The notes beneath the pieces were generated by a model. That model searched no databases and was not told where the DNA came from. It was given only the letters and a program-made list of their open reading frames with translations. A stretch of DNA of 64,000 bases from a virus, in the IMG/VR virus record IMGVR_UViG_3300037468_000262, positions 1 to 64,000 of that record. The stretch is one strand, 5' to 3'. A program made the translations under genes and the position numbers. How positions within the stretch are numbered: the stretch's first letter is position 1; every line of letters starts with the position of its first letter. This document shows, piece by piece, positions 1 through 64,000 of this stretch.

Positions 1-1183
1 CATTGGAGCTAAGCTAGTAAGCCTGATTCCTCAATATGGCCGCTGGGACGACCTTGTCGTCCTTGAAGGAACCCTAGTTTGGAATGTTGCACTTGAGGCA
101 ATCAAGGCACAGCTGAACGCTGACTTGAACACCGAAGTTGGCAACTCCGTGTCATTGCTTGCAAAGTGGTTGCCTTCCATCAATGCCTCAAGCAAGGAGT
201 CTAAGCGAGTTGGCCGTCTTATCGCTAAGGCAATGGGCTGGAATGAGCGTCAATACCGCAAGGCTCTGACTGCTCTTAGGACACAAATCAAGATTGTCGA
301 ACAGGCAATGTGTGCCCGTGAGTGGGACGCCATTGATTATAGCAAGTTGCCTTCTCGTGCAGGATTCATGTATCGTAAAGCCTTCGCTAACCGCGACGGC
401 GTCCGTTACCAATCCTACCTGAACGCTGTTCAAAAGGGAGAAGCGAAGATTAATGCTGGTACAATTTACCCCTACGAAATCGTTGACAAGTACCTTTATA
501 AGGGGGAAAGGAGCGATCAAACCCTAAACCTAATGTGGGAGGCTTTGCCGAACTACATGGAAGGTAAGGAATTGAACGGGTTGGTCGTTGCCGACGTTTC
601 AGGTTCTATGGAGATGTACGACGGTATGCCCATGGCAGTATCCATCTCCCTGGCAATGTACATCTCAGAGCGTAACACCGGTATCTGGAAGGATAAGTTC
701 CTCACTTTCTCTGCAACTCCCGAACTGCAAAATGTTACGGGATCTACGCTCTCTCAGAGAATTACAAACCTGTCTCAAGCATCCTGGAGTATGAACACGA
801 ACCTTCAAGCTGTCTTTAACCTTGTGTTGAACACGGCGGTTAAGTACCGTGTCCCTGAAGGAGAAATGCCGCGCAAGCTCATCATTGTCTCCGACATGCA
901 GTTTGACAGCTGCTGCCATGGCGCGTCAGTAACTAACTTTGAAGCCATCCGCATCAAGTACGCCCAAGCTGGATATTCCATGCCGGAACTTGTTTTCTGG
1001 AATGTGAAAGATAGCGGCAACGTACCTATGAAGATGCACGACACCGGTACCTGCCTTGTATCCGGTTGCAGCCCTTCGATCCTGAAGGCTGTTCTTACCG
1101 ACGGAGTTATCACTCCGGTTGGTGTGATGAGGGATGCTGTCTATACCGAAAGGTATGACGCTGTGGGTGCTGTCTTTAACTGA
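1..1183 (+). CDS. DUF2828-family vWA-domain protein (5' partial)
   Basis: The frame is open from base 2, so the gene starts outside the window. Upstream residues reading IPQYGRWDDL and the later DVSGSM motif (near base 595) fit DUF2828, a family with a C-terminal von Willebrand A fold distantly like the Ro60/TROVE proteins. DVSGSM is a MIDAS-type metal site (DxSxS). A second acidic strand, LIIVSDMQFD, lies near base 880. Ro-type proteins bind small RNAs, but no RNA-binding role can be shown here. The TGA stop overlaps the next ATG. Confidence 0.8.
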   Translation, partial: IGAKLVSLIPQYGRWDDLVVLEGTLVWNVALEAIKAQLNADLNTEVGNSVSLLAKWLPSINASSKESKRVGRLIAKAMGWNERQYRKALTALRTQIKIVEQAMCAREWDAIDYSKLPSRAGFMYRKAFANRDGVRYQSYLNAVQKGEAKINAGTIYPYEIVDKYLYKGERSDQTLNLMWEALPNYMEGKELNGLVVADVSGSMEMYDGMPMAVSISLAMYISERNTGIWKDKFLTFSATPELQNVTGSTLSQRITNLSQASWSMNTNLQAVFNLVLNTAVKYRVPEGEMPRKLIIVSDMQFDSCCHGASVTNFEAIRIKYAQAGYSMPELVFWNVKDSGNVPMKMHDTGTCLVSGCSPSILKAVLTDGVITPVGVMRDAVYTERYDAVGAVFN

Positions 1184-1359
1184 TGGAATTAAGGACCCTC
1201 GTAACTACGTTAATGTCAGCCCAGGGACTTCTCCTTGGGTTGAAGTTAACGGGGCAAATAGCCTGGCCGTGGCTATCGGTTTTTAGCCCTAGTTTAATTG
1301 TGATCTTCGGGTTGGGGTTATTCACTCTAGTTCTCATTGTGGGACTGATGGATAAGTAA
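1183..1359 (+). CDS. Small membrane protein, 58 aa
   Basis: The ATG overlaps the stop of the vWA gene (TGATG), a typical coupled start. The product has two hydrophobic stretches, roughly residues 9-22 and 36-55, and ends LMDK. No family recognised; the tight coupling and membrane character support a real gene. Confidence 0.55.
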   Translation: MELRTLVTTLMSAQGLLLGLKLTGQIAWPWLSVFSPSLIVIFGLGLFTLVLIVGLMDK

Positions 1360-1441
1360 GCAGACCCGTAAGATGGTTCAGCGATCAAACCCTTTCTTTG
1401 CAACAGAAAAACCAACCATCATGTTTTAATAAAGTTAGCTT

Positions 1442-1460
1442 CCCTGGTAGTTCACCAGGG
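1442..1460. other. Hairpin just upstream of the first tRNA
   Basis: CCCTGGT (1442-1448) pairs perfectly with ACCAGGG (1454-1460) around a 5-nt loop, 6 nt before the tRNA. No T tract follows, so it is not a standard terminator. It could be a processing signal for the tRNA 5' side. Confidence 0.45.
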
Positions 1461-1466
1461 CAACAA

Positions 1467-1584
1467 AGGGGAATGGTGCAGTGGTAGCACACGTAATTAA
1501 CGGTTACCTTGTACAAGGTACAGACAGCAATTACAAAAATCCCATCATACGGACGTGACGGAGGTTCGATTCCTTCTTCCCCAA
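1467..1584 (+). tRNA. tRNA-Met(CAT) with a 47-nt insert in the anticodon stem
   Basis: Acceptor strands are AGGGGAA (1467-1473) and TTCCCCA (1577-1583), six pairs plus an A1:A72 mismatch. The D arm is GTGC/GCAC and the T arm has loop TTCGATT. The anticodon stem forms only if 1495-1541 is removed: CGT (1492-1494) plus CC (1542-1543) then pairs with GGACG (1551-1555) around loop ATCATAC, with T33 and anticodon CAT at 1546-1548. No CCA is encoded. The 1:72 mismatch recalls initiator tRNA, but the GGG/CCC anticodon-stem signature of initiators is absent. Confidence 0.8.
1495..1541 (+). other. tRNA intervening sequence I1 (47 nt)
   Basis: The insert sits between tRNA positions 29 and 30. It holds hairpin TACCTT-GTAC-AAGGTA (1505-1520), then CAGA, then CAGCAAT (1525-1531), then an A-rich run to the 3' junction. 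From the end of CAGCAAT to the conserved GGA (1551) is 19 nt, exactly as in I3. It is far too short for a group I or II intron. Boundaries come from restoring the anticodon stem, not from known splice signals. Confidence 0.7.
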
Positions 1585-1610
1585 TTTGACAAACTGAAAC
1601 TTCCAAAGAC

Positions 1611-2429
1611 ATGACTAACTTTAGTGACAACTTAAATATTCTCCTAGACTTTTACTATGAGTTGAATGAAGTTAGGTTCAAGCTGGGCGACAATATTCGC
1701 ACACCTCACGCATGGGATAACGTAGCTGGCAATTTTGTACCCTTATTTGAAGAAACTCCCCAAATACCTTTGGAGTCCGAAATTGTAGAAATGCGAAATA
1801 AGGTACTTAATTTCTTTAGTTCTACAAAACGGTTTTTCTGGCGGGATGGTGATCGGGTTGTGCAAGATGGATTGAACCCAAATCTATCCTATGGCGGGGT
1901 AAGCCCTTTTCTTTTTGGGGATTGTTCCAACTTAATTGGTTACATCAATCATGAACTTACAGGAGATATAACTTACTTGTCGGGAGAGTTGAGTCAGGGC
2001 TTAAAAGGTAGAGTTTTGCCTTCGTTGAAAGGAGACATTTCTAATTTATATGGAAATTTGGGGCTGGGTATTGACCCACATGAGCGCCTATCTGGAATCC
2101 TTAACGAAAGTCTAACGGGCAATCTTAGCGGGTTGCGAGGAACAATTAACATCAAATTAAGGGGAGACTTGTCAGGTATCACAGGGACTATCAGCCCCAA
2201 CTTAACAGGTGACTGCTCCGGTTTAAGAGGCTTTATCTCAGGTCTCACAGGTGACTGCTCCGGTTTAAGCGGTAGATTGATCAACTTAGTTGGGGATTGC
2301 TCCGGTCTGTCAGGAGACTGTACAGGGGTGGAGGGAGATTGTACTAGCGTACCAGGTAATTTAGGTAATATTCCCTATGATCTAAGACCCACCAGACTTG
2401 AGTATGTTCTAAACAAACTTAACCCTTAA
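1611..2429 (+). CDS. Repeat protein with GDCSGL/LSG-type repeats
   Basis: A 272-residue protein. The first 100 residues are ordinary; from about residue 105 it is a string of degenerate repeats of the form (L)xGD(C/L/I)SGLxG. Such short-period Gly/Leu repeats suggest a beta-solenoid, as in phage fibres or surface proteins. No catalytic motif is seen. The ATG lies 27 nt after the first tRNA. Structural role is inferred from composition and from the collagen-like gene nearby. Confidence 0.6.
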   Translation: MTNFSDNLNILLDFYYELNEVRFKLGDNIRTPHAWDNVAGNFVPLFEETPQIPLESEIVEMRNKVLNFFSSTKRFFWRDGDRVVQDGLNPNLSYGGVSPFLFGDCSNLIGYINHELTGDITYLSGELSQGLKGRVLPSLKGDISNLYGNLGLGIDPHERLSGILNESLTGNLSGLRGTINIKLRGDLSGITGTISPNLTGDCSGLRGFISGLTGDCSGLSGRLINLVGDCSGLSGDCTGVEGDCTSVPGNLGNIPYDLRPTRLEYVLNKLNP

Positions 2430-2434
2430 AATCA

Positions 2435-2611
2435 ATGAAATCATCTCATCTTTACACTTTGATCGGTGTTGTAGCAGCGTGGTTTGTATTAACCTTGACA
2501 CTAATTCTCAAGGGGAACTATCAAGGTGCTATCGGAACTGGAATTGCTCTTTTCTTTTCCTCAGCCGGTACGATGAGTATTGTTGCCCATTTTGAAGGGA
2601 GCAGACGGTAA
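2435..2611 (+). CDS. Small membrane protein, 58 aa (paralogue of 5189-5374)
   Basis: Starts MKSSHLYTLIG and ends AHFEGSRR, matching MKSTHFNTLIG and CHFEGMGKDRR in the later gene. Two hydrophobic segments, about residues 6-26 and 32-50, make it a two-helix membrane protein. The paralogy supports both genes and fixes their starts. Function unknown. Confidence 0.7.
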   Translation: MKSSHLYTLIGVVAAWFVLTLTLILKGNYQGAIGTGIALFFSSAGTMSIVAHFEGSRR

Positions 2612-2700
2612 GCCCCCTTACCGTACCAACTGGAACTTTTTAAGTGCAAACTTAAGTAAAGAAAGGTTCGGGTTCGCCCTAGCCTTTTTCCACATTAGGG

Positions 2701-2711
2701 TATAATACTGA
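2701..2711 (+). promoter_or_regulatory. Promoter -10 with GTG at +1
   Basis: TATAAT at 2701-2706 is followed by 5 nt and then GTG (2712), so transcription should begin at about the start codon. No clear -35 hexamer is seen. The geometry matches the leaderless modules elsewhere in the window. Confidence 0.5.
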
Positions 2712-3749
2712 GTGACGTCGACAAAACGTCAACCAAGATGGAATCCTATAGAGCTGCATTGTCAGAGTTATAAAATTCCTTCTAACAACTCACCGCGCAC
2801 AATAGCGATGTTAGACCCTAGTCAAGCTAACTTGGGGCAAGGGCCACTCAATATGCCTCAACCTAAGGTTCAGGAAGCTAGTACAATACCTTCAAAACCT
2901 ATCGCAGAAGAGAGATTAGTTTCTACTGCAAAAAATTCGATTGCGCAAAAAACAGATACACCCAAACCAGTACTTAATTCCTTAATAGAAAATACCATGG
3001 AAATCGATTCAACAGACATTCTAAATCTGTATCGCGACCACTCCGACATTCGTCGTGATGTTGCTAAAGAATCCTCTGACATTCGTCATGAAGACGCCAA
3101 AGGTTTCGGAGACACCCGGTACGCCATTGCTACTGGCAATTGTGCTATCGGACGAGACGTTATGAGCACTGCTCATGACACTTCGGACAAAGTTGACGAA
3201 GCCGCTGACAAAATCCAGCAACGTGCGGCCGACTTTTACATCGCTGGACAAGCGAGAGATTTCGATAACGCCCGTGATCTCGCTACCCTTAGGGCAACTA
3301 CAGATCTTGCTGCTCAGAGACTCAGCCAGGAAATCCTTCTTGCTTCTGAGAAGAACGCTGCTGCTACTGCCCTTGAGTCTGCTAAGGTCGCTGCTGCCGT
3401 GGCACTTGGCCAGTCTGGTTTGAGCAAGGAAATTGCTGAAAGCAAATATGACCTCAGCAAGCAAGTTGCTTACGAAAATGAGAAGACCCGTGATCTCGTC
3501 AATTCTCTCAAGAATGATGAACTCAATCGTCTTCTTATTGAGCGTAACACAGACCTGACTCACTGCCGCCACGACTATTGGGGCGCCCGTGATGGCTTGT
3601 TCAATACCCAGTTCGCTGCGCTTACCTCGCAGGTTAATTCGCAATTTAACGCTCTGAATAGCCAAGTTGCCGAGACTCGTCAAGGCATGGTTAACTTCGG
3701 AACAATGGCCGGTGTGGGGCAATCCTCAACCAGCAACGCTGTGCGCTGA
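2712..3749 (+). CDS. Alanine-rich coiled-coil protein, possibly structural
   Basis: A 345-residue protein with a disordered, Pro/Ser-rich first 80 residues, then repeated helical units (DIRRDVAKES, DIRHEDAKGF, RDLATLRATTD) and a long heptad-like helix rich in Ala, Glu and Lys. The C-terminus repeats QVNSQFNAL. The GTG at 2712 sits at the predicted transcription start; ATG 2808 is an alternative. A strong terminator follows. No family recognised; a filament or fibre-associated role is a guess. Confidence 0.6.
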   Translation: MTSTKRQPRWNPIELHCQSYKIPSNNSPRTIAMLDPSQANLGQGPLNMPQPKVQEASTIPSKPIAEERLVSTAKNSIAQKTDTPKPVLNSLIENTMEIDSTDILNLYRDHSDIRRDVAKESSDIRHEDAKGFGDTRYAIATGNCAIGRDVMSTAHDTSDKVDEAADKIQQRAADFYIAGQARDFDNARDLATLRATTDLAAQRLSQEILLASEKNAAATALESAKVAAAVALGQSGLSKEIAESKYDLSKQVAYENEKTRDLVNSLKNDELNRLLIERNTDLTHCRHDYWGARDGLFNTQFAALTSQVNSQFNALNSQVAETRQGMVNFGTMAGVGQSSTSNAVR

Positions 3750-3771
3750 TCTAGTTCAGTAGTTAATAAAC

Positions 3772-3796
3772 GGGGGAGTTAACTCCCCCTTCTTTT
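3772..3796 (+). terminator. Intrinsic terminator
   Basis: GGGGGAGTTAACTCCCCC (3772-3789) is a perfect inverted repeat followed by TTCTTTT. It separates the coiled-coil gene from the collagen-like gene. Confidence 0.85.
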
Positions 3797-3809
3797 AAGG
3801 GGACTAACT

Positions 3810-4364
3810 ATGGACACAGCCGAAAGAAAACTCATTGACTTATATAATCTTCTTGCCATTCACCAAAGGGTGGAGGATCCCGATGTTCTTGAAAACATTC
3901 AAACAATTCGTACCGAAATCACCAAGCTACTAAACCATAGCGGCGGCGGAACTAACAATATCAACATTGTTATAGACGATGATGATTGCCCTGAGGAGTG
4001 CCCACCTGGCCTACCAGGGCCACCCGGAGAACCGGGGGAGCCAGGCCCACCAGGGCCACCAGGACCACCGGGTACCTGCTTACACCCTTGCATACTCGTC
4101 TCCGAGGACTATACAGCTACTGACTTCGATTATTACATCGGCGTGAACAGCGAAAAACCAGTGACCGTTACTCTTCTAAGCTACGTAGATAGCTGCACTG
4201 AGTACACAATCAAAGCTGAAATGGGTCCCCCGTTAGGGAACCGTAAAGTGACAATAAAACCCGAGGGGTCAGCTCTTATAGATGGGGATGAGGAATATAT
4301 ATTAACTTCCCCGTATGAAGCAGTCACAGTGCTGTTTCGGGGTGGAAACTGGCACATTGTATGA
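3810..4364 (+). CDS. Collagen-like repeat protein, 184 aa
   Basis: The N-terminal 65 residues are helical and acidic. A Gly-X-Y run of about eight triplets (GLPGPPGEPGEPGPPG and on) occupies residues 67-90, flanked by cysteines (ECPPG, GTCLHPC). A roughly 90-residue beta-rich domain with LLSYVDSCTEYTIK and ending FRGGNWHIV follows. The layout of trimerising helix, collagen stalk and beta head is typical of phage fibre or surface-decoration proteins. Confidence 0.7.
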   Translation: MDTAERKLIDLYNLLAIHQRVEDPDVLENIQTIRTEITKLLNHSGGGTNNINIVIDDDDCPEECPPGLPGPPGEPGEPGPPGPPGPPGTCLHPCILVSEDYTATDFDYYIGVNSEKPVTVTLLSYVDSCTEYTIKAEMGPPLGNRKVTIKPEGSALIDGDEEYILTSPYEAVTVLFRGGNWHIV

Positions 4365-4372
4365 AAGTTTAC

Positions 4373-4489
4373 GCGGCGTTTACACAGCGTTTACACAGCG
4401 AATGAGGTTCCTATTCCTCAATTACCACTTAAGGGGGAAAGTATAATTAGGGTGGTTCTTCGAAGGATCACCCATTAACACTATGTGTC
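4373..4489 (+). promoter_or_regulatory. Intergenic promoter region with leader hairpin
   Basis: A GCGTTTACACA direct repeat (4374-4398) is followed by TATAAT at 4442-4447 and a leader in which GGGTG and CACCC can pair around CTTCGAAG. The -35 is not clear. The leader is about 36 nt, unlike the leaderless modules. Confidence 0.4.
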
Positions 4490-4864
4490 ATGAAACCTTA
4501 CAATTATTACACTTCTTTTACAGTTGACTTTCCTGATAAATCTAACTACACCTTAAAATATTACTACAGAAAAGGTAAGCTCATGTGTATCAAGAAACCT
4601 TTTTGTGATCTCAAAGAAATCCCTATCAATGCTGTGGAAGAAACTGTTTTTGACGAGGACGGGTTCAAGTTGCACGAAAAGGCATGGCTCTCTGAGAAGA
4701 TAAAATTAGAGGAAGAATTCAAGGAAGACCTTATTAGAGAAGAGGGCCTCTCCCCTTCAGAAAAAGTTGATATATGCTTCTCCCTGGCGTGGGACTACGG
4801 TTGTTCCCAAGGTCTCAAAGAGGTACACGATTATTTTAGAGAACTTTCACAACTTGTAAAATAG
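4490..4864 (+). CDS. Hypothetical protein, 124 aa
   Basis: Tyr-rich beta-like N-terminus (residues 1-40) followed by a charged helical half rich in Glu and Lys. No motif recognised. It begins a short operon with the next two genes. Confidence 0.6.
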   Translation: MKPYNYYTSFTVDFPDKSNYTLKYYYRKGKLMCIKKPFCDLKEIPINAVEETVFDEDGFKLHEKAWLSEKIKLEEEFKEDLIREEGLSPSEKVDICFSLAWDYGCSQGLKEVHDYFRELSQLVK

Positions 4865-4880
4865 TTACAGTTAAACTACC

Positions 4881-5192
4881 ATGCTTACAACGCCAAACAC
4901 ACCGGTGCTTTCAGCTCACCAAGAAAAGAATACCGCTATAACAGGGTCGCCTTCAGAGACTGCGTCTAGTACACACTCGGGTGGTACACAAAAGGAATTT
5001 TCTGCAATTGCAATCGTAAAAATTCCCTTACAGTTCTCGGAAGAAAAGGTTAAAATCTTGATGGGAAGCATGGAAGCACAATTCGAAGGAACCGGGCACA
5101 AAGTAATATTCGTTCCTGAAGAAGTTGACATTAGCGTTGTGGGGTGTCCCCCTCTACCTGTAAACAACAAGAAGAGTCTACGGCAAAGATGA
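4881..5192 (+). CDS. Hypothetical protein, 103 aa
   Basis: The first 35 residues are Ser/Thr-rich and probably disordered; residues 40-90 look like a compact alpha/beta domain (IVKIPLQFSEEKVKIL, HKVIFVPEEVDISVV). Stop and next start overlap as ATGA. Confidence 0.5.
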   Translation: MLTTPNTPVLSAHQEKNTAITGSPSETASSTHSGGTQKEFSAIAIVKIPLQFSEEKVKILMGSMEAQFEGTGHKVIFVPEEVDISVVGCPPLPVNNKKSLRQR

Positions 5193-5374
5193 AATCAACT
5201 CACTTTAACACCTTAATTGGCATTTCAATAGCATGGTTTACCATAACGCTAACTGCCATTTTGAAGAGTAATCTACCAGTTGCCGCCTATGGTTTTTTGA
5301 TGAGTTCGTTGATGTCAGCGTTTATAATTGGAGCCGTTTGTCACTTTGAGGGCATGGGCAAGGATCGGAGGTGA
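5189..5374 (+). CDS. Small membrane protein, 61 aa (paralogue of 2435-2611)
   Basis: The start at 5189 is chosen because it overlaps the upstream stop and because MKSTHFNTLIG aligns with the start of the paralogue. Two hydrophobic helices, then CHFEGMGKDRR. Function unknown. Confidence 0.7.
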   Translation: MKSTHFNTLIGISIAWFTITLTAILKSNLPVAAYGFLMSSLMSAFIIGAVCHFEGMGKDRR

Positions 5375-5412
5375 ACCGCCCATATGGTTCGGTCTTTTTG
5401 CAGTAGCAAAAA

Positions 5413-5485
5413 GGTTCGGTAAACCGAACCGATCCGTTCGGTTCTCACCCTTGCTTCTGCAAGGCAGAAACGCTATGATTATAGC
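5413..5485 (+). promoter_or_regulatory. Stem-promoter module 1 (leaderless)
   Basis: GGTTCGGT/ACCGAACC (5413-5430) forms an 8-bp stem. It is followed by -35 TTGCTT (5451-5456), a 17-nt spacer containing CTGCAAGGCAG, and -10 TATGAT (5474-5479). Six nt separate the -10 from ATG 5486, placing +1 on the A of the start codon. This is the clearest template for the module repeated through the window. Confidence 0.8.
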
Positions 5486-5929
5486 ATGAACCGAGAGACC
5501 TTCTTCCCCTGCTCCCGCCAGATCGAGATCCTCGATCAGCACGACAACGCCAACGAGATTCCCCCGTACGTTGATTACCTGGTGCGGTTTGAGAATTCCT
5601 ACGGCGGAGAAAGCGTCGGAGTGGTAATTGAGCCCAACTCCAAAGGTGTCGAAGAAGTCTACACCAACCAGAAATTCCCGGTAGCTTCCATGCTTCCCGG
5701 TCAATCTGAAAATGACGAGCTTCTGCTGAACCTTTTCCGGACCTGGGTGTTGACTCCGCCAATGTTTACGCAAGTCACTGTTCGCCGACAGCCTGACAAG
5801 TTCTACACCTTGAGTTTCCACAATCAGCACTGGAATTTCCACTCTCGTTCCAAGAACCTTTCATACATCAAAGGAAAGATTCGGGACCTGGCGAAGTCCC
5901 GTGATGTGAAGGTCACCTGGGAGGTTTGA
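5486..5929 (+). CDS. Hypothetical protein, 147 aa
   Basis: Soluble, mixed alpha/beta composition with a basic C-terminus (HSRSKNLSYIKGKIRDLAKSR). No recognised domain. GC content and codon use are higher than in the small neighbouring genes, as for most genes directly behind a stem-promoter module, suggesting strong expression. Confidence 0.65.
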   Translation: MNRETFFPCSRQIEILDQHDNANEIPPYVDYLVRFENSYGGESVGVVIEPNSKGVEEVYTNQKFPVASMLPGQSENDELLLNLFRTWVLTPPMFTQVTVRRQPDKFYTLSFHNQHWNFHSRSKNLSYIKGKIRDLAKSRDVKVTWEV

Positions 5930-6006
5930 CTCCAAGTTTACCTCCCTCCCCGGGACCTATACTGTTTTTGAGGTGAGTCAGCGCTCACCTCGTTCACAAA
6001 CGAAAC

Positions 6007-6130
6007 CGAAGAGTAGCCAAGTGGATAGGCAGCGGTCATGCAAAAAAGATCACCTAGTTTAGGTGATTCAGCAATACCCCAATACGCTAAAGGAAACCGC
6101 CATACGCAAGTTCGAATCTTGCCTCTTCGA
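6007..6130 (+). tRNA. tRNA with about 52-nt insert; proline-like acceptor end, anticodon unresolved
   Basis: Acceptor CGAAGAG/CTCTTCG pairs fully, the D arm is GCC/GGC and the T arm is GCAAG TTCGAAT CTTGC. Anticodon stem GCGGT (6032-6036) pairs with ACCGC (6096-6100), but 59 nt lie between them instead of 7. C1-G72 with A73 is the bacterial tRNA-Pro pattern, and several cut choices give an AGG or TGG anticodon. Every simple excision leaves A rather than T at position 33, so the mature form is uncertain or the gene is defective. Confidence 0.65.
6037..6095 (+). other. tRNA intervening sequence I2 (about 52 of these 59 nt)
   Basis: AAAAAAG (6042-6048) leads into hairpin ATCACCTA-GTT-TAGGTGAT (6049-6067), then T, then CAGCAAT (6069-6075) and a tail with AAAGGAAAC. 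The order matches I1 and I3, and the tail resembles the orphan copy I4. Exact borders cannot be set from the sequence. Confidence 0.65.
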
Positions 6131-6133
6131 TTG

Positions 6134-6199
6134 TTTCTCTACGAGAAACGTAGATAGTTCAGCAATTTACCCTAACTCAACAAGGAAAACAACTATCTA
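6134..6199 (+). other. Orphan copy of the tRNA-insert element (I4)
   Basis: Just after the second tRNA, TCTACG-AGAAA-CGTAGA (6138-6154) or the alternative TTTCTC-TAC-GAGAAA forms a hairpin. It is followed by CAGCAAT (6160-6166) and a tail with ACCCTAA and AAGGAAA like I2. The core is enclosed by a perfect 9-bp stem, TAGATAGTT (6151-6159) with AACTATCTA (6191-6199). No D or T arm flanks it, so it is not inside a tRNA. It lies in the leader of the gene at 6225. Confidence 0.6.
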
Positions 6200-6224
6200 G
6201 TTTAACTCTGACTTTGTCAACAGA

Positions 6225-6548
6225 ATGAAAGTAAAAGACTTGAAAGAAAGACTGAACGACTTCCCGGATAATATGGAAGTTGTTGTTAGTGCGAATTACA
6301 CTCTGCCTCCTGAAAATGTGCCTCTAACTAAAGTAGAAGGAAAAATTAGCATTAAGGAGGACTTTGTAGCAGTTCTCGAGCCCGAAGACGAGCAGGATCT
6401 TCCGAGCTACTATTACGACAATTGTTTCTATGCGGACCCTAAAAATCAAACTGGTGCGAAACTCCATCCTTGCTATTTTCCCGGTGAGAATCTTCCAAAA
6501 AGAAAAGTGTTGATGTTAGATGTTTATTTAAGCGCAGGTGTGCTCTGA
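6225..6548 (+). CDS. Small phage protein with KxxDLxExLxxFPDxxEV motif, 107 aa
   Basis: The start KVKDLKERLNDFPDNMEVVV is a motif I know from many small phage proteins of unknown function, and recurs in the gene at 40042. The rest is acidic and Tyr-rich. It ends just before the third tRNA. Confidence 0.65.
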   Translation: MKVKDLKERLNDFPDNMEVVVSANYTLPPENVPLTKVEGKISIKEDFVAVLEPEDEQDLPSYYYDNCFYADPKNQTGAKLHPCYFPGENLPKRKVLMLDVYLSAGVL

Positions 6549-6611
6549 TAGCCAAGAGGGTTAAACCTAACCCTGTTTAATCTTGTTTCAAACTGTTTGC
6601 GAAGCAAACAA

Positions 6612-6726
6612 GGGACCGTAGCTCAACTGGTAGAGCGCTAAAAAAGTTATCTTGACAAAGATACATCAGCAATTAAAAATTCCTATTTTAAAGGAGAGGT
6701 TTCAGGTTCGAGTCCTGCCGGTCCCC
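6612..6726 (+). tRNA. tRNA-Lys(TTT) with a 42-nt insert in the anticodon stem
   Basis: Acceptor GGGACCG/CGGTCCC, D arm GCTC/GAGC and T loop TTCGAGT are clear. Removing 6640-6681 joins CT (6638-6639) to CCT (6682-6684), which pair with AGGAG (6692-6696) around loop ATTTTAA. This restores T33, anticodon TTT (6687-6689) and A37. No CCA is encoded and base 73 is C. Confidence 0.8.
6640..6681 (+). other. tRNA intervening sequence I3 (42 nt)
   Basis: The insert lies between tRNA positions 28 and 29, or one base earlier because a T is ambiguous. It contains AAAAAAG, hairpin TATCTT-GACA-AAGATA (6648-6663), then CAT and CAGCAAT (6667-6673), then an A/T run. The 19-nt spacing to GGA equals that in I1. 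Confidence 0.7.
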
Positions 6727-6740
6727 TTTAAATTTTTCTT

Positions 6741-7085
6741 ATGACTAACAGTACGACCCCGTTTCTCTTAACTCAAAACCACCTGAAACTGCTGAGGCGA
6801 ATGTTCGTCGGGTGGAGCGACTGTGAATTCGGTGCTCCGGAGATAAACCCGAAAAGACCGTACGGGAACAGTTGGGTGCTTGGCGACATACACGAGATTC
6901 TGACTGGGGAAGACCCAGAGGAGCTGACCGAATCACAGGAAGAGGAGTATAGGCAGCTTCACCGAGAAACTCAAACAGCCCTCCAGATTATTCTCTCAGT
7001 TGGTAAGTTTGAGGAAGGTTGGTATAAACTCACACGACCCTATTCTTCCACATGGGTGCCGTGCAGCACTATACTAGAAAGCTGA
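6741..7085 (+). CDS. Hypothetical protein, 114 aa
   Basis: An acidic central segment (LTGEDPEELTESQEEEYRQLH) sits between two aromatic, possibly beta-rich parts. No family recognised. It follows the tRNA-Lys gene by 14 nt. Confidence 0.6.
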   Translation: MTNSTTPFLLTQNHLKLLRRMFVGWSDCEFGAPEINPKRPYGNSWVLGDIHEILTGEDPEELTESQEEEYRQLHRETQTALQIILSVGKFEEGWYKLTRPYSSTWVPCSTILES

Positions 7086-7089
7086 CAAA

Positions 7090-7257
7090 ATGAACAGAGT
7101 CTCAATTGCTATGTTAATACTTTGTCCCGTTTTGTTTGGCAGCGAGGCTTTATGCAAGACTCAAGTACAAAGAAATGCGTTCAGGGCCAAAATGAGCTAC
7201 CCGCTCAGACCGATAAAGTGCAGCCAACGCTGCTCCCAATTATGGGAACGTGATTGA
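7090..7257 (+). CDS. Small secreted Cys-rich protein, 55 aa
   Basis: The N-terminus MNRVSIAMLILCPVLFGSEA looks like a signal peptide or lipoprotein signal, followed by a short basic, Cys-containing tail (KCSQRCSQLW). The ATG begins 4 nt after the previous stop. A periplasmic or membrane role is plausible but unproven. Confidence 0.45.
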   Translation: MNRVSIAMLILCPVLFGSEALCKTQVQRNAFRAKMSYPLRPIKCSQRCSQLWERD

Positions 7258-7299
7258 GCCTTCTGTTACTACAGAAAGGTTCGGTCTTTGCTGCTCAAA

Positions 7300-7371
7300 G
7301 GGCGGTAAACCGCCCTGAACCGTTCGGTTTTCACCCTTGGCCTTTGCCCGCAAAGGCGCTATAGTATTAGT
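7300..7371 (+). promoter_or_regulatory. Stem-promoter module 2 (leaderless)
   Basis: Stem GGGCGGT/ACCGCCC (7300-7315), -35 TTGGCC (7337-7342), 17-nt spacer with palindrome CCTTTGC/GCAAAGG, -10 TATAGT (7360-7365), 6 nt, ATG 7372. The palindrome differs in sequence from module 1 but keeps its position. Confidence 0.8.
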
Positions 7372-7542
7372 ATGGAAATTTTCGCTGTTATGATCGAGCT
7401 CTACGGGTTCGTTAATCGCTTCGACTTTGATGATGCTCGCTTGCGGCTTTTCGTCCACGAAAAAGATGCGCAGGCGTACCGTGAAGAGCTTGTGGATGAA
7501 GGCTGGGATGGCGTTCTCATTGAACGTCGACCGGTCCTCTAA
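7372..7542 (+). CDS. Small acidic protein, 56 aa
   Basis: Begins MEIFAVMIELYGF and contains DDARLRLFVHEKDAQAYREELVDEGW, reminiscent of short phage proteins with one helix-strand unit. Its start is exactly at the predicted +1 of module 2 and its stop lies at the edge of module 3, which strongly supports it. Confidence 0.7.
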   Translation: MEIFAVMIELYGFVNRFDFDDARLRLFVHEKDAQAYREELVDEGWDGVLIERRPVL

Positions 7543-7563
7543 GGGCGGTCTTTGCTGCTCAAA

Positions 7564-7629
7564 GGGCGGTAAACCGACCCGAACTGTTCGGTTCGCTCCC
7601 TTGTTTCTACCCAGCAGAAACGCTAAGAT
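7564..7629 (+). promoter_or_regulatory. Stem-promoter module 3 (with 38-nt leader)
   Basis: GGGCGGTAAACCGACCC stem, -35 TTGTTT (7601-7606), 17-nt spacer with TTTCTACCCAGCAGAAA, -10 TAAGAT (7624-7629). Unlike most copies the next ATG is at 7668, so this mRNA has an A/C-rich unstructured leader. Confidence 0.75.
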
Positions 7630-7667
7630 ATATACAGTTCAAAGAAACCACTTCACAAACAAACAAA

Positions 7668-8495
7668 ATGCCCGCATTTGCAGTCACAGACAACCTCAAC
7701 TGGGAAGTTGAGCAGCGTCCCGTCTTCTTCCCTGATTCCCAGGGCAATCCCGTCCGCTTTGAAGACCGGGTCGCTATTGTCCGCAGCGACAACGAGTTCC
7801 CCCTGGGTATCGTGTCTGAGGATTACGAAACGGTTCAGAACAAAGACCTGCTCGGTCTCATTAACCCCATGGTTGAAGAAGGCCTGCTGACCATTGAAAA
7901 CATGGGTTATCTAGCCCACGGCGCCAAAGTGTTTGCCCAAGCCAGGATTAACCAAGAATTTCGTGTGATCGGCGAAGATTACAGAGCTTTCATCACCCTG
8001 CTTAACGGTCACGTGGGTAATGCCTCTGTGGCTATCGGTCCGGTGGCCACCCGCGTTATTTGCGGTAATACTTTCTCCATGGCATATTCCAACATTGGGG
8101 AAAAGTTCCGCCACTCTCTGGGTGTGAACGAGCGCATTCTTGAGAGCACCGCAGTGCTTGACTTTGTGAATAGCGCCATGAAGAAGTACTCCGAAAACGT
8201 TGAAACCATCGCCTCGGCGACTTGCACTTCCGCTCAGTTCCGCACCTTCCTGGAAGCAACCTACAAGAAGGAAGCTGACAAGATGCGCAATGTGAACGTT
8301 CTCAACGACCTGTTCTACAACGGCGCTGGCAACGAAGGTCATACCTTCTACGACGCCATGAATGCGGTCACGGACTTCAGCTCTAACCGCAGCCGAAAGA
8401 CTTCCTCTGGCCGCTTCGGCTACGCCAACTTCGGTCAAGGTGCCTCCATCAACCAACGGGCGATGCGAGTGGCCCTGGAGATGGCTGCTGTCTGA
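7668..8495 (+). CDS. DUF932 family protein, 275 aa
   Basis: The opening LNWEVEQRPVFF, followed by EDRVAIVRSDNEFPLGIV and later YRAFITLLNGHVGNASVAIG and TRVICGNTFSMA, is the characteristic pattern of DUF932, a family widespread in phages and plasmids with no firmly known role. The full domain appears present. Codon use and GC are higher than in the neighbours, suggesting high expression behind module 3. Confidence 0.85.
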   Translation: MPAFAVTDNLNWEVEQRPVFFPDSQGNPVRFEDRVAIVRSDNEFPLGIVSEDYETVQNKDLLGLINPMVEEGLLTIENMGYLAHGAKVFAQARINQEFRVIGEDYRAFITLLNGHVGNASVAIGPVATRVICGNTFSMAYSNIGEKFRHSLGVNERILESTAVLDFVNSAMKKYSENVETIASATCTSAQFRTFLEATYKKEADKMRNVNVLNDLFYNGAGNEGHTFYDAMNAVTDFSSNRSRKTSSGRFGYANFGQGASINQRAMRVALEMAAV

Positions 8496-8601
8496 ATTCC
8501 CTGGGGGTTGACTTTAGGGTTGGCCCCCTTAGTTTCAGTCTGGGTACGGAGATTAAAACATTTCTCCTTACTTCATTAGAAAAATCACCGTAAACCTTAA
8601 C

Positions 8602-9042
8602 ATGGATTGTTCTAGTCTTAATCAACAAATTCAAGAAACCGAGAGACAACTTGAAATCCTGAAGCAAAGGCTACTCAATTACAAAATTATTGAAGGAGCC
8701 GGAGTAGGAGATGAAATTGAGGACGGGAGCATCGTCTTGGCCAAAGGAGAAAATCACGCTATCGTCGTTTGCCCCAAAGAAAGAGAGTTTCAATCTAATT
8801 GGGATGGTATGAAGTGTAGGGCCGGACGAACATTCGACCCCGAATGGTTCATTCCGTCAAAAGATCTGCTGCTACTGGCACACAAACGGATTCCGCAATT
8901 TTTCGGTAAGCATCGCTATTGGAGTTCATCAGAGTTTAATTTTCTTGACGCTCATATAGTGAATGTTAACGAAGGGTTTACAAACGTCTTCCCTAAAAAC
9001 ACTGTGTGCAATGTACGTCCTTTTAATGTCTTAACGTTCTAA
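8602..9042 (+). CDS. Hypothetical protein with N-terminal coiled coil, 146 aa
   Basis: Residues 3-28 form a coiled coil (LNQQIQETERQLEILKQRL); the rest is a beta-rich domain with several aromatic residues. No family recognised. Four nt separate it from the zinc-finger gene that follows. Confidence 0.6.
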   Translation: MDCSSLNQQIQETERQLEILKQRLLNYKIIEGAGVGDEIEDGSIVLAKGENHAIVVCPKEREFQSNWDGMKCRAGRTFDPEWFIPSKDLLLLAHKRIPQFFGKHRYWSSSEFNFLDAHIVNVNEGFTNVFPKNTVCNVRPFNVLTF

Positions 9043-9045
9043 ACT

Positions 9046-9657
9046 ATGGATATTGAAATACTAGAAAAGTTCTGTTCGTCTTGGAGAACAAACTTCGAGA
9101 AACCCTTCGTCTACGGGAGAAAAACTTATTCAACTGATGGACACATTCTCCTCCGCATCGAGGAGGTACTAGAAGGTGTTGAAGAAAATCCCGGCTTCCC
9201 TTACGATGGGATCAAGGATAGCTTTGAAGGACCCTTCTTGAACCCTTATCCCTTGGTCAACTATCGCACCGAGGAGAAGACAAAGATTTGTCCCGAGTGC
9301 AATGGCAAAGGATTCGTGTCGACTTGCCCCGAATGTGAGGGAAGTGGCGAGGTAGAATGGGACTCCGGATGGAACTACTACTCCGCTGAATGTCAATCTT
9401 GTGAAGGCACAGGGACCCTCTCTGATGGGAATTCGGGAGATGAATGTGATAACTGCGGCGGGAAAGGAGTGGTTGCAGTGAGCGAGAAAGTTCAGATTGG
9501 CAACTCAACTTTCAGCAATCTCCTGATCAACAAACTTCTGAACAATTTGCCAGAAGGTCTTGAGATCCTCCCGAGTACGGAGATACGAAAGCCAGCACTC
9601 CTGCGTTGGAACGGGGGAGACGGTCTGCTTATGCCCCTTTTCGAATACTCTTACTAA
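9046..9657 (+). CDS. DnaJ-type zinc-finger protein, 203 aa
   Basis: Four CxxCxGxG-like units (CPECNGKG, CPECEGSG, CQSCEGTG, CDNCGGKG) at about residues 84-144 form a complete DnaJ cysteine-rich domain binding two zinc ions. No J domain is present. The flanking parts contain FVYGRKTYSTDGHILLRIEE. Phage proteins of this shape are common and of unknown use; a protein- or nucleic-acid-binding role is likely. Confidence 0.75.
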   Translation: MDIEILEKFCSSWRTNFEKPFVYGRKTYSTDGHILLRIEEVLEGVEENPGFPYDGIKDSFEGPFLNPYPLVNYRTEEKTKICPECNGKGFVSTCPECEGSGEVEWDSGWNYYSAECQSCEGTGTLSDGNSGDECDNCGGKGVVAVSEKVQIGNSTFSNLLINKLLNNLPEGLEILPSTEIRKPALLRWNGGDGLLMPLFEYSY

Positions 9658-9681
9658 ACCCACATTATCCACAAACACAAA

Positions 9682-10129
9682 ATGACAACTACCACTCTTT
9701 CCTTGACTGAAACCACTCGCCTTAACCTCCAGAACCTGGACATTGTATCTGGTCTCCCCCCCACTGCCTCACATTCCTGAGAGCCTAGATATTCTGCTCA
9801 CCCCTGAACAACAAGAGGCTAACCTCCTGCACGTTGCTCTATGGATTGTAGAGCGTGACCAAGAAAACTTCAGAATGAGAGATTGGCACAAAAGATGGGC
9901 TGAATTACTTTTCAATATAAGTATCCGTGGTGAACAAGCCCATACTAATTGCGGTACAACTCACTGCATTGCAGGATTCTCTCAAGTAATGGCCGGAAAA
10001 AGGGGGTTTACGGAAAGCCCTTGGAAAGCCGGAACATTTTTGCTTGGGCAGGAAGCCCGCTGCCACTTTTGGGACAGTGATGAAGCGGGTATGGACTTTT
10101 TGAAAGAAGTTATTACCAGGAATTCTTAA
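9682..10129 (+). CDS. Hypothetical protein, about 149 aa, frameshifted at a C7 run
   Basis: ATG 9682 starts a frame that stops at 9780. Reading one C fewer in the seven-C run (9756-9762) fuses its first 27 residues to the frame running to 10129, giving SGLPPLPHIPESLDILL. The downstream part has NCGTTHCIAGFSQVMAG, a Cys/His pattern I have seen in small phage proteins. Either a base-call error, a mutation or slippage at the homopolymer is involved. Confidence 0.6.
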
Positions 10130-10130
10130 A

Positions 10131-10475
10131 ATGACTGTAAACCTCCGCCCCCAGACATTCCTGCAATCCGTACGATTCATCGAGAGGGGTGGCACCGTTT
10201 TATTGCCGAATGACTTAACCAGGGTCACAAACGCAAACATCCGCTTTCTACTAAAGAATCAAAAATGCAAATTACATACAAGGCCCCAACTGCCATTGAA
10301 CGCACAGTCGAACTTGACGAGTCCGAGTTACCATCCTTATATGCTGCAATCCGAGATTGCTTCTTACAACGTCTCAGAACCTTTGGATTGGCGGACCCGT
10401 ACCTACCCTTCGAAGAGGCAGCGATTGAAGTCTGCCGCAAAGTGGGTGTGGACCCGGCTAACCGCTTCGATGTAG
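10131..10475 (+). CDS. Possible small protein, only the first ~44 codons convincing
   Basis: Starts 1 nt after the previous stop with MTVNLRPQTFLQSVRFIERGG. From 10265 on it overlaps a better-looking frame and its composition becomes shadow-like. It may be a short or damaged gene. Confidence 0.25.
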   Translation: MTVNLRPQTFLQSVRFIERGGTVLLPNDLTRVTNANIRFLLKNQKCKLHTRPQLPLNAQSNLTSPSYHPYMLQSEIASYNVSEPLDWRTRTYPSKRQRLKSAAKWVWTRLTASM

Positions 10476-10555
10476 TTGCGTTTTTCGAGGGTTTCCTCAT
10501 TTGTAATGGGCCAGAAAATTCGGAGCAGGATGGCAATGAACACTCAAATAACTAG
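10265..10555 (+). CDS. Hypothetical acidic protein, 96 aa
   Basis: Helical and acidic, with LPSLYAAIRDCFLQRLRTFGL and VCRKVGVDPANRFDVVAFFEGF. No family recognised. It overlaps the next gene by about 26 nt. Confidence 0.6.
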   Translation: MQITYKAPTAIERTVELDESELPSLYAAIRDCFLQRLRTFGLADPYLPFEEAAIEVCRKVGVDPANRFDVVAFFEGFLICNGPENSEQDGNEHSNN

Positions 10556-10976
10556 CTTAAGGGTAATTGAGAAGGTCACGAAATCCACGGGCAAGTTCCC
10601 GGACATCCCCTACCTAATAGCCAATATAACTTGGCAAGTTCCCACCGATAGTTTTTACTTCTCAAGGTTTCTCCGAGACTCAAAGGAAGTTGTGGAAGAA
10701 CTGGCGATTGATAACCCTTCATCTTATGGTGATACTCGGGGGAACCCACCAAAGTACACAAAGGTTTGGACACCTCACGACCCAAAGTGGGAGTACCTGG
10801 AGAAGTTCCAGACTTTTTGGATGAAAACATGGGTTTCCGATTGTCCTGTAGTTAGGTCTGTGTTAGATGAACTGAAGCACTTTGAGCAAGCTGGGGAGTT
10901 CTCATCTGTATACAGGTTCCACAAAGAGTCTACTCTCCATACCCATCTGTCTACTTTGGACTCTTTTACGGATTAA
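10530..10976 (+). CDS. Hypothetical protein, 148 aa
   Basis: The start at 10530 (or 10536) follows GGAGCAGG, a usable ribosome site. Residues are mixed with many Trp and Phe (DPKWEYLEKFQTFWMKTW). No motif recognised. Confidence 0.6.
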   Translation: MAMNTQITSLRVIEKVTKSTGKFPDIPYLIANITWQVPTDSFYFSRFLRDSKEVVEELAIDNPSSYGDTRGNPPKYTKVWTPHDPKWEYLEKFQTFWMKTWVSDCPVVRSVLDELKHFEQAGEFSSVYRFHKESTLHTHLSTLDSFTD

Positions 10977-11002
10977 ACAGGGTAAAATCAGCTAGGTCAA
11001 CT

Positions 11003-11293
11003 ATGGAAAACTTGGATAAGAACAACGAAAGTCCAGAATGTTGCCGCCGCAGTTTCGGAGCCTCTATTAAGGATACCGCTGCCAGATTGCTGGCTGACCC
11101 CACAATTGCTCCTCGCCAAGTTGCGAAAGACAGGTTAGCGATTTGCGAAAGTAACGTTTGCGGGGCATTTAACGAAAAGAGTTCAACTTGTGAGCAATGT
11201 GGGTGCTACCTGCCATTAAAAACGACGATGGCGAACATGAGATGCCCACGAGATTATTGGACCGAATGGAAGAGGGAGAAAAGTGAAGATTGA
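11003..11293 (+). CDS. Small zinc-binding protein, 96 aa
   Basis: The pattern RLAICESNVCGAF...CEQCGCYLPLKTTMANMRCP matches a small phage family with four to six metal-binding cysteines and an ending like CPRDYW. Probably binds one zinc. Role unknown. Its end overlaps the next gene by 11 nt. Confidence 0.65.
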   Translation: MENLDKNNESPECCRRSFGASIKDTAARLLADPTIAPRQVAKDRLAICESNVCGAFNEKSSTCEQCGCYLPLKTTMANMRCPRDYWTEWKREKSED

Positions 11294-11570
11294 GCGACTG
11301 ATTTACAAGGTTTGGCCTCCTGAGTTCGTAAAAGACTTCTTACAAGTAGACAACGAAGTGAGAACACCCTGGTTGCAAAGGCAACCTGGTTTCCTGAACA
11401 AAACTTCCGAGTTCAAGTCAAATGGTGAAGTTTCTATATTGATTTTCTGGAAAAGTGATTCAGACTGGTTCGAAGCTAAGAACAAAGTTCTCGAGTTGAA
11501 AAACGTAGAGCGTTTACTGAAACAACGCTCTCCGGGTTCTTTTAGACTCATAAGTTCACTTTCTATCTGA
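11283..11570 (+). CDS. TIGR03792-like dimeric alpha/beta-barrel protein, 95 aa
   Basis: IERLIYKVWPPEFVKDFLQVD, then WLQRQPGFLNKTSEF and VSILIFWKSDSDWFE, resemble TIGR03792, a small cyanobacterial family of the ABM/ferredoxin-like fold. The order of elements and the length agree. The reaction, if any, is unknown. Its presence supports a cyanobacterial host and points to gene capture. Confidence 0.6.
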   Translation: MKIERLIYKVWPPEFVKDFLQVDNEVRTPWLQRQPGFLNKTSEFKSNGEVSILIFWKSDSDWFEAKNKVLELKNVERLLKQRSPGSFRLISSLSI

Positions 11571-11615
11571 CCTTGAGTTTACTTAGTTTCGGCCTACGCT
11601 AAGCTAAATGTGAAT

Positions 11616-11687
11616 GCCCTGGTAGCTCAGTGGAAGAGCAGCGACCTTCTAAGTCGTCGGTCGGGGGTTCAAATCCCTCTCAGGGTG
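11616..11687 (+). tRNA. tRNA-Arg(TCT)
   Basis: GCCCTGG/TCAGGGT acceptor, D arm GCTC/GAGC, anticodon stem GCGAC/GTCGT with loop CTTCTAA giving TCT, and T loop TTCAAAT. No insert and no encoded CCA. It decodes AGA/AGG, which are often rare host codons. Confidence 0.9.
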
Positions 11688-11727
11688 TCGGTTGCCTTGG
11701 CAACCTTATCAAACAACAGCATAACAA

Positions 11728-11880
11728 ATGGCAAACCTTTCACTGACGGCAAGAGCTGCGAGGATCTCCACCAAGAGTCCTTCCGGCGCTACCCTCCTTT
11801 TAAAGCTTAGCGAAGCCAAATCAAACTCCGAGATTCAAAGAGCCTTGGAAGAATACGACCAGGTTTCAGCTTCAACCTGA
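11728..11880 (+). CDS. Small protein, 50 aa
   Basis: MANLSLTARAARISTK, a basic N-terminus, followed by a helix LSEAKSNSEIQRALEEYDQV. It sits between two tRNA genes and is followed by a terminator-like hairpin. Unknown function. Confidence 0.5.
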   Translation: MANLSLTARAARISTKSPSGATLLLKLSEAKSNSEIQRALEEYDQVSAST

Positions 11881-11888
11881 TAAACTCT

Positions 11889-11926
11889 AGGGTTGCCGAT
11901 ATCAAAGCAACCCTGACATTTAATTT
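11889..11926 (+). terminator. Likely intrinsic terminator
   Basis: AGGGTTGC (11889-11896) pairs with GCAACCCT (11907-11914), followed by an A/T stretch including TTTTT. It is just after the small gene and just before the next tRNA, so it might also insulate or process that tRNA. Confidence 0.55.
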
Positions 11927-11928
11927 TT

Positions 11929-12018
11929 GGGCGTGTGGTGTAAGGTAGCACAGGGTCCCTTATACAGACCTCTCCGGCAGATTACCGGCTAGTTAGGGTT
12001 CGATTCCCTACGCGCCTA
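11929..12018 (+). tRNA. tRNA-like gene with enlarged anticodon-variable region; identity unresolved
   Basis: Acceptor GGGCGTG/CGCGCCT, D arm GTGT/GCAC and T arm TAGGG TTCGATT CCCTA are clear. Between D and T arms lie 41 nt plus base 26, instead of about 22. GGGTC can pair with GACCT around a 9-nt loop, or GGTCC with AGACC around CTTATAC (anticodon TAT). An extra hairpin CCGG-CAGATTA-CCGG precedes the T arm. It may be an unusual long-variable-arm tRNA or another insert type; CAGCAAT is absent. Confidence 0.6.
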
Positions 12019-12109
12019 TTTTATATTGGGTAATAATGACCAGGGTTTAGGCCCTTCTCACTAACACCCTATTACCACTCTAAAAATAACAACAATTAAA
12101 ACATAAAAA

Positions 12110-13468
12110 ATGGCAAACACCAAGCTAATTAAAGAACTAACTAATAAGTGGTCTCAGCCTGAAGGTATGCCAGGCAAAGGATACGAACTGGTGAGAGAGG
12201 AAAAAGGTCTCAGCCCTTGTGCCCAAAGTGAAGCGATTATGCTTTCCAAAGGCATAGGGGTTATGGACTTTCAGGCTCTTTGGATAGGGGGTCCGCAAAA
12301 TGAAAAAAGTTTGAATTTCGGTGAGAAAACAAATCTTGATAAAATTACAGCTAAAGCCCTAGGAATAAGTGTAGTTCACTCTGTACTTTTACGGAGGTTT
12401 AATGATCTTTCAAGCCAAAGTCCGGCCATCGTACTCAACGAACCTGAGAAGGTCTTGGGCAGGAATTGGGATAAGGTCTTAGAATTTTGGCACTTTATTG
12501 ACTCCCTTACTCAGGGGCAATGGAAAGAATTGCAGAAGGAACTGACTATCAATAATGTAACAAAAGAATACGAATCGAAGAAGAGAGACTTAAAGCTTCT
12601 AACTGAAACACTAGATGTTATTATTCCGGACTTGTACTATACGATGGATTCTTCAAAGCCCTTAGACCCTGCCCTCATAGAGAGACAAACTGAAGAGGGG
12701 GTAGCTGAGATAGTCCCTGAGTTTAAAGTTTCCTACTCTAGCAACCAACATGCACCCCGTATCCTGCCTAAATCAACCAGAAATGTAATAGTGGTAGGTG
12801 ACTATTCCCGTGCGTATTTCGGTTGGATTGCCGCTTCTGATTATGCTCGTTCCGACATTTTCCCAGTCGGACTCAGCTCAAGGGCACTGCAAGTCTTACT
12901 CGCTTGTGCAACGAACGAGATCCAAACCTTAAAGAAAGGTCAAAGTTATGAAGACCTTTACTTTTGTAAAATCATCGGTTACAATCCCACCAAAGGTAAC
13001 ACTCTTAGAAAAGTCAAGCGAAAAGCCCAAGAATACAAACAGTCTTTGTTGTACAATCTAACCAGGTTATACCGCATTACGGATAATCTCATTTTCAGCA
13101 ATTTGTCCAAAGACACCAATGTTAAGCAAGCTCCAACGAAAGAGATGGTTGAGGGTGTCTTGGACTTGACTGTAGATGACATAGTTAACGAACTGGCTTG
13201 GAAAAAGATTCGGGAAACATACGAAGTTGGTAAAGGGAGATTTTTCGGAACTTTACGGATTCGAGTGCCTAAACTGGGACCTGACACAGAAGCAGATAAA
13301 AAGTTCTACGAACTGGTGAATGCCCTAAAGCAGGATTATTATGTACAGCCTTTGTCATTTTGCGATGTGGACGATTCATCCTCAAAAGAAGGGGCTGAAT
13401 GGGCCGTTACTTCCAAGAAAGAGAAGTCTAAGCCAAGATTCAACGCACCAACTGGTTACAAATCCTAA
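12110..13468 (+). CDS. Hypothetical protein, 452 aa
   Basis: A large soluble protein with no motif I recognise. A central segment (NVIVVGDYSRAYFGWIAASDYARSD) near residue 225 looks like a folded alpha/beta core; the C-terminal 40 residues are charged and Ser/Lys-rich. Preceded by an A-rich leader with no clear Shine-Dalgarno site. Confidence 0.7.
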   Translation: MANTKLIKELTNKWSQPEGMPGKGYELVREEKGLSPCAQSEAIMLSKGIGVMDFQALWIGGPQNEKSLNFGEKTNLDKITAKALGISVVHSVLLRRFNDLSSQSPAIVLNEPEKVLGRNWDKVLEFWHFIDSLTQGQWKELQKELTINNVTKEYESKKRDLKLLTETLDVIIPDLYYTMDSSKPLDPALIERQTEEGVAEIVPEFKVSYSSNQHAPRILPKSTRNVIVVGDYSRAYFGWIAASDYARSDIFPVGLSSRALQVLLACATNEIQTLKKGQSYEDLYFCKIIGYNPTKGNTLRKVKRKAQEYKQSLLYNLTRLYRITDNLIFSNLSKDTNVKQAPTKEMVEGVLDLTVDDIVNELAWKKIRETYEVGKGRFFGTLRIRVPKLGPDTEADKKFYELVNALKQDYYVQPLSFCDVDDSSSKEGAEWAVTSKKEKSKPRFNAPTGYKS

Positions 13469-13472
13469 GACA

Positions 13473-13781
13473 ATGTCACTAATCTCCAAGCAAGATAAAG
13501 AACTAGCCATCGAAGCTCTTGACTTTTACGCATCAGAGTTAATTTTAGAGAGAGAATTTCTCACCTCAGAGGCAGATTCTGACCTTGGGTACGTCTCTGC
13601 AGGTTATGATTCTGATAAAAACGACATTTTTCTAGATAGGAGGGTTATATCAATATTTGAGGTTGGCATTCATCACGAAAGCTCAGATGCTCGTACAGTC
13701 TTGTCTAACAAGATTCGAAGCGTTCAAACCTTGAGAAACTGGATCGCATTGGACCTTGCCAAGTCTAATTTGAAAGGTTAA
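13473..13781 (+). CDS. Hypothetical acidic protein, 102 aa
   Basis: Start chosen at ATG 13473, 4 nt after the previous stop. Mostly helical with DAR-TVLSNKIRSVQTLRNWI near the end. No family recognised. Confidence 0.6.
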   Translation: MSLISKQDKELAIEALDFYASELILEREFLTSEADSDLGYVSAGYDSDKNDIFLDRRVISIFEVGIHHESSDARTVLSNKIRSVQTLRNWIALDLAKSNLKG

Positions 13782-13827
13782 TGCACTAAGGGTAAAATCG
13801 AGGGTAGGTCTACCCCTCCCTTCAGCC

Positions 13828-14718
13828 GTGAAACTCGAAGCTGTTATTGTTTGCGTCAACTACTCTGACTTTTTGGCTCATACCCTACCAAGCACTCGAA
13901 ATCAGTTTAATAAGTTTGTAGTCGTTACCGATACTAAGGATAACGATACTAAGAAGCTATGCGAATACTACAACGTAGAATGTGTTCAGACAGACGTATT
14001 CTATGAAGGTAGAGACGCATTCAATAAAGGCAAAGGAATCAATGCCGGTTTAGAACGATTGGACCTTGACGGCTGGGTCATTCACTTAGATTCAGATATT
14101 TACTTACCGCCTCAAACACGGTCAATTCTGGAGAATTTGCCCCTAGAGAATGGGAAAATCTACGGGGCTGACCGTCTAATGTGCCCTGGCTACGAAGAGT
14201 GGTTGAGATTTCTAGATAAACCCTCCCCTATCCAAGACTCTTGGATTTTTATCCACCCGACTAGGTTCCCAGTCGGAGTCCGAATAGCAGAATACAAATC
14301 TTGGCACGGAGGTTATGAGCCCATTGGTTACTTCCAGTTATGGAATCCAAACGGATCAGAAATTTACAGTTACCCAGATAAGCATGGATTTGCCGACCGC
14401 ACAGATGTTCTGCACTGCAAAAAGTGGCCCCGAGAAAAAAGGGAATTGCTTCCTGAAATTCTCGTTATTCACTTAGAAAGCGAAGCCGGAATCGGCCTAA
14501 ACTGGAAGGGCAGAAAGACCCCTATGTTCGGTCCCAAGGTTTCCTTACCTGTCTTATCTTGGTTGGACAAATTATTCTTATTCCTGGATAAATTAAGTAA
14601 GTGTGGTTACAAGGCTAACCTTAAAGCTTCAGGGAAATCAAAGAAAGGGAAACCAAGTGAGTTGAAACGGGGGGGTCCATTAGATAAATCATTGGAAGAG
14701 TGGCTGAGCGGCCGATAG
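13828..14718 (+). CDS. GT-A fold glycosyltransferase-like protein, 296 aa
   Basis: EAVIVCVNYSDFLAHTLPST at the N-terminus is the first strand-loop of a family 2-like fold, and VIHLDSDIYLPP at residues 85-100 is the DxD metal/nucleotide-sugar motif. GGYEPIGYFQLW and VIHLESEAGIGLNWKGRKT follow. The start is GTG behind a TAAAAT -10 and a GAGGG/CCCTC hairpin. Acceptor unknown; in a phage with base-modifying enzymes, a hydroxymethylated base is one possibility. The last eight codons overlap tRNA-Ser. Confidence 0.7.
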   Translation: MKLEAVIVCVNYSDFLAHTLPSTRNQFNKFVVVTDTKDNDTKKLCEYYNVECVQTDVFYEGRDAFNKGKGINAGLERLDLDGWVIHLDSDIYLPPQTRSILENLPLENGKIYGADRLMCPGYEEWLRFLDKPSPIQDSWIFIHPTRFPVGVRIAEYKSWHGGYEPIGYFQLWNPNGSEIYSYPDKHGFADRTDVLHCKKWPREKRELLPEILVIHLESEAGIGLNWKGRKTPMFGPKVSLPVLSWLDKLFLFLDKLSKCGYKANLKASGKSKKGKPSELKRGGPLDKSLEEWLSGR

Positions 14719-14778
14719 CAGCAGTTTCGAAAACTGCCGAGGGTGAAACCTCCGGGGGTTCGAATCCCTCTTCTTCCT
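14694..14778 (+). tRNA. tRNA-Ser(CGA)
   Basis: GGAAGAG/TTCTTCC acceptor, anticodon stem GCAGT/ACTGC with loop TTCGAAA (anticodon CGA), a long variable arm with GAGG/CCTC, and T loop TTCGAAT. Its 5' end lies inside the 3' end of the glycosyltransferase gene, so that gene's last residues (LEEWLSGR) are tRNA sequence. Confidence 0.9.
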
Positions 14779-14847
14779 TTACGGTTTCCCCGAGGAATAA
14801 TAATAAGTTCAGCGGTGCTGAAGAAACCGTCTTATACAAAATTTAAC

Positions 14848-15090
14848 ATGACAATTGAAAACAAAACAGAATTTGTGAACGAAGTAATTTCACGAGTGCT
14901 TAGCAATGCCCCTGTGAGCGAAGTTATGAGAGTTTATTCTCTATCAGTACAGGCAGCAATCGAAGAACTAGACGACGAAGGATTCCTTCAAGCAGTTCTT
15001 AACGCTGGGTTTACAGACCTGATTGAAAAGTATGTCGAACCCGAAGACTTCTTCGAAGAAGAAGATCTCGAGCTTGCAGAGGTAGTCTAA
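14848..15090 (+). CDS. Hypothetical acidic protein, 80 aa
   Basis: Start ATG 14848. Helical, with SVQAAIEELDDEGFLQAVLN and a strongly acidic tail (EDFFEEEDLELAEVV). Unknown function. Confidence 0.65.
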   Translation: MTIENKTEFVNEVISRVLSNAPVSEVMRVYSLSVQAAIEELDDEGFLQAVLNAGFTDLIEKYVEPEDFFEEEDLELAEVV

Positions 15091-15095
15091 AGAGA

Positions 15096-15158
15096 CGGTT
15101 AACCGAACGGAAGCCGACGGCTTCCACCCTTGTTTTCGCTGAGCGAAACCGCTATAGT
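15096..15158 (+). promoter_or_regulatory. Stem-promoter module 4
   Basis: GGAAGCC-gac-GGCTTCC stem (15109-15125), -35 TTGTTT (15130-15135), 17-nt spacer with TTTCGCTGAGCGAAA, -10 TATAGT (15153-15158). The ATG is 28 nt on (15187); the leader starts with a GTAGG/CCTAC hairpin. Confidence 0.8.
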
Positions 15159-15186
15159 AGGTTCATAAACGAGCCTACTTTTTCGT

Positions 15187-15684
15187 ATGAAGAGAGCCAT
15201 ACTGGTCGAAGGAAGGGTCTCTCTACCAGAGGACACTCTTCACCGATTGTTTAAAATTGCGAACGAAATTGTTGTTCCTTCCAGTTGGACCCTCGGTGAA
15301 GTAGGTGCTAGAGCCCAACCCACTTGGCTTCTACCTCAAATGGAAGAAGCTTTGGTGAGGTTAAACTCACAAGGATCTCGTAAGTTTAGATTCCTTGATA
15401 AGGATTCCCCTGTCATGAGAGAAATCTCCGCAATTGCTTATGGGAAAGGTTCCGTACCTACACACACTGACCACATCTCTGGGTTGTCCCTGCTGACTTT
15501 CCTCGGTGGATCCCTTGAAGACAGCGACGGAGCCCACCTTGTGGCAGAAGGAGAGTTTTATGCTGGAGGGCAAATGGTAACACTCAAGGCCGGAGAGTCG
15601 ATTGTTTTCGACGACAGTGAACCTCACTCTTGGATGCACAACGGTTACTGGTTTTTCGCTGTTAATGCCCTTGAGAAAGTTTAG
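15187..15684 (+). CDS. HxD/H double-stranded beta-helix protein, 165 aa
   Basis: PTHTDHISGLSLLTFL near residue 97 gives an HxD pair, and KAGESIVFDDSEPHSWMHNG near residue 140 gives the distal His, the arrangement of Fe(II)/2-oxoglutarate oxygenases and cupin-like enzymes. No arginine follows the distal His, so 2OG binding is uncertain. A divergent paralogue lies at 16359, with a primase-like gene between them. Confidence 0.55.
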   Translation: MKRAILVEGRVSLPEDTLHRLFKIANEIVVPSSWTLGEVGARAQPTWLLPQMEEALVRLNSQGSRKFRFLDKDSPVMREISAIAYGKGSVPTHTDHISGLSLLTFLGGSLEDSDGAHLVAEGEFYAGGQMVTLKAGESIVFDDSEPHSWMHNGYWFFAVNALEKV

Positions 15685-15732
15685 CATGGAAAAGCACTAC
15701 GAAAATTTCAACCATCACGCATAAACCACTGA

Positions 15733-16314
15733 ATGAAAACGAACAGCGTTCTCTGCCAAATTGACCATCGCGGTCGCTTGACCAAGCCCGAAACTCTGAA
15801 AGAGTATGGTAAACTCCGAGACCACATGATTCAGAGACCTTGGGAGTTGCTGAGCGACGAGACTTTTATAGACTTAATCACTGAAAAGGGTTGTACCTTC
15901 TACGGGTGCTTGTTCAAAGGTCTTGATCTCATGGAGCTACAGTACCAGCGTCTATGCTGGCACACGCAAACCCTCATCGGCGTAGATTTCGACGAATGCG
16001 AAGTTGATCCGGAGGAAATGGTAGACCTTCACTCTCACTTGGGCTATCAACCTTGGCTCGCCTATCGGACGTTTTCTGATGGGGAATTTCAGGGGAGAAA
16101 TTCTTACCGCCTACTGTGGAAAGCTCGCGTTAACTTGAATGTTTCCTACGAACGGACTCACGCTTTTATTAAAGCTTTTGCTGCACTTGCCGGAGAAGGA
16201 TTGGCTGACAAGCACAGTATGGACCCGAATCGAATGTGGCAGGGTAGTCGAAAAGGCTTCACCCATTACGACCCGGAATCCCCTTCACTAGACCTGCAAT
16301 GCTCAGTACTTTGA
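15733..16314 (+). CDS. Primase/Rep-like (AEP-type) protein, 193 aa
   Basis: LIGVDFDECEVDPEEM gives an acidic strand pair like the catalytic DxD of archaeo-eukaryotic primases, and AYRTFSDGEFQGRNSYRLLW followed by MDPNRMWQGSRKG resembles the second half of Rep/primase domains (YxTxS...RxRLxW...R.W.G). It is short for a full primase and lacks a helicase. Function is inferred from these motifs only. Confidence 0.5.
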   Translation: MKTNSVLCQIDHRGRLTKPETLKEYGKLRDHMIQRPWELLSDETFIDLITEKGCTFYGCLFKGLDLMELQYQRLCWHTQTLIGVDFDECEVDPEEMVDLHSHLGYQPWLAYRTFSDGEFQGRNSYRLLWKARVNLNVSYERTHAFIKAFAALAGEGLADKHSMDPNRMWQGSRKGFTHYDPESPSLDLQCSVL

Positions 16315-16358
16315 CCTAAATCTCCGTAGTTCCCCAAGGTTTTCACGTCACAAGTGAG

Positions 16359-16805
16359 ATGGCCGAGGACATTGTCAAGGAAGCAGGAAGTCCCCCGGAA
16401 GAGTGGTTATTCGGGGCTGTCGATGTGGCGAAACTTCCGGAGTCTTGCCTGCATTTGGGGCAACAAGCGATTGCTTCTTTGAACGAAGTGACGAAAGATT
16501 TCACATGGAGTCTCGGCGGTCAATCACATGCAAAACCAGCAATGGCGTTTGGTCGTGGAAGCATCCCTTTTCATATTGATGAAATTACAGGGTTGACTTT
16601 GCTGATTCTCCTATATTGCCGCCCTTGGCAGTTAGTCCATGATCTAGCAACCTCCGGTCAATTTTTATCTGAAGACGGGTACACCTCATTGACCTTGGGA
16701 AAAGCCCTAGTCTTTAATGATTGCCAGTTTCACGCCTGGTTGACAAACTCGGCCTGGGCCTTCGCGACGTTCCCAATCGTAAAGGAGCGCAGGCACGCTC
16801 CCTGA
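16359..16805 (+). CDS. HxD/H beta-helix protein, 148 aa (paralogue of 15187)
   Basis: FHIDEITGLTLLILL and LTLGKALVFNDCQFHAWL align with THTDHISGLSLLTFL and LKAGESIVFDDSEPHSWM of the earlier gene. HxD and distal His are both kept. The final residues run into a GC-rich palindromic element. Confidence 0.5.
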   Translation: MAEDIVKEAGSPPEEWLFGAVDVAKLPESCLHLGQQAIASLNEVTKDFTWSLGGQSHAKPAMAFGRGSIPFHIDEITGLTLLILLYCRPWQLVHDLATSGQFLSEDGYTSLTLGKALVFNDCQFHAWLTNSAWAFATFPIVKERRHAP

Positions 16806-16890
16806 GGCTCTGTAAGAGCCTTCGCTCCGCTCCGGGCCCAACCCCTTGACCCCGCTCCGACGCTCCCCTCTCGGCCTTCTGGGCCCCTCT
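16786..16890. repeat. GC-rich palindromic island A
   Basis: About 100 nt of sharply higher GC than the flanks, dense in short inverted repeats such as AGGCTCT-GTA-AGAGCCT (16805-16821). It covers the end of the beta-helix gene and the gap before 16920. Similar islands lie inside genes at about 47990 and 59470. Confidence 0.5.
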
Positions 16891-16919
16891 TACGGAGTTC
16901 ACTTTACAACCTTAAACCA

Positions 16920-17442
16920 TTGAGAAGCAAAGTTGCTTTAACCTTCGGTCGATTTAACATAGGCCACTCCGGTCATATTGAGCTGATTGAAAAGTTGCTC
17001 ACCCACGGCGACATTGCCAAAGTATACGTATCGTCGGGCGGGAAGAACAACGACTGGAACCTTCGCGTTCTCCTACTCCGTACGTTATGTCGCCAAGCTA
17101 AAGTCGACCTAAACAGGGTATCATTTCTCAAGGCTATCAATCCCTTTAGAGCTCTTTCTGAGACCTTGGGGGGAGGAACACCCAGAGGACATTTCTCTGG
17201 TCTTAGGCTCGGATCAAACTCACATGGGCAGAGAACTTTCTCAAAAGTTCGACGTTTTCTTCTTTGAGAATAGAAGGAGTAATTCAAGTAGCGAAGTTAG
17301 AAAAATCTTGGACAAAGGTGAGACTCCGGACCCCTACAAAGAAAACAGGTATGCCTTCAAACTTTCAAAACTTTTGAGACACGAGGAAGCTTCAAATGAA
17401 AAGTTCAGAAAAGCTCAAAGAAAAACTAAGACTGCTGCTTAA
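16920..17442 (+). CDS. Nucleotidyltransferase (NMNAT/cytidylyltransferase-like), frameshifted at a G6 run
   Basis: LTFGRFNIGHSGHIELIEKL is the GxFxxxHxGH ATP-binding motif. The first frame ends near 17267, while residues of the second half, SLVLGSDQTHMGREL and NSSSEVRKIL (the SSTxxR-type motif), are in the +1 frame. Removing one G from GGGGGG near 17167 joins them as ETLGEEHPEDISLVLG. The start is TTG 16920. The family makes NAD or CDP-type intermediates. Confidence 0.65.
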
Positions 17443-17617
17443 GGGCTATCCTGGACTTAAAGTCAGTTCCCGCTGGCCTTGGGGGGAGCAAACCTTTCAG
17501 GAAATTGCCTGGGTAGTTCAAGACTATGTAAATAACAGTGGGGACGTAATAAACGAAGACCCTCTTCAGGAATGGGTAGAGGAGTATAACTTTTTCCAAT
17601 TCGAGGTTAAAAAGTAA
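17396..17617 (+). CDS. Hypothetical protein, 73 aa
   Basis: Basic helix MKSSEKLKEKLRLLLKGYPG followed by WPWGEQTFQEIAWVVQDYV. Overlaps the previous gene by 47 nt. Its stop is at the edge of a promoter module. Confidence 0.55.
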   Translation: MKSSEKLKEKLRLLLKGYPGLKVSSRWPWGEQTFQEIAWVVQDYVNNSGDVINEDPLQEWVEEYNFFQFEVKK

Positions 17618-17621
17618 GCTC

Positions 17622-17693
17622 GGGCGGTAAACCGAACCCAAACCGACGGTTGCCACCCTTGGCTTAGCCGAGCGAAACAGGTATAGTTATTCT
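17622..17693 (+). promoter_or_regulatory. Stem-promoter module 5 (leaderless)
   Basis: GGGCGGTAAACCGAACCC and ACCGACGGT stems, -35 TTGGCT (17659-17664), 17-nt spacer with TTAGCCGAGCGAA, -10 TATAGT (17682-17687), 6 nt, ATG 17694. Drives the kinase-phosphatase pair. Confidence 0.8.
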
Positions 17694-18155
17694 ATGAACG
17701 AACTCGAAGCCTACGTGATGGTCGGTGCCCCTGGCTCCGGCAAGTCAACCCAAGTTTCCAAGCTGGTAGCGTCTCACCCAGATGCCGTTGTGATTTCCGG
17801 TGATGACATCCGCGCTGAACTCTACGGCGACGCAGACGTCCAAGGCAACTACGTCGAAATTCACGACCGGATGCTGGAAATTCTCGAAGAGAATGTCGGC
17901 CGCACCGTGATCATGGATGGCACCCACTACAGGGCAGCTTACCGCAAGGAAGCTATCGATATGCTGAACTCATACGGGTACAACAAAGTTGTTGCGGTAG
18001 TAGTCGACAAACCTCTTGCTGTTTGTTTGCGGCAGAACTCTTTGCGGGACCGTAAAGTTCCCGAGCATGTGATTGAGCTCATGCACAACTCTTTGCAAGC
18101 TTCCCTCAAGAATATTACCAACGAGCCCTTCCACCGCATTGACTTCGTCTACTAA
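17694..18155 (+). CDS. Polynucleotide kinase-like P-loop protein, 153 aa
   Basis: GAPGSGKST at residues 11-19 is the P-loop; SGDDIRAELYGD (about 36-47) and IMDGTHYRAAYRKEAI (about 76-91) match the acceptor-binding DD and lid regions of the Pnkp/T4 Pnk kinase family. That family moves ATP phosphate onto 5'-OH ends of RNA or DNA. At 153 residues it equals an isolated kinase domain. It is 6 nt upstream of a PPP-type phosphatase, the same order as in fused bacterial Pnkp. Confidence 0.75.
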   Translation: MNELEAYVMVGAPGSGKSTQVSKLVASHPDAVVISGDDIRAELYGDADVQGNYVEIHDRMLEILEENVGRTVIMDGTHYRAAYRKEAIDMLNSYGYNKVVAVVVDKPLAVCLRQNSLRDRKVPEHVIELMHNSLQASLKNITNEPFHRIDFVY

Positions 18156-18161
18156 ACTACC

Positions 18162-18881
18162 ATGATCACCTATGATGACAAACTTCAGCCGGGGGACGTA
18201 GTCGCCCTCGGAGACATTCACGGAACCTGGAATCTCTTCGAGCAGTTCTTGGAGTGGGTCGAAGGTAATCAAGCGACCGTTGTCTTACTGGGCGACATGA
18301 TTGACCGTGGAGGCCAAGACTTGGAGGTCTTGAAAGCAACCAAGCAACTGCTGGATGACCCCGAGCATCGCGGACTTCAAGCTTTTTATGCTCTGATGGG
18401 CAACCACGAGAGGATGTTTCTTGACGCCATGTTGGTTGACCCGTATGGTCAAGGTTACCATCTGTGGATTCAAAACGGGGGTAATTTCGATCAGGCACCT
18501 GAGATGGTGAAAGAGCACGCAGCCTGGGTGAAAGAGTTACCGATCTATATGGTAATCGGGGATACAATGTTTGTTCACGGGGGTATTTACCCTGGTCACG
18601 ACCCAGCTAAAGCTGTTGCGGAGAAGCGAGGAGATGCCCTTCTGTGGATGCGCCAACCTTTCCTCACGTTTGGCCCTGAGTTTGAGCGTTGGAACCCTAA
18701 CTTAAAAAGGGTTGTTCACGGTCACACCCCTACAGTTTATGAAGAAGGTGGTCGAGACCGAGTGCCAATTCACAAAGGCGACAGGGTGAACATTGACACC
18801 GGTGCTTACGTTCGTGAGGGGTGCCTCACTGCCTACAACGTAACTCGAAACACTTTTCACCAGTTTATAAAACCTAAATGA
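18162..18881 (+). CDS. PPP-type metallophosphatase, Pnkp phosphatase-like, 239 aa
   Basis: GDIHG (about 17-21), GDMIDRG (about 44-50), GNHE (about 80-83) and VHGHTPTV (about 186) are the metal-binding motifs of calcineurin-like phosphatases. The family includes lambda-type protein phosphatase, ApaH and the central 2',3'-phosphatase of bacterial Pnkp. Adjacency to the kinase favours an RNA/DNA end-healing role; a protein phosphatase remains possible. Confidence 0.8.
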   Translation: MITYDDKLQPGDVVALGDIHGTWNLFEQFLEWVEGNQATVVLLGDMIDRGGQDLEVLKATKQLLDDPEHRGLQAFYALMGNHERMFLDAMLVDPYGQGYHLWIQNGGNFDQAPEMVKEHAAWVKELPIYMVIGDTMFVHGGIYPGHDPAKAVAEKRGDALLWMRQPFLTFGPEFERWNPNLKRVVHGHTPTVYEEGGRDRVPIHKGDRVNIDTGAYVREGCLTAYNVTRNTFHQFIKPK

Positions 18882-18945
18882 AAGTATACTAACTTCAGGT
18901 GGTAAGAGTCTCACCGCTGCTTCTCAAAAGTCACCCAAGCTTATT

Positions 18946-19599
18946 ATGGACTACTTCGACCTGTACTACTCATACCTTTCCAAGTGTGAAAAGAGTAATT
19001 GGATGAATCTTAGGGACCCTAATCATGACGATATGGAGTGGAATCACACTCTGCCCCAGTGCATATTCAAGGGTCATGGACCAGGTCAGTGGCTAACTAT
19101 GGAGCAACATGCAATTGCTTCGGCGTTGCAGACGTTGGCGTTTGAGCATGACGTGATTTGTGGTTGGCACTGGAAATACTTGCCGGAAGAACTGAGAAAG
19201 AAAACAAAAGAGGTGGTTAGCCGCGTAAAAAGCGAACGCATAACAGGAATAAATAATCACCAATACGGGAAACCTCACACACAAGAAACGAAAGAAAAAA
19301 TAGCAAGAACCCTTTCCAATGGGGCGGCAGACGGTTTCAATCGAAAAGGTAAGCTTCACCCCATGTACGGAAAAAGCCATAATCCCGAGTCGAAAAGAAA
19401 AATCTCTGAATCCATGAGAGGAGATAAAAACCACAATTACGGTAAACAAATGTCTCAAAAGCAGAAAGACGAAATTTCCCTAACGAAAAAGAAAAGGTTT
19501 AAATGTTTAGTTACAGGATTTATTAGCAGTTTTTCGGGTTTATCTAAATACCAGAATAGTAGGAGGATAGACACTTCACTTCGCATTCAAATCAACTAG
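18946..19599 (+). CDS. Free-standing homing endonuclease with NUMOD3 repeats, 217 aa
   Basis: Residues 27-65 (MEWNHTLPQCIF, then LTMEQHAIAS) look like an HNH/His-Me core. The remainder carries three NUMOD3-type DNA-binding repeats, GINNHQYGKPHTQETKEKI, HPMYGKSHNPESKRKIS and NHNYGKQMSQKQKDEIS. Its A-rich base composition differs from the neighbours, consistent with a mobile gene between the phosphatase and the exonuclease. Confidence 0.8.
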   Translation: MDYFDLYYSYLSKCEKSNWMNLRDPNHDDMEWNHTLPQCIFKGHGPGQWLTMEQHAIASALQTLAFEHDVICGWHWKYLPEELRKKTKEVVSRVKSERITGINNHQYGKPHTQETKEKIARTLSNGAADGFNRKGKLHPMYGKSHNPESKRKISESMRGDKNHNYGKQMSQKQKDEISLTKKKRFKCLVTGFISSFSGLSKYQNSRRIDTSLRIQIN

Positions 19600-19600
19600 T

Positions 19601-20521
19601 ATGAAACGTCTTTTATTGATTGACACCTCTGCGTTATTTTTCCGCTCTCGCTCTGCGTTGACGCGAACAATGGGAGAAATGGTCACAACATACGGGTCCC
19701 CGGTCACCGGAACGTTCGGTTTCCTAAACTCTTTATTTGCCATACTTGCAAAGTACGATTACTCTTCGGTTGTACCTTGCGCTGAAGGAGGGAATAACTG
19801 GAGAAAACGTGAATCTAACACCTACAAGGTTAATCGGGATACTGCAGGTGCTGTACATTATACTGATCAAAGTTTGTTACTTGAAGAAGTTCTGCCCACC
19901 CTTGGTATGAATGTGTCGAAAGTTGAGGGGTTTGAAGCGGATGATGTGATTGCTCACATTTCAAGAAACTCGTCAGCATACGATGAAGTTCATGTGTGCA
20001 GTTGCGATCGTGACCTGCTACAACTTGTTACCAACAGAGTGAAAGTTTTGTTGTTCAGCTCCTCTAAAAAAATGGAGTTAGTGGACATTGATTGGGTGTT
20101 GAATAATGAGGGTGTGTACCCCTCAGAAATTAAGTTCAAAAAATCTCTGTGTGGTGATAAATCAGACAACGTTTCAGGTATCCCTAAAATCGGGAACAAG
20201 ACCGCTGTGAAAATTATCGAGGAGTGCCGCTCTGAAGGGCCCAGAGAAGGCTTCTCGATCGCAGATCGGATCACTTTCCATCCGAAAGTTGTATCAAACG
20301 CCTCAACTTTCCTCGGAAATTTGCGTCTCGTTACCTTAGAAAACGATGTTCCAGATCTCTCGTGGTACGCTTCGTCCCCTCCTATTGAATCACACGTTAA
20401 AGCGTTATTTGAAGGGCTTGAGTTCAAGTCATATTTGAAACCTACCCGGTTGGGTAAAATCTTGAAAGCCCTCAAGGTTTTGACGAATGAGACTAGTAGC
20501 AGTTCAGCTCCTAACCCATGA
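19601..20521 (+). CDS. 5'-3' exonuclease / flap endonuclease, 306 aa
   Basis: LLLIDTSALFFRSRSAL starts the PIN-like N domain; KVEGFEADDVIAHIS (about 106-120) and VHVCSCDRDLLQLV (about 128-141) carry the acidic metal ligands, and CGDKSDNVSGIPKIGNKTA (about 184-202) is the helix-hairpin-helix. This matches the PolA N-terminal or T4/T5 exonuclease that removes RNA primers and flaps. It would complement the Pol gamma-like polymerase, which lacks this domain. Confidence 0.85.
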   Translation: MKRLLLIDTSALFFRSRSALTRTMGEMVTTYGSPVTGTFGFLNSLFAILAKYDYSSVVPCAEGGNNWRKRESNTYKVNRDTAGAVHYTDQSLLLEEVLPTLGMNVSKVEGFEADDVIAHISRNSSAYDEVHVCSCDRDLLQLVTNRVKVLLFSSSKKMELVDIDWVLNNEGVYPSEIKFKKSLCGDKSDNVSGIPKIGNKTAVKIIEECRSEGPREGFSIADRITFHPKVVSNASTFLGNLRLVTLENDVPDLSWYASSPPIESHVKALFEGLEFKSYLKPTRLGKILKALKVLTNETSSSSAPNP

Positions 20522-20621
20522 CAAACAAGTCACCTGGTATCATATCCCGTGGGGGGAAAAGTACCTTGACGATCTGCGTAAGAAAGGTCACATCCTTCAG
20601 ACTCAGGTTTACTATGAGTGA
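20487..20621 (+). CDS. Small protein, 44 aa, overlapping the exonuclease end
   Basis: MRLVAVQLLTHDKQVTWYHI, then PWGEKYLDDLRKKG. It overlaps the exonuclease by 35 nt and the next ATG by 8 nt, a chain of coupled starts. Unknown function. Confidence 0.4.
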   Translation: MRLVAVQLLTHDKQVTWYHIPWGEKYLDDLRKKGHILQTQVYYE

Positions 20622-20832
20622 GTTGCGAGTACTCGGCAACTTCGCTCTAATTGTTGGTCAATTTATTCTACTTTTCAAGAGTAGGCAGATCGGACTCCTG
20701 ACACTTCTCCTTGGTAGTAGCCTCAGCCTCCCTTACTTTCTGAATCAGAAGCAATGGGATGTTGTTGCGGTTATCGTGATGGGAATCACCCTTAACCTCA
20801 CCGGTCTTTTCATAAACCCTTTTCACTCTTGA
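20614..20832 (+). CDS. Small membrane protein, 72 aa
   Basis: From ATG 20614 the product has three hydrophobic segments (about 5-20, 24-38 and 48-66), so it is probably a three-helix membrane protein. Unknown family. Confidence 0.5.
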   Translation: MSELRVLGNFALIVGQFILLFKSRQIGLLTLLLGSSLSLPYFLNQKQWDVVAVIVMGITLNLTGLFINPFHS

Positions 20833-20840
20833 GTGTAGAG

Positions 20841-20910
20841 TCGGACAACCGAACCACTGAGGCCGGTTTCCACCCTTGCCCCTACAGGGAAGACACGCTA
20901 AGATTATAGT
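20841..20910 (+). promoter_or_regulatory. Stem-promoter module 6 (leaderless)
   Basis: -35 TTGCCC (20876-20881), 17-nt spacer, -10 TAAGAT (20899-20904), 6 nt, ATG 20911. The upstream stem and spacer palindrome are more degenerate than in other copies. Confidence 0.7.
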
Positions 20911-21048
20911 ATGGAAAACGACTCGATTCGCTGTAAACTCGGACCTCGTGAGAAAGGTCGGAAACACAAGGGCAAAGTTAAGCCCCAAGCTCTACGGCAA
21001 GCCAAGGCTCGCCGGACTGCTCTCGTTCAAAAGCTCGCTTCAAAATGA
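20911..21048 (+). CDS. Small basic protein, 45 aa
   Basis: Very rich in Lys and Arg (REKGRKHKGKVKPQALRQAKAR), so probably nucleic-acid binding. Its ATG is at the predicted +1 and its stop overlaps the next ATG. Confidence 0.55.
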   Translation: MENDSIRCKLGPREKGRKHKGKVKPQALRQAKARRTALVQKLASK

Positions 21049-21308
21049 CAACCCTTCCTGTAATTCACTTGAACGGCACCGGAGCCGCTCCACTCACTGC
21101 CGAGTACGAGGATGCCTACAGAGCCCTCCAGACGGCTCAGAGCAAGCTAGCCGAAGCTACCTGTCATCCTCGAGACTTCTATCCCCTCGGAGATCAAGTC
21201 TGGCTTCAAGCTCGCGAAGAGCGCGAAATTGCACTCATGAAACTCCGTGATGTAAAAGAGTACTTAGGTGACTGGGCGAACCATTGCTCCGAACACATTC
21301 GAAAATGA
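21045..21308 (+). CDS. Small phage protein with HLNGTG motif, 87 aa
   Basis: VIHLNGTGAAPLTAEYEDAY, then CHPRDFYP and a helix, is a recurring pattern of small phage proteins without known role. Overlaps both neighbours by 4 nt. Confidence 0.65.
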   Translation: MTTLPVIHLNGTGAAPLTAEYEDAYRALQTAQSKLAEATCHPRDFYPLGDQVWLQAREEREIALMKLRDVKEYLGDWANHCSEHIRK

Positions 21309-21649
21309 GTTTTAACATGACCGCAGATAGCAACCTGAGCAAAATCAAACCGAAGCTGAGGACAGAGGGTCGAGTATCTGGTAACTTCGGCAGAAATAAA
21401 GTTGAAGGGAAAAGGCAAACTCTGGACCTGAGCTCCAACACCCTGAACAAAGACAGTCTAAGAATTCCTGATCCCCGAGAAGTTTACGAAAGGCTAGAAC
21501 AAGCCTATACTATTACAACAGACCCCGAGCTGAAGGCTTTTTTAGCTGAGATGTTGAAAAAGCGTAAAGCAACAACCCAGACGAGAGCAGTAGAAAAAAC
21601 TACTCGCTCCCGGTCCGAATACTGGGAGGAAGTTAACCGTGTACGGTGA
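21305..21649 (+). CDS. Hypothetical basic protein, 114 aa
   Basis: ATG 21305 overlaps the previous stop. Disordered basic N-terminus, then helix DPREVYERLEQAYTITTDPE and a Lys/Arg/Thr-rich tail. Unknown. Confidence 0.6.
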   Translation: MSFNMTADSNLSKIKPKLRTEGRVSGNFGRNKVEGKRQTLDLSSNTLNKDSLRIPDPREVYERLEQAYTITTDPELKAFLAEMLKKRKATTQTRAVEKTTRSRSEYWEEVNRVR

Positions 21650-21878
21650 TCCAGTGACTTACAAATCGCCCCTTAGAATATACGAAAACTTTCCCAGCCT
21701 TGTAGTTTACAAGTGCTCTAAAACAGAGGCTGTAGTTGGTAAAATTTATAAGACGTTTGAAGGGAAGTGGTTTTTGGCGACACGCTACATCGGTCACTGG
21801 CAACCCATTGAAGTTTTCACCAAGTACCAAGGTTTCCTTTTTCTAAACGAACTTCACAAACAACGCACTCAAATCTGA
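21639..21878 (+). CDS. Hypothetical protein, 79 aa
   Basis: GTG start overlapping the previous gene by 11 nt. Beta-rich with EGKWFLATRYIGHWQPIEVF. A GGCTGC-TTCG-GCAGCC hairpin (21891-21906) follows its stop. Confidence 0.5.
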   Translation: MYGDPVTYKSPLRIYENFPSLVVYKCSKTEAVVGKIYKTFEGKWFLATRYIGHWQPIEVFTKYQGFLFLNELHKQRTQI

Positions 21879-22000
21879 GTCAAACGTTCAGGCTGCTTCG
21901 GCAGCCCGGAAGTAGGTGACAAAGGAACGCATTCGTTCAGTCTTTTTACAGACCGGGATTGTCTCCAAAGGAACGCGCAAAGCAACCCTAGGAGAACACA

Positions 22001-22120
22001 ATGACTAACACTTCAGACAATTCAACCAAAAGTCTCAACCCTTTGTATCTTATCAAGAAAAGCCTCATCAAAGAAGGCAAACTAAAAGAAGCACAGCTTG
22101 AGATGGCCAAGAAACCTTAA
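22001..22120 (+). CDS. Small basic protein, 39 aa
   Basis: Preceded by a clear GGAG ribosome site 8 nt before the ATG. A short helix (LYLIKKSLIKEGKLKEAQLE). The 120 nt upstream of it hold two AAAGGAACGC repeats and a short hairpin but no other gene. Confidence 0.55.
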   Translation: MTNTSDNSTKSLNPLYLIKKSLIKEGKLKEAQLEMAKKP

Positions 22121-22131
22121 ACCCTCAAAAA

Positions 22132-22392
22132 ATGAGCTATACCCCTATTTTAGTGTTGCTTCCCGAACCGGAAGCCGAAGAAATTCACCGAGCTGTAAGT
22201 CTTTCTAACCAGGAATGGCTTGTTCTTTCTCACTGCGCCGAATCTTTTTCGGCCACTTACCGGGAAAGTCACAGTCAAGTGATTGCAACCTATGTAACCC
22301 GTGGACAGCTTGATTTAGCTGTAGAAGAAGCGGCAAAAATGAACGTTTTGCTACTGCAACTCGATAAAATTCAAGCCAAACTTATATCTTGA
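22132..22392 (+). CDS. Hypothetical protein, 86 aa
   Basis: LPEPEAEEIHRAVSLSNQEW followed by a helical C-terminus. Unknown function. Confidence 0.55.
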   Translation: MSYTPILVLLPEPEAEEIHRAVSLSNQEWLVLSHCAESFSATYRESHSQVIATYVTRGQLDLAVEEAAKMNVLLLQLDKIQAKLIS

Positions 22393-22400
22393 CGAATCGA

Positions 22401-22799
22401 ATGCTCAGCAACGTCCCTCCTGTCGTGTTTGACATTGACATGACATTGACCAGCGAATGGTACTACAATGAAGATGTTACTAGGCTTAGAGTCAACAAAC
22501 CGCTCGTGCAACTTGCGAGAGCACTTGTTGACTCGGGAGTCCCAGTTGTGATTTCAACCGCTCGACCTGAACGTTTAAGAATTGACTCACAAGTTTGGCT
22601 TCGAGGTATTGGTCTTCGCTACGAAGCCTTATATATGAGGGAAGACGGCGACGATCGGCCAGACCACTACGTAAAAACTAAACAAGCACTTTCGATTATT
22701 GAAGACTTCGGTCGCCCTATATTGTGGTATGACGACAACGTAGACAACTGCAAAGTTGTTAAAAACTTAGGTATACCTTGCATACAAGTCACCCAATGA
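22401..22799 (+). CDS. HAD phosphatase, Pnkp 3'-phosphatase-like, 132 aa
   Basis: FDIDMTLTS (about 10-18) is the catalytic DxDxT loop, VVISTAR (about 49-55) motif II, and WYDDNVDNCKVVKNLGI (about 112-128) the acidic metal site. Length and order resemble the C-terminal 3'-phosphatase domain of T4 polynucleotide kinase. It may be another nucleic-acid end-healing enzyme or a 5'-nucleotidase. TTG 22389 is an alternative start. Confidence 0.7.
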   Translation: MLSNVPPVVFDIDMTLTSEWYYNEDVTRLRVNKPLVQLARALVDSGVPVVISTARPERLRIDSQVWLRGIGLRYEALYMREDGDDRPDHYVKTKQALSIIEDFGRPILWYDDNVDNCKVVKNLGIPCIQVTQ

Positions 22800-23017
22800 A
22801 AAAGAATCGAAAAGAAATAAGTTTAGACCGTCAGGTTAAAATTGACCCGAAAGAGTCTCAAAACCGCAGGGATTTGATGGCGACAATGGCAGAGATGAGC
22901 CAGCACTTGCCTAACGTTTCAATGGAGAAACAAGAGCTGGTAGCCCAGTTTATGGTGGAACAACTCCGTGGGGCGGCCAACCGAACCGAACCGTTCGGTT
23001 CAAACCCTAAACCCTAA
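22796..23017 (+). CDS. Hypothetical protein, 73 aa
   Basis: Starts on the upstream stop (ATGA). Basic N-terminus, helical middle; its last codons read through an ACCGAACCG/CGGTTC stem like those of the promoter modules. Confidence 0.5.
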   Translation: MKKNRKEISLDRQVKIDPKESQNRRDLMATMAEMSQHLPNVSMEKQELVAQFMVEQLRGAANRTEPFGSNPKP

Positions 23018-23060
23018 AGAGAGATTCAAGCTAAACTAAAATTACCTAAACAACCCCCCA

Positions 23061-23297
23061 ATGGAAACCAAGTCCGAAATCTCCATCCCGCTCAGCAGCG
23101 AATCTTGGCAACTTTTGCACGACCTTTTGAAGGTGCGGCAATATTCTCTCGAGCGCGACATTGCTCGGGCAGACGAGACTGACTCTATGGACTACGCACA
23201 AATTCTCCTAGACGAAGCTGTCGAATGCAAGAAGATTTCCGACCGGATTTCTTTTAACCTCACTCTCACTAGCCTGTCGGAAGTCCTTGCAAAGTAA
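23061..23297 (+). CDS. Hypothetical protein, 78 aa
   Basis: Starts with a beta strand (KSEISIPLSSESWQLLHDLL) and continues helical. A TAAACT -10 lies upstream near 23032. Unknown family. Confidence 0.55.
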   Translation: METKSEISIPLSSESWQLLHDLLKVRQYSLERDIARADETDSMDYAQILLDEAVECKKISDRISFNLTLTSLSEVLAK

Positions 23298-23329
23298 GGC
23301 AAAGTTCACTGTTAACCCGCGACGCTTTC

Positions 23330-23638
23330 ATGCTATCTACGAATACCCGGCTAAGGCTGGTGATTATTGCAGACAAGATCTCAAAAAGTGAGGAAGTTTC
23401 CTTCGAGGAAGCAGCCTTCATTCAAAAGTGGGCAAGCCACAATCGTCATGCCTATGGGATTCTTCAGAAGGCTAGGCGGAGGGCAATCTCGGGGGAGCCT
23501 GAGCCGGGGTCGCTTGACGATCTTATCGACGGTATGAACCTCGGCTTTGCAGATCCTTCCTCTCACTTAATCGGTCCTCAATCTCCAAACGACCTGGCAA
23601 ACTTTTTTCAAAGCACCACCGTGGCTCAAAATGACTGA
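23330..23638 (+). CDS. Hypothetical protein, 102 aa
   Basis: Helical, with LVIIADKISKSEEVSFEEAA and KARRRAISGEPEPGSLDDLI. Overlaps the next gene by 8 nt. Unknown function. Confidence 0.55.
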   Translation: MLSTNTRLRLVIIADKISKSEEVSFEEAAFIQKWASHNRHAYGILQKARRRAISGEPEPGSLDDLIDGMNLGFADPSSHLIGPQSPNDLANFFQSTTVAQND

Positions 23639-23861
23639 CAACCTCCCAGAAGAAAGCCCTGAGCTCTACGACGATTGCTTCCGCGTAGAACAAAGTGCGC
23701 GAAAAACCTGGAACTCTCTGGACAAAGATGGAACCAAACTGGTCACCTCGCTGTCGAAAGAACTCTGCATTGACGCAACCCGTTTCTACCTGAAGGGCAA
23801 ACAGGAAGCTTCCCTAGAAAATGTTAAAACTTACGAAGGAACTGTCGGAGGGAAACTTTGA
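23631..23861 (+). CDS. Hypothetical protein, 76 aa
   Basis: Acidic, with a helix LVTSLSKELCIDATRFYLKG. Overlaps both neighbours. Unknown. Confidence 0.55.
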   Translation: MTDNLPEESPELYDDCFRVEQSARKTWNSLDKDGTKLVTSLSKELCIDATRFYLKGKQEASLENVKTYEGTVGGKL

Positions 23862-24010
23862 CTACTGAGAGTAAACTCGAAACCTTGGACCCCTCAACAC
23901 CCTGGTACGAGTTTCTTTCATACTGTGAAGTTTGTAGGAGTTTAGGGGTGACTCCGTCTGTTGGTCGTTTCACCCGGTATCGAAACTACTTAAAATCTCT
24001 TCAATCATGA
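23858..24010 (+). CDS. Small protein, 50 aa
   Basis: TTG start on the previous stop; TPWYEFLSYCEVCRSLGVTP is a compact Cys-containing segment. Its TGA overlaps the dTMP kinase ATG, so it lies in the same coupled operon. Confidence 0.45.
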   Translation: MTTESKLETLDPSTPWYEFLSYCEVCRSLGVTPSVGRFTRYRNYLKSLQS

Positions 24011-24681
24011 TTTCTAAACACAGAGGACAACTAATAACCTTTGAAGGTATCGACGGCTGCGGAAAGACTACCCAATTGAAGGCTGTTGCCGAATGGTTGC
24101 CTACGAGCGGATTACTTCCGGAAGGAGCCGGAGTTGTAACAACTAGAGAGCCAGGGTGCATTCCTGGTATTAGACAACTTCTTAAAGACCCGGACACTGT
24201 GATCACATCTAGGGCAGAGCTTCTGCTTTTGATGGCAGACCGGGCTCAGCATGTTGAAACCGTGATTAAGCCTGAACTTGAAAAGGGAAGCTGGGTGTTG
24301 TGCGACCGCTTCTACGCAAGTACCCTGGCCTACCAAGGTTGGGGGCGAGCATTAGGGTGGCAAGCAGTCAAGCAAGCTCATGAACTTGCTTCAGGGCTGT
24401 TGTACCCAGATCTGGAACTATTCTTCGACGTTCCAGCCGACGAAGCCTTGGCAAGGTTGAAGCGTAGAGAAGGCAGCGAATTTGCCGGCGACCGGTTCGA
24501 AGTGCAGGGACGACCTTTCGTTGATCGCTTAGTAGACGGGTTTGATACTTCTACTAAATTACCCTTCCTTAAGGAATACCCTCACACTACGATCGACGGG
24601 TGTCGTAAACCTGAAGAGGTTACTGCCGAGTGTATTCAGACAATTTCGAGGTTAGGCCGCCTCTGGGGGTCTCAGCTATGA
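24007..24681 (+). CDS. tmk: Thymidylate kinase
   Basis: TFEGIDGCGKTTQL (about 10-23) is the P-loop, TTREPG (about 48-53) the DR(E/Y)-type loop and CDRFYASTLAYQGWGR (about 99-114) the dTMP-binding and lid region. It phosphorylates dTMP to dTDP. Full family length at 224 residues. In a phage with thymine-modifying enzymes it may secure the dTTP supply or act on a modified dUMP. Confidence 0.9.
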   Translation: MISKHRGQLITFEGIDGCGKTTQLKAVAEWLPTSGLLPEGAGVVTTREPGCIPGIRQLLKDPDTVITSRAELLLLMADRAQHVETVIKPELEKGSWVLCDRFYASTLAYQGWGRALGWQAVKQAHELASGLLYPDLELFFDVPADEALARLKRREGSEFAGDRFEVQGRPFVDRLVDGFDTSTKLPFLKEYPHTTIDGCRKPEEVTAECIQTISRLGRLWGSQL

Positions 24682-25040
24682 AGCCTTTCCTACATGGGCG
24701 AAAACACGCCAAGAAGTACGGCGGGTCGCCAGACGATTACGCTGACATCGACGACTTCATCGACAGCAGCAAGATTGCGTTTCCGGACATTCGGCACCGT
24801 GCGCTGTTGCACTCTTCTTTCGGGTGTTTCGTCGTCGAGCAAATGTTCGGACGCACTCGTGTAAACTCTGCGGGAGTGACTTACTCTCCGCGAGACATTG
24901 CCGAAGACCACATCATTCAAGATCTGGGTTTTATCCCCACAGTCGAGAAATACCTGAACAATATGGAAATTCAACCGTGGATGTCAGGTACCAACAAATC
25001 ACCAAACAAACGAACCAAATTCATTCCAATCGGAGACTAA
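24678..25040 (+). CDS. DUF6915-like protein, 120 aa
   Basis: HGRKHAKKYGGSPDDYADID and HRALLHSSFGCFVVEQMFG, with further conserved His, resemble a small family of metal-binding-looking proteins found in phages and bacteria. Role unknown. ATGA overlap with the kinase gene. Confidence 0.55.
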   Translation: MKPFLHGRKHAKKYGGSPDDYADIDDFIDSSKIAFPDIRHRALLHSSFGCFVVEQMFGRTRVNSAGVTYSPRDIAEDHIIQDLGFIPTVEKYLNNMEIQPWMSGTNKSPNKRTKFIPIGD

Positions 25041-25043
25041 ACC

Positions 25044-25520
25044 ATGTCACAATCCCTTGACTCTCTCATTCAAGATTTCATCTCTTACCAAGAGCAATTC
25101 AGGAAAGCAGCTACGGAAAAACTTAAAGAATTCTTCGTAAAATTCTGGGAAGAGAACCCTGCTATCAAAGCTGTAACTTGGGTCCAATACGCTCCTTACT
25201 TCAACGACGGAAACGCTTGTGAGTTTAGTGTAAATGACCCTTACTTCACGAATGCCGAAGGAAAAGACCTTGAAGAAATCGACTGTTGGGGTGGATACGA
25301 AGGGGGAAAAGAGGACATTTGGTCTGAGTGCTCGTTCTCAGGTCGATATGGCGGGGTTATCCCTGAAGGAGTAGACCCGGTCTCAACGAAATCTCTTTCT
25401 TCTCTTTTAACCTCGGAGGTGATGAAACCGATTATGGAGGAAACATTCGGGTCAGACAACACTGTAATTGCAACACGAGAAGGGTTCCAGGTGGAGGATT
25501 ACTCAGGGAGTCATGACTGA
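25044..25520 (+). CDS. Hypothetical acidic protein, 158 aa
   Basis: Aromatic and acidic with VTWVQYAPYFNDGNACEFSV and a Gly-rich centre. No motif recognised. Confidence 0.6.
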   Translation: MSQSLDSLIQDFISYQEQFRKAATEKLKEFFVKFWEENPAIKAVTWVQYAPYFNDGNACEFSVNDPYFTNAEGKDLEEIDCWGGYEGGKEDIWSECSFSGRYGGVIPEGVDPVSTKSLSSLLTSEVMKPIMEETFGSDNTVIATREGFQVEDYSGSHD

Positions 25521-25551
25521 GCTTGTCAAGAGATAGGCTCTAAGAAAAAAA

Positions 25552-25626
25552 GGGGGGCGGTTAACCGAACCGAAACGTTCGGTCTCCGCCCTTGTTTTCG
25601 CGGAGCGAAAACGCTATAGTAAGAGC
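25552..25626 (+). promoter_or_regulatory. Stem-promoter module 7 (leaderless)
   Basis: GGCGG/CCGCC outer pairing with inner ACCGAAC/GTTCGGT, -35 TTGTTT (25592-25597), spacer with TTTTCGCGGAGCGAAAA, -10 TATAGT (25615-25620), 6 nt, ATG 25627. Confidence 0.85.
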
Positions 25627-26232
25627 ATGGAACTCAAGTCTACCCTCTCCTCCTCGTTCTTTCGCCGGTTCTGCCCCGACCCTACGGTGATGTACGACCT
25701 CGGCGACCTCCACGCTGAGTTAAACGCTCGCTTCTTCAACGGTGAACTGCCTGTCCTTCCGTCCGACACTTACACGGACAAGAACGGCGAGACCCGCACC
25801 CGCTATGGCACCTTGAAGTGGGATGGCCGCATGGGACAGCGCACTCTGGGCACCTACAAGGCGTCGAGCCGCCGTGGGAACGGAACCATTCGCCTCTCTC
25901 GTCGTATTGCTTCCGACCCTGTGAAGACCCGCAGTGTTCTCCTGCACGAGATGCTTCACAAATACCTCGACCTTAAGAGTATGGACGACGGTATTCTCGG
26001 CCACGGTGAGAACTTCGTGTCTGAAGCAAAGCGCATCAATGAAGCTTGCGAAAAGAGCGGCGTTGAGTATCGTATCCACTTCTATGACGAAGCGGTCACC
26101 CGGGACGAACCCTTTGTGATTTCTGATCTTACTAAGAAAGAGATTTACTGCGGTAAAGATCTAGATATAGCCAGAAACATGCAGGCGGTTGTGAGAGCCG
26201 CGTTTGACCAAAAGTTCGAATACTTCCAGTGA
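25627..26232 (+). CDS. SprT-like zinc metalloprotease, 201 aa
   Basis: LHAELNARFFNGELPVLPSD at residues 27-46 is the SprT-family entry, and LLHEMLHKYLDL (about 105-116) is the HExxH zinc site. A third ligand is probably the His in GHGENF near residue 125. SprT/Spartan proteins cut DNA-bound proteins; in phages the role is not settled. Confidence 0.8.
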   Translation: MELKSTLSSSFFRRFCPDPTVMYDLGDLHAELNARFFNGELPVLPSDTYTDKNGETRTRYGTLKWDGRMGQRTLGTYKASSRRGNGTIRLSRRIASDPVKTRSVLLHEMLHKYLDLKSMDDGILGHGENFVSEAKRINEACEKSGVEYRIHFYDEAVTRDEPFVISDLTKKEIYCGKDLDIARNMQAVVRAAFDQKFEYFQ

Positions 26233-26255
26233 GACCTTCGGGTCTCTTTTTATTT
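26231..26255 (+). terminator. Intrinsic terminator
   Basis: GAGACC-TTCG-GGTCTC followed by TTTTTATTT immediately after the protease stop. Confidence 0.85.
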
Positions 26256-26271
26256 CACTTGAGCACTTACA

Positions 26272-26634
26272 ATGAAACCTACAAAAGACCAGTTAAGCGA
26301 ATGGACAGAGCACTACTTTTCGCCTGGAGCTGACCTTCTAACTATTCGAGAAACCATTATGCCCAACTTAGTTCAAGACGTGGTAGAGTGGGTCACCGAA
26401 GAGATTGCACAGGAGTTTGACAGGAAAGAACGAGGAGGAGCGAAAGGTTACGGACTGAGTGTTCCAGCTAAGATAGTACGAGAGTTAGGAACCTCTGCTG
26501 GACCTACCTTAAAGGAAATGTGTCTCCGTGCTCTTGAGGACATGGTCCCTCCCGAACAAAGAGAAGCAAGTTCTTACAAACTACTTAAAACTGTTCTGTC
26601 AAACATCCCTGAATCACCAACCAATACTAGATGA
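26272..26634 (+). CDS. Hypothetical acidic protein, 120 aa
   Basis: Helical; LVQDVVEWVTEEIAQEFDRK and KEMCLRALEDMVPPEQ. Unknown function. Confidence 0.6.
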   Translation: MKPTKDQLSEWTEHYFSPGADLLTIRETIMPNLVQDVVEWVTEEIAQEFDRKERGGAKGYGLSVPAKIVRELGTSAGPTLKEMCLRALEDMVPPEQREASSYKLLKTVLSNIPESPTNTR

Positions 26635-26679
26635 AGGGTGGGTGAGACACTGCCATACCAACCTACATAAGAAATTACT

Positions 26680-28161
26680 ATGGTAATAGAAAATGCAAGG
26701 CAGACCGCTGCGGCAGTCTGTGATAAAAATATCGAATGCGACAATAGCTGCTCGGTTAGTGAAACCGTTCTCTGTGACTTGCGTTCTCGCCCCGCCCCAC
26801 GCAGGATCAACCTCGACGCACTTTACAAATGCGACCCGAAAGATTACATCGGCTATTTTGCTGACGAAACTTCATACGACAATCTCATTCAAGAAGACTG
26901 CGACGTTTACGTTGCCGGAGTCAAAGTTGTCGCCTTCCGTAAGTCCCTGTTCCCGAAGCTGAAGGAAGGTTCCAAGGGCGATCCGAAGACTTGGGAATAC
27001 TTTCGCTGGGCAGCTCGCGATCTTTACTCGGACCAGCGCGGTCTTGTTGCCGGTCGAGAACTTACCACGGATCTTGAAATCAGGGTCACGAACGGAATCG
27101 TGAACTTTCTTAAGAAGGCCATGGCTGGTCAAGTTACCGAAGTTGAAGAGGCTCTGAAAATTGTTAGCCTCTCCCCAGACCATGGTAAGCTCACGGTTAG
27201 AATCACAGAAGTCAAGAAAGACTACCCGGAAATTGCCAAAGCTCTTGAACCTATCGAGGCAGAACTTCGCAAGAAAGCAACAACCGAAGAAAGAAAAGTA
27301 GAGCTGAAGAAGGCGAAGGGAGAAGAACTTGCAAAGTGGTTCCCAACCTGGCTGTCGCAAACCTGGGCTGGTGCGAAGGATAAAGAGGCTGAAGCCAAGA
27401 GAGCTGATGACAGGTACATTAGCAAGCAGCTACGCTCAAACAAATGCTATTCTAACGTTCTTGGGGCTTTCGATAGAGGGGCAAGAAACCCTTACGGTCG
27501 CTTGACCGCTACCACCCTTAAAAACTACGATGGTTTCGTGGGCCATACAGACATTTATCAGACTGCGTGTGCAGCACTGAAGGAAACCCTGAACACCGAG
27601 GAAAACCCTCGCTGGGATCGCCTTCACAACCGATTCGGCAACGTGAAAGACCCGCACTACAACCTTTTCGGTACGGTGTTTACCGCCCTGACACTAAACT
27701 GGAACTTCCGCTGTGCAATGCACTATGACGGGAACAATTGCGAAGGGGGTATTGCCGTTCTTACTGCAATGACTCAGGGCGAATACGACGGTCATTACCT
27801 GGTGTTCCCAGAAATCCGCTGCGCCTTTGACCTTCGTGACGGGGACTTCATTGCCGGTGACAACCAAGGTTTGATCCATGGTAACACAGCGATGATTCCG
27901 AAAACCTCTGACGCTGAACGGGTCTCTTTCGTTTTCTATTCTCGTGAGCGTATGACCCTGCTTGATGATATGAAGTGCGAAGATTGCCGCCGCGATTTCA
28001 TGAAGTACGCCGCTGAAAACTATACTCAGTACGGCAAGGGACACAAAACCTGGAACGGCGTGTGGCAAGGAATGTGGAAGTCTTCAGAATGGATGAAATT
28101 CAAAGTATTTAATGGAGCGGAGCGTTGCTCAAACACCAACTACTGGGGAACTGAAAATTAA
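26680..28161 (+). CDS. TET/JBP-family dioxygenase, copy 1 (493 aa)
   Basis: MHYDGNN near residue 347 gives the HxD pair, EYDGHYLVFPEIRCAFDLR follows, then RDGDFIAGDNQGLIHGN with the distal His near 400 and AERVSFVFYSR with the 2-oxoglutarate-binding Arg. This is the JBP/TET signature of Fe(II)/2OG enzymes that hydroxylate the methyl of thymine or 5-methylcytosine in DNA. The N-terminal 140 residues are extra to the core, and CEDCRRDF may bind metal. A second, shorter copy follows at 29164. Confidence 0.8.
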   Translation: MVIENARQTAAAVCDKNIECDNSCSVSETVLCDLRSRPAPRRINLDALYKCDPKDYIGYFADETSYDNLIQEDCDVYVAGVKVVAFRKSLFPKLKEGSKGDPKTWEYFRWAARDLYSDQRGLVAGRELTTDLEIRVTNGIVNFLKKAMAGQVTEVEEALKIVSLSPDHGKLTVRITEVKKDYPEIAKALEPIEAELRKKATTEERKVELKKAKGEELAKWFPTWLSQTWAGAKDKEAEAKRADDRYISKQLRSNKCYSNVLGAFDRGARNPYGRLTATTLKNYDGFVGHTDIYQTACAALKETLNTEENPRWDRLHNRFGNVKDPHYNLFGTVFTALTLNWNFRCAMHYDGNNCEGGIAVLTAMTQGEYDGHYLVFPEIRCAFDLRDGDFIAGDNQGLIHGNTAMIPKTSDAERVSFVFYSRERMTLLDDMKCEDCRRDFMKYAAENYTQYGKGHKTWNGVWQGMWKSSEWMKFKVFNGAERCSNTNYWGTEN

Positions 28162-28181
28162 CCTTTAAGATACCGGGAGGG

Positions 28182-28213
28182 GCGGAGTAAACGATGGTAT
28201 ACTCCGCTTTTAT
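28182..28213 (+). terminator. Intrinsic terminator
   Basis: GCGGAGT (28182-28188) pairs with ACTCCGC (28201-28207) around a 12-nt loop, followed by TTTTAT. Confidence 0.75.
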
Positions 28214-28249
28214 ACAGCTACACTAGAACTGAAGTTTAATACGAGGAAC

Positions 28250-28552
28250 ATGTCAAGCTTTGATGACCTATTTGAAGCAACAGAATCTATATTGTCCGAC
28301 TTGTCTAGAAATATGAACGACATACGGGATGAAACTGAAGGACTTGCAAGAGAATATGAGGAACTGCTCACCTTATTGGGAGTTTCTGATCACAAGTCAG
28401 CGGTAGAAGCAATTCATAAGTTGAAATCTGACCCTTGCACTGCCTCGGCTACTGAAAAAATCAAGGTGATTTTTGCAGAGTCTATCTCAAAAGCCCTGGA
28501 AGCTGAGTTTTCTAAAGCCAAAACGTTCCGTGACATTGCAGGCTTAGCTTGA
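28250..28552 (+). CDS. Hypothetical coiled-coil protein, 100 aa
   Basis: Acidic helices throughout (SILSDLSRNMNDIRDETEGL). Lies between the two dioxygenase copies. Unknown. Confidence 0.6.
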   Translation: MSSFDDLFEATESILSDLSRNMNDIRDETEGLAREYEELLTLLGVSDHKSAVEAIHKLKSDPCTASATEKIKVIFAESISKALEAEFSKAKTFRDIAGLA

Positions 28553-28582
28553 ACTTTTCAAATCCTCTACCACACAACAAAT

Positions 28583-28882
28583 ATGACAACTGACAACCTA
28601 GAACAAGCCCCACAGCAAACACAATTTACTGAAGTCACGATTAATTTGCCGACAGACTTTGCTGAGGCTTTGAACTCGCTGGCAGAACGAGAAGGGCTGA
28701 CTGCAGATGCTTTGGTAATGCGATCGCTTGGCCTTTACTCCATGGCATCACAAGCCGAGAGTGGTGGCCACGGTCTAACGTTCACTCGTATCGAAGGTAC
28801 CAACGATTTAACAGTTAAGGAGATGATTCGTATCGAAGATGAGCCCGAATCTAACTTGTTTATTCCAGGTAAGAGGAAATGA
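28583..28882 (+). CDS. Ribbon-helix-helix-like protein, 99 aa
   Basis: TEVTINLPTDFAEALNSLAE followed by LTADALVMRSLGLYSMA fits the beta strand and two helices of CopG-type regulators. A C-terminal extension with LTVKEMIRIEDEPE is shared with the next gene. It could regulate the dioxygenase genes; target unknown. Confidence 0.6.
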   Translation: MTTDNLEQAPQQTQFTEVTINLPTDFAEALNSLAEREGLTADALVMRSLGLYSMASQAESGGHGLTFTRIEGTNDLTVKEMIRIEDEPESNLFIPGKRK

Positions 28883-29100
28883 CTCGAGAAGCAATAGCGA
28901 AAGAATTGCGGGCTACTGATGAATTTCTTGGTGCTCTAGATGGCTTGGCATCGAAAGAAAACCTTTCTAGAGCTGATATTATTCGAAGGGGAGTTGGCCT
29001 TTATGCGCGCATGATCGTAGAGAAGGAGCAAGGGCGTTTTTTTGCTGTTGTTGCAGTAGAAAACGGGGGGTTAACCGTAAAAGAAGTCGTCCAGCCATAG
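28879..29100 (+). CDS. Ribbon-helix-helix-like protein, 73 aa (paralogue of 28583)
   Basis: DEFLGALDGLASKENLSRAD, IIRRGVGLYARM and LTVKEVVQP align with the previous protein. ATGA overlap. The strand part is poorly conserved. Confidence 0.55.
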   Translation: MTREAIAKELRATDEFLGALDGLASKENLSRADIIRRGVGLYARMIVEKEQGRFFAVVAVENGGLTVKEVVQP

Positions 29101-29163
29101 AATTTTGATTAGGCCGTAGTCATTGCAGTCGCGTCCGTCCGTGCCAGCGCTCACGAGTCTTTC

Positions 29164-30342
29164 GTGGAATTTCGGCTAGGATCTCGTTTAACTAAGGGGC
29201 AAGTTGCCTTCTTCGCCGGTGCTTCTGTGGGTTTGATTACCACGCTTGCCCAAGCGCGAGAGGCCCTAGAAAGCTCGGATGAACTTACTAGCAAGACGCT
29301 CAAGATCAAGTACATAAAGAAAGACTATCCAGAACTCGCGGAAAGAATGAAACCCTTGGAGGCAGAAATTCGAACCCTAGGCGCTGACGACCCCAGACTA
29401 GAAAGTCTGAGAAACCAGAGAAGAGATCAACTTTGGAGCTGGTTTGAGCCTTGGTTGTTGGAAACCTGGTTGCCCTCAGAAAACAAAGTAGAAGAAGTTA
29501 AAAAGGTTCTAAGCACGTACATAAGTTCCCAGTTGAACTTTAACCACTGCTACAGTAACGTCCTTGGGGCGATTGACCGTGGGGCGAGATTTCCCTACGG
29601 TCGTTTGAGCGGAACCACTCAAAGGTACTACGAACAGTTCTCAAAGTACAGGGACATTTATTACGAAGCTTGCGAAGGTTTCCGGCATACTTTCCCGGAA
29701 ACATGGAGCAAAGTTAAGGAAGTAATTTCGAGGGTTAAAGATCCCAACTACAACTTGTTCGGCACTGCCTTTACGAGTGTGACTCTAAACTTCAATTTCA
29801 AGACTGCCTACCACGTTGACAAGAACAATTTGAAAGGAGGTCTGGCCGTCTTAACTGCTTTCACAAAGGGTGTTTATGAAGGCCACTACTTGGTGTTTCC
29901 CGAAGTGAGATTGGCCTTCAACTTAAGAGATGGGGACTTTATCGTAGGGGACACTCAAACCTTGCTTCATGGTAACAGCCCCATGACAAAACTTACTGAA
30001 GATGCTGAGCGGGTTTCTCTGGTTTTCTACTCACGAGAGAACATGACCCGATTGGACGATCTTGAGTGCGAAGAATGCCGAAAACAGTTCATGAAGTTTT
30101 CACTTCAGACTCTGAAAGAACGAGGCAAAGATCACAAAGATTGGAGGGGCGTGTGGCAAGGAATGTGGACTTCTCAAGAATGGCTAGACTTTCGAAAAGA
30201 AAGAAACTTGGAATACTGTTCAAACTCCAATTGGCAGCTTTCCTCGCCGTACGAGAACGAAGTTACGAAAGAGGTGAAGCTGTTCAAGGATGATCCCGGC
30301 GAAGGATGGAAACTCGTACAAGTGTTTACACAAGGTCGGTGA
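29164..30342 (+). CDS. TET/JBP-family dioxygenase, copy 2, N-terminally shortened (392 aa)
   Basis: Every core element of copy 1 is present: YHVDKNN (HxD), VYEGHYLVFPEVRLAFNLR, RDGDFIVGDTQTLLHGN and AERVSLVFYSR. The first recognisable match begins at about residue 115 of copy 1, because a TAG (29110-29112) closes the frame upstream and GTG 29164 is the likely start. The catalytic core looks intact, so it may be active with a different target. It ends inside module 8. Confidence 0.75.
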   Translation: MEFRLGSRLTKGQVAFFAGASVGLITTLAQAREALESSDELTSKTLKIKYIKKDYPELAERMKPLEAEIRTLGADDPRLESLRNQRRDQLWSWFEPWLLETWLPSENKVEEVKKVLSTYISSQLNFNHCYSNVLGAIDRGARFPYGRLSGTTQRYYEQFSKYRDIYYEACEGFRHTFPETWSKVKEVISRVKDPNYNLFGTAFTSVTLNFNFKTAYHVDKNNLKGGLAVLTAFTKGVYEGHYLVFPEVRLAFNLRDGDFIVGDTQTLLHGNSPMTKLTEDAERVSLVFYSRENMTRLDDLECEECRKQFMKFSLQTLKERGKDHKDWRGVWQGMWTSQEWLDFRKERNLEYCSNSNWQLSSPYENEVTKEVKLFKDDPGEGWKLVQVFTQGR

Positions 30343-30405
30343 ACCGCCCGGAAGCCTTCGGCTTCTCCCCTTGTTTCTGCTTCGCATAAGCGCTAAACTT
30401 GATTT
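30334..30405 (+). promoter_or_regulatory. Stem-promoter module 8 (leaderless)
   Basis: GAAGCC-TTC-GGCTTC stem (30351-30365), -35 TTGTTT (30371-30376), 17-nt spacer, -10 TAAACT (30394-30399), 6 nt, ATG 30406. The stop of the dioxygenase lies in the 5' part of the module. Confidence 0.8.
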
Positions 30406-30621
30406 ATGACCGAACCGACTGACAAAGCAATGACCCCTGACGAGCGTTATCTGAGCATTGCTCAAGAAGTTTACCTGCATGCTGTTAAGACTTACAGTTC
30501 TTCTTATAATCTCCTGGATATTAATTCCACTCTATTACGAACAGAATTTGATGGCATAGCGGCTATGGCAGACGAGGCAGCTGCTGCATTTAACGATCGC
30601 TTCTTGACCGGACACGAATAA
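30406..30621 (+). CDS. Hypothetical protein, 71 aa
   Basis: Acidic, helical, with ERYLSIAQEVYLHAVKTYSS. Its stop overlaps the next ATG (TAAATG). Unknown function. Confidence 0.6.
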   Translation: MTEPTDKAMTPDERYLSIAQEVYLHAVKTYSSSYNLLDINSTLLRTEFDGIAAMADEAAAAFNDRFLTGHE

Positions 30622-31206
30622 ATGGAAATCTACTTTAGCACAGACGTTGAAACTGACGGGCCGATTCCTGGTCCCAACAGCATGCTCTCCCTGGGGTCAG
30701 CTGCGTTCTCCTCTTCAGGAAAGCTGCTAGCAACCTTCTCGGTGAACCTGGAGACCCTCCCCGGAGCCGAGGCGGACCCCTCTACCCAAGCGTGGTGGGA
30801 GGCCCACCCAGAGGCTTACAGAGCCTCCAGAGAAGGGACCCTACCCCCGGATCAAGCCATGCTTGCCTTTTCACAGTGGGTCACTGCTACGGTTAGTTCG
30901 TACACTCAAGCGACTGGTCGAAGAGTTTCTCCAGTATTCGTCGGGTTCCCTGCAGGTTTTGACTTCTTGTTCGTGTACTGGTACCTCATCAAATTCACAG
31001 GGCAGTCGCCATTCAGCTTCTCTGCTCTTGACGGTAAGACCTATGCCATGGCACTTCTTAAGAAAGGCTACCGGCAATCTACAAAAAGGAATTACCCAAA
31101 AGAATGGTTTCCTCTCAAGGACAAACACACCCACATTGCTCTGGAAGATGCAATTGAGCAGGGTCGTATTTTCTGCAACATGCTGGCCGCAAATGGACAA
31201 TCTTGA
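30622..31206 (+). CDS. DEDDh 3'-5' exonuclease, RNase T-like, 194 aa
   Basis: [20 protein letters not shown] at residues 5-24 contains the DxE motif Exo [11 protein letters not shown] region the second Asp, and [13 protein letters not shown] near 172-184 the Exo III H...D. The family trims 3' ends of RNA or DNA. With phage tRNAs that lack CCA, tRNA 3' maturation is one possible job. Confidence 0.75.
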
Positions 31207-31543
31207 AATTTACAACCGTAAGCTCAAGCTCGTGGTAGAACTGAGGGAACAAGGCGAAGAAGAAGCTGAAGATAGCCTGCTGGAGGAGTTGGACGATCTC
31301 TGGCATACGTTGTACGAATCCGACCGGGCCCAGGCCCAGGCTTTCACCTATACTCTACTTTACGGAACAAACTTCTTCAACCCTATGGGCACTCTTTCAG
31401 AAAAGATGATAGAATACTCTCAGAAAGTTAATGCGTCTTTTAAGGCGCGACTAGAGGGAGATATTCAGACCAGTGAGGCTCTGCTCAAAGAAGTCAAATC
31501 ACTGTGGGAAGAATTAATCTCAGATGAGTTCCAAGAAGAATGA
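31193..31543 (+). CDS. Hypothetical coiled-coil protein, 116 aa
   Basis: ATG 31193 overlaps the exonuclease by 14 nt. Very acidic helices ([20 protein letters not shown]). Unknown. Confidence 0.6.
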
Positions 31544-31605
31544 TAGAGATTTTGGCCGCATTCATAGCCGTTGGTTTACTCATGTTTGTATTATCTGTCC
31601 TTTAA
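31540..31605 (+). CDS. Single-helix membrane peptide, 21 aa
   Basis: [20 protein letters not shown] is one hydrophobic helix; the ATG lies on the previous stop. Too short to be sure, but the coupling is suggestive. Confidence 0.3.
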   Translation: MIEILAAFIAVGLLMFVLSVL

Positions 31606-31617
31606 CTCTTGGCCGCA

Positions 31618-32385
31618 ATGAAAGACCCAACCTTCCTTCTTCAATCCGGTGGCCCGCTACCAACCGAAAAAATTGCCTGCAGCTTCTCGTGTTACCCTAT
31701 AAAGTATTGCTCTTTTACAGACATTGAGAAGTTGGACCCTAAGGAATCCTTGACTCGATTCGTTCCAGTCGGATCCGTAGAGTTCGTTAAAGCCTACAGC
31801 CAGCATATTGGAATTAGACTACCTGAGGACTTCTCCTACGGGATTTGCGATGGTCAACTTGACCAGTTCCTAATGAGGCCTATCCGAAAAGGCACTTACG
31901 GCGAGGCAACTCTAACTGATTTCGTCAAGCCTATTGCAATTAAGATGTTTACAGGCAATGTTAAGGGTCACATTGAGCTAAGTTCAGCGTGCCCCTCCCC
32001 TTCTGAGGATACCCCCGTTTGGATTTCCCCAGCCGTACCATTTGGAGCTGAGTTCCGCTTCTACATTCACGATTTTATCAGGGGTGGTAAAATTCAAGGG
32101 TGGTCTCGATACGATGATTCAAACATGGAATGTCCGGAGCCTGACATCGGCCTGGTTGAAGCCGTAATGAAAGAGTTGGAAGAAAACATTGCTCCGGGTG
32201 CGTACACGGTGGACATCGGATGGAGACCCGACTTGGAACGCTATTGCTTGGTAGAAATCAATGATGCGTGGGCGCTCGGTTTGTATGAAAACTCAGATTT
32301 CCAGTCGAACCCTCCAACCCGACAGCAGTACGCTGACATGTTGGTTTCCCGTTGGAGACAAATTCTTTTCTGTAGCTTGGTATAA
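31618..32385 (+). CDS. R2K-clade ATP-grasp ligase, 255 aa
   Basis: FGAEFRFYIHDFIRGGKIQG near residue 140, YTVDIGWRPDLERYCLVEIN near 200 and the arginine/lysine pattern in MRPIRKGTYGEA fit the R2K group of ATP-grasp enzymes (DUF4343-type). They form amide or peptide bonds through an acyl-phosphate. It is the first of four overlapping genes with a glutamine amidotransferase and two amidoligases, a combination known from predicted peptide-tagging operons. Confidence 0.7.
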   Translation: MKDPTFLLQSGGPLPTEKIACSFSCYPIKYCSFTDIEKLDPKESLTRFVPVGSVEFVKAYSQHIGIRLPEDFSYGICDGQLDQFLMRPIRKGTYGEATLTDFVKPIAIKMFTGNVKGHIELSSACPSPSEDTPVWISPAVPFGAEFRFYIHDFIRGGKIQGWSRYDDSNMECPEPDIGLVEAVMKELEENIAPGAYTVDIGWRPDLERYCLVEINDAWALGLYENSDFQSNPPTRQQYADMLVSRWRQILFCSLV

Positions 32386-33044
32386 TGTGCGCCTTATTTG
32401 GATGTGACCTGGAAGAAGTCACTCAAGACAACATTCAAACAATACAACGCATCGCCCTTGAATCCCAGGTCAGGGGTAAACATGCAACAGGTATTTCCTA
32501 CATTGGGAAAAACGGTCTTGAAACAATCACTGCGCCTGTTTGTGCACAGGAATTTCTGAACATCTATGACATAAATGATTGTGTCTCAGATGACTGTTTA
32601 ACTTTGATTGGCCATTGCCGCTATTCTACCTCTGACATCAGGTACAATCAACCGCTAACGAACGGCTCTCTTGCCATCGCCCACAACGGTGTCATTGAGC
32701 AGTCGCCCCCTGAAACTTGGACAAAGTTTGGGTACGAACTTGAAACTACCAACGATTCAGAACTTGTACTTCGCGCTATCGAAAATAAAGAACAACCCTT
32801 GAAAAAGTTTCCTGAAGCTTCTATGGCTGTATTAGAGCTGAGAGAGAATGGTTCCATGCGCTATTATCGCAATGGAAAAAGACCTTTGTGGAAAAGTGAA
32901 GTCGAAAACGGTTTCTTCCTCACCTCAACGAAAGACATTGCCTTGAGGGCGGGATTGAAGAATCCAGTCCGCTGCCTTCCGGGTTTCCTTTACCAGGGCA
33001 AGGCTGCAACTAAAATAATTGAAGTTGAAGAGCTGATCGCATGA
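32385..33044 (+). CDS. Class II glutamine amidotransferase (Ntn hydrolase), 219 aa
   Basis: Cys2 directly after the initiator Met (MCALFG) is the nucleophile. GHCRYSTSDIRYNQPL near 68-83 and LAIAHNGVIEQ near 88-98 are the glutamine-binding motifs seen in PurF, GlmS and AsnB. There is no synthetase domain, so it probably hands ammonia to, or trims amides for, the flanking ligases. Start and stop overlap its neighbours. Confidence 0.8.
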   Translation: MCALFGCDLEEVTQDNIQTIQRIALESQVRGKHATGISYIGKNGLETITAPVCAQEFLNIYDINDCVSDDCLTLIGHCRYSTSDIRYNQPLTNGSLAIAHNGVIEQSPPETWTKFGYELETTNDSELVLRAIENKEQPLKKFPEASMAVLELRENGSMRYYRNGKRPLWKSEVENGFFLTSTKDIALRAGLKNPVRCLPGFLYQGKAATKIIEVEELIA

Positions 33045-33919
33045 CTTACGACCCTCGAAAGTTTACATACGGGTACGAAATTGAGTGGGGGGACATACCG
33101 AGAGATTTCAACATACCTGAGCACTTGGGAACTTGGGAACATGCGGAAACCGACATCCTTAATTTGCACGGGGACTACGCTCTTAGAGCTGTAGATCCTT
33201 TGGGAACTGACCCACCCATGGGCGGTGAAATAAATACCAAGCCGACGCATACCTGGAAAGAGCAAGTTGAGAGAATCTTAGAAATTCGCGATATGTTCAT
33301 CAACGTCGGACACACTCCGACTGCATCTTTGGTGAACCACGGTCACTTACATGTCTTCGTGCCAGGACTGAAGGAAGACTTGTCAAGCCTACGAAAACTG
33401 GTCTCTTACGTTCGAGATAACCAACAACTAACCGTTGAAAAGTGTTACGGCTACTATGATGACCCGGACATGAAGGGGGCAGTCAGAGGAGCCAAGTCTT
33501 ACCTGAAGCTCGATGGGGGTAGGTTAATGCCCCAGTACATGATCGACAACATATTAAACTTGTCCACGGACTTCAACCACTTGATTAAGTTGCACGCTGC
33601 AGGGAAAGACGGCGTGTCAATGGGACGACCGTTCAGATATGCAATAAACATCTACTGCATGAAACACACAGGTACTGTTGAGTTCCGTTGTTTCAGATCC
33701 AGCGTAAATCGCCGGGAGATCGAAGACCAGTTCCGCTTCGTAGAGGCATTCATTGATGCCGCCCTTAACGACGGCCCACCTGTTGAGACTATTCTCAAAG
33801 AGAACAACTATCAGTTTCCTCCTTATGTCTGGAACAAGGAACACTGGAACGCTTGGGCGCTCACCAAGTGGGACAAGTCCAGGGGCAAAAAAGTCAGAAA
33901 TTACTACGAGGTTCAATGA
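33041..33919 (+). CDS. Amidoligase-like protein 1, 292 aa
   Basis: FTYGYEIEWGD at the N-terminus, GGEINTKPT (about 66-74), HGHLHVFVPG (about 102-111) and GTVEFRCFRSS (about 211-221) follow the order of metal and ATP motifs in the amidoligase (GCS-like COOH-NH2 ligase) superfamily. It likely joins a carboxylate to an amine. The substrate is unknown. It overlaps the next, homologous gene by 4 nt. Confidence 0.7.
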   Translation: MTYDPRKFTYGYEIEWGDIPRDFNIPEHLGTWEHAETDILNLHGDYALRAVDPLGTDPPMGGEINTKPTHTWKEQVERILEIRDMFINVGHTPTASLVNHGHLHVFVPGLKEDLSSLRKLVSYVRDNQQLTVEKCYGYYDDPDMKGAVRGAKSYLKLDGGRLMPQYMIDNILNLSTDFNHLIKLHAAGKDGVSMGRPFRYAINIYCMKHTGTVEFRCFRSSVNRREIEDQFRFVEAFIDAALNDGPPVETILKENNYQFPPYVWNKEHWNAWALTKWDKSRGKKVRNYYEVQ

Positions 33920-34866
33920 TTGAGGCTACTTTCGGAGCTGAATATGAACTCGGAGACGTTAACCGCTTGCTGGAACTACCTGCTGGGGCAAATTGGAACT
34001 TTAAAGATCACAGCATTGCCAATTCTACGGGTATCGCAAATGATGAAAAAGCCAAGTTGTACACCATTGGTGGTGAGATAAACTCTGACCCAACCAGTAC
34101 AATCGAAGGGCAGTTGAGAATATGGGAATCTATAAGGGATTCCCAAAGTCAGATTCACATTAATCACAGGACCAATTTACACTTGCACATTCATGTGCCA
34201 GGGTTGAGAGAAGACCTTGATCCGTTGAAGCGTCTAATGCAATACGTTCAAGAACAACAAGACAGGGTCTATCACTTGATTGAACCCCTGAATCCACCCG
34301 AGAAAGTAAATTACAAAACAGCAGCATCTTTTAAGGGTGCTATGGATCGTTACAAGCGTCGTTTAGTCAGCCACCAAAACAGACTCAGGCCTGCGCAGGT
34401 TAAGTCTTGTATGGAAGCAGTGACTGCTGAAGAGTTTATCAACGGTCACGCACCGAAAAACAAGAAGGGTGAACCCTTGTGGGCCTTGGCAATTAGAGGT
34501 GGAATTAATATATCACAACTTCGCGAAACCAATACAATCGAATTCCGACATTTCACTCCCACTGTAGACATCGAAGAGCTAGAGTGTTGCTTCTCATGGA
34601 TCCATGAATTTATGAACGCAGCATTGGTTACAGGTGAATCTGTCGATAGCATCTACTCAAGAAAGCCCTGGAAGTTCCCACCGTTCGCTGCCTACGACCA
34701 CGACATTGATGTGGTCTTTCGTTGGACAGACTTGGAGAAGAACAAACGTTCCGAAGTGAAACAACGTCTTGATCGTTTGACCGAACACTTTGATATTTAT
34801 TCCCAACCGGCGAGGGATATGTCAGAATTTGTCAGCTTAGAAAGTGGTGGAAAATTAGCTCTTTAA
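33916..34866 (+). CDS. Amidoligase-like protein 2, 316 aa
   Basis: ATFGAEYELGD, IGGEINSDPTST, NLHLHIHVPG and NTIEFRHFTPT line up with the same motifs of the preceding protein, so the two are paralogues that may form a heterodimer or act in sequence. Start ATG 33916 overlaps the upstream stop. The 3' end converges with, and overlaps by 35 nt, the antisense phosphatase gene. Confidence 0.7.
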   Translation: MIEATFGAEYELGDVNRLLELPAGANWNFKDHSIANSTGIANDEKAKLYTIGGEINSDPTSTIEGQLRIWESIRDSQSQIHINHRTNLHLHIHVPGLREDLDPLKRLMQYVQEQQDRVYHLIEPLNPPEKVNYKTAASFKGAMDRYKRRLVSHQNRLRPAQVKSCMEAVTAEEFINGHAPKNKKGEPLWALAIRGGINISQLRETNTIEFRHFTPTVDIEELECCFSWIHEFMNAALVTGESVDSIYSRKPWKFPPFAAYDHDIDVVFRWTDLEKNKRSEVKQRLDRLTEHFDIYSQPARDMSEFVSLESGGKLAL

Positions 34867-35248
34867 TCTGCTGGGCTACTGCGCGATGCACTTCTTCACC
34901 CTTGTGCCTGAACGGATCTTCAACGTTCCAGTTTCGAACCTTCAAGGGATCAACAAAGAAGTTCTTATTTATGCGGTCTACATGCAAATGAGACATGCAA
35001 ATGACTTGATCAGCCCAGTCCAACAATTCTTGGGAGTAAGGTTGTGCGATGTGTTGCTCACCACTGTAACCCATCTCTGCCAAAACCCGTCTCATTTTAG
35101 GAGCCATTCTTGAGTGGTCCACGGCTTGTTTTGAAGTCCCACACGAATCTACTTTGTACAAACCCGTATTATGAAAACTAAGGATAACATGAGCAGCAGC
35201 GCTTCTATTTATATTACCGGTGCAACAAAACAAAACATTAGAGACCAT
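34832..35248 (-). CDS. Low-molecular-weight protein tyrosine phosphatase-like, 138 aa
   Basis: VLFCCTGNINRSAAAHVIL (about 5-23) is the CX5R phosphate loop with the nucleophilic Cys, and NVEDPF near 108-113 holds the general-acid Asp. VDSCGTS and the remaining layout agree with LMW-PTP. Targets include phosphotyrosine and arsenate in other members. It is the only convincing minus-strand gene in the window and overlaps genes on both sides. Confidence 0.8.
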   Translation of the reverse strand: MVSNVLFCCTGNINRSAAAHVILSFHNTGLYKVDSCGTSKQAVDHSRMAPKMRRVLAEMGYSGEQHIAQPYSQELLDWADQVICMSHLHVDRINKNFFVDPLKVRNWNVEDPFRHKGEEVHRAVAQQIKELIFHHFLS

Positions 35249-36250
35249 GTTGATTACCGATTGTTAGAGAATAGAAGGGAGGGTTTTTTGCAGTGGTGGA
35301 TTACCTCAACGGCGGCACTCGACACAGACCCTAGTCTATGGATGATGCGGTACTTGAACGACCGTTATGAGCATAGCACCGAAGAGAAACTTTGGTTCGC
35401 TTGGCTGTTCCACACATATAATTTACCCACATCATGGACAGTTAAGCAGGAATTTCCTGATGAAGAGTTAGCAAGTGTAGAAAGATTCGACACTTTCGTT
35501 GGTGAAAATTACCCCAGAATTCGTCATGAAAAAGACACTAAGTGGTCGCGTGGACACCTGGCAGCAATGTATGCGAGCTACCACGATTGGGTTGGTGAGA
35601 GTACTCAGAGAGACAAATTCTGGGAACTGTGCCAAGGCTCCCCCGAAGAAAACTTCTGGCGTCTTTGGAACTTAGTCATAGAGAAATTCTTCAAGTTCGG
35701 TCGGTACACCACCTTCTTTTACTTACAAACTCTTAAGCAAACGTGTAATTTGCCGTTAGACTGCCCCTCTCTATTTCTGAGCGATTACTTAGGTAGTAAA
35801 AGCCATAGAAACGGTCTTTGCTTCGCGGCTGGAAAAGATGACTGGGTCAATCAAAAGTTGACTCCGGCAGAGTACGCTTGGCTAGAGGGCTTCGGTGCTG
35901 ACTTGCTTGTAGAAGCACATTCGCGGTGGCCCGACTTCAAAGGAGACATGGACAACTTCGCCCTTGAAACCTGTCTGTGCTCCTACAAAAAAGTTTTCCG
36001 GACAGCTAACGGCCGTTATATCAATTATTACAACGATCGAGTCTCTGAGCAAATTGCCAAGGCAGAAGGAGATGGTTGGTCAGGTATCGATTGGAATGTT
36101 TTGCATCAGTGCCGCAGCGAGTGCTCTAACGGGCGTCTTCGTAAAGAAGACAAAATTGACAAAACAAAAATGCACCTCTTCGTTGATCAAGGAACTTTTC
36201 ACTTCCTTTGGCATGGCAGCGAACTAACTCCGCTTACTGGGAACCTGTAG
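35171..36250 (+). CDS. Amino acid:DNA transferase-like (ADDT-type) protein, 359 aa
   Basis: REGFLQWWITSTAALDTDPS, then LNDRYEHSTEEKLWFAWLF and YNLPTSWTVKQEFP, resemble the ADDT/glutamyl-putrescinyl thymine transferase group of phage hypermodification enzymes (compare EExxWFAFL...TS). These replace a phosphate on 5-hydroxymethyluracil in DNA with an amino acid or polyamine. The kinase expected to make that phosphoryl-hmU lies directly downstream. Recognition is from motif memory, so family assignment is moderate. Start could be ATG 35171 or 35189. Confidence 0.6.
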   Translation: MKTKDNMSSSASIYITGATKQNIRDHVDYRLLENRREGFLQWWITSTAALDTDPSLWMMRYLNDRYEHSTEEKLWFAWLFHTYNLPTSWTVKQEFPDEELASVERFDTFVGENYPRIRHEKDTKWSRGHLAAMYASYHDWVGESTQRDKFWELCQGSPEENFWRLWNLVIEKFFKFGRYTTFFYLQTLKQTCNLPLDCPSLFLSDYLGSKSHRNGLCFAAGKDDWVNQKLTPAEYAWLEGFGADLLVEAHSRWPDFKGDMDNFALETCLCSYKKVFRTANGRYINYYNDRVSEQIAKAEGDGWSGIDWNVLHQCRSECSNGRLRKEDKIDKTKMHLFVDQGTFHFLWHGSELTPLTGNL

Positions 36251-36283
36251 GGCTATACTCATCTTGTAACACACTCACACACA

Positions 36284-36771
36284 TGAAACTAACTCACTAC
36301 TTTGGAGTGCCCGGTTCCGGGAAGACGACGTTGATGCGACAAAAACTCGAAATTCTCCGTTCCGTTGAAGCAGACGAGTTTGTCAAAGAGGGTTTCATAG
36401 CCTACCATAAATTCACCCAACAAAAAACTATCGTCCTAGGGTGCTACGACGAAAGAACTTTTTCTGGCACTGACACGTGGTCGAAATCGGCTGGCCCCAA
36501 GTTTCGCCAATGGCTACTCGATAATTCTGAAAGGTATGTGGGTTGGGAGGTCTTTTCGGAAGGAGAGAGGCTGTCGAACAGCCCTACCTTAGATGCAATG
36601 TTCGCCACGGGGGACATGACGCTTGTTCTTGTTCAAGTTAGCGACGAAGAACTTGAGAAAAGAAGAGCAGCCAGGAATAACACCCAAAACGAGACTTGGA
36701 TGAAAGGTATGCAAACTCGGATGAACAACCTTGCCCAAAAGTACACTCATACCGTACTCATCAACGATTGA
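36284..36771 (+). CDS. 5-hmU DNA kinase-like P-loop protein, 162 aa
   Basis: YFGVPGSGKTTLM (about 6-18) is the P-loop; FSGTDTWSKSAG (about 61-72), EVFSEGERLSN and the C-terminal RAARNNTQNETWMKG...RMNNL follow the pattern of the 5-hmdU DNA kinase family (GTD-S and EGDR motifs, with RRxxR-N near the end). That family phosphorylates 5-hydroxymethyluracil in DNA. It sits 33 nt after the ADDT-like gene. Confidence 0.65.
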
Positions 36772-36779
36772 AATCGACA

Positions 36780-37295
36780 ATGTCAAATTCTCAAGAGATT
36801 ATCGAAAAGCTGAAAGACCAGATCGCTTTTCTGACTGCCGAACTCAATAGAGTTGAGCAAAAGTCCAATTCTTTGTGGAGTCAACTACAAGACGCTTTCC
36901 TTCAGGAAGGAAACGACTCGGAAAATGCGGACTTTTGGGCCGACCGGATTTCACAGATTTTTTCTACCTGGGTTCACAATCAGAGAACCAACCTCACTCA
37001 GAGAATAATGTCAACGGGCGTAATGCCTCCCTACACGGACTGCCTTAACGATCTTGTCGTAAGTATCTCTCCTCCAGGGTCAACGCCACCAAGTTTGCCT
37101 CCTGAGTTTGCGGAATTGGCCAATACCTCTGTAGTTGGTCCCACCCTTTTAAGCCCCGGACTTGATCAACCCGCCTATCAAGGGCTTTCAGCAGACGCTC
37201 AGGTTGGACCCCCGAAGCAACGGAAGATAGGAGTCCCAACTCCCATTCCGGGGGCAGTTCCTCTGCCGTTACCTCCCTTGACTGAGCAGAGTTGA
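36780..37295 (+). CDS. Hypothetical protein with coiled coil and proline-rich tail, 171 aa
   Basis: Residues 5-40 form a coiled coil; from about residue 95 the chain is Pro/Gly/Leu-rich and probably disordered. Unknown function. Confidence 0.6.
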   Translation: MSNSQEIIEKLKDQIAFLTAELNRVEQKSNSLWSQLQDAFLQEGNDSENADFWADRISQIFSTWVHNQRTNLTQRIMSTGVMPPYTDCLNDLVVSISPPGSTPPSLPPEFAELANTSVVGPTLLSPGLDQPAYQGLSADAQVGPPKQRKIGVPTPIPGAVPLPLPPLTEQS

Positions 37296-37312
37296 AGGTG
37301 ATTTCTGTTGGG

Positions 37313-37377
37313 GCCGGTTAACCGAACGGAAGCCGACGGCTTCCACCCTTGTTTCTGCTCGGCAGAAACGGTATAGT
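37313..37377 (+). promoter_or_regulatory. Stem-promoter module 9
   Basis: GGAAGCC-gac-GGCTTCC (37328-37344), -35 TTGTTT (37349-37354), spacer TTTCTGC-TCG-GCAGAAA, -10 TATAGT (37372-37377). The ligase ATG is 24 nt further on, so this copy has a short leader. Confidence 0.85.
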
Positions 37378-37401
37378 AAGTTCAAGACCAGAGACACTGA
37401 C

Positions 37402-38034
37402 ATGGAAGCCTACACCAAGTATCCTCGGACTTTTCACTTCCCGTGGTCCGAAGCTGTCACGTCTGACGACAAGGTTGTTCCTTCTGTCGCCCATTTAGAG
37501 GGCCGCCAAGTGATTGTAACCGAGAAGATGGATGGCGAAAATACGACCATGTATCGGCATCACATTCACGCCCGCAGTCTTGACAGCAAAGGTGGTGAGG
37601 ACCGTGCCTGGGTCAAGCAGTTCTGGGCGTCGATCCGTGGTGAAATCCCTGAAGGGTGGCGAATCTGCGGTGAGAACCTTTGGGCGAAACATTCTGTTTC
37701 CTACACCAACCTTCGGTCATACTTTTACGGGTTTAGCATCTGGGACGCAGATAACCAGGCACTGTCTTGGGAGGATACTGTGGACTACTTTGCAATGTTG
37801 GGCATTACTCCCGTTCCCATGCTTTATTCTGGAGTTTGGGATGAGGTTGTTATCCGCAATTTGTCCAAAAGTCTTAACTTAGTTGAGGCCGAAGGCTATG
37901 TCGTTCGCCTTGCCGATTCCTTTCACTACGACAACTTTAGCACTTCCGTGGCAAAGTTTGTTCGCAAGGGTCATGTTCAGACTGACAAGCACTGGCGATC
38001 ACAGCAGTTTGTCCCCAATGGCCTGGCTACCTGA
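37402..38034 (+). CDS. RNA ligase (covalent nucleotidyltransferase), 210 aa
   Basis: TEKMDGEN (about 40-47) is motif I with the lysine that becomes adenylated. FYGFSIWD (about 110) is motif III/IIIa, EGYVVRL (about 164) motif IV and VAKFVRKGH (about 182) motif V. All five nucleotidyltransferase motifs are in order, and HFPWS before motif I is common in this RNA-ligase group. It seals 5'-phosphate to 3'-OH ends. Same promoter type as the kinase-phosphatase pair at 17694. Confidence 0.85.
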   Translation: MEAYTKYPRTFHFPWSEAVTSDDKVVPSVAHLEGRQVIVTEKMDGENTTMYRHHIHARSLDSKGGEDRAWVKQFWASIRGEIPEGWRICGENLWAKHSVSYTNLRSYFYGFSIWDADNQALSWEDTVDYFAMLGITPVPMLYSGVWDEVVIRNLSKSLNLVEAEGYVVRLADSFHYDNFSTSVAKFVRKGHVQTDKHWRSQQFVPNGLAT

Positions 38035-38060
38035 CTACCTCCCAACTTCAATCTAACCGA

Positions 38061-38603
38061 ATGGCAACCACATACAAACCCCCCGCATCATTCACCCCTG
38101 CAATTCAATCCCAAAAATTCAGCGTTTTTCTAGCAGGCTCTATAGAAATGGGCACCGCACCTGACTGGCAAGCCGAGGTAGAAAATCAGTTGGCAGATCT
38201 CGATATGGTCATCTACAATCCGCGCCATGAAGACTGGGACCCAACTTGGGTTCAAAGCGCAGATAATCCCCAATTCCGTGAACAAGTGGAGTGGGAACTT
38301 AGTGCTTTAGATATCGCTGACTTGATCTTGATTTACCTGGCCCCAGGTACAGTGTCCCCAATATCTTTACTTGAGTTGGGTATTCACGCCGCTAAAAGAT
38401 ACTATACTCGTGAAAAGCAGCCGAGTTTCCGACATGAAAATACCATATTGTGCTGCCCCGAAGGGTTCCAGAGAAAGGGCAACGTAGACATTATCTGCGA
38501 GCGTTACGGTGTTGAACAAGTCAAAGACTTAGCTAGCCTATCAGACAGTGCTCGACATTGGTATAAGAACTGGGAATACAACACGAAGTTACACTCTAAC
38601 TAA
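38061..38603 (+). CDS. Nucleoside 2-deoxyribosyltransferase-like protein, 180 aa
   Basis: SVFLAGSIEMGTAPDWQAEV (about 22-41), then NPRHEDWDPTW and FREQVEWELSALDIADLILI match the Nuc_deoxyrib_tr_2 group, which exchanges bases on deoxynucleosides. The catalytic Glu is probably in WELSAL. A role in recycling or editing modified nucleosides fits the context. Confidence 0.75.
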   Translation: MATTYKPPASFTPAIQSQKFSVFLAGSIEMGTAPDWQAEVENQLADLDMVIYNPRHEDWDPTWVQSADNPQFREQVEWELSALDIADLILIYLAPGTVSPISLLELGIHAAKRYYTREKQPSFRHENTILCCPEGFQRKGNVDIICERYGVEQVKDLASLSDSARHWYKNWEYNTKLHSN

Positions 38604-38972
38604 ATGACCACCACATTAAACCACCCACCTCACCTCCCTGACTTCGATGACATGGACCCTGATGGTGCAATTGAAATTTTGTTGGGGGAAGACGAGGATG
38701 GCTATCAACATCTAGACTATCAGCATGTTTGTCACTACAGGGACGATTGCTCTAACCTAGGTAGGTACAGACCGTGGCGTCGTACTACGGACTGGATCCC
38801 TCGCCAAGATTACTCCGAGGCTGACTTTGCATGGGCATTGGGAAAAATCTTGCGTAACCTGAATTCCTCTCGGGACTTGAAAAGTTTGAGACTGGGCCTG
38901 ACGGATAAAGAATGCCGTCGCATCTATTCAATGAGAGATCAGGCCATGGGCAAAAGTAAGCAGGGCGGTTAA
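38604..38972 (+). CDS. Hypothetical protein, 122 aa
   Basis: Acidic first half with several His, basic second half. Its stop (TAA) lies inside the GGTTAACC stem of the next module, so terminator stem and coding end overlap. Confidence 0.6.
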   Translation: MTTTLNHPPHLPDFDDMDPDGAIEILLGEDEDGYQHLDYQHVCHYRDDCSNLGRYRPWRRTTDWIPRQDYSEADFAWALGKILRNLNSSRDLKSLRLGLTDKECRRIYSMRDQAMGKSKQGG

Positions 38973-39028
38973 CCGAACGGAAGCCGACGGCTTCCACCCT
39001 TGTTTCTGCGCTGCAGAAACTCTATACT
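38963..39028 (+). promoter_or_regulatory. Stem-promoter module 10
   Basis: Stem GGAAGCC-gac-GGCTTCC (38979-38995) identical to modules 4 and 9, -35 TTGTTT (39000-39005), spacer TTTCTGC-GCT-GCAGAAA, -10 TATACT (39023-39028). Leader of about 19 nt to ATG 39053. Confidence 0.85.
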
Positions 39029-39052
39029 AACAATGTAATCCCCTTCCGATCC

Positions 39053-39520
39053 ATGACCGCCAACGGCCAACTCCTTGACAAAATGCTTGTCCTTGCCACT
39101 AATGCCCACGCTGGACAATACGACAAGGGCGGCAAACCCTACATCCTTCACCCCCTCAAAGTGCTTCACTACCTGAAGACCGAAGACGAGGAACTTCAGT
39201 GCATTGCGCTGGGTCACGATATCATTGAAGATACCAAAGTTACTTACGCGGATCTTCGAGAGCAAGGGTTCACTCACCGGGTAATCGAAGGGATCCGCGC
39301 CCTCACCAAACAGCCTGGCGAAACCTACGACGAGTACAAGCACCGTGTGTTTGCCAATGAAGATGCAATGCGTGTCAAGCTGTGCGACTTGAGGCATAAC
39401 ACTGATGTGCGCCGCCTGAAAGGTGTGACCGATAAGGACATTGCCCGAATGGCAAAGTATCACCTGTTTTATATGGAAATTCAAGCACGGTTGCAAAGTG
39501 CCAATGGTGACGATCAGTGA
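39053..39520 (+). CDS. SpoT/MESH1-type HD hydrolase, 155 aa
   Basis: ATNAHAGQYDKGGKPYILHP (about 15-34), LGHDIIEDTKVTYADL (about 59-74) and KLCDLRHNTD (about 106-115) are the HD-domain metal motifs of (p)ppGpp 3'-pyrophosphohydrolases. No synthetase domain. Phage versions may clear the host stringent-response alarmone; related NADPH or nucleotide substrates are possible. Confidence 0.8.
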   Translation: MTANGQLLDKMLVLATNAHAGQYDKGGKPYILHPLKVLHYLKTEDEELQCIALGHDIIEDTKVTYADLREQGFTHRVIEGIRALTKQPGETYDEYKHRVFANEDAMRVKLCDLRHNTDVRRLKGVTDKDIARMAKYHLFYMEIQARLQSANGDDQ

Positions 39521-39848
39521 GGCAAAACCCGAATGTTATAGCCCCGGCAGGACAAAGTCCTGTGTCGAAATTGCAGAGAACGATTGCTTTACGTGCCCTG
39601 AAAGAGTAACTTGCCTCGAATTTGTTGCTGAAGTTAAGGAAATGGATGCTACCGGAGTGTCAACCAGTCACCGTCCCCCACCATTGCCCACCCCTGAGCA
39701 AATCATTTCGCTGGCTGCTTCAACGGATCTAGCCCACGAGGATATTTACGGAAACGTTTATTCCCCTTACGTTGAAGACACCGACATTCGAGACATCATA
39801 GTAGACTTTGCCACCAAACTTCTATACACTTACGGCAACCTACCATGA
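39504..39848 (+). CDS. Hypothetical Cys-containing protein, 114 aa
   Basis: CVEIAENDCFTCPERVTCLE could bind a metal; the second half, PTPEQIISLAASTDLAHEDI to FATKLLYTYGN, is duplicated as the next gene. Start ATG 39504. Confidence 0.6.
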   Translation: MVTISEAKPECYSPGRTKSCVEIAENDCFTCPERVTCLEFVAEVKEMDATGVSTSHRPPPLPTPEQIISLAASTDLAHEDIYGNVYSPYVEDTDIRDIIVDFATKLLYTYGNLP

Positions 39849-40045
39849 CAATTGAAAAAGAAGCGCAACTAACATTACCAACCGTAGAGGAAATTATGAC
39901 TTTAGCTTGTCAAACCGAGTTGGTATATGGCCCGCAACCTTGCGGTGGCACTTACTTTACAAACATTTACCCAGGGATTGATATTACACCTGCGCTAGTT
40001 AACTTTGCCACGGAACTCTTGAACAAGTACGGTAACACAAAATGA
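39845..40045 (+). CDS. Hypothetical protein, 66 aa (duplicate of the previous C-terminus)
   Basis: LPTVEEIMTLACQTELVYGP to NFATELLNKYGNTK aligns with the C-terminal half of 39504-39848, a local duplication. ATGA overlap. Confidence 0.6.
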   Translation: MTIEKEAQLTLPTVEEIMTLACQTELVYGPQPCGGTYFTNIYPGIDITPALVNFATELLNKYGNTK

Positions 40046-40245
40046 CAAAAGCAGAGCTGATTGAAGCCTTGAACGAATTCCCCGACGAGACTATGGTAGT
40101 TGTAAGAGGCTGTAGAGGAGGTTGCACTACTAATTTGGATGTTGAAATGGTGAAGTTAGAAATCAATGTCAATATTTATGATTGTGATTTAGAGCCACAT
40201 GAAGTAGACGAAGATGGTGATACCGATGCAATTTACATTTATTGA
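40042..40245 (+). CDS. Small phage protein, 67 aa (KAELIEALNEFPDE type)
   Basis: TKAELIEALNEFPDETMVVV shares the motif of the protein at 6225, followed by an acidic tail. Unknown role. Confidence 0.65.
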   Translation: MTKAELIEALNEFPDETMVVVRGCRGGCTTNLDVEMVKLEINVNIYDCDLEPHEVDEDGDTDAIYIY

Positions 40246-40247
40246 TC

Positions 40248-40460
40248 ATGATTCCAACAAGATTTAACGTAATTTTGCCACTCGACATGGCCCAAGACAT
40301 GCAAGATCTAGTGGACGAAACAGGCCATTCCCGTGGTGAAATCTTCCGCCGCGCAATGACACTCTACAAAAAGGCAATAGAGACTCGTTCAGCAGGAGGC
40401 AATGTGATTCTTCGCGATGAAGATGGCACCTTGCGTGATGTCGTGGGGCTAGGGATATGA
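40248..40460 (+). CDS. Ribbon-helix-helix regulator-like, 70 aa
   Basis: TRFNVILPLDMAQDMQDLVD and HSRGEIFRRAMTLYKKAIE match the strand-helix-helix of CopG-type proteins, similar to 28583. ATG 40248 preferred. Target unknown. Confidence 0.6.
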   Translation: MIPTRFNVILPLDMAQDMQDLVDETGHSRGEIFRRAMTLYKKAIETRSAGGNVILRDEDGTLRDVVGLGI

Positions 40461-40933
40461 CTGCGATATACCGTTGGCTCGATGCCGCAGGGATGGCGTT
40501 TGAGATAGAACTAGACCCGACGCAGGAGGCATGGCTTTTTCGTAATAAGAAAGCTCTTGCCTCTGTTAGGCGTGGCCTAGACCAAGCGAGAAAGGGAGAG
40601 TTTGTCGATCCGCCAGACCTTGATGAAGACGAAAAGCTTACCGCAATGGTCCCAGATGATGAACAGGAATTCTCTGACGAGGAAATTCGCTTAGCTATTG
40701 CTGTAGCTGATCGAGTAGAGCAAGGCAAGGAACGTGTTTTCACTCTTGAAGAGTCCGCCGAAGACATTTTCGTTGCAACCGTAAACGAGCTTGCGGTAAA
40801 GACGCAGCAAAGCAAGGCTGAGGTACTTGCAAGTGCCCTAAATTTGTACTATAGATTTGTTCACGACGAAGCACTTCGGTTCATGGTACATGGCGAGATT
40901 AGCGCCAACCCTACTAACCCCGACCACCCATAG
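40457..40933 (+). CDS. Hypothetical protein with antitoxin-like segment, 158 aa
   Basis: ALASVRRGLDQARKGEFVDP resembles the linker of small antitoxins, and the C-terminal part (VNELAVKTQQSKAEVLASAL) is a ribbon-helix-helix-like unit. No adjacent toxin is recognised. Confidence 0.5.
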   Translation: MTAIYRWLDAAGMAFEIELDPTQEAWLFRNKKALASVRRGLDQARKGEFVDPPDLDEDEKLTAMVPDDEQEFSDEEIRLAIAVADRVEQGKERVFTLEESAEDIFVATVNELAVKTQQSKAEVLASALNLYYRFVHDEALRFMVHGEISANPTNPDHP

Positions 40934-40935
40934 CT

Positions 40936-41220
40936 ATGAAAGAACCCATAGAAATCCTACTTCGAGTCTTGCTGGCAGGGCACACCGTGACAGATGTCAA
41001 TGGGGAGGAATACGGTATGGATGATGAAGGGCACCTTTGTATTAAAGCGAGTTTCTACCCCGGATATCTACCAAATGAACATCCAGAGCCAACTTGGCTA
41101 CAAGTGCCATGCGATGTGTCTGAGTTAAAGACGATCGCTGATCGCATTGGCCGCGATGCCCTTTGGTTGAAGGCTTGTGAAATTGGTTTAAGACAAGCCA
41201 ATCTGGATTTTCTGACATGA
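40936..41220 (+). CDS. Hypothetical protein, 94 aa
   Basis: Acidic, single domain, with IEILLRVLLAGHTVTDVNGE. ATGA overlap with the next gene. Unknown. Confidence 0.55.
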   Translation: MKEPIEILLRVLLAGHTVTDVNGEEYGMDDEGHLCIKASFYPGYLPNEHPEPTWLQVPCDVSELKTIADRIGRDALWLKACEIGLRQANLDFLT

Positions 41221-41372
41221 CTAAAATCCCGTATTGGCTGAAGGAGTTTCATGAAGAAACTGAGGCAATCCGAAAGCAGACTGCCGACATACAAGCAGAG
41301 ACGGAAAATCTCCGCCAGCAAAATGCCTCACTACGGGCACTCAGAGAGCTTAACCGGAGCCCGGAAAAGTAA
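41217..41372 (+). CDS. Small coiled-coil protein, 51 aa
   Basis: One long heptad helix (ETEAIRKQTADIQAETENL). Start lies on the previous stop. Confidence 0.55.
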   Translation: MTKIPYWLKEFHEETEAIRKQTADIQAETENLRQQNASLRALRELNRSPEK

Positions 41373-41410
41373 GACAAATTGTCGAAGCATCTATCATCAA
41401 ACCAACACCT

Positions 41411-41632
41411 ATGGCTGATTCCGGCCCTAAAGATTACTTCCAGTGGCAGCAAGAGCGCCAAGAGCTGAGAGAAGCCGTAGACATGCTCGGAAACTTCATT
41501 GCTAAGCACAGCAAGTTGAATTCTTTTGACTCCAGCATGTTGGCTATGCAAATCTTTGTAAATGGCGAAAGCTCCGGCTGCGTCTCTGCTGCCAGAGCTG
41601 CCCGCCTTATGGCAGAGGCCGACGATGCCTGA
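41411..41632 (+). CDS. Hypothetical protein, 73 aa
   Basis: Helical, with FQWQQERQELREAVDMLGNF and ARAARLMAEADDA. Overlaps the next gene by 8 nt. Confidence 0.5.
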   Translation: MADSGPKDYFQWQQERQELREAVDMLGNFIAKHSKLNSFDSSMLAMQIFVNGESSGCVSAARAARLMAEADDA

Positions 41633-41843
41633 TCCCACCATGCACGCATCCGACTGGGCAAACATCGCCCGTTGCGCCGGAGCCCGTTACAAGGCTGCCT
41701 ATTGGCAAGCGATGGAGACTGGCGAGAAGGCTCCCCACGGTGTCCTATGGGGGCCGCTGTATGATCTTGCCTGGCGCGAACTCAACACCTGCCTGATGGC
41801 ACGAAATATGGCATTTATCCGACGGCAGCGCTCCAATGCCTGA
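41625..41843 (+). CDS. Hypothetical protein, 72 aa
   Basis: Trp-rich helices (WANIARCAGARYKAAYWQAM). Unknown function; overlaps both neighbours. Confidence 0.5.
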   Translation: MPDPTMHASDWANIARCAGARYKAAYWQAMETGEKAPHGVLWGPLYDLAWRELNTCLMARNMAFIRRQRSNA

Positions 41844-42240
41844 AGACCCAGCCGCAATCCCTATCCTTCACCCCCGCTGCACAGTCACGATGCCCGACCC
41901 ACACAAACAAACTGGCCGAACCACAAGGATGCTAACCGAAGCGTTCAAACTAGCGAAAGAAGGAAAAGCCGTCTACGTTCTAGCCGCTAACAGCGAGCAT
42001 ATGTACTATATGGAAAGGATGGCTGACCGGCTATTCGGGTCGGGCGAAGCTAGTAGTCTAGGTGTGAAATTTGAAACGCCTACTTCATTAACAACATTCG
42101 ATTTCCGAACGATGCAACTCAAGGGTGCTCACCCCAACTGTCGCACTTTAATTGACCACTGGACCATCGAGTCAGAGTATGCTATAATGCTAAAGGAGCT
42201 GCACAGGTATGACGCCCCGACCCCTGAGACACAACCATGA
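41836..42240 (+). CDS. Possible NTPase-like protein with GRTTRML motif, 134 aa
   Basis: KQTGRTTRMLTEAFKLAKEG and AVYVLAANSEH look like a reduced P-loop followed by strand 2, a pattern seen in several small phage proteins. No Walker B is obvious. Confidence 0.5.
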   Translation: MPEDPAAIPILHPRCTVTMPDPHKQTGRTTRMLTEAFKLAKEGKAVYVLAANSEHMYYMERMADRLFGSGEASSLGVKFETPTSLTTFDFRTMQLKGAHPNCRTLIDHWTIESEYAIMLKELHRYDAPTPETQP

Positions 42241-42443
42241 ACACTGAAACGCTGCATGACCAACAGAATAACCTGAAATGTTGGTGTAATACCTGCTGTA
42301 AAAATGCGACTGGTTATCATCATTTGTTTCGCATGGTGCTATGCCCTAAATGTGGTAATAAGCGGCGCCCCAGAGCAACTAACCATATGTTAGAATGTTC
42401 AGGAAGTAATGCCCCAGGGCAGGAGGGAAGTGTATATGGATGA
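42237..42443 (+). CDS. Small zinc-ribbon protein, 68 aa
   Basis: CWCNTCC, then VLCPKCGNKRRPRATNH and ECSGSNAPGQEGSVYG; at least four Cys suit one zinc site. I recall near-identical phrases from other phage proteins of unknown role. Confidence 0.65.
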   Translation: MNTETLHDQQNNLKCWCNTCCKNATGYHHLFRMVLCPKCGNKRRPRATNHMLECSGSNAPGQEGSVYG

Positions 42444-42891
42444 TGACTTAATTATGAAAGACTTCAATAGAAAAATGCAAGACTCTCCAACAACCGTGAA
42501 TACCGAGCCCCGAAACCTAGATGAGACCGTAGAAAAGCTCAAAGTCATAAACGACACGTTGTCGCGAAACGCAGAGGCCCTGGCAGATCTGGGCGCGATA
42601 CTTACACACATTGGGCCCCTAGTTAAAAAAGCTTACCACAGGGGTGAGTGTTCCGTAGAACTAACTATCTACTGTGTTGTGGACAAAGGGAACCCAACCA
42701 CAAGAAAACCATATTATATTACTGCATTTAAACTCCTTCAAGAGTTTGGTTTCGAAGTCTCGGAGAGGGCCGTAAGAGAAGGTGATACCATGTGTACACT
42801 AAGGGTTTCTTGGCCCCACCCAGGCACAGCCAGACCCGATCCTCCTGGAATCAATGGCCATGCGCTACCGGCACGATTTCGGACTGCTTGA
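42436..42891 (+). CDS. Hypothetical protein, 151 aa
   Basis: Start ATG 42436 overlaps the previous gene. N-terminal helices ending LVKKAYHRGECSVELTIY resemble LVRTAYSHTACLKEVAWR of the gene at 42989, so the two may be distant paralogues. Confidence 0.55.
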   Translation: MDDDLIMKDFNRKMQDSPTTVNTEPRNLDETVEKLKVINDTLSRNAEALADLGAILTHIGPLVKKAYHRGECSVELTIYCVVDKGNPTTRKPYYITAFKLLQEFGFEVSERAVREGDTMCTLRVSWPHPGTARPDPPGINGHALPARFRTA

Positions 42892-42922
42892 CTCTAAGCA
42901 CCAAGCTGCTATACTAGTAACG
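42888..42922 (+). promoter_or_regulatory. Promoter, near-consensus
   Basis: -35 TTGACT (42888-42893), 16-nt spacer, -10 TATACT (42910-42915), ATG 42923 seven nt later. It lacks the upstream stem and the spacer palindrome of the modules but keeps the start codon at about +1. Confidence 0.7.
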
Positions 42923-42982
42923 ATGCGACAACTTTGGGAAGAGGTCGTTGGCCTCGGCTTCACCGACCCGACTGATCACTAA
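42923..42982 (+). CDS. Possible leaderless 19-residue peptide
   Basis: MRQLWEEVVGLGFTDPTDH begins at the predicted transcription start and ends 6 nt before the next gene. It may be a leader peptide for that gene or noise. Confidence 0.3.
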   Translation: MRQLWEEVVGLGFTDPTDH

Positions 42983-42988
42983 ACAACA

Positions 42989-43429
42989 ATGGACAACCCA
43001 GTAACAACCGGGCAACTAAACTCAAAATTCAACGAGTTTGTAGATTTGTTTCTCAATTTTAGAACACAGGACTGCGAAGCAGAGAATCTAAAAGGTCTTG
43101 CGGATCTTATAACCACCATGGAAGGGATAACCGCTCTCGTCAGAACTGCTTATAGTCACACAGCTTGCCTTAAAGAAGTCGCCTGGCGAATGGGGAAGGT
43201 TCTTATGGTGACATCAAGAAAGGAAATTACCAACGGTTGGGAATCTCATATCAACTATACTTGGAGGGCCGACAGCAAAGTCGGACAAGAACGTGCAAGG
43301 AGAGATGTTGTAAAGTTCAATTGCACAGTGTTCTTGTATACTCCAGAAACTGACACCGTCATCGATGTCACAGAATATTTCAAGGCCACCGATAATTTCA
43401 TAGATTTTTCCAACTTCCCCCTTTCTTAA
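42989..43429 (+). CDS. Hypothetical protein, 146 aa
   Basis: Helical N-terminal half, beta-rich C-terminal half. Distant similarity in order to 42436-42891. No known motif. Confidence 0.6.
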   Translation: MDNPVTTGQLNSKFNEFVDLFLNFRTQDCEAENLKGLADLITTMEGITALVRTAYSHTACLKEVAWRMGKVLMVTSRKEITNGWESHINYTWRADSKVGQERARRDVVKFNCTVFLYTPETDTVIDVTEYFKATDNFIDFSNFPLS

Positions 43430-43436
43430 ATAGAAA

Positions 43437-43817
43437 ATGCTAAAGTCCAAAGCAGTACAAATAGTTCAGCACTATGACTGGGATGAATTTGTAGAAGAAG
43501 TCTACGCAAAGACTTATAAGCTTAAGAATCAGCCTGATATGCTATTTACAACAATGCAGTATATCACTGTCCCCTTGGCGGAAGTAGAAGAGTATAAAAA
43601 TACGAAGATTCCATTAGAACCTTTTCCTCTACAGTTTGGGGTCAGTTTTGAAACCTGGAAGAATTCCACACCAGAAGATACCCTACAACACTTTAAGTTC
43701 GATTGGGATAACGATACTTTTCGGGAATGTGGATTTTTTCCACATATTCAAATGATTGCCAATGATTTACACGCCAAGGGTCTTTTAGAAGCTGGTGAGT
43801 ATGTTATTGTTTATTGA
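43437..43817 (+). CDS. Hypothetical protein, 126 aa
   Basis: Acidic and aromatic, with DWDEFVEEVYAKTYKLKNQP and HFKFDWDNDTF. Unknown family. Confidence 0.6.
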   Translation: MLKSKAVQIVQHYDWDEFVEEVYAKTYKLKNQPDMLFTTMQYITVPLAEVEEYKNTKIPLEPFPLQFGVSFETWKNSTPEDTLQHFKFDWDNDTFRECGFFPHIQMIANDLHAKGLLEAGEYVIVY

Positions 43818-43864
43818 TCCCATTAACTTAGAAATTAATTTAACTCCCTAAACCAAACAGCGAA

Positions 43865-44406
43865 ATGCAAACCGCCACCTTATACACCCTTCAATCTAAG
43901 GTTATTCCAGTCTACGATGACAAGAGTATTAGATACTTGGGCCATGTTGATGATGTGTCTCCCCTTTATATTGAGGGTGGGCACACCGTGTTTACTGACA
44001 AGGCTTTGTTTAAAGAGACCTACCTACCTTTGCACCATGTGTGTAAATCATTTAGCGTGCCCCGAGGGTGTCCTGGAATTACACCCCCGAAACCCTGGAA
44101 ATTTTTTGATTCCCAAGAAGACCGAGGATCCGGTGAACGCGAAGACACCTATCACCACCTGTTTGCCGTCGATCCGAACTAGAAAAGATCCTACGGCACG
44201 TATTCAACGGGGAGAAAGTTTCGGAAAAGATCTCAAAGTTAGAGCAAGAGAAAAAGGATGTCTTAAGCACGAACGCTTCTTTGAACGAACGATTACTTTC
44301 AACCGATGACAAACTTTATGAACTTAGACGAAAGGTTCATACATTCTGTGAGTGCAATGTCTTTAAGCGCCTATGGGTTGCATTCCACAACGATCTTGTT
44401 CCATAA
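43865..44406 (+). pseudogene. Hypothetical coiled-coil protein with two apparent frameshifts
   Basis: Three successive frames look coding. The first runs from ATG 43865 to about WKFF, the second reads IPKKTEDPVNAKTPITTCLP, and the third reads ILRHVFNGEKVSEKISKLEQ to FHNDLVP and a stop at 44404-44406. Dropping one T from the T6 run near 44102 and one A from the AAAA near 44183 makes a single protein of about 179 residues. Either the gene is broken or these are base-call errors. Confidence 0.55.
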
Positions 44407-44475
44407 GGGATACCCCATGTTAAATTCACAAATTAATGACTGACCGACACCCCCGAACCGAAACAACTGAAACCA

Positions 44476-44601
44476 ATGACAATTACCATTCCCATCTGGC
44501 TCCTATACATTGTAGGCGGCGCTGCAGTTATTGTGACGCTGGCCCTGGCCTGCTTCGGAGCGTTGGCTCTCCGGTACCTGCGATCAATTAAACTGCAATG
44601 A
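44476..44601 (+). CDS. Single-helix membrane protein, 41 aa
   Basis: MTITIPIWLLYIVGGAAVIV and on is a membrane helix with a basic C-terminus (LRYLRSIKLQ). Paralogous to 45037-45156 (MTIIIPIWLLHFAAG). Its stop overlaps the next ATG. Confidence 0.6.
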   Translation: MTITIPIWLLYIVGGAAVIVTLALACFGALALRYLRSIKLQ

Positions 44602-44951
44602 CTGACAAACACCCGATTAACCCTCCCGCCACTCTTGTGGCAGAATGGGCTAGTGAAAGCCTGTCCACTCAATTCGTATGCACCAGGGCTGCCCGATGGG
44701 GTGCCGACCATGAATTAGAAGCGTGTTGTGACATTCTGCGTGGTGAGTACAACTACCACCATCTCGCTGAACCACTCCGCCAGCTCCGCCGACCTAGACC
44801 GCTATCACAAAAAGAGCAGGCACTTTCAGGACTCGCTGCTGCTGTTGCTGCTGGGGACATCACGCCTGAACGCGGGGCAACCATTCGCCTAGCACTCGAA
44901 GCCCTGCCCGATGGGCCCAGTAATTCCAGAAACACCCAACTAACCACATGA
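44598..44951 (+). CDS. Small phage protein with ACCDxL motif, 117 aa
   Basis: ARWGADHELEACCDILRGEY and PLRQLRRPRPLSQKEQALSG are a pattern I know from several cyanobacterial-phage-type proteins. The C-terminal part of 46674-47189 is a paralogue. Function unknown. Confidence 0.6.
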   Translation: MTDKHPINPPATLVAEWASESLSTQFVCTRAARWGADHELEACCDILRGEYNYHHLAEPLRQLRRPRPLSQKEQALSGLAAAVAAGDITPERGATIRLALEALPDGPSNSRNTQLTT

Positions 44952-45040
44952 CTCCTAACAACCCTGATCTTCGCTCCGCCATGGAACACCTCTCAATACT
45001 TACCGACGAACTAGAGTCCCACCATAAGGGGAGAAAATGA
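44948..45040 (+). CDS. Small protein, 30 aa
   Basis: Short helix with SAMEHLSILTDELESHHKGRK; coupled by ATGA overlaps on both sides. Confidence 0.4.
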   Translation: MTPNNPDLRSAMEHLSILTDELESHHKGRK

Positions 45041-45156
45041 CAATTATCATCCCAATTTGGCTCCTTCACTTTGCTGCGGGGGCCGTAAGCGTTGTGGTTG
45101 TAGGTGGTGTTATCTACTTCGGATTGGCCGTCTGGGTTATGAGTCAGATACGATGA
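45037..45156 (+). CDS. Single-helix membrane protein, 39 aa (paralogue of 44476)
   Basis: MTIIIPIWLLHFAAGAVSVV, then a short basic end (SQIR). Coupled overlaps on both sides. Confidence 0.6.
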   Translation: MTIIIPIWLLHFAAGAVSVVVVGGVIYFGLAVWVMSQIR

Positions 45157-45425
45157 CTACTAAAACCGCCCGCCGCCTATGGCGAGCCATAGATAACGCA
45201 GAGAGTGAACTTCTGGCGAAAGAAAGAGAAACGGACGAGTCCTTCGACGACGCAGTATTTAATGCTGCTAGCATCCGCGCTATTCGCGACTGGCTTGTTC
45301 CAGAAGAGGAACCATTGGACCCTATTTGGTTTGGATCTTCAATGGAACATAACTACAACTTCCGACAGCAACTTCGTACCCTGCTCACGTCTGAGGCCGA
45401 CCATGCGGAGCATTACAATGACTAA
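45153..45425 (+). CDS. Hypothetical acidic protein, 90 aa
   Basis: RRLWRAIDNAESELLAKERE and NAASIRAIRDWLVPEEE. Overlaps the next small gene by 8 nt. Unknown. Confidence 0.55.
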   Translation: MTTKTARRLWRAIDNAESELLAKERETDESFDDAVFNAASIRAIRDWLVPEEEPLDPIWFGSSMEHNYNFRQQLRTLLTSEADHAEHYND

Positions 45426-45489
45426 ACCGAAGAACCACAATACTGCCGGGTGCCGTATCACCACTAATCAGGAGAGTTATGAGGTCTGA
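45418..45489 (+). CDS. Small peptide, 23 aa
   Basis: MTKPKNHNTAGCRITTNQES; its first 11 residues repeat as MSEPKYHNTAG at the start of the gene at 45699, and the DNA beneath is a near-perfect 23-bp direct repeat. Possibly a remnant of a duplication. Confidence 0.35.
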   Translation: MTKPKNHNTAGCRITTNQESYEV

Positions 45490-45706
45490 ATTGAGCCCTG
45501 CTGCCCAAGCGATTATAAATGCCATGTACGAAATCAACATGAACTCCAACTACGACAACACTTCGTTGGCCATCGTTACCCTTCGTGCCGTTGCAGATCA
45601 TGTGGCACCGCAGTGTAGCACTCGCACTAATCGTGGGGTCCAACAAATGTCAACCCGCATCAAATTACATGCCATCGCAGCCGAATTGGCAAGTTCCAAT
45701 GTCTGA
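45479..45706 (+). CDS. Small phage protein with LSPAAQAIINA motif, 75 aa
   Basis: LSPAAQAIINAMYEINMNSN and LRAVADHVAP recur in weaker form in 46113-46508 (LSPTAQAVFDAAW). Helical, unknown role. Confidence 0.6.
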   Translation: MRSELSPAAQAIINAMYEINMNSNYDNTSLAIVTLRAVADHVAPQCSTRTNRGVQQMSTRIKLHAIAAELASSNV

Positions 45707-45923
45707 ACCGAAGTACCACAATACTGCCGGACACCCTCGAATTGGTTCGAGCGCACTCACTGCCGAGTCAGAGAAACAGACTCAATCAAAGCAATGCACC
45801 ACAGAGCAACAATCCTGGGAATGCCCCAACATGGTGGAAGTCAATTCTGACTTTGATTGCGAGTACTACAAATGCAACCTATGCAACCGCACAATGACCC
45901 TTTATTATGACGATATGAAATGA
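45699..45923 (+). CDS. Hypothetical protein with CxxC pairs, 74 aa
   Basis: Begins MSEPKYHNTAG and ends with CEYYKCNLCNRTMTLYY, a possible zinc site together with the earlier WECPN. Overlaps both neighbours. Confidence 0.5.
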   Translation: MSEPKYHNTAGHPRIGSSALTAESEKQTQSKQCTTEQQSWECPNMVEVNSDFDCEYYKCNLCNRTMTLYYDDMK

Positions 45924-46120
45924 ACTTACGAAGTTGTGACAGTTGCGGAGTCGTATTAGACCTTGACAAGTTGATGTTCCCCGATCAGAAGCATTGGTGG
46001 CACGAAGACGGAAGTGTTGACGAATCCTTAGCCGGATGGAATAAGGACGCAAGCGCATGGCGAGCAAAGGTGCCGTGCCCTGTCTGTAAATCTGACATTT
46101 TTGAGAACCCCTATGACTGA
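45920..46120 (+). CDS. Small zinc-ribbon-like protein, 66 aa
   Basis: CDSCGVVLDLDKL and CPVCKSDIFENPYD provide two CxxC pairs, suited to one zinc ion. Unknown role. Confidence 0.6.
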   Translation: MNLRSCDSCGVVLDLDKLMFPDQKHWWHEDGSVDESLAGWNKDASAWRAKVPCPVCKSDIFENPYD

Positions 46121-46508
46121 CTCCCGCCACCCTAGCCAGGAACCTGGGCCACTTGACAGGTTACGAGCTGCTCTGGAATTATGGGGAGAACCACCCCGTT
46201 TCGAATACACACCCGGCCTTCAATACACAAAGAGACTCCCTTTGGACCCCACCGAAAGAAACCAACCAGTGCCCCTATCCCCCACAGCTCAGGCAGTATT
46301 CGATGCTGCGTGGACTTTGCCCGTAACTCTTCTTGACGCCATTGGTGACCAAGAGGTGATACGCCGATGCCAAATCGCTGCTTCTCTGCGCACTGCTGCC
46401 GGATGCCTACAGCCAGACCCAACTCAAAGTTCACCACTCGGTACGCTCCTTGCCTGCCAAGACCAAATCTACGCCATTGCCGACGAGTTGGATGGTGTCA
46501 ATGGTTGA
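46113..46508 (+). CDS. Hypothetical protein with LSPTAQAV motif, 131 aa
   Basis: Pro-rich N-terminus, then PLSPTAQAVFDAAWTLP and IAASLRTAAGCLQPDP, shared with 45479-45706. Start ATG 46113. Confidence 0.55.
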   Translation: MTDSRHPSQEPGPLDRLRAALELWGEPPRFEYTPGLQYTKRLPLDPTERNQPVPLSPTAQAVFDAAWTLPVTLLDAIGDQEVIRRCQIAASLRTAAGCLQPDPTQSSPLGTLLACQDQIYAIADELDGVNG

Positions 46509-46677
46509 ACCCCTTCCCAATATCCCAGCAGGCTCAAAGATTCGTCAAAACTCCGACGGATCCTGGCAGTATCAACGCCGCAGTGTTGGCCCCTGGCTGC
46601 CGATGCCCGCCCCTCAACAGTGCCTGTCATGGCAAACGCAACCGAACTTGAAACCCACTAATAACAACAACCAATGA
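46501..46677 (+). CDS. Small protein, 58 aa
   Basis: Short beta-like segment GSKIRQNSDGSWQYQRRSVG; Pro-rich tail. ATGA-type overlap with the previous and next genes. Confidence 0.45.
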   Translation: MVEPLPNIPAGSKIRQNSDGSWQYQRRSVGPWLPMPAPQQCLSWQTQPNLKPTNNNNQ

Positions 46678-47189
46678 CTACTGAACTTGAATCTACCATT
46701 GAACCTGAAATAATTGATGCCCTTTGGCAAACTACGGCAAACTATAAAACATTTGCTAGGGATATTGCAGTACTGGTGTGTTGTAGCACTAATGAGAAGG
46801 TAACAAAAAAGGTAACAAACCAGTGGGCAGAAGCACTCACAAATTTCATTGACGAAATTGGTGGTGACGGCCCTTATCTTTGGGAATGGAAAGGAATTAC
46901 TCCAACTCCAGAAAAGGTTGTGGAATATCTCCGAGAGTACATCCAGTATCTTGAGCAAAGTGCTGCCGATAGTGAACTGAATGCTTGTTGTAACGTTATG
47001 GAAATAAATGGGGCGTATGTATCTGGGAATGTTCTTCGCGCTATTCGCCGCCCAAAGCCCCCAACTCTGAACGAACTAGCTCTACAATTCCTGGGCACTA
47101 TCGAAAAAGACGGCAGATACCTGCCAGAAATCACAGACACAATTCGCAAGGCTCTGACTGCCAAGATTAACTCACCGGATGCACACTAA
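46674..47189 (+). CDS. Hypothetical protein with ACC motif, 171 aa
   Basis: N-terminal 95 residues are unique and helical; the C-terminal part, ADSELNACCNVMEINGAYVS to AIRRPKPPTLNELALQFLG, is a paralogue of 44598-44951. A modular small phage protein of unknown role. Confidence 0.6.
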   Translation: MTTELESTIEPEIIDALWQTTANYKTFARDIAVLVCCSTNEKVTKKVTNQWAEALTNFIDEIGGDGPYLWEWKGITPTPEKVVEYLREYIQYLEQSAADSELNACCNVMEINGAYVSGNVLRAIRRPKPPTLNELALQFLGTIEKDGRYLPEITDTIRKALTAKINSPDAH

Positions 47190-47191
47190 CT

Positions 47192-47587
47192 ATGCCCTAC
47201 CACATTTTCATGACGCTTGGCATACTAGCGGCCTTATCTGGCGTCTATTTGCTATACGGGAGGCAAGAACAAATCATTAGGAAGCTGCGCTCCTTGCATC
47301 CAACAACTATTTTGGACCCGGATGCCTCAGAATTGCCCGAGCTAGAAAGGAAACTCAGAGAGGCTGACCTTAGAATTGAAGCCAGTATGATTAGAATTCG
47401 AGAGCTTAAAGGTGAAACACGATTAACTTTGAACAGCTTGAGAAGTGGTGGGCAACCGGGCCCAACCCGCCAACAAGCCTTAGCCGCCCTCCACGCAATC
47501 GCATCCGGTGCGAACGACACCCGCGAACAGCACCAAGACCTTGAGACGGTACGTGATGCCTTGCTTAGACTGCCTCCGGATGTCTAG
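47192..47587 (+). CDS. Membrane-anchored coiled-coil protein, 131 aa
   Basis: Residues 5-22 form one membrane helix (FMTLGILAALSGVYLLYG); residues 45-85 are a coiled coil and the rest is helical. Shape resembles spanin-like or scaffold proteins but no specific motif is seen. Confidence 0.55.
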   Translation: MPYHIFMTLGILAALSGVYLLYGRQEQIIRKLRSLHPTTILDPDASELPELERKLREADLRIEASMIRIRELKGETRLTLNSLRSGGQPGPTRQQALAALHAIASGANDTREQHQDLETVRDALLRLPPDV

Positions 47588-47588
47588 C

Positions 47589-47650
47589 CTACGGGCACCG
47601 TTCGGTTACCCGCCCCTTTATATCCATCTGGTGACTGCTACAATAAGAAC
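47589..47650 (+). promoter_or_regulatory. Stem-promoter module 15, divergent (leaderless)
   Basis: ACCGTTCGGT stem remnant, weak -35 CTTTAT (47616-47621), 17-nt spacer, -10 TACAAT (47639-47644), 6 nt, ATG 47651. No spacer palindrome. Confidence 0.6.
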
Positions 47651-48280
47651 ATGATTGACATAAACCAAATCACCAAATCCATATGCAACGCAGTAACCAA
47701 AGCCCATTGCCTTTGGGAATGGGACAACGCCAACGACCCGCCTTGCCACCCAGACGATGAAGGCTGGAAAGGGTGCAGTTCTTGCTATGCCAATCGCGAA
47801 ATCCTTGCGGTGGCTTTTCATGTAGCTGCCGACCGTCTGATCCCTCATCCATCCAGAACCCCTTGGATTAACACCAACGACAAGGAACCTTACTTCAATG
47901 AAACCTTCGAGAATTACGAAGCCCTCGGAGAGCTAACAATCGTCGAACAACTAAGGCAAATTGCCTCCGAGCTGAGCCCAAAAATTTCGGGAGGGGGCGT
48001 AGCCCCCGACCAGGGACGGGCGCCGCAGGCGATACCCGGACCCAACCCAACCCGCCAAGACCCCCCAACCGGAATGACTACCCCCGTCTTCTTCACTACA
48101 CGGCTGCCTGATCCCGTAGACGATTGCATGTCCCCCTTCATGGAAATCTGGGTGTTTTGCGATGACGGGAATTGGGAGTTAATGCGGTATGACCACCCAA
48201 ATCTAGATTTCCGAGCCCACTATGGCCTCACTCACTGGTTACCCTGGGACAAAATCCCATACCCGTTAAACAATGACTGA
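47651..48280 (+). CDS. Hypothetical protein with GC-rich insert, 209 aa
   Basis: Residues 1-110 contain CHPDDEGWKGCSSCYANREI, a possible metal site; residues 115-140 are coded by GC-rich palindromic island B; the C-terminal part (VDDCMSPFMEIWVFCDDGNW) recalls DUF551-type domains. The insert keeps the frame. Confidence 0.6.
   Translation: MIDINQITKSICNAVTKAHCLWEWDNANDPPCHPDDEGWKGCSSCYANREILAVAFHVAADRLIPHPSRTPWINTNDKEPYFNETFENYEALGELTIVEQLRQIASELSPKISGGGVAPDQGRAPQAIPGPNPTRQDPPTGMTTPVFFTTRLPDPVDDCMSPFMEIWVFCDDGNWELMRYDHPNLDFRAHYGLTHWLPWDKIPYPLNND
47985..48045. repeat. GC-rich palindromic island B
   Basis: Contains GGGGGC-GTA-GCCCCC (47993-48007) and GGGCGCCGC. It lies in-frame inside the gene at 47651 and shares the GTA-looped stem design of island A. 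Confidence 0.5.
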
Positions 48281-48668
48281 CAAAACCCCCCTACAACAAC
48301 TCCAAGAGTGGCAAGAGCTTTCTGAGTTCTTTCATTCGTTGTACACAAAAGACTTATTCGCACCGGAAAATTCCCTATCAGTGGCTGTAGACCATTGGAT
48401 GGATCCTATGGCCTTTGACAAAAGTTTCACACTACGGGCGAGGTGGAAATTAAATGGAAAAGAAACCACTCGTGATATTACTTTTTCAATGTTTGACTCT
48501 GAAATGAGTAATGGAACTCCGGTAGTTGAAGCCGTAAAGAAACTTGCAGCGTCTATTGCTGATGATGTAACTAAGGGTCTAGAAGAGGAAATGTTGCGTT
48601 TCCTAGTCCAGAATGACCAATACAATACTGTCCGCCCATTGATTATGTCTGAACTTTACAAGCAATGA
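48273..48668 (+). CDS. Hypothetical protein, 131 aa
   Basis: Overlaps the previous gene by 8 nt. Beta-rich centre, helical C-terminus with VVEAVKKLAASIADDVTKGL. Unknown. Confidence 0.55.
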   Translation: MTDKTPLQQLQEWQELSEFFHSLYTKDLFAPENSLSVAVDHWMDPMAFDKSFTLRARWKLNGKETTRDITFSMFDSEMSNGTPVVEAVKKLAASIADDVTKGLEEEMLRFLVQNDQYNTVRPLIMSELYKQ

Positions 48669-48880
48669 TTGCAACATTTCTTTTTCTCATGGTGTACACA
48701 AGCATTGTCGGTGCCACCGGATTCTTGATAGGGAGAGTATTATACCTTAATGAAAAACAACTCCGAAATTTTCAGACTCGGCTCAGGACACACCCTGATG
48801 AAGGTTTTGCAGAAGACGCAGAGAATTTGCGTAGGGGTTGGGAGAGAGTTCTAGGGAATGTTAAGCAGCAAGGGAAATGA
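48665..48880 (+). CDS. Membrane-anchored protein, 71 aa
   Basis: One N-terminal membrane helix (ATFLFLMVYTSIVGATGFLI), then a charged tail. Coupled on both sides. Confidence 0.55.
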   Translation: MIATFLFLMVYTSIVGATGFLIGRVLYLNEKQLRNFQTRLRTHPDEGFAEDAENLRRGWERVLGNVKQQGK

Positions 48881-49377
48881 TTGAGAAGATTTGCCTCAAG
48901 TGCCGTAACGTCGCTTCCGGAGCCGAAAACAGAACGTGTTGTGGCAAATCGGTTGCGTTCGACCCCTGTGAACACGGTAAACTCTTAATCTCCGGGGCAA
49001 ACTCTTGGAATATGGTTATCAGCAGGTGGGGTGACCACCCCACTTTTGAAGCCGTCAGCGAAGACATGCTACGGGGGAATAGTGCAAGTGCTCCAGGCCA
49101 TTTGAACGAGTTTATTCGGCGTCTTCTGAGCTATAAAGAAGCATTGCTAGAGCCGAGACCTATCAAGACAGAAGGGTTGCCGTACCCTGAAGATTGCCAC
49201 CCCGAGGGTGGCTGGGCCTGGTTTGCAACTTTCGGATGTGACTGGACACAGGACACCCCTCCCGAAGACATCTCTCTTGATAAAAGATGGAACGTTGACC
49301 CTGACACAGGAATGTTCAGATACAGCCATTGGCTCCCTTACTGGGCCATTCCATCAACTGATACTTTATTAACATGA
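48877..49377 (+). CDS. Hypothetical protein with Cys cluster, 166 aa
   Basis: CLKCRNVASGAENRTCCGKS and CEHGK give a possible zinc site at residues 6-36. The C-terminal half is Trp/Pro-rich with SHWLPYWAIP, recalling the end of 47651-48280. Confidence 0.6.
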   Translation: MIEKICLKCRNVASGAENRTCCGKSVAFDPCEHGKLLISGANSWNMVISRWGDHPTFEAVSEDMLRGNSASAPGHLNEFIRRLLSYKEALLEPRPIKTEGLPYPEDCHPEGGWAWFATFGCDWTQDTPPEDISLDKRWNVDPDTGMFRYSHWLPYWAIPSTDTLLT

Positions 49378-49601
49378 GCAAAAGTTGCGGATCCTGCGTC
49401 TACTATATTAAGTGGAAAAAAGATTCCCTTGTCAAAAAAGACGGTGGCAAAGGTGGGGAGCTAGCGTCCGGATTATGCGAGTTTTTAGATCGCAGAACCA
49501 AGCCAGATTGGGGCCACTCCTGTCTTCACTGGACCGGCAAACGCTACGACCGAAACTTGCAAAAACAACTAACCAACAACGAAGTAGACAACGAAGACTA
49601 A
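49374..49601 (+). CDS. Small Cys-containing protein, 75 aa
   Basis: SCGSCVYYIKWKKD, then LCEFLDRRTKPDWGHSCLHW, is a common phage pattern with four cysteines, probably one metal site. Confidence 0.6.
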   Translation: MSKSCGSCVYYIKWKKDSLVKKDGGKGGELASGLCEFLDRRTKPDWGHSCLHWTGKRYDRNLQKQLTNNEVDNED

Positions 49602-49616
49602 ACAAATGACCTTAAC

Positions 49617-49832
49617 ATGGCCTTAACACAACCTTCATACATCCGCTGCATACGGCACACTAACGCAAACCTTTCGAAGCTGTCATGGTGTGGTCTTCCC
49701 TTAAGTAACTTTGACCTTCCTTTTGTAGACATTGACCATGCCGCCTATACTGTTAGGGACGAAGGTCGCATTGTTCCCTGCCCAGATTGCATCAATGTGA
49801 TTACCTCACTATTTGACCCGAAAGCAAAATGA
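49617..49832 (+). CDS. Hypothetical protein, 71 aa
   Basis: IRCIRHTNANLSKLSWCGLP and GRIVPCPDCINVITSLF; the Cys/His set could bind zinc. Coupled to the next gene. Confidence 0.5.
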   Translation: MALTQPSYIRCIRHTNANLSKLSWCGLPLSNFDLPFVDIDHAAYTVRDEGRIVPCPDCINVITSLFDPKAK

Positions 49833-50095
49833 CTGAACTCGACAAAATTCAGTTGGATGGGACATTCACAAAAGAACAACTTTTAGAGCTGGCCTTTGCT
49901 ATGGACGGTCAAAGTTGGGATCCTAGGCCCCATGGCATTTCCTACTCTGTAGACCCTACTCAATTCGAACATCCAGGTGGTCCCCCCGTGGTTTACACCG
50001 AGGAAATGGCTGCAGAAGACGATAAATTACTGGAAGATCTGGGTTCTGAAGGTCCACTATCCGAATTCGGTCCAGACGATATGCCCTTAGGGTAG
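49829..50095 (+). CDS. Hypothetical acidic protein, 88 aa
   Basis: Strongly acidic with a Pro-rich middle and a DDMPLG end. Unknown. Confidence 0.5.
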   Translation: MTELDKIQLDGTFTKEQLLELAFAMDGQSWDPRPHGISYSVDPTQFEHPGGPPVVYTEEMAAEDDKLLEDLGSEGPLSEFGPDDMPLG

Positions 50096-50127
50096 TTATA
50101 GTCCACATTATCCTCACAAACCCCGCA

Positions 50128-50382
50128 ATGACTGACACAGAAAGAGCCTCAAAATTGTTGCAATTGCTAGAAGCAATGGACCCAGACATAGATTGGGCAT
50201 CCGTACCTGAACTCACCCCAGAGCAAACACAACTTGTGACCGTATTAATCGAACAGCAAGTGGCATATGCTATGGACGAAGGAATGGCCCTTGCGGTTGA
50301 ACTAATCCGTTTGAGCCCTCCGCATCTTTCCAAAGATGAAATTGCCGATCTGATTGAAAGTAGTATGCAGGACTCCAAATGA
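50128..50382 (+). CDS. Hypothetical acidic helical protein, 84 aa
   Basis: TERASKLLQLLEAMDPDIDW and LVTVLIEQQVAYAMDEGMAL. Stop overlaps the next ATG. Confidence 0.5.
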   Translation: MTDTERASKLLQLLEAMDPDIDWASVPELTPEQTQLVTVLIEQQVAYAMDEGMALAVELIRLSPPHLSKDEIADLIESSMQDSK

Positions 50383-50513
50383 CTGACAAGCAGCTCTACA
50401 CTCTTTGTGGCACGATCTCATTGGCCGGGTCGTTCATCGCAAATTCCCCGTTACTTGGCATCATGGCGGTTATCTGGTTCGTTAGTGCGGTTGCCGAAAA
50501 GCGAGGCCCATGA
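50379..50513 (+). CDS. Small membrane protein, 44 aa
   Basis: Two short hydrophobic segments (TLCGTISLAGSFIA and LLGIMAVIWFVSAVA) ending EKRGP. Coupled start. Confidence 0.5.
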   Translation: MTDKQLYTLCGTISLAGSFIANSPLLGIMAVIWFVSAVAEKRGP

Positions 50514-50562
50514 CTGACTCTTTGACTTAAGCAATCTACTCCTCACAACCCACCCACCAACA

Positions 50563-50964
50563 ATGACAGAACTCACAAAAGCAGACACTTTTCAACAGCG
50601 AATGTTTGAACGCATTCGTGAATCGATGGGAGAGCTTCTTTCAGAAGACGACTTGAAAGAACTCCTGGAAAGAACTATCGAAAAGTCGTTTTTCGAAGAA
50701 CGAATTGTCCAATCTTCGAGTTATTACAGTAGCGCTCAAAAGAAACCGTCCCTATTCCAAGAACTTGTAACCGAACAAGTCCAACCCATGGTGGAAAAAG
50801 CGATCACCGTTTGGCTACAAGACAATTCAGAACAAGTCACCTCTACAATCGATGCCGTATTAAAAGATGGCCTACTGAGTGCTCTGTCAAAAGCCATCGA
50901 TTACAAAATGCAAATTCCTGTCTTAAACCTCAGGACGGAAATTTCAAACAAACTCCTTTCTTAA
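50563..50964 (+). CDS. Hypothetical helical protein, 133 aa
   Basis: Amphipathic helices (ERIRESMGELLSEDDLKELL, EQVQPMVEKAITVWLQDNSE). Unknown. Confidence 0.6.
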   Translation: MTELTKADTFQQRMFERIRESMGELLSEDDLKELLERTIEKSFFEERIVQSSSYYSSAQKKPSLFQELVTEQVQPMVEKAITVWLQDNSEQVTSTIDAVLKDGLLSALSKAIDYKMQIPVLNLRTEISNKLLS

Positions 50965-50992
50965 CCTTACAATTCCCATTTAGCTGAGTACC

Positions 50993-51316
50993 GTGAATAG
51001 AGACCCCGTAGTAATGACGAAACTCGTCTTCAATTCCCCCTACAAAACACGAATAGTCGCATACAACAACAAAAATAGACAACAAGTTGCAGTAATTACT
51101 GGCAATGCTGCAGAACCCGACGACACGACCCCCTTCATGACCGAATGGTTCTTCAAGGTTTCGGTACCGATTGAGGGTATGAATGGGTGGACAATCGAGT
51201 GCAATAACTGGCCGGGAATTTTAGCAGTCGCAACTCGGGAATGTTCCCGCCTTGGAAAATTAAGAAACCGCTTGGTTACAATCCCGATTGCCTTCTTAAG
51301 GGGCAACCTAAGCTAA
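50993..51316 (+). CDS. Hypothetical protein, 107 aa
   Basis: GTG start at 50993; beta-rich with KTRIVAYNNKNRQQVAVITG. Unknown. Confidence 0.5.
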   Translation: MNRDPVVMTKLVFNSPYKTRIVAYNNKNRQQVAVITGNAAEPDDTTPFMTEWFFKVSVPIEGMNGWTIECNNWPGILAVATRECSRLGKLRNRLVTIPIAFLRGNLS

Positions 51317-51349
51317 ACTGAAAATTCACACAAACGCTGGTAAAAAGAA

Positions 51350-51760
51350 ATGGGAACACGAGCAGACTTTTACGTTAGAAACGGAGACCAAGGGGAATGG
51401 CTTGGATCAATTGCATGGGATGGTTATGAGTGGGAAGAAGGGAATTTTCCACTAACCGAAGCCAAAACTCCCGAAGACTTCCGAGCAGCCGTTCAAGACA
51501 TTGCGAATGACCGCCAAGACTTCACCGACCCGAGCGAAGGGTGGCCTTGGCCATGGGATAACAGCCTAACTACTGACTACAGATACGTCTTCAATGAAGG
51601 GCTGGTAGAGGTTTATCGCTTCGGTCGCAAAAAACTTTCAGTCGATGGTGAAGAGGTGAATTATGCAGTCAACAAAGAAGAGTGGTTTCCCGATATGACC
51701 TCCATACAAAATGTCACTTTAGGGCCTCGGAGCGGGGTCATGCTATTTCACAGTGTGTGA
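51350..51760 (+). CDS. Widespread phage protein, MGTRADFYV family, 136 aa
   Basis: MGTRADFYVRNGDQGEWLGS, IAWDGYEW and WPWPWDNS are highly typical of a small family found in many phages and plasmids. Function unknown. Confidence 0.75.
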   Translation: MGTRADFYVRNGDQGEWLGSIAWDGYEWEEGNFPLTEAKTPEDFRAAVQDIANDRQDFTDPSEGWPWPWDNSLTTDYRYVFNEGLVEVYRFGRKKLSVDGEEVNYAVNKEEWFPDMTSIQNVTLGPRSGVMLFHSV

Positions 51761-51826
51761 GGACGGGAGCCGAATTTATAAGGTTCACACCACTGCCAAC
51801 CCGATACAAGCATTGAAACTAACGGA

Positions 51827-52339
51827 ATGATTATCTTTCTGCCAACATTTATACTCCTAACCATTGCGGCATTCTCTATAAACAGAGCAATCCAAAAGAC
51901 ACCTAAAGTACAACCCAAAGAGGGCACTGTTGAGGACCCGAAATCCCCAACCCTGCACCAAGACCTCATTCAACTTAGTCGCATTCGGAACACATACGGT
52001 GAAGCTACTGCTACTCTGGTCTCTAAGCATCATGTAAACAATCGGGGGACTAATACCGCCGAAAAGTCACAAACACTGAGAAACAACCGTACAAGTAATA
52101 ACTACACAAGAGACGAAGATAACAATACTTTCATTTATGATTTGGACTACGCATTAGTCTCGGACTACGACCTTAACTCCAAACACCTTAGTCATTCTGA
52201 TACCGGATCTAACCAAGATCATAGTTGTCATGACTCCGGACACAGCCATAGCAGCCATAACTATGGAAGCAGCCACGATTACGGTGGTCATGATTGCGGG
52301 GGTCACGACTTTGGTGGCTTTGATTGTGGCAGCGATTGA
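51827..52339 (+). CDS. Membrane-anchored protein with His/Gly/Asp-rich tail, 170 aa
   Basis: Residues 1-22 are a membrane helix. The last 50 residues are repeats of HDYGGHD, HDCGGHDFGG and SHSSHNY type, able to bind several metal ions. The middle is Asn/Thr-rich and disordered. Possibly a metal-binding or surface protein; similar tails occur in bacterial TIGR04222-type and zinc-import proteins. Confidence 0.6.
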   Translation: MIIFLPTFILLTIAAFSINRAIQKTPKVQPKEGTVEDPKSPTLHQDLIQLSRIRNTYGEATATLVSKHHVNNRGTNTAEKSQTLRNNRTSNNYTRDEDNNTFIYDLDYALVSDYDLNSKHLSHSDTGSNQDHSCHDSGHSHSSHNYGSSHDYGGHDCGGHDFGGFDCGSD

Positions 52340-52352
52340 CTGACCTCCAGCA

Positions 52353-52420
52353 GGCGGCAAACCGCCCAGAAGCCTTCGGCTTCCCTTATTTCAACTCCGC
52401 AGAAACACTATAATTAGTAC
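52353..52420 (+). promoter_or_regulatory. Stem-promoter module 11
   Basis: GGCGG/CCGCC and GAAGCC-TTC-GGCTTC stems, -35 TTATTT (52386-52391), 17-nt spacer, -10 TATAAT (52409-52414), 6 nt, ATG 52421. Here the +1 ATG opens only a 17-codon frame; the real gene begins at 52449 after GGAGGA. Confidence 0.75.
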
Positions 52421-52448
52421 ATGAACCTAAACCCACGGAGGAATTTTG

Positions 52449-52733
52449 ATGGTAAACGACGAACAACTACTTGAGGATTTCAACAGGGAAATCTACGCTG
52501 AAAATGGAGCTGACCCAGTTACGGTGGAGTACCTTATTAATACTCTTCGTACCATAAGAAAAAATAATAAAGAAGATGGCCCGAAATACAGGTCGGGGTA
52601 TCAGGAGGGTTACGATTTCGGATATAAAATGGGGGTAGAGAAAGCTGAAGCCGATACGATCATGTACGAAGACCTTCGTAAAATGACTATACAGGAACTT
52701 GCTAATTTAATCGGAGATGAAAATGCCTACTGA
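52449..52733 (+). CDS. Hypothetical acidic protein, 94 aa
   Basis: Start ATG 52449 has a strong GGAGGA site 8 nt upstream, rare in this window. YRSGYQEGYDFGYKMGVEKA near the centre is a Gly/Tyr repeat seen in tail-assembly and membrane proteins. Unknown. Confidence 0.6.
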   Translation: MVNDEQLLEDFNREIYAENGADPVTVEYLINTLRTIRKNNKEDGPKYRSGYQEGYDFGYKMGVEKAEADTIMYEDLRKMTIQELANLIGDENAY

Positions 52734-52896
52734 ATCTCTCATAACTTTCAGTCCATTTTCTCAAGCGGTTATGGACTCCCTGAACGAAGGCCACATGAGA
52801 GTTTCAGCTCTGTACCCTGACTTAAAAATTAAGTGTGGGACAAGGGGGCGGTTTACCGCCCAGAATCTTTCGGTTCCCACCCCCTTTTCCAGCTAG
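52723..52896 (+). CDS. Small protein, 57 aa, ending inside a promoter module
   Basis: MPTESLITFSPFSQAVMDSL; overlaps the previous gene by 11 nt. Its last 15 codons are the stem and -35 region of module 12, so its natural end may have been replaced by the module. Confidence 0.4.
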   Translation: MPTESLITFSPFSQAVMDSLNEGHMRVSALYPDLKIKCGTRGRFTAQNLSVPTPFSS

Positions 52897-52918
52897 GCAG
52901 AAACGCTATCATTAGTAT
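52846..52918 (+). promoter_or_regulatory. Stem-promoter module 12 (leaderless)
   Basis: GGGCGGT/ACCGCCC stem (52846-52861), weak -35 CTTTTC (52884-52889), 17-nt spacer ending GGCAGAAACGC, -10 TATCAT (52907-52912), 6 nt, ATG 52919. Confidence 0.75.
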
Positions 52919-53971
52919 ATGAACATGAAACCCACAAAGGCAACAATCCTAACTCTTACGGTTGCAATGCTGGTAACGGCATCTCCTGCTTTTGCCGCGT
53001 CTGCCGGTCGCATCAGTGGTGGCAGTTTCCGTAGCTCCCCTAGTTACAGCCGTCCAAGTTACAGCCGTCCAAGTTACAGCCGCCCCAGCTATAGCCGTCC
53101 CAGCCCTTCTCCGAGCTATAGCTATTCGCCACCGCGAGTGTACACTCCCCTGCCTACCACTAGACCTTCTTACAACCCTCCAAGTCGGTCTAGCACGAAC
53201 ATTATCGTTGTGCCAGACTTGACTCCAAATGTTGCACCGGTTATCCCCTACTCCTCGCCTTCACAGGTAACCGCAGTTAGACAAGAGCCTGCTAATCCCG
53301 CGTTCTTTTTGACGCTGCTTGTTACCATGGGTGTGACTGCTATTGCAGTCTTTCTCTTGTTCGGAGGTTGGGAAGATTTCGTAGGACCCTGGTTAAGCTC
53401 TCAAAAAGAAAAGTTCAAGAAACTAACAGTAGTGCGGCAAAGAGTGGCCCTACTCGCTTCTGCCAAAGATATCCAAACCGATTTGATTCGGATGGCTGAA
53501 CGGGGGAATACAGGTAGTTCCTACGGTCTTGCCAAGATCCTTCAAGAGACGACTCTTGCTCTTCTCCGCCACCCTGACAAAGTCGTGTACGCTTGGAGTG
53601 ACAGCCACACAGTTTCCCCTGGTGGCGCAGAGATCCTCTTTAATCAGTTCTCGATGGAAGATCGTTCCCGAGCGTCTGAAGAAACTTTGACGAATGTGGA
53701 CGGTCGTGTCTCAAAGAGTAAGGAGAAAGCACACGAAAAAACCCAAGGGAACGAATACATCCTTGTAAATGTTCTGGTGGTTACCAATGAGAATCTGAAC
53801 CTGAAGCCATCCGACTCACAAGAAAACCTGAAGTCAAATCTGGTAGCCCTGGGCTCTATTTCTCATGAGGACCTGGTCGCCCTTGAGATTATCTGGCAAC
53901 CGGAAGATGAATACGACGTTCTCTCGAAAGAGGAACTCTTGACCTTGTACCCCGACTTGAACATCCTGTGA
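52919..53971 (+). CDS. DUF1517 family membrane protein, 350 aa
   Basis: A signal peptide (to about ASPAFAAS, residue 28) is followed by five SYSRP tandem repeats and a Pro/Ser-rich stretch. A membrane helix lies at about residues 127-146 (FFLTLLVTMGVTAIAVFLLF). The cytoplasmic domain has LLASAKDIQTDLIRMA, ILQETTLALLRHPDKVVYAW, AEILFNQFSMEDRSRASEET and the YPDLNIL end, the full DUF1517 pattern of cyanobacteria and plastids. It is probably captured from the host. Confidence 0.85.
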   Translation: MNMKPTKATILTLTVAMLVTASPAFAASAGRISGGSFRSSPSYSRPSYSRPSYSRPSYSRPSPSPSYSYSPPRVYTPLPTTRPSYNPPSRSSTNIIVVPDLTPNVAPVIPYSSPSQVTAVRQEPANPAFFLTLLVTMGVTAIAVFLLFGGWEDFVGPWLSSQKEKFKKLTVVRQRVALLASAKDIQTDLIRMAERGNTGSSYGLAKILQETTLALLRHPDKVVYAWSDSHTVSPGGAEILFNQFSMEDRSRASEETLTNVDGRVSKSKEKAHEKTQGNEYILVNVLVVTNENLNLKPSDSQENLKSNLVALGSISHEDLVALEIIWQPEDEYDVLSKEELLTLYPDLNIL

Positions 53972-53978
53972 GAACCAC

Positions 53979-54051
53979 GGGGCGGTTTACCGCCCCACCC
54001 GGTTCGGTTCTCCGACTTGTTTCTACGGGGCAGAAGCGCCAGCATTAGTGC
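53979..54051 (+). promoter_or_regulatory. Stem-promoter module 13 (leaderless)
   Basis: Perfect GGGGCGGT/ACCGCCCC stem (53979-53996), -35 TTGTTT (54017-54022), 17-nt spacer, poor -10 CAGCAT (54040-54045), 6 nt, ATG 54052. Confidence 0.7.
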
Positions 54052-54114
54052 ATGAGTGAGGGTGAAATCATACTTTCAAACAACGGAAGATGGTTTGTTA
54101 CACCTACGTTATAG
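54052..54114 (+). CDS. 20-codon frame at module 13, possible interrupted gene
   Basis: MSEGEIILSNNGRWFVTPTL starts at the predicted +1. The endonuclease ATG begins 13 codons in, so this looks like the stub of a gene cut by insertion of the mobile endonuclease. Confidence 0.35.
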   Translation: MSEGEIILSNNGRWFVTPTL

Positions 54115-54896
54115 TGTTCGAAGACAGTTTCTTTTACATAGGGGTTAGAAAGTGTCCCAAAAACCTCACCCCCTTTACTGACCTGTACTCAGGCTCCCCT
54201 GTGACACACAAGGAAAAGTGGGTGAACACAACTTTCAAAAAGAAAGTTATCAGTATACACGGCACATGGAAAGAAGCCTCTTTCAAGGAAATAGAACTAT
54301 TGAACCACGTTAAATGGAACTCGAACCCTAGATGCCTAAATGAGAATAACGGGGGATGCTTCTCAGAAGAAACATGCTCCAAGGCAGGGAAAATAGGAGG
54401 AAAAACTACTATTGACAAAATGAGAAATGACCCCGATTTCGCTAAGGCTCGTAACAAGAAATTGTCGGAAAGTTTAAAAAGAAGATACAGAGAAAACCCT
54501 GAAGTTTTAGAAAAACAAAGAGTATTGGTTTTGGAAGCTTCAATGAAGTCACTGAAGTCAAGAGAAAGTTTATTAAGAAACAATCCAGATTATTATAAGA
54601 ATAACGGTCTTAAAATTTCTGAGGCTCTGAAGCTGAAAGCATCTGAAGACCCTTCTTTCAGGGAACAGCTGGCTATTAAAGCCAATAAAGCAAGTGAGAC
54701 TTACCGTAAAATGCTTAAAGAGGACCCCGAGTTTAGAGAAAAAGTTAAAGCAGGTAGGGAAAGAGCTGCCCTAAAGATTAAAAATAGTGTTTGGATAACA
54801 AACGGGCAGAAAGACAGAAGAGTAAGTGCAGATCTTCCAATTCCCGACGGATTTAGGAGGGGCAGGTCCAACAACAAGAGAAGGAGTGAACAATGA
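54090..54896 (+). CDS. GIY-YIG-type homing endonuclease, 268 aa
   Basis: CYTYVIVFEDSFFYIGVRKC at residues 3-22 gives a YxY/YIG-like pair and LYSGSP follows; KKKVISIHGTWKEASFKEIE supplies the basic and Glu region. Residues 100-250 are repeated basic helices (RNDPDFAKARNKKLSESLKR, ENPEVLEKQR, EDPEFREKV) that probably wrap DNA. A-rich composition marks it as a mobile gene. Confidence 0.75.
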   Translation: MVCYTYVIVFEDSFFYIGVRKCPKNLTPFTDLYSGSPVTHKEKWVNTTFKKKVISIHGTWKEASFKEIELLNHVKWNSNPRCLNENNGGCFSEETCSKAGKIGGKTTIDKMRNDPDFAKARNKKLSESLKRRYRENPEVLEKQRVLVLEASMKSLKSRESLLRNNPDYYKNNGLKISEALKLKASEDPSFREQLAIKANKASETYRKMLKEDPEFREKVKAGRERAALKIKNSVWITNGQKDRRVSADLPIPDGFRRGRSNNKRRSEQ

Positions 54897-55528
54897 AGAT
54901 AAGATTTATAGGAGACACCCATTGCCATTGGACTACCTACAAAAAACTCATTAAAGAGTGCGACCGCTCCTTGCAAGTTGGGGATTTTGGAGTCGGCTTC
55001 ATAAACCCTTACACCGACAAACCCTACAGCAACCCACCCTATGACCACATGGCCAAAGGCGAGCACTTCTTCATTCGGGGTAACCACGATAATCCCGGTG
55101 TTTGCAAAAGGCACCCCTTCTGGGTGAAAGACGGTGGCTCAGCATTTGGTCGCGATGACATCTTTTGTGTTGGTGGGGCTTTCTCGATTGACAAAGATCG
55201 ACGGACCGAAAACTACGATTGGTGGCATGATGAGGAGTTGTCCTATGGTCAACTTTGCAACATCATGGACACTTACGAGCTTGTGAAACCCAAGATCGTT
55301 GTCACACACGAGTGCCCAGATTCGGTTATTTCTCGAGTTTGTCAAGAAAGGGGCATGCACAAGTATGATATCCCGTCTGTGACTCGTAGATGTTTCGACA
55401 ATATGCTCGAAATCCACAAACCGGATCTCTGGATTCATGGCCACTGGCACCTAAGTGCCTGGACTATCCACAAAGGGGTGCAATTCATAGCCCTAAATGA
55501 GCTGGAATACGTAGACCTCGATGTTTAA
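54893..55528 (+). CDS. Calcineurin-like metallophosphoesterase, 211 aa
   Basis: RFIGDTHCHW (about 4-13), QVGDFG (about 28-33), IRGNHDNPG (about 59-67), VVTHECP (about 134) and WIHGHWH (about 176) are the five metal-site blocks. It hydrolyses phosphomono- or diesters; related phage enzymes act on nucleic-acid ends or cyclic nucleotides. Confidence 0.8.
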   Translation: MKIRFIGDTHCHWTTYKKLIKECDRSLQVGDFGVGFINPYTDKPYSNPPYDHMAKGEHFFIRGNHDNPGVCKRHPFWVKDGGSAFGRDDIFCVGGAFSIDKDRRTENYDWWHDEELSYGQLCNIMDTYELVKPKIVVTHECPDSVISRVCQERGMHKYDIPSVTRRCFDNMLEIHKPDLWIHGHWHLSAWTIHKGVQFIALNELEYVDLDV

Positions 55529-55742
55529 TCTTCCCTGTGAGGACTCCCCGGAATTGCTTCTTGGGGAGTTCGACTTTCAAACGTGTTATTACGAAGTGTG
55601 CTTTGAGACTATAGAGGAGCGGTACGGCTTATTTAATAACAAAATCAGAGAGGTGAATAGGTATTACATTACAGCGAATCGTAAGACTACAGGGCTTAAG
55701 AAAGAAGTCAAGACTTTGAGATTCCATTTTACAGAACTTTAG
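55521..55742 (+). CDS. Hypothetical protein, 73 aa
   Basis: Acidic N-terminus, basic C-terminus with NRKTTGLKKEVKTLRFHF. Overlaps the previous gene by 8 nt. Confidence 0.5.
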   Translation: MFNLPCEDSPELLLGEFDFQTCYYEVCFETIEERYGLFNNKIREVNRYYITANRKTTGLKKEVKTLRFHFTEL

Positions 55743-55753
55743 AGAATGACTAT

Positions 55754-55906
55754 ATGTTTCGAGTGGTGGGTCAATGTAGCGGGATACAAACTGTCTTTTG
55801 GGATAATCCTACAGATCCGATCAATTTGCTGACTTTCTTAAAAGGACGTCTGGACGAAAATTCTCACGAAGACTTCGTAATTTTCAGTTCAAAAGACTTA
55901 GAATAG
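55754..55906 (+). CDS. Small protein, 50 aa
   Basis: MFRVVGQCSGIQTVFWDN, then a helical, acidic end. Fits neatly between its neighbours. Unknown. Confidence 0.5.
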   Translation: MFRVVGQCSGIQTVFWDNPTDPINLLTFLKGRLDENSHEDFVIFSSKDLE

Positions 55907-55909
55907 ACA

Positions 55910-56095
55910 ATGTCATACCCTTCTGTCTTGAAAATTCGCAGGTGTCCCCACTGCAGTACAAATTTGGTAGCAGCCGAAGTGCTTTTGCCTGAAACTTGTG
56001 AACCTGGCGCCTTCCACTCACGCTTACTTGGTATCCTCAACGACGGCGCAGTAACCGGTTGGAAATGCCCCGACTGCGAGCACACTCTCCCTTAG
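55910..56095 (+). CDS. Small zinc-ribbon protein, 61 aa
   Basis: RRCPHCSTNLVAAEV and WKCPDCEHTLP form two CxxC knuckles. Unknown role. Confidence 0.65.
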   Translation: MSYPSVLKIRRCPHCSTNLVAAEVLLPETCEPGAFHSRLLGILNDGAVTGWKCPDCEHTLP

Positions 56096-56099
56096 CCGA

Positions 56100-56145
56100 G
56101 AGACGCTTACCGTCTAAGGCATCGGCTAAACTGGCTGTAGCGTCT
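56100..56145. other. Long-loop inverted repeat
   Basis: GAGACGCT (56100-56107) pairs with AGCGTCTC (56138-56145). The 30-nt loop contains CTAAGGCATCGGCTAAACTG. It may be a terminator stem or an operator; a TAAACT -10-like hexamer lies inside. Confidence 0.35.
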
Positions 56146-56155
56146 CACTCTTAAA

Positions 56156-56425
56156 TTGACCCCTTCTACTCTGGTATGGGTGACATTAATCGCGGTCTTC
56201 ACTTATGCTGCCTCGCGAGACTCTAATGTCATTACATACCTTTTTCTACTGTCCGAGCGGCTACGTTCTTCCGTGCTGGGATCCAAATATTACTTAACCC
56301 AGAACCCAGATCACTTCTGGGTAAGGGGGAGAATCAGTGAAAACGCAGACAAAGACGCTCGCAAACTCTCAAAAGAACTTGGTTTAGACAAAAACAAGGA
56401 CTGGTACGATGACAACGGTAATTAA
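56156..56425 (+). CDS. Membrane-anchored protein, 89 aa
   Basis: TTG start; one or two membrane helices in residues 3-34, then a soluble charged tail (ENADKDARKLSKELGLDKNK). Overlaps the next gene by 17 nt. Confidence 0.5.
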   Translation: MTPSTLVWVTLIAVFTYAASRDSNVITYLFLLSERLRSSVLGSKYYLTQNPDHFWVRGRISENADKDARKLSKELGLDKNKDWYDDNGN

Positions 56426-56978
56426 TCTTTTCGGTGGCTCAGGTTGTGGAAAGTCCACCACCGCCGCTTTACTCTTCTCCCGAATGAAACTGGCCGGAAT
56501 TCACGTAGAACTTGTAAGAGAATACGTGAAGTACTGGGCTTGGAACGACCGTAAGGTTCGAGAGTGGGACCAACTTTACTTGCTCGGTAAGCAGAGTGCA
56601 TACGAAAGCATGCTTTACGGTAAAGTAGACTACATTGTAACCGACAGCCCGATCTTACTCGCAGGGGTTTACCAGGAGTTTCGTTCCAATGGCAAAGATT
56701 CTTACGTGAGCAACGCTGCGCAAGCTTTCATGGCACACGCAGAAGAACAAGGTGTCACTTACAAGAACTTTTTCCTGAAGCGCAACAAGCCCTTCGACCC
56801 GCGTGGCCGTTATGAAACAGAGGATCAAGCTAAAGAAGTTGACCGATTTGTTTACGACTATTTGTGCAAGTATAGCGGGTTTAAGCCGATTGAAATTTCT
56901 GGTCCCGATGAGTACAGAGACGCGGAAATTCTGAGCTACCTCGGCGACATGGACTTTAAGGAGCCGCCCTCACTGTGA
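56409..56978 (+). CDS. NadR/AAA-type P-loop kinase-like protein, 189 aa
   Basis: NLFGGSGCGKSTTAALLFSR (about 6-25) is the P-loop; VDYIVTDSPILLAGVY (about 75-90) is a Walker B-type strand; FDPRGRYETEDQAKEVDRFV (about 136-155) a lid with Arg. This resembles the NadR C-terminal nicotinamide riboside kinase/AAA_28 group, so it could pair with the nucleotidyltransferase at 16920 in NAD salvage, but other nucleoside kinases fit too. Confidence 0.65.
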   Translation: MTTVINLFGGSGCGKSTTAALLFSRMKLAGIHVELVREYVKYWAWNDRKVREWDQLYLLGKQSAYESMLYGKVDYIVTDSPILLAGVYQEFRSNGKDSYVSNAAQAFMAHAEEQGVTYKNFFLKRNKPFDPRGRYETEDQAKEVDRFVYDYLCKYSGFKPIEISGPDEYRDAEILSYLGDMDFKEPPSL

Positions 56979-57193
56979 GCTTAACTTACAGAGAACTCCC
57001 GGAGTCTCTACTCTTTCTTTCAGAGGAGGACTTGGACAAAACAGTCACGGTATTAAGAGAGGATGAAGAATTCCAAGCTGTTGTTCAGTTAGAATTTTCA
57101 CCAAGTGATGACGATGTCTTAGACAGAGAACACCCCCACCTTCGACTTGACTACGTAAGTTTTCAGCTCACCGAATTGTGGCCGCCAGTGTAA
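56975..57193 (+). CDS. Hypothetical acidic protein, 72 aa
   Basis: GTG start on the previous stop. LSEEDLDKTVTVLREDEEFQ is typical of small phage proteins built around an OB- or SH3-like strand set. Its stop lies just before module 14. Confidence 0.55.
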   Translation: MSLTYRELPESLLFLSEEDLDKTVTVLREDEEFQAVVQLEFSPSDDDVLDREHPHLRLDYVSFQLTELWPPV

Positions 57194-57198
57194 GCCAG

Positions 57199-57271
57199 AG
57201 TTCGGTTTACCCTACCCCTCTTGGTTCGGCTTCCCCTTGTGTTTCCTCCGCAGAAGCGGTATACTATTAAT
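57199..57271 (+). promoter_or_regulatory. Stem-promoter module 14 (leaderless)
   Basis: GTTCGGTTTACC stem remnant, -35 TTGTGT (57237-57242), 17-nt spacer, -10 TATACT (57260-57265), 6 nt, ATG 57272. Confidence 0.8.
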
Positions 57272-57538
57272 ATGAACGACAACCGAGACTGGACCGTCCC
57301 ACCGGGCCACCTGATTGAAGAACTTCGCCAAGAGCGACGAATTTCTCTTCACGACTTTGCTGGGGAAACCGGCTTGACCGTGCCGGAAGTTTTAGAACTT
57401 GACTCGGGAGCCCTTAAAATTGACCCCCTGCTTGCTGAGCGCCTCGAGTACGTGTTCGGCATTCCAGAGAACTTCTGGCTAACTTTGCAAAGCAACTACG
57501 AAAAAGACCTTAAGAAAGGAAGAAAAATTTATGATTGA
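57272..57538 (+). CDS. HigA-type XRE regulator, 88 aa
   Basis: PPGHLIEELRQERRISLHDF, AGETGLTVPEVLELDSG and GIPENFWLTLQSNYEKDLKK are the helix-turn-helix and C-terminal helix of HigA/VapI antitoxins. No HigB toxin sits beside it, so it is probably a stand-alone regulator. It could act on the palindromic promoters, including its own. Confidence 0.7.
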   Translation: MNDNRDWTVPPGHLIEELRQERRISLHDFAGETGLTVPEVLELDSGALKIDPLLAERLEYVFGIPENFWLTLQSNYEKDLKKGRKIYD

Positions 57539-57800
57539 ACTTTGTGTATCGGAAAACAAAAGCTTCGACCCGTTTCGATTTTACCGGAATAGGGTGAGGG
57601 TGTTCCTCGACAGGGACTACCGTTACGGATTGTGGATTGACGAAGACAAGCTGTTCGATCTTCTATCTGACGAGCAGAAAAAGCAATACTTGAATGATAG
57701 ATCCACCGAAGGCATGTACTACGAAATTACGAGGGAGGTTGCTGAAGAGGTCTTAGAAACGGGGCATTCCCCTTACAAGAAACAAAAACTTCGCCCATGA
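57531..57800 (+). CDS. Hypothetical protein, 89 aa
   Basis: Charged and aromatic (FDPFRFYRNRVRVFLDRDYR). Overlaps both neighbours. Not similar to HigB. Confidence 0.5.
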   Translation: MIELCVSENKSFDPFRFYRNRVRVFLDRDYRYGLWIDEDKLFDLLSDEQKKQYLNDRSTEGMYYEITREVAEEVLETGHSPYKKQKLRP

Positions 57801-57991
57801 GTGAGATCCCCACCAGAGTTAGAGAAGCTACCGAGAAAGTTCTCGAAAGTCTTCAAGAAAGTGGCTTATCTGAATTGTACGAAGAAGGGCAAATCTCTAG
57901 AGACCTGTACGAAAAGTTCTTAAGCAAAGACTCTTGGGGCTGGACCTCTCACGACTTGTTCCAGTATTGGCAAATAAACAACTTAACTTAA
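57797..57991 (+). CDS. Hypothetical acidic protein, 64 aa
   Basis: VREATEKVLESLQESGLSEL, then YEKFLSKDSWGWTSHDLFQYW. Unknown. Confidence 0.5.
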   Translation: MSEIPTRVREATEKVLESLQESGLSELYEEGQISRDLYEKFLSKDSWGWTSHDLFQYWQINNLT

Positions 57992-58012
57992 CGTATAACT
58001 TTAATACCCGAA

Positions 58013-60034
58013 ATGACAAACACTATTAATGTAAACCTGGCACAGCAAGTCCAGGAGGATTACCTAGCTTATTCCTTAAGCGTAATCGTGGGTAGGGCAT
58101 TCCCCCGATACACAGACGGCTGTAAGACTATTTCTCGGCGTATCATGACAGCTATGAGATGGCTTAACCTAAAGCCCGAGGGACGCTATATGAAAAGCGC
58201 CAGGGTTGAGGGTGAAGTTATGGGTAAATTAAGCCCCCACGGAGGCAGTTATAGTTCCATTGTAACTTTGGCTGCCCCTTGGAATAACATGGTTCCTTTA
58301 GTGGATGGGCATGGAAATTGGGGGTCCTCGACAGACCAAGCCGCGAGTTCCAGGTACACTGAATGCAAACTATCTCCCTTCGCCTGGGACTGCCTCTTAG
58401 ACGACTCAGACACTTGGGAAACGACACCAAACTACGACGGCTCTTTGCAAGAGCCTGTGGAGCTGAATGTTAAGATCCCGTACGTTCTGCTCAATGGGCA
58501 AGAAGGCATTGGAGTAGGCTACGCCTGTAAAATAGCTTCCCACAACCTCCGATCTATTGTTGAAGCAACAAAGTTGGTGTGCGAAGACTCAGTCACAGAA
58601 AAAGCGTATGCCGAAAACCTTCGCAAAGCTCGAGAAATTCTCCTACCCGACTTCCCCACTGGCACCCAGATCGTTAAAGATGAGCAACTAGAGCAGTACT
58701 CCAAGACAGGTTCGGGTAGCATTCGTTGCATGGCGCGTGTAGAACAGGGTCTTCAAAAAAGAGATGGCAGGGCCAAAGATCGCGTTACCCTTTCTTTCAC
58801 ACACTTACCCCCCGGAACTAACCCTGAAAAACTAGGCGAACAAATTAAAAATGAGCTGGAAAAGGGTAGGATAGAGGGTGTTGCCGAGGTCAATGACCTC
58901 TCCGACCTTTCAGGAGACTGCGTTCAAATTATTGCTAAACCAGGTGTTGATGCAGAAAAACTTCGTAATCAACTCTACTCATACACAGACCTCGACACCA
59001 AGTTCTCTGCAAAAACCCTGGTGATCGATGGTATCAAACCTGTTGAGCTTTCACCAGTTCAAATTGTAGAGAAATGGGTGAGTTGGAGGCTCGACCGCCT
59101 TCAAGTGAAGTTTAGTAGAGAGCTTGACCTGAAGAGTGCTCGCTTACACATTGTTCAAGGGTTGCTCAAAGCCATTGACAAGATGGACTTGATTATCAAG
59201 AAGATCCGAGCAGCGAAGGACAAAGCCGAGGCGAAAGCTGCCCTGATGGCAACACCCTTCAAGTTCACAGACAAGCAAGCAGAAGCGATCCTAGAGATGC
59301 GTCTGAGGCAGCTTACTGGATTGGATCAGAACGATCTTACTTTTGAAGGAAACTCCCTGCAAGCGAGAATCGACGAGCTTGACGAGCTGGTTAGCGATGA
59401 AACCAGCGGCATCACCGCTCGCAAACTCTACATGCTGGAAGAGCTGAGTGAGCTCGGGAAACGACACGGAGAGGCTCGCAGGAGCCCCCTCGTGGAGCCC
59501 CCGGTGGGAGAGGTGGCCCCTAGCCCAGGCGAGAGGGCGAAGCGCCCTGCAGCCGCTCCGAAGCCCCGCTTCCTCAAGGTTGACGCCAAGAAGGGCATGG
59601 TTGAGCAAGCGAAGGGTCCTCGGGGTGCCCTCGTTGTTGATGCCAAAGAGAAAGTCATCCTCATGACTGAAGACGGAATGCTCAAGAAAGTTCCGGCAAA
59701 CTTTAAGGGAACCATCTCAACTTCTTACTCTGCCGTGTCCTTAGCTAAGCGAGAGGCCGACGTCTCCAAGCGGAAATACCTGGTTGTATTTGAACTTGAG
59801 GGGCAACTTAAGGCTCTGACTCTTAACGGCGAAGACCTTTGCAGAGCAACAAGTAAAGGCAAGAAGTGGTTACCCGAAGGTGCAACACTGAGACATTTCG
59901 GAGAAGGCGACTACACTGTGAACTGGGTGTCCACGCGGAAGAAAGCAGTGAAGCTTAACTTAAATGTTAAAGCGGGTAAGCCCGGTGGCAAAGGTGTCAA
60001 GGTCGCCAACATCTCGGAGGTGAAACTAGCCTAG
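58013..60034 (+). CDS. Type II DNA topoisomerase subunit A (GyrA/ParC/gp52-like), 673 aa
   Basis: QEDYLAYSLSVIVGRAFPRY (about 13-32) opens the breakage-reunion domain and SSRYTECKLSPFAW near 113-126 holds the catalytic Tyr. SPHGGSY, NWGSS and GIGVGYAC are conserved. DKQAEAILEMRLRQLTGLDQ near 420 is the usual end of the core. A short beta domain replaces the full GyrA propeller. Residues about 485-525 are coded by GC-rich island C. No subunit B gene is in the window. Confidence 0.9.
   Translation: MTNTINVNLAQQVQEDYLAYSLSVIVGRAFPRYTDGCKTISRRIMTAMRWLNLKPEGRYMKSARVEGEVMGKLSPHGGSYSSIVTLAAPWNNMVPLVDGHGNWGSSTDQAASSRYTECKLSPFAWDCLLDDSDTWETTPNYDGSLQEPVELNVKIPYVLLNGQEGIGVGYACKIASHNLRSIVEATKLVCEDSVTEKAYAENLRKAREILLPDFPTGTQIVKDEQLEQYSKTGSGSIRCMARVEQGLQKRDGRAKDRVTLSFTHLPPGTNPEKLGEQIKNELEKGRIEGVAEVNDLSDLSGDCVQIIAKPGVDAEKLRNQLYSYTDLDTKFSAKTLVIDGIKPVELSPVQIVEKWVSWRLDRLQVKFSRELDLKSARLHIVQGLLKAIDKMDLIIKKIRAAKDKAEAKAALMATPFKFTDKQAEAILEMRLRQLTGLDQNDLTFEGNSLQARIDELDELVSDETSGITARKLYMLEELSELGKRHGEARRSPLVEPPVGEVAPSPGERAKRPAAAPKPRFLKVDAKKGMVEQAKGPRGALVVDAKEKVILMTEDGMLKKVPANFKGTISTSYSAVSLAKREADVSKRKYLVVFELEGQLKALTLNGEDLCRATSKGKKWLPEGATLRHFGEGDYTVNWVSTRKKAVKLNLNVKAGKPGGKGVKVANISEVKLA
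59462..59570. repeat. GC-rich palindromic island C inside the topoisomerase gene
   Basis: Sharply GC-rich, with AGGGCG-AAG-CGCCCT (59534-59548) and GGCTCGCAGGAGCC. In frame, it codes a Pro/Ala/Arg linker between the core and the C-terminal domain, so it is tolerated. Confidence 0.5.
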
Positions 60035-60113
60035 AGACAGGAAACCGGGTAAAATGGTTGTGAGGCTTTACTGAAAGCCCCCCCAGCTAAACTCTAATTA
60101 GTTGAAAAGAGCC

Positions 60114-60653
60114 ATGTCCATAGTCTACCCTGTCTCTCGGTTACTCGCTAACCCTCGACTGTTTCTTGCCATCTCAAACTATCTGGGAGGAGTTTTCGAT
60201 TCGGGCGTCTTAAGAGATGTTTTTTACGATTTGTTAGAAGCAGAGGTTAATGAATTGCCCGACGAGGAATGTGAATTCTTAGCCGAAGAAGTTTGCTTTG
60301 AAGTTGAAGACGAAGGAAGGGTGTTTAACATATACTTCGATACCGGGTCTTCAATAAAAGTAGAGGCAACCGAAGAAGGTTACAAACCTCAAATCACATC
60401 GGAGTTCGAAATGGCTACTGCTTCAGCAGTTAATAATCGACTTATTTGCGCGATTGAGGAATCCCACCCAGAGCTCAAAGATGATATCGCTTTTGAGCAC
60501 CCTCCAACCCCTGGTAACGGGTTTCTGAGTTCTAAAGACGGTTTTTCCGGAAGTTTCCACCTTCGCTCAGACCCGAACAAAAAATATGCGTTTACTATAA
60601 CGATAGTAGACCCTGACACTGATCACTTAGAAGCCGAAGTTCGACCCCTTTAA
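60114..60653 (+). CDS. Hypothetical acidic protein, 179 aa
   Basis: Start ATG 60114 preferred over TTG 60102. Acidic, with beta-rich centre (DEGRVFNIYFDTGSSIKVEA). Unknown. Confidence 0.6.
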   Translation: MSIVYPVSRLLANPRLFLAISNYLGGVFDSGVLRDVFYDLLEAEVNELPDEECEFLAEEVCFEVEDEGRVFNIYFDTGSSIKVEATEEGYKPQITSEFEMATASAVNNRLICAIEESHPELKDDIAFEHPPTPGNGFLSSKDGFSGSFHLRSDPNKKYAFTITIVDPDTDHLEAEVRPL

Positions 60654-60666
60654 AGCGAAAACAACC

Positions 60667-61497
60667 ATGCAAGATAATATAGTGTTTGCGACCGATAGCA
60701 TGAGATCCTCGGTCTCTTCACTCAAGAAAAAACTATCAAACCTGAGAATTAGCGTTGAGCAACTTGGTTCCGAAGTTGAAAAGATTGAGTCCAAATTCGA
60801 CAAATTGCTCACCCAAACCGAAATCTATAAAGCCAAACTAGAACGAGAAAAAGGACGGGAAGTGCGCCGACTCGAACTCGAACTTTCGAAACTCCGGAAG
60901 CATTTGAAAGAAGTTAACCCCGTTGTGGACTCTCAGGAAGATCCGACAGAGCTTAGTATAGCTTCCACTCTAGCCGTCTTTGAGTGTCTACTTCGACACA
61001 TGTGCGAAGGCGCAGATGACTTTCGCCTCATGAGTTACGCTTTTCTGTTCCCTGCCATAATCGAAAGGGTTGTTTCTTCCGAAGACCCTGCTTACTTCAT
61101 ACAAAAGTTACCCGAGTCTTCTCAAATAGTTATCAACCGGGGTAAAGAATATGTTGCTTACCTGAGAGAAAACTGTGAAACCCATGTTACAGACCCAGAG
61201 GCGTGGGAGCAGTACATATACCAAGTTACGGACTGGTGGAGGAACGACGCTCTCCCCCTACTTTATGGTGAGAGAGACGAAGAGTGGGATTCTGATGTCC
61301 CTTTATCCCTTGTAGAGATTCTAATGTGGCGAGATGAGCCAGGAGAAAGACCGATTCACTTTTCCCCCGTGTTCGACGCTTACGAGATCTACAGAGCTCA
61401 TAAAGATGAAGTTTACAATAGTAGTGGGGTCAGGGCTTTTGACTTGAAGATGTTTAAGTTCGGCTCACCAGAACTCGATAACAAGGATCCAGGGTAG
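60667..61497 (+). CDS. Hypothetical coiled-coil protein, 276 aa
   Basis: Residues 10-90 form a long basic coiled coil (KLSNLRISVEQLGSEVEKIE); residues 100-276 are a helical globular domain. It lies just before the polymerase gene and could be a replication accessory protein, without direct evidence. Confidence 0.6.
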   Translation: MQDNIVFATDSMRSSVSSLKKKLSNLRISVEQLGSEVEKIESKFDKLLTQTEIYKAKLEREKGREVRRLELELSKLRKHLKEVNPVVDSQEDPTELSIASTLAVFECLLRHMCEGADDFRLMSYAFLFPAIIERVVSSEDPAYFIQKLPESSQIVINRGKEYVAYLRENCETHVTDPEAWEQYIYQVTDWWRNDALPLLYGERDEEWDSDVPLSLVEILMWRDEPGERPIHFSPVFDAYEIYRAHKDEVYNSSGVRAFDLKMFKFGSPELDNKDPG

Positions 61498-61574
61498 GTT
61501 CAGTTACCCCATAAAAAGACCTGAGTTTACCACACCCTAAACCAAGCTAAAATAAACCAGAACAATCAAACGAC

Positions 61575-64000
61575 ATGAGAACCAGCGAACTCGGATATCC
61601 TGTCCTTTCAAGCACTCTTCACCAGAAAGTGTTTGGCGACGAAAAGATGGCGCCCATGAGTACCTCTGCTCGCCGCAAGGCCGAGAGCCTTCTGAAGCAA
61701 TTCGACATCTCAGTTCCAGTAGATCACCCTGATAACTTGTATGATGGCCCACTGCCACTACCTAGTTTGAAGGGTGATTCTTTGCACGAGCACTTTGAGA
61801 GAATTGCAACAGAGCAAGTAGGGGTATATAAAGAACTTGGAGACAGTCTGTCCAAGTGCGTACTTCCGAAACTCCCGTCAACTTCAGACTTTGTTTATCA
61901 AGCCGGTTGGACACGCTACGAGTGGCTTGAAGAAGAAGGCAAGTTTCTGAGAGAGTCTGTGCCATTCCCCACAGAAGAAGCCTTCACATTTGACACAGAG
62001 ACCTTCGTGAAAGCAGGGGCATTCCCCATCATCGGCACTGCCCTTAGTGAAAAGGCGACTTATATTTGGCTAGCATCCGAACTCATTGACCCTACCCTAC
62101 CGGAAGAGCAGTGGGACCAACGAGACCTTATCCCTATTGGGGGAAACAGGTTTGTAGCGGGGCACAACATTAGCTACGACCGAGTGCGGTCCCGAGAAGG
62201 TTACTCTCTTGATCGCAATAAACCGGAAAACTTTTACTTCGACACCCTGTCTGCCCACATTGGGGTGTCCGGTTTGGCCGCTGGACAAAGGTGGTTGTAC
62301 CTTCTTGCTGCCAAAGACCCCGATAATCTAACAGAAGAAGAAAAGAGAAAGTTGAGGTATGCCCCGAAGTGGCTCGACGAGGGTTCCACGAACAGTCTTG
62401 TTCAATGCTACAACTTCCATGTATACGAGGTTAGGAAGTACTTTGGTGATGAGACGGTTCGCCCCCTGAACCAAGGGGACAAGAAAGTCCGAGACATATT
62501 CGTAGATGCTACACACATTTCTCAAATTACTGCTGTTCTTGAAAAAGCAGTTGAGTATGCCGTAAGAGACGCATTTTACACTGCGGAACTTTTCCAAGCT
62601 CTGTGGCCTAAATACCTTGACAGTACCCCTTCTATGGTGGGTCTTTGCGGACATTACCACTTAAACGGTTCCGTTGTCCCTCTAGTGGATGACTGGGCTG
62701 AGTGGATCCGTAATACTGAGAAAGTTTTCCACGAGCACAATCAGGAAATGACTGAGTTGTGTAGAAAACTTGTTTGGAAGACATATGAAGAGTGGAAAGG
62801 AATCTTCGAAGGTGAGGAAGATCCTGAGGAAGGGTTGAGGCAAGCTATGGCTTGGGTGAAACTTGACCCTTGGGTGTCCCAACTTAACTGGGAGGTAGCA
62901 AGTCGAAAAGGTAAGTATGCCTGGGTTCCAACTTGGATGCGCCCTTTCATAAAGGATCCTGATCAACACATCGGCGTTAAGTCTCAACTGGCCCACTTAC
63001 TATTGAGGCTTAAGTACGAAGGGTCCTACATGGTTCTCACCAAGGAAGACGGGTGGTGCTATTACGACGAGTCTCACAAACTTACTAAGATCCCCCACCC
63101 TAAGGGCAACGGAGATAATGTCGGGGGAGTTTTGTCAAAAGACTTCGTTCAAGACATGGAAACAGGTAAACTGAGTAGTGATCTACCTGAAGCGAAAAGA
63201 GCACTTGACATTTCCAACTCAATCTCTTACTGGACATCCGTTCGTAAGCGTGTGATGGATAGGATTTTCCTTGATGTTAAGAACCCTCACGGTACTGACA
63301 CCCTTGTTACTCTGCCCGAAATTCTGTGTCACGGCACCGTTACACGGAGAACGGTCGAGAGTCTCATGGCAACAATGTGTTCCACGAAAAACTGGCGCAT
63401 TGGGACCGAGCTGAAAACTAGGGTCCAGGCACCAGAAGGGTGGAAAATCGTGAGCGCTGACTACGATGGCCAAGAACTTCAAATTGCTTCCATCTACAGC
63501 GATAAATGGGAGGGAGGCTTCGTAGGCTGCTCTCCGATGGGTTATAACGTCTTGTCCGGTTCGAAGGAAAACGGAACAGATCCGCACACAGCTTTGGCCA
63601 GGGCCATTCTTCCTGAGCTGTATAAAGGTCTCGTTTGGGAAAGAAAGCTGGGCGTATGCTACAAGTTTGGAACTGAACCTCTGACAACCCCCGGTTGCGT
63701 AAAATTCAGTGACTATTGGCTTTGTCCCATTGACGACAAGAAAGACAAACTTCTGAAAAAAGCGAGAGATCTTAGCAAGATCGTTGGCTTCGCAACCCTA
63801 TACGGGGGAAGTGTAAGAGCCCTCAGCACTCCGATTCGGAGAACTTTCCCTGAAAAGAAAGAGCGAGAAGTCAAAGACTTTGCCTTGAAAGCTTTGTCTT
63901 CGAAGAAAGGAGTGTTGTCAAATGGGACTTACGAGGGAGGCTCTGACTCAGGTGCCTTCAACTTGATGGAACAAATTTCTATGAGAACGAAAGTTCCTCA
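61575..64000 (+). CDS. DNA polymerase gamma-like family A polymerase (3' partial)
   Basis: FTFDTETFVKAGAF (about 138-151) is exonuclease motif I, VAGHNISYDRVRSREGY (about 194-210) motif II with FDTLSAHIGVSGLAAGQR after it, and YAVRDAFYTAELFQAL motif III. TVTRRTVESLMATM, IGTELKTRVQAPEGW and SADYDGQELQIASIYSDKWE form motif A, and RDLSKIVGFATLYGG the O-helix motif B. Order and wording follow mitochondrial POLG rather than E. coli Pol I or T7. The motif C part lies beyond the window. Start ATG 61575. Confidence 0.9.
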   Translation, partial: MRTSELGYPVLSSTLHQKVFGDEKMAPMSTSARRKAESLLKQFDISVPVDHPDNLYDGPLPLPSLKGDSLHEHFERIATEQVGVYKELGDSLSKCVLPKLPSTSDFVYQAGWTRYEWLEEEGKFLRESVPFPTEEAFTFDTETFVKAGAFPIIGTALSEKATYIWLASELIDPTLPEEQWDQRDLIPIGGNRFVAGHNISYDRVRSREGYSLDRNKPENFYFDTLSAHIGVSGLAAGQRWLYLLAAKDPDNLTEEEKRKLRYAPKWLDEGSTNSLVQCYNFHVYEVRKYFGDETVRPLNQGDKKVRDIFVDATHISQITAVLEKAVEYAVRDAFYTAELFQALWPKYLDSTPSMVGLCGHYHLNGSVVPLVDDWAEWIRNTEKVFHEHNQEMTELCRKLVWKTYEEWKGIFEGEEDPEEGLRQAMAWVKLDPWVSQLNWEVASRKGKYAWVPTWMRPFIKDPDQHIGVKSQLAHLLLRLKYEGSYMVLTKEDGWCYYDESHKLTKIPHPKGNGDNVGGVLSKDFVQDMETGKLSSDLPEAKRALDISNSISYWTSVRKRVMDRIFLDVKNPHGTDTLVTLPEILCHGTVTRRTVESLMATMCSTKNWRIGTELKTRVQAPEGWKIVSADYDGQELQIASIYSDKWEGGFVGCSPMGYNVLSGSKENGTDPHTALARAILPELYKGLVWERKLGVCYKFGTEPLTTPGCVKFSDYWLCPIDDKKDKLLKKARDLSKIVGFATLYGGSVRALSTPIRRTFPEKKEREVKDFALKALSSKKGVLSNGTYEGGSDSGAFNLMEQISMRTKVP

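Follow-up and report, generated by a model that had tools for sequence, protein, structure and literature searches.

The window, i.e., the whole stretch of DNA analysed here, covers positions 1 to 64,000 of the record IMGVR_UViG_3300037468_000262, which comes from a large bacterial virus and is itself a fragment of 70,656 bases. Two TET/JBP-type dioxygenase genes lie in tandem within it, and the following features were found in and around the pair:

26680 to 28161, plus strand: TET1, intact TET/JBP-type dioxygenase of 493 aa (Tet_JBP 9.7e-14; H348, D350, H400 and R414)
28250 to 28552, plus strand: 100-aa protein between the TETs, function not assigned (no Pfam match; homologue in some relatives by tblastn)
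28583 to 28882, plus strand: RHH/CopG-like protein A, similar to RHH-B and kept directly downstream of TET1 in relatives (tblastn synteny)
28879 to 29100, plus strand: RHH-B, a remnant of the TET2 start (32/33 bases) followed by an RHH protein, replacing TET2 codons ~11-108 when aligned to the whole TET2 found in relatives (RHH_1 below cut-off at E 0.005)
29164 to 30342, plus strand: TET2, 5'-truncated TET/JBP dioxygenase of 392 aa with a GTG start (Tet_JBP 8.5e-19; H217, D219, H269 and R283 retained, fold without its N-terminal part)
30622 to 31206, plus strand: exonuclease-like protein, bordering the TET2 insertion of relatives on its downstream side (Rv2179c-like 3.2e-7; synteny)

The preliminary description of this DNA had reported two tandem TET/JBP genes that both keep the HxD, the distal His and the Arg, and this was borne out. 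The Tet_JBP scores of TET1 and TET2 were 51.4 and 67.8 bits, respectively, against a Pfam cut-off of 34.9, and these were the only two matches in the 70,656-base record. The two proteins were 49% identical over 354 columns, and in both the residue five after the HxD His (H+5) was Asn. The profile of the phage family matched human TET2 at the places of the HxD, distal His and Arg (E 4.9e-6). Furthermore, the TET1 model (pLDDT 87.0) matched human TET2 (4nm6_A) in a structure search with a Z of 19.9 and an rmsd of 3.9 (260 aligned), and the models of both TET1 and TET2 matched TET structures, in search lists that leave room for other folds. TET1 combines a profile score over the cut-off, the HxD...H...R motif and a TET fold, and its family membership predicts an oxidase of 5mC or thymine in DNA. 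No relative was among the 101 pattern matches of a TET scan that covered 84,980 genomes of bacteria and archaea, and NCBIfam gave no name for the TET, nor for the ADDT, amidoligases and kinase of the cassette described below.

In four relative contigs of two lineages, the intact TET2 is a single 495-codon frame. In the window, its first ~110 codons have been replaced by the RHH-B gene, which still starts with the old TET2 start. The profile score and the catalytic motif were retained, while the complete catalytic fold with its N-terminal part was not found: 6/25 family-invariant columns were absent, and the alignment to human TET2 began at residue 1278 for the TET2 model compared to 1165 for the TET1 model. 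Because an RHH gene stands in place of these codons, the window TET2 is probably unable to act as a full TET by itself. The claim of two CopG-like proteins between the TETs held in part. The second one matched RHH_1 (below the cut-off) and resembled the first, with a similarity score of 74 compared to a maximum of 44 in 500 shuffles, but the first had no RHH_1 match, and relatives have one such protein rather than two. The ORF at 28250-28552 is a third one between the TETs, in addition to these two genes.

It is rather unlikely that the truncation is an assembly artefact, with two strains merged into one contig and TET2 whole in the actual phage. The contig was indeed assembled from environmental sequence, and no relaxed selection was seen on the TET2 core in pairs with the window. 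However, the replacement is gene-like, since the RHH-B frame opens on the old TET2 ATG with 32/33 bases in common. TET2 is also broken in the relatives L019 and L020, though by single-base gaps in homopolymer runs which may be sequencing errors; the firm pattern of a TET2 broken in all ADDT-type phages was rejected on account of these gaps. A census of window orthologues counted 44 whole genes and 4 split ones in G002, against 27 and 0 in G001, and 17 and 0 in L023, with a filter that did not flag the gaps of L020.

The second TET was present in 7/13 readable relatives and absent from 6/13, and among relatives with a readable cassette it was found with both decorator types, the ADDT-type and the TAGT-type. 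A recent tandem duplication as its origin was rejected, as the window TET2 and those of L015 and L018 formed one group in the tree (100/100), to which neither TET1 nor gp8 of Synechococcus phage S-CBWM1 belonged; the tree, in which long branches meet, gives no firm order among these groups. The preliminary description had proposed separate substrates or sites for the two TETs, or a heterodimer. In favour of this idea are the divergence of the copies, a TET2 core under strong purifying selection in 10/10 pairs (dN/dS 0.038-0.081) and a further phage with tandem TETs, L254 (249 kb contig), and TET1 may supply, in a heterodimer, the part lost from the window TET2. Nevertheless, the second copy is truncated in the window, missing from nearly half of the readable relatives and found with either cassette type, and the catalytic and H+5 residues are identical between the copies. 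As an accessory paralogue, the second TET gives the two-substrate or heterodimer proposal no support, and we consider that proposal very unlikely.

Downstream of the TETs, a gene cluster that includes the putative base-decorating enzymes was found:

31618 to 32385, plus strand: ATP-grasp ligase of the R2K clade, adjoining both cassette types (R2K_3 9.3e-22; in ADDT-type and TAGT-type relatives)
32385 to 33044, plus strand: class II glutamine amidotransferase (GATase) with N-terminal Cys2 (GATase_6 35.1 bits, cut-off 27)
33041 to 33919, plus strand: amidoligase 1 with a GYEIE motif (Amidoligase_2, PF12224, 17.4 bits, below the cut-off of 22; 55-66% identical relatives in viral contigs)
33916 to 34866, plus strand: amidoligase 2, paralogue of amidoligase 1, start taken from the ATGA overlap (amidoligase 1 profile E 8.1e-35; no Pfam match)
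34832 to 35248, minus strand: low-molecular-weight phosphatase (LMWPc 2e-15; in ADDT-type relatives)
35171 to 36250, plus strand: ADDT, amino acid:DNA transferase of the aGPT-Pplase2 type (PF18724 64 bits, cut-off 26.2; 28% identical to a Klebsiella phage protein named aGPT-Pplase2)
36283 to 36771, plus strand: P-loop kinase of 162 aa, presumed 5-hydroxymethyl-pyrimidine DNA kinase (33% identical to Gordonia phage Wooper gp4, annotated 5-hmU DNA kinase; L162 homologue Ploopntkinase3 2.3e-17)

The GATase, two amidoligases, ADDT and kinase (32385-36771), all within 6.5 kb after the TETs, were absent from the preliminary description. The GATase was assigned to class II by its GATase_6 profile and Cys2, which was conserved in 73/73 alignment rows with a letter there (76 rows in total). 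The L162 relative of amidoligase 1 reached 20.1 bits with Amidoligase_2. ADDT exceeded its profile cut-off and had no convincing sequence match in the PDB. The GT2 gene at 13828 had no PF20691 match at E<=0.01. Neither the kinase at 56409 nor the PNK-like gene at 17694 was accepted as a cassette kinase, since the TAGT-type relative G001 has both. With TET, ADDT and base kinase in one locus (26680-36771), the window holds the gene set of TET-aGPT-Pplase2-kinase thymidine hypermodification, which predicts hypermodified thymidine in the virion DNA.

The association of these genes was then counted in viral contigs, most of which are fragments. Among 80 loci picked by amidoligase 1 alone, two of them close kin of the window, TET occurred in 67, ADDT in 68, GATase in 75 and kinase in 58, and 49 held all five including the amidoligase. 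The GYEIE count in amidoligases is partly built in, because one search pattern included most of the motif. Among the cultured phages of the collection searched, the amidoligase operon had only two matches, both distant. Another 80 loci, picked by TET alone with a flank of 6 kb and including many short contigs, contained ADDT (54), GATase (51), kinase (38), amidoligase (31) and TAGT (8), and none had ADDT together with TAGT. In close relatives, a TET-associated TAGT glycosyltransferase cassette occupies the same genomic place instead of the ADDT cassette. ADDT was missing from the 277 kb relative, indicating that it is unnecessary for the retention of TET. An amidotransferase and amidoligases unrelated to DNA, altering the host cell wall or metabolites, have already been suggested for phiEco32-like and OM43 phages (PMC10580990). 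For this locus such a role seems quite improbable, given the tight co-occurrence with TET, ADDT and kinase and the overlapping starts and stops. The cassette enzymes probably attach an amino-acid-like group to an oxidised DNA base.

The entry enzyme of the pathway was sought in three sets of 8, 7 and 20 records, the first two including the window's record and the third consisting of operon records. C5-cytosine methyltransferases (PF00145) were found in 0/8, 0/7 and 0/20 records, and TS-type enzymes (PF00303) in 1/8, 0/7 and 0/20. Neither profile matched in the 70,656-base record, a fragment, or in the 201 and 277 kb relatives. This agrees with the earlier remark that no hydroxymethylase was seen in the window, and supports the suggestion made from it that hydroxylation may occur on DNA. 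The window's record thus lacks a match to both the phage TS-type hydroxymethylase of the 5hmdU precursor pathway, as in M6 and ViI, and a phage C5-MTase that would make 5mC for the TET.

A TET acting on 5mC from a host or unrecognised phage methyltransferase, with the cassette decorating 5hmC, is unlikely, though less so than the alternatives above. Characterised phage TETs reportedly act on 5mC, and phage TETs accompanied by C5-MTases are reported (Burke et al. 2021). The nearest structures (human TET2, Naegleria Tet1, CcTet and CMD1) are 5mC enzymes, the H+5 Asn of both window TETs aligns with that of human TET2, and a host MTase could provide 5mC. Against this stand the missing PF00145 matches in all three sets and the link of ADDT and kinase elsewhere to thymidine pathways (PMC6449724; PMC11955845). 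For phages M6, ViI and phiW-14, PMC6449724 presents the probable route as one based on 5hmdU, on which a 5hmdU DNA kinase places a phosphate before transferases carry out further modification, and PMC9599517 gives Pelagiphages a thymidylate synthase with aG/PT-PPlase1, not TET. Among 10 cultured phages with ADDT or kinase, 6 had a TS-type enzyme without a Tet_JBP match and 4 had Tet_JBP (E<=0.01) without TS, and none had both; the four TET matches, all in actinophages, lie below the Tet_JBP cut-off. In Caulobacter phage Cr30, however, TET occurs together with a TS-type enzyme, and a weak TAGT-like gene adjoins the ADDT (PF20691 E 8.5e-4, below cut-off), so neither the TET/TS nor the ADDT/TAGT exclusion is absolute. 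This almost clean either/or distribution suggests that TET can replace a nucleotide-level hydroxymethylase as the entry to thymidine hypermodification.

Based on the observed genes, motifs, folds, truncation, gene co-occurrence and the missing alternative entry enzymes in the records searched, we read the locus, with a probability of roughly 0.6, as a phage pathway for the hypermodification of DNA bases, with its first step on bases already in DNA, that runs through the full chain TET1, kinase, ADDT and GATase/amidoligase. What we infer from these genes is each chemical step, the choice of thymine, which amino acid is used and the formation of an amide. TET1 would act on a pyrimidine within DNA and hydroxylate its 5-methyl group; thymine (yielding 5hmU) is the most likely target, ahead of 5mC. 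The P-loop kinase at 36283 would phosphorylate the hydroxymethyl group, and ADDT would put an amino acid, or an amine related to one, in place of the phosphate. The glutamine amidotransferase would then deliver ammonia, and one or both amidoligases would amidate or extend the attached carboxylate. The decoration presumably shields the DNA from host restriction, and the second TET would be an older accessory paralogue moving between related phages.

More tentatively, at clearly less than even odds, this route of thymine oxidised in DNA by TET, phosphorylated, aminoacylated, and then amidated or extended with glutamine-derived nitrogen may be widespread in uncultured phages. Its product would be an undescribed carboxamide or peptide-like thymine, and the TET product would be a hub for whole glycosyl or amino-acyl/amide cassettes exchanged between otherwise syntenic genomes. 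The TET-ADDT-kinase combination is already known, while the amidating branch, the cassette swapping and TET in genomes >200 kb appear to be new. No description of an amidoligase-TET combination was found in the literature searched, and Iyer et al. 2013 may contain one. TET/JBP genes occurred on contigs of 201, 249 and 277 kb, in contrast with a 2021 survey of 224 jumbo phages, which reported no TET/JBP hydroxylases (PMC7824862). Until now, the guess for amidoligase/GATase pairs of phages has been a role in the cell wall or in metabolism; the present reading gives them a testable job in DNA modification, and new sets of base-modifying enzymes have value as DNA tools and bear on how phages withstand restriction.

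Compared with known systems, eukaryotic TET/JBP enzymes (human TET2, NgTet1, CcTet and CMD1) share the fold and the metal/2OG motif with the phage TETs, but only 10-14% identity in structure alignments. The actinophage thymidine hypermodification set (Tonitrus gp1-5; Wooper gp1-4: ParB, Tet-like, aGPT-Pplase2 and 5-hmU DNA kinase) has TET, ADDT and the kinase family in one cluster, as in the window, and Wooper is without a TS-type enzyme. A TET-type gene, ADDT and kinase also occur in Mycobacterium phage Lolalove (host M. smegmatis). Unlike the window, the Wooper and Terij stretches gave no GATase or amidoligase match with the viral-operon profiles; the actinophage set has one TET, whereas the window has two, with no ParB noted beside them. 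The 5-NeOmdU pathway of Ackermannviridae (ViI and CBA120) contains an ADDT homologue 27-28% identical to that of the window, and a hydroxymethyl pyrimidine is the presumed common handle. These phages make 5hmdU before replication, according to PMC6449724, in contrast to the on-DNA route proposed here, and the records tested had a TS-type enzyme and no Tet_JBP match. The nearest cultured TET, 58% identical to TET1, belongs to S-CBWM1 (gp8-gp12). Its decorator cassette, directly downstream, consists of a TAGT glycosyltransferase, a phosphatase, a nucleotidyltransferase and an APH-type gene, with no ADDT in the record. The 5-carboxymethylcytosine-glycine system known from cyanophage S-B43 relies on a C5-MTase homologue, CmoX, and on the asparagine-synthetase-like CmoY, whereas the window has no C5-MTase and carries TET, ADDT and Amidoligase_2-like enzymes. 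The principle is nonetheless alike, in that a carboxyl carried by the base is the target of an ATP-dependent amide ligase, and some homologues have a glutamine-hydrolysing domain (PMC12783734).

The two TET/JBP-type dioxygenase genes placed in tandem by the preliminary description were borne out as open reading frames of 493 and 392 aa, among the following features.

Features of the TET locus
26680-28161, (+), first TET/JBP gene (TET1)
28583-28882, CopG-like gene (RHH-A)
28879-29100, CopG-like gene (RHH-B)
29164-30342, (+), second TET/JBP gene (TET2)
3' of the TET pair, amino acid:DNA transferase (ADDT; PF18724, 64 bits against a cut-off of 26.2)
36283-36771, P-loop kinase (~33% identical to Gordonia phage Wooper gp4)

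Both TETs matched Pfam Tet_JBP above the curated cut-off (E = 9.7e-14 for TET1 and 8.5e-19 for TET2), and no further match was found in the 70,656-base virus record. They were 49% identical over 354 columns, and both kept the HxD motif, the distal His and the Arg, as claimed. A profile of 32 phage TETs found human TET2 (E = 4.9e-6), with the HxD and His/Arg stretches aligned, and the predicted TET1 model (pLDDT 87.0, pTM 0.79) matched human TET2 (4nm6_A) with a Z of 19.9 and an rmsd of 3.9 over 260 residues. In one TET subgroup (A5 rows L247, L248, L249, L250 and L253), Ser stood where TET1 has its 2OG-binding Arg (R414), perhaps through an alignment shift. The TET genes of S-CBWM1, DLP6, Cr30 and HTVC112P (phage records H1, H3, H5 and H7) are annotated “SNF2 DNA repair protein,” seemingly a misannotation that has spread. 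Also, PHROG 6059 matched the TET region of TET2 (29164-30342) at 1.2e-7, and its name, queuine tRNA-ribosyltransferase, is probably wrong.

The second TET of the window is truncated. In relatives L015, L016, L017 and L018, TET2 was a single 495-codon frame whose start adjoined one RHH gene. The window retained the old start, matching L015 at 32 of 33 bases, but here it opened the ORF 28879-29100, and homology to TET2 picked up again at what is codon 108-111 in the relatives. Of the two CopG-like proteins reported between the TETs, one is thus a normal neighbor, while the second (28879-29100), into which the relatives' TET2 start leads, is the agent of truncation. A strain-level assembly join may have produced this arrangement, in which case the truncation would not be real. 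Of the 25 columns that do not vary among the 32 phage TETs, six (G58, D73, A111, R120, G121, and G125) fall in the part lost from the truncated gene; this part is the counterpart of human TET2 upstream of residue 1278. Accordingly, TET1 aligned to human TET2 from residue 1165, and the window TET2 model (pLDDT 80.9; Z 12.7, rmsd 3.4, 180 residues) only from 1278.

TET2 is an accessory gene. It was present in 7 of 13 readable related contigs (window included), and in the other six the RHH gene led directly to the exonuclease. Among the seven holders, the gene was an unbroken frame in four, from two lineages; two had single-base gaps in homopolymer runs, possibly through sequencing error, and the window carried the replacement. 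The TET2 core was under strong purifying selection in 10/10 pairs (dN/dS 0.038-0.081). Between the window and L018, dS was 0.52 for TET2 but 1.90 and 1.68 for TET1 and the exonuclease, respectively. By these values TET2 has a more recent common descent than the surrounding genes, which fits an exchange between lineages. Tandem full-length TETs (454 and 469 aa), followed by a glutamine amidotransferase (GATase) and ADDT, were also found in an unrelated 249 kb contig (L254:4318-9598).

Downstream of the pair lay an exonuclease-like gene, an ATP-grasp ligase, a class II GATase, two amidoligases, a phosphatase (opposite strand), ADDT and the P-loop kinase. Wooper gp4 is annotated “5-hmU DNA kinase” and neighbors ParB, a Tet-like protein and aGPT-Pplase2, and the window gene looks like a base kinase. 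For this kinase, PHROG 800 carries the name “terminase small subunit,” and actinophage homologues are named “adenylate kinase.” The gene set seen in Wooper is described in Rhodococcus phage Tonitrus as a thymidine hypermodification system (PMC11955845). Just 5' of the TET locus the gene order broke: window 125-25520 was inverted on G001 63201-45599, and from 25627 on it followed G001 144633 onward.

With amidoligase 1 as the sole query, 102 stretches of viral contigs were matched and 80 loci retained, two of them (L159 and L228) from the window's own kin. These loci held TET (67), ADDT (68), GATase (75), kinase (58), or all five (49), and 40 of 80 had the exact order TET-GATase-amidoligase-ADDT-kinase. 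In the reverse sample, chosen by TET alone (223 relatives, 80 loci retained, many contigs short), ADDT was present in 54, GATase in 51, kinase in 38, amidoligase in 31 and the TET-associated glycosyltransferase (TAGT) in 8; 14 had none of these, and ADDT and TAGT never occurred together. Since the phage collection (50,697 records) gave only two distant amidoligase matches, the complete operon seems, within the records searched, to be limited to uncultured viruses. A GNAT acetyltransferase lay 3' of amidoligase 1 in several operons (L162:10863-11405, Acetyltransf_10 2.9e-13; L211:10833-11399 and L235:10857-11369, similar by eye); the window cassette showed no such gene. In Microbacterium phage MO526 (L010:8044-12763), four genes stand in a row: TET, ADDT, an FAD-dependent DAO-like oxidase, and the kinase.

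The 201 kb relative L019/G002 shared the ADDT cassette of the window, with common neighbors. In L018/G001 (the 277 kb relative), L024, L028 and L029, the position following the ATP-grasp gene was instead occupied by a TAGT cassette of glycosyltransferase (PF20691 4.9e-10 in L018), HAD-like protein (called by eye, no Pfam match), and nucleotidyltransferase-like and APH-type proteins, resembling S-CBWM1 gp9-gp12. Copies of the L018-type glycosyltransferase 96-100% identical were found in eight contigs of the same group. Different cassettes at one site are expected if the TET product is a handle common to different decorators. A family 2 glycosyltransferase gene at 13828-14718 (4.9e-6; 88% identical in G002, no match in G001) is a possible further decorator.

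C5-methyltransferases (PF00145) were absent from 8 TET records, 7 window kin (the window's record counted in both) and 20 operon records. Thymidylate-synthase (TS)-type enzymes (PF00303) were absent from the kin and operon records and present in one TET record (Cr30); the window's record had no match, in agreement with the earlier statement that no dUMP or dCMP hydroxymethylase was seen. Ten cultured phages holding ADDT and/or kinase were scanned as controls (in Terij, TET and kinase were the genes seen). Six Ackermannviridae- or Vibrio-type phages had a TS-type enzyme but gave no match to Tet_JBP; four actinophages (MO526, Lolalove, Wooper, and Terij) lacked TS and matched Tet_JBP at E ≤ 0.01, short of the curated cut-off. 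M6, ViI and phiW-14 are thought to use pre-replicative 5hmdU that is phosphorylated by 5hmdU DNA kinase and then modified (PMC6449724), and 5-NeOmdU is given as ~40% of thymidine in Vi01 and CBA120 (PMC11721090). Because of these absences and the TET-versus-TS split, TET most likely stands in for the hydroxymethylase, with thymine in DNA as its substrate, which favors the suggested hydroxylation on DNA. Against thymine, TET and a TS-type enzyme occur side by side in the Cr30 record, the structures matched best are those of 5mC enzymes, and the window group has Asn at HxD His +5 (20 Asp, 10 Asn, and 2 Ser in 32 aligned phage TETs), a residue from which no substrate is read.

The TET, aGPT-Pplase2 and kinase set is already known and annotated, and Iyer et al. 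in 2013 reportedly predicted TET-started hypermodification. The literature searched yielded no description of the amidoligase/GATase branch, of cassette swapping, or of TET genes in genomes >200 kb. According to a survey covering 224 jumbo phages (PMC7824862), these lack TET/JBP hydroxylases; the TET-bearing contigs here are metagenomic and possibly partial genomes. We infer a route in which TET1 would hydroxylate, the kinase would phosphorylate, ADDT would attach an amino acid or amine, and the GATase with the amidoligase(s) would turn the carboxylate into an amide or extend it. In the literature, phage amidoligase/GATase pairs are viewed as modifiers of the cell wall or of metabolites (PMC10580990). 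Amide ligation on a base has a precedent in CmoY of cyanophage S-B43, which joins glycine to 5-carboxymethylcytosine (PMC12783734), although the S-B43 enzymes differ from those of the window.

Follow-up and report, generated by a model that had tools for sequence, protein, structure and literature searches.

The window, the whole stretch of DNA analysed here, comprises 64,000 nucleotides of the IMG/VR virus record IMGVR_UViG_3300037468_000262. Two TET/JBP 2-oxoglutarate dioxygenase genes, TET1 (26680..28161, + strand; Pfam Tet_JBP, 9.7e-14) and TET2 (29164..30342, +; Tet_JBP, 8.5e-19), lie upstream of a ligase cassette. This cassette opens with an R2K-clade ATP-grasp ligase (31618..32385, +; Pfam R2K_3 9.3e-22, R2K_2 3.1e-20), whose reading frame has an alternative TTG start at 31609, and continues with a stand-alone class-II glutamine amidotransferase, GAT-II (32385..33044, +; GATase_6, 1.5e-8), the amidoligase AL1, with a predicted glutamine-synthetase fold (33041..33919, +), and a second amidoligase, AL2 (33916..34866, +), with stop-to-start overlaps throughout these four genes. 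They are followed by a gene of the amino acid:DNA transferase family, ADDT (35171..36250, +; PF18724, 2.3e-17), and a P-loop kinase gene (36283..36771, +; PF18751 'Ploopntkinase3', 7.3e-13). An ADDT start at 35249 was ruled out, as the codon there is GTT. The initial annotation had placed these six genes, from R2K to kinase, at about the same positions, with the kinase starting at 36284 instead of 36283, and its assignments to R2K ATP-grasp, class-II amidotransferase, two amidoligases and an ADDT-like gene hold by Pfam and fold; it had overlooked an LMW-phosphatase-family gene on the minus strand between AL2 and ADDT (34832..35248; LMWPc, 2e-15).

TET1 and TET2 share 50% identity, and the HxD residues (H348, D350) and the distal H400 are invariant in an alignment of the cassette TETs. 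Neither the thymidylate-synthase family (PF00303) nor cytosine-C5 methyltransferase (PF00145) gave a match in 19 cassette contigs (the window's own and 18 relatives, four of them 161-171 kb), although such contigs are fragments, so that further enzymes could lie elsewhere or be supplied by the host. TET/JBP genes thus stand in these contigs instead of the PF00303 dUMP-level hydroxymethylase of pathways of the ViI/M6/PaMx11 kind, and the C5-methyltransferase partner expected of a 5mC-dependent phage TET system is absent from them. These sequence comparisons suggested that the TET/JBP enzymes probably make 5-hydroxymethyl-U (5-hmU) directly on DNA, in agreement with the source first proposed for it, the two upstream dioxygenases.

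Downstream, the window ADDT shares PF18724 with the characterised glycinyltransferase of phage PaMx11. In fold comparison, its model matched this 5-phosphomethyl-dU glycinyltransferase (8z2n) with Z 18.0 over 254 residues at 3.5 A; kinship with PaMx11 gp46 is read from this comparison and from Pfam membership, profile-profile comparison being uninformative with a three-sequence template. The motif ETxLCxxK was present in 37/37 cassette ADDTs and also in PaMx11 gp46. The gene at 35171, whose placement elsewhere had been set beforehand as grounds for abandoning the idea, therefore falls inside a base-modification family. In the kinase alignment, Walker A, E94GxR97, R128 and R132 are invariant. 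The earlier call of a 5-hmU DNA kinase-like gene stands in so far as the PF18751 family is distantly but detectably related to PaMx11 gp49, but it lies outside the named HMUDK/HMUD2 families, and we propose this enzyme as a candidate 5-hmU DNA kinase.

As for the ligases, AL1 scored 17.4 bits to PF12224 (Amidoligase_2), under the curated cut-off of 22 bits, and gave no useful match among PDB sequences. Its model (pLDDT 94.5) has the glutamine synthetase/GCS2 fold, with Z about 10 (9.2-10.4) to YbdK/GS/GCL, and 50/50 structures among the matches listed belong to the GS/GCL/YbdK/PafA superfamily, indicating that AL1 is, by its predicted structure, a GS/GCS2-fold amidoligase of the COOH-NH2 ligase kind. 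AL2, aligned with AL1 at 27% identity, does not match PF12224 itself; its close relatives in loci L075 and L088 match it weakly. E13, E15, E63, H102, H104, R199, E214 and R216 are invariant in the amidoligase alignment. The R2K gene scored 78.4 bits to R2K_3 against a cut-off of 26.3, which places it in the R2K ATP-grasp clade as first annotated; it was found only in the window's own clade (loci L006, L075 and L088), making it an extra there and not a general part of the ligase set. An LMW phosphatase lies beside AL2 in loci L006, L075 and L088-L091, and beside AL2 on the + strand in loci L116, L130, L144, L151 and L167.

The linkage of these genes was then counted in IMG/VR loci fetched by amidoligase. 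ADDT came after the amidoligase in 56/56 loci, the kinase was present in 41/41, GAT-II adjoined the amidoligase in 68/69, and TET was found in 57/66, the remainder being mostly cut contigs and one having TET elsewhere on the contig. The gene order is kept in dozens of independent contigs, so chance clustering is ruled out; conservation of the neighbourhood in other phages, a check suggested at the outset, is thereby established. Near-invariant linkage, together with the family and fold of ADDT, also bears out the original view of a base-hypermodification cassette with the ligases as members. Relatives of the window ADDT occur in at least 566 IMG/VR stretches. AL1/AL2-type amidoligases were found in only 2/50,697 phage records and, among 84,980 prokaryote genomes, in one small metagenome-bin contig only. 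Between dozens and hundreds of uncultivated viruses from water carry the cassette.

GAT-II conserves the class-II amidotransferase catalytic set: M1-C2 with the Cys2 nucleophile, Arg79, the oxyanion residues Asn101-Gly102 and Asp124 are invariant or nearly so in an alignment of 29 sequences. GAT-II was present in 41/42 cassettes, compared with 19/42 for the amidoligase, and its active site is intact also in cassettes without amidoligase, including four contigs of 161-171 kb that carry no amidoligase anywhere. GAT-II is thus a core cassette gene even where the amidoligase is absent. It had been grouped with the amidoligases as an amide maker; it does belong to the cassette, but since each is found without the other, it is probably not the amidoligase's partner, and we infer that it acts as an ammonia source. 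That GAT-II directly abuts the amidoligase in AL1-type loci would suit a glutaminase-amidoligase pair and counts against ammonia passing to ADDT, and neither an ammonia channel nor a GAT-II:ADDT fusion was found at the cassette loci.

The slot between GAT-II and ADDT is occupied by either an acetyltransferase (GNAT) or an amidoligase, and the two were exchanged at least 10 times on the ADDT tree, a quick tree with weak inner support. A similar exchange was seen in phage Simon (PQ683277), which has homologues of PaMx11 gp46-47-49-50-51-52, while an amidoligase and an LMW phosphatase replace gp48, the acetyltransferase of the PaMx11 cassette, and GAT-II is absent. The ADDT of Simon is gp46-like; it was found by PF18724 and missed by the cassette-derived ADDT profile.

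On balance, we lean towards reading the cassette as a post-replicative thymidine hypermodification pathway that runs through ammonia-derived 5-aminomethyl-U and ends in acylation. The thymine methyl group in DNA would be oxidised by TET/JBP to 5-hmU, which the P-loop kinase would convert to 5-phosphomethyl-U. Glutamine would be hydrolysed by GAT-II, and ADDT is proposed to displace the phosphate with ammonia, giving 5-aminomethyl-U (5-NmdU) in one reaction that would stand in for glycine addition and the flavin lyase of PaMx11. In many relatives the amine would then be acylated by the GNAT acetyltransferase; in the window, ATP-dependent AL1 and AL2, perhaps with R2K for a proposed extra aminoacyl addition, would yield aminoacyl- or short-peptidyl-aminomethyl-U, and the LMW phosphatase may serve the AL2 branch. 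What was observed comprises the protein families and folds, the conserved catalytic residues, the linkage of the genes and the amidoligase/acetyltransferase swap; the substrates, the use of ammonia, the sequence of reactions and the structure of the final base are inferred. The product is most likely an aminated thymine capped with an amino acid or short peptide, which would disguise the viral DNA chemically and whose assembly follows a course that no laboratory-grown phage has shown. Whether AL1, AL2 and R2K add residues in turn on 5-aminomethyl-U, building a non-ribosomal short peptide on the genome, is a tentative extension to which we give a limited chance.

Among the other explanations, the strongest, though unlikely, is that ADDT attaches glycine or another amino acid to 5-hmU, as happens in phages already studied, and that the free carboxylate of this amino acid is then amidated by GAT-II and the amidoligase in the manner of asparagine synthetase. 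GAT-II and AL1 are adjacent and overlap in most loci, the structural relative of ADDT is a glycinyltransferase, GS-fold enzymes can use ammonia, and a CmoY-like cluster contains a glutamine-hydrolysing domain (PMC12783734); against this stand the active-site-intact GAT-II on the long contigs without amidoligase, and phage Simon with its amidoligase but no GAT-II. It is improbable that TET acts on 5-methylcytosine and that 5-hmC, not thymine, is decorated: some phage TET genes adjoin a C5-methyltransferase (Methylophilales phage Melnitz-1), but PF00145 is absent from the 19 cassette contigs and the characterised ADDT relative works on 5-phosphomethyl-dU. We give an equally small chance to products that vary by locus, with the window ADDT taking an unusual small amine built by the ligases as a free molecule before transfer to DNA; sets of ATP-grasp, amidoligase and GAT-II make small peptides in secondary metabolism (PMC4431377), but this leaves the alternation within one slot, and phage Simon, unexplained. 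Least probable of all, the ligases would be a separate host-directed module for protein or cell-wall modification or superinfection exclusion that lies next to a DNA-modification cassette, as proposed for phiEco32, LUZ24 and R2K phages; proteins or the cell wall are the targets in earlier predictions for phage amidoligase/GATase (PMC10580990) and for R2K enzymes (PMC4431377). Against this stand the near-invariant linkage across diverse contigs, the swap with acetyltransferase, the insertion within the classical hmdU cassette of Simon, and the absence of AL1/AL2-family, TET, ADDT and kinase genes from LUZ24 and phiEco32.

If the ammonia-derived pathway is true, phages have two unrelated ways of making 5-aminomethyl-U, and enzymes that use acetyl-CoA and enzymes that depend on ATP are interchangeable in capping it. 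A DNA base bearing peptide chains would represent a DNA modification of a new class. The abundance of ADDT relatives suggests that a DNA chemistry so far unstudied is widespread. The five-gene set is directly testable and may offer a new means of attaching amines or aminoacyl groups to the thymines of DNA; the reading also gives a clear prediction on restriction resistance.

Compared with known systems, the LUZ24/phiEco32 cassette also combines a GAT-II-related domain, amidoligases and an ATP-grasp enzyme, but that enzyme is RimK-type and accompanied by GGCT, whereas the window has R2K; the AL1/AL2 profile found no match there, ruling out the window as a classical cassette of this type. In the HMO-2011 control, the amidoligase, TET, ADDT and kinase profiles had no match in the 50 kb examined. 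The ParB-TET-ADDT-kinase cassette of Cluster-B mycobacteriophages (Heath, L095) shares TET, ADDT and the PF18751 kinase with the window, but no GAT-II, amidoligase, GNAT or R2K is annotated in its 11.6-kb stretch. Amide decoration of a phage DNA base, which the initial annotation took to be undescribed, is already known from CmoY (2025), which forms a glycine amide on 5-carboxymethylcytosine (PMC12783734), though on cytosine and by another route. The CmoA/CmoX/CmoY system of Synechococcus phage S-B43 shares with the window a linked ParB-like gene and, on our reading, the ATP-driven joining of an amide to a base of phage DNA; it differs in its cytosine base, carboxymethyl handle and asparagine-synthetase-type ligase, and as described has no TET, kinase or ADDT, while a CmoX-type C5-methyltransferase (PF00145) had no match in the window's contig or 18 relatives. 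Phage Simon is like the window in that its hmdU cassette includes an LMW phosphatase and an amidoligase of the AL2 type, but it uses a classical dUMP hydroxymethylase and flavin lyase, with neither GAT-II nor TET. The PaMx11-type set consists of gp46 and gp47 (glycinyltransferase and flavin-dependent lyase by their PDB names), the acetyltransferase gp48, HMUDK and dUMP hydroxymethylase. The window shares with it the Pfam family and fold of ADDT, a kinase family related to gp49 and a terminal acylation enzyme. It differs in that the flavin lyase is absent (0 gp47 homologues at GAT-II cassette loci), TET replaces the thymidylate-synthase-family enzyme, GAT-II is present, and ATP-dependent ligases either substitute for the acetyltransferase or accompany it.

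The IMG/VR virus record is 70,656 bases long, and the window spans its positions 1-64,000. The six genes of the initial annotation, which had proposed a ligase cassette fused to a DNA hypermodification cassette, were confirmed as a single forward run. It starts with an R2K ATP-grasp gene (31618-32385; Pfam R2K above cut-off; frame also open from TTG 31609), a class-II glutamine amidotransferase (GAT-II, 32385-33044; GATase_6 above cut-off) and two amidoligases, AL1 (33041-33919; PF12224 score under cut-off) and AL2 (33916-34866; no Pfam match), these first four being linked by start-to-stop overlaps, and ends with an amino acid:DNA transferase (ADDT, 35171-36250; PF18724 above cut-off) and a P-loop kinase (36283-36771; Ploopntkinase3, PF18751, above cut-off). 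Upstream lie two TET/JBP dioxygenase (TET) genes (26680-28161 and 29164-30342; Tet_JBP above cut-off). An overlooked low-molecular-weight (LMW) phosphatase-family protein (LMWPc above cut-off) is encoded at 34832-35248 on the minus strand, opposite to the cassette; in L116, L144, L151 and L167 its gene is on the cassette strand, adjoining AL2.

Around the cassette, a thymidylate kinase (24007-24681), an RNA ligase (37402-38034) and a nucleoside 2-deoxyribosyltransferase-like gene (38061-38603) were observed, the latter two also accompanying it in close relatives. Between the TET genes, 28583-29100 holds two small look-alike genes (99 and 73 aa), ribbon-helix-helix-like by eye. The window also carries a cytidylyltransferase-like (NMNAT-like) gene apparently split in two overlapping frames (16920-17442), and a phage-encoded DNA gyrase/topoisomerase IV subunit A (58013-60034), whose gene is directly downstream of the cassette in relatives L089-L091.

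A structure model of AL1 was built from a 43-sequence alignment (pLDDT 94.5). Since all 50 entries listed by VIA-align belonged to the glutamine synthetase (GS)/glutamate-cysteine ligase/YbdK/PafA superfamily (Z 9.2-10.4), AL1 is, as modelled, a GS-fold ligase; the putative metal and ATP ligands were invariant. The ADDT model (pLDDT 87.8) matched best 8z2n (Z 18.0, 254 residues, 3.5 A), which is gp46 of Pseudomonas phage PaMx11 and is named 5-phosphomethyl-2'-deoxyuridine glycinyltransferase in the PDB, far ahead of other chains, with oxoguanine DNA glycosylases next (Z about 9). PaMx11 gp46 is likewise a PF18724 member and has the ETxLCxxK motif found in 37/37 aligned ADDTs. The kinase's family, PF18751, is not among the named HMUDK families, but searches with its members from the cassettes pick up PaMx11 gp49.

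The neighbourhood, whose conservation had been suggested as a check, kept its gene linkage around AL1 relatives, 102 of which were found in IMG/VR. In counts that include only contigs long enough for each gene, and are silent on ADDT frequency without AL1, GAT-II adjoined an amidoligase in 68 of 69 loci, ADDT and kinase lay downstream in 56/56 and 41/41, and TET and a GNAT acetyltransferase were present in 57/66 and 60/74. Most of the nine TET-less loci were cut short on one side; L077, alone in having long flanks to the left and right, carries a TET gene at another place on the contig. The R2K gene was restricted to the window's own clade. A ParB-like gene without a Pfam match, recognized by eye, lay between GNAT and ADDT in 40/56 (for example L030, 9509-10828). 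ParB genes are also found next to TET in mycobacteriophages and pelagiphages, and next to CmoX in a 2025 paper (PMC12783734).

An ADDT-alignment search of IMG/VR gave at least 566 relatives, of which 80 were kept for locus comparison. Among testable loci, GAT-II was present in 41/42, kinase in 63/65 and TET in 24/28, with an amidoligase in just 19/42. Between GAT-II and ADDT, the slot was either empty or occupied by AL1 together with GNAT, by AL2 together with the LMW phosphatase, or, in 35 loci (four of which had an additional gene), by a second GNAT family on its own. Four cassette-bearing contigs of 161-171 kb had no amidoligase across their whole length, and GAT-II retained its catalytic residues in amidoligase-less cassettes. 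In a quickly built ADDT tree, amidoligase and GNAT replaced one another in this slot 10 times or more, an approximate number, many inner branches being weak. All these results group GAT-II with TET, ADDT and kinase, and argue that the amidoligase would be an exchangeable finishing enzyme.

Phage Simon (L108, PQ683277), one of only two phage records with an AL1/AL2-type amidoligase, offers a natural experiment. The PaMx11 hmdU cassette comprises gp46, gp47 (flavin-dependent lyase by PDB name), the acetyltransferase gp48, the kinase-like gp49, gp50 (HMUDK_hel), gp51 of the thymidylate-synthase family and gp52 (HD); we take gp48 to acetylate 5-NmdU. The unannotated Simon record has a similar cassette (10846-19075, minus strand) with homologues of gp46, 47, 49, 50, 51 and 52, but gp48 is missing, and an AL2-type amidoligase and LMW phosphatase stand in its position. 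The amidoligase therefore occupies the place of an amine-acetylating enzyme, and the two alternate in TET cassettes too. The Simon cassette has no GAT-II, and no TET/GAT-II cassette locus has a gp47 homologue. Economically read, both pathways would pass through 5-aminomethyl-U, made by glycine and flavin lyase in PaMx11 and Simon and by GAT-II ammonia in TET cassettes, the amine then being acylated. The main rival, in which GAT-II and amidoligase amidate an already installed amino acid, leaves unexplained both GAT-II without amidoligase and amidoligase without GAT-II.

Known thymidine-hypermodifying phages produce 5-hmdU as a nucleotide (PMC6449724), PaMx11 with its gp51 being one case. Neither a thymidylate-synthase-family gene nor a C5-cytosine methyltransferase was found on 19 cassette contigs, including a 201-kb relative of the window; the simplest reading, from family and absence of alternatives, with fragmentary contigs and host enzymes as caveats, is that TET would oxidise T to 5-hmU on DNA. 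Judged at family level, the P-loop kinase would then phosphorylate 5-hmU. ADDT would aminate it using GAT-II ammonia, as co-occurrence and the missing lyase suggest, and fold, slot exchange and phage Simon lead us to infer acylation of the amine by AL1/AL2/R2K, which may add one residue or more. It is very probable that the cassette serves thymidine hypermodification and that the ligases are part of it; the full order, from TET through kinase and GAT-II/ADDT amination to ligase acylation, is favoured with modest confidence.

That a kinase and ADDT can act together to hypermodify thymidine is already known. For TET, GAT-II, ADDT and kinase with an amidoligase we found no published description, though Iyer et al. 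(2013), who reportedly surveyed TET/JBP neighbourhoods, may have noted part of it; the combination was absent from the phage records listed in the ADDT and GAT-II searches. Beside ADDT and kinase in mycobacteriophage Heath (L095), gene 2 (785-1759) is labelled 'queuine tRNA-ribosyltransferase', probably a misannotation given its Tet_JBP resemblance (E 5.5e-6, under the curated cut-off); PHROG 6059, of the same name, also matches the window's TET2. Vibrio phage 2.275.O (L004) has an AL-type amidoligase (11866-12978) and a weak GATase-like gene (15512-16126) amid 7-deazaguanine genes (QueF/QueC/GTP cyclohydrolase), a context suggesting that the amidoligase family may also serve guanine modification. 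Cluster-B mycobacteriophages share TET, ADDT and kinase with the window cassette, but without GAT-II. In 2025, CmoY was shown to ligate an amide onto a base of phage DNA, carboxymethylcytosine, in an ATP-dependent reaction (PMC12783734).
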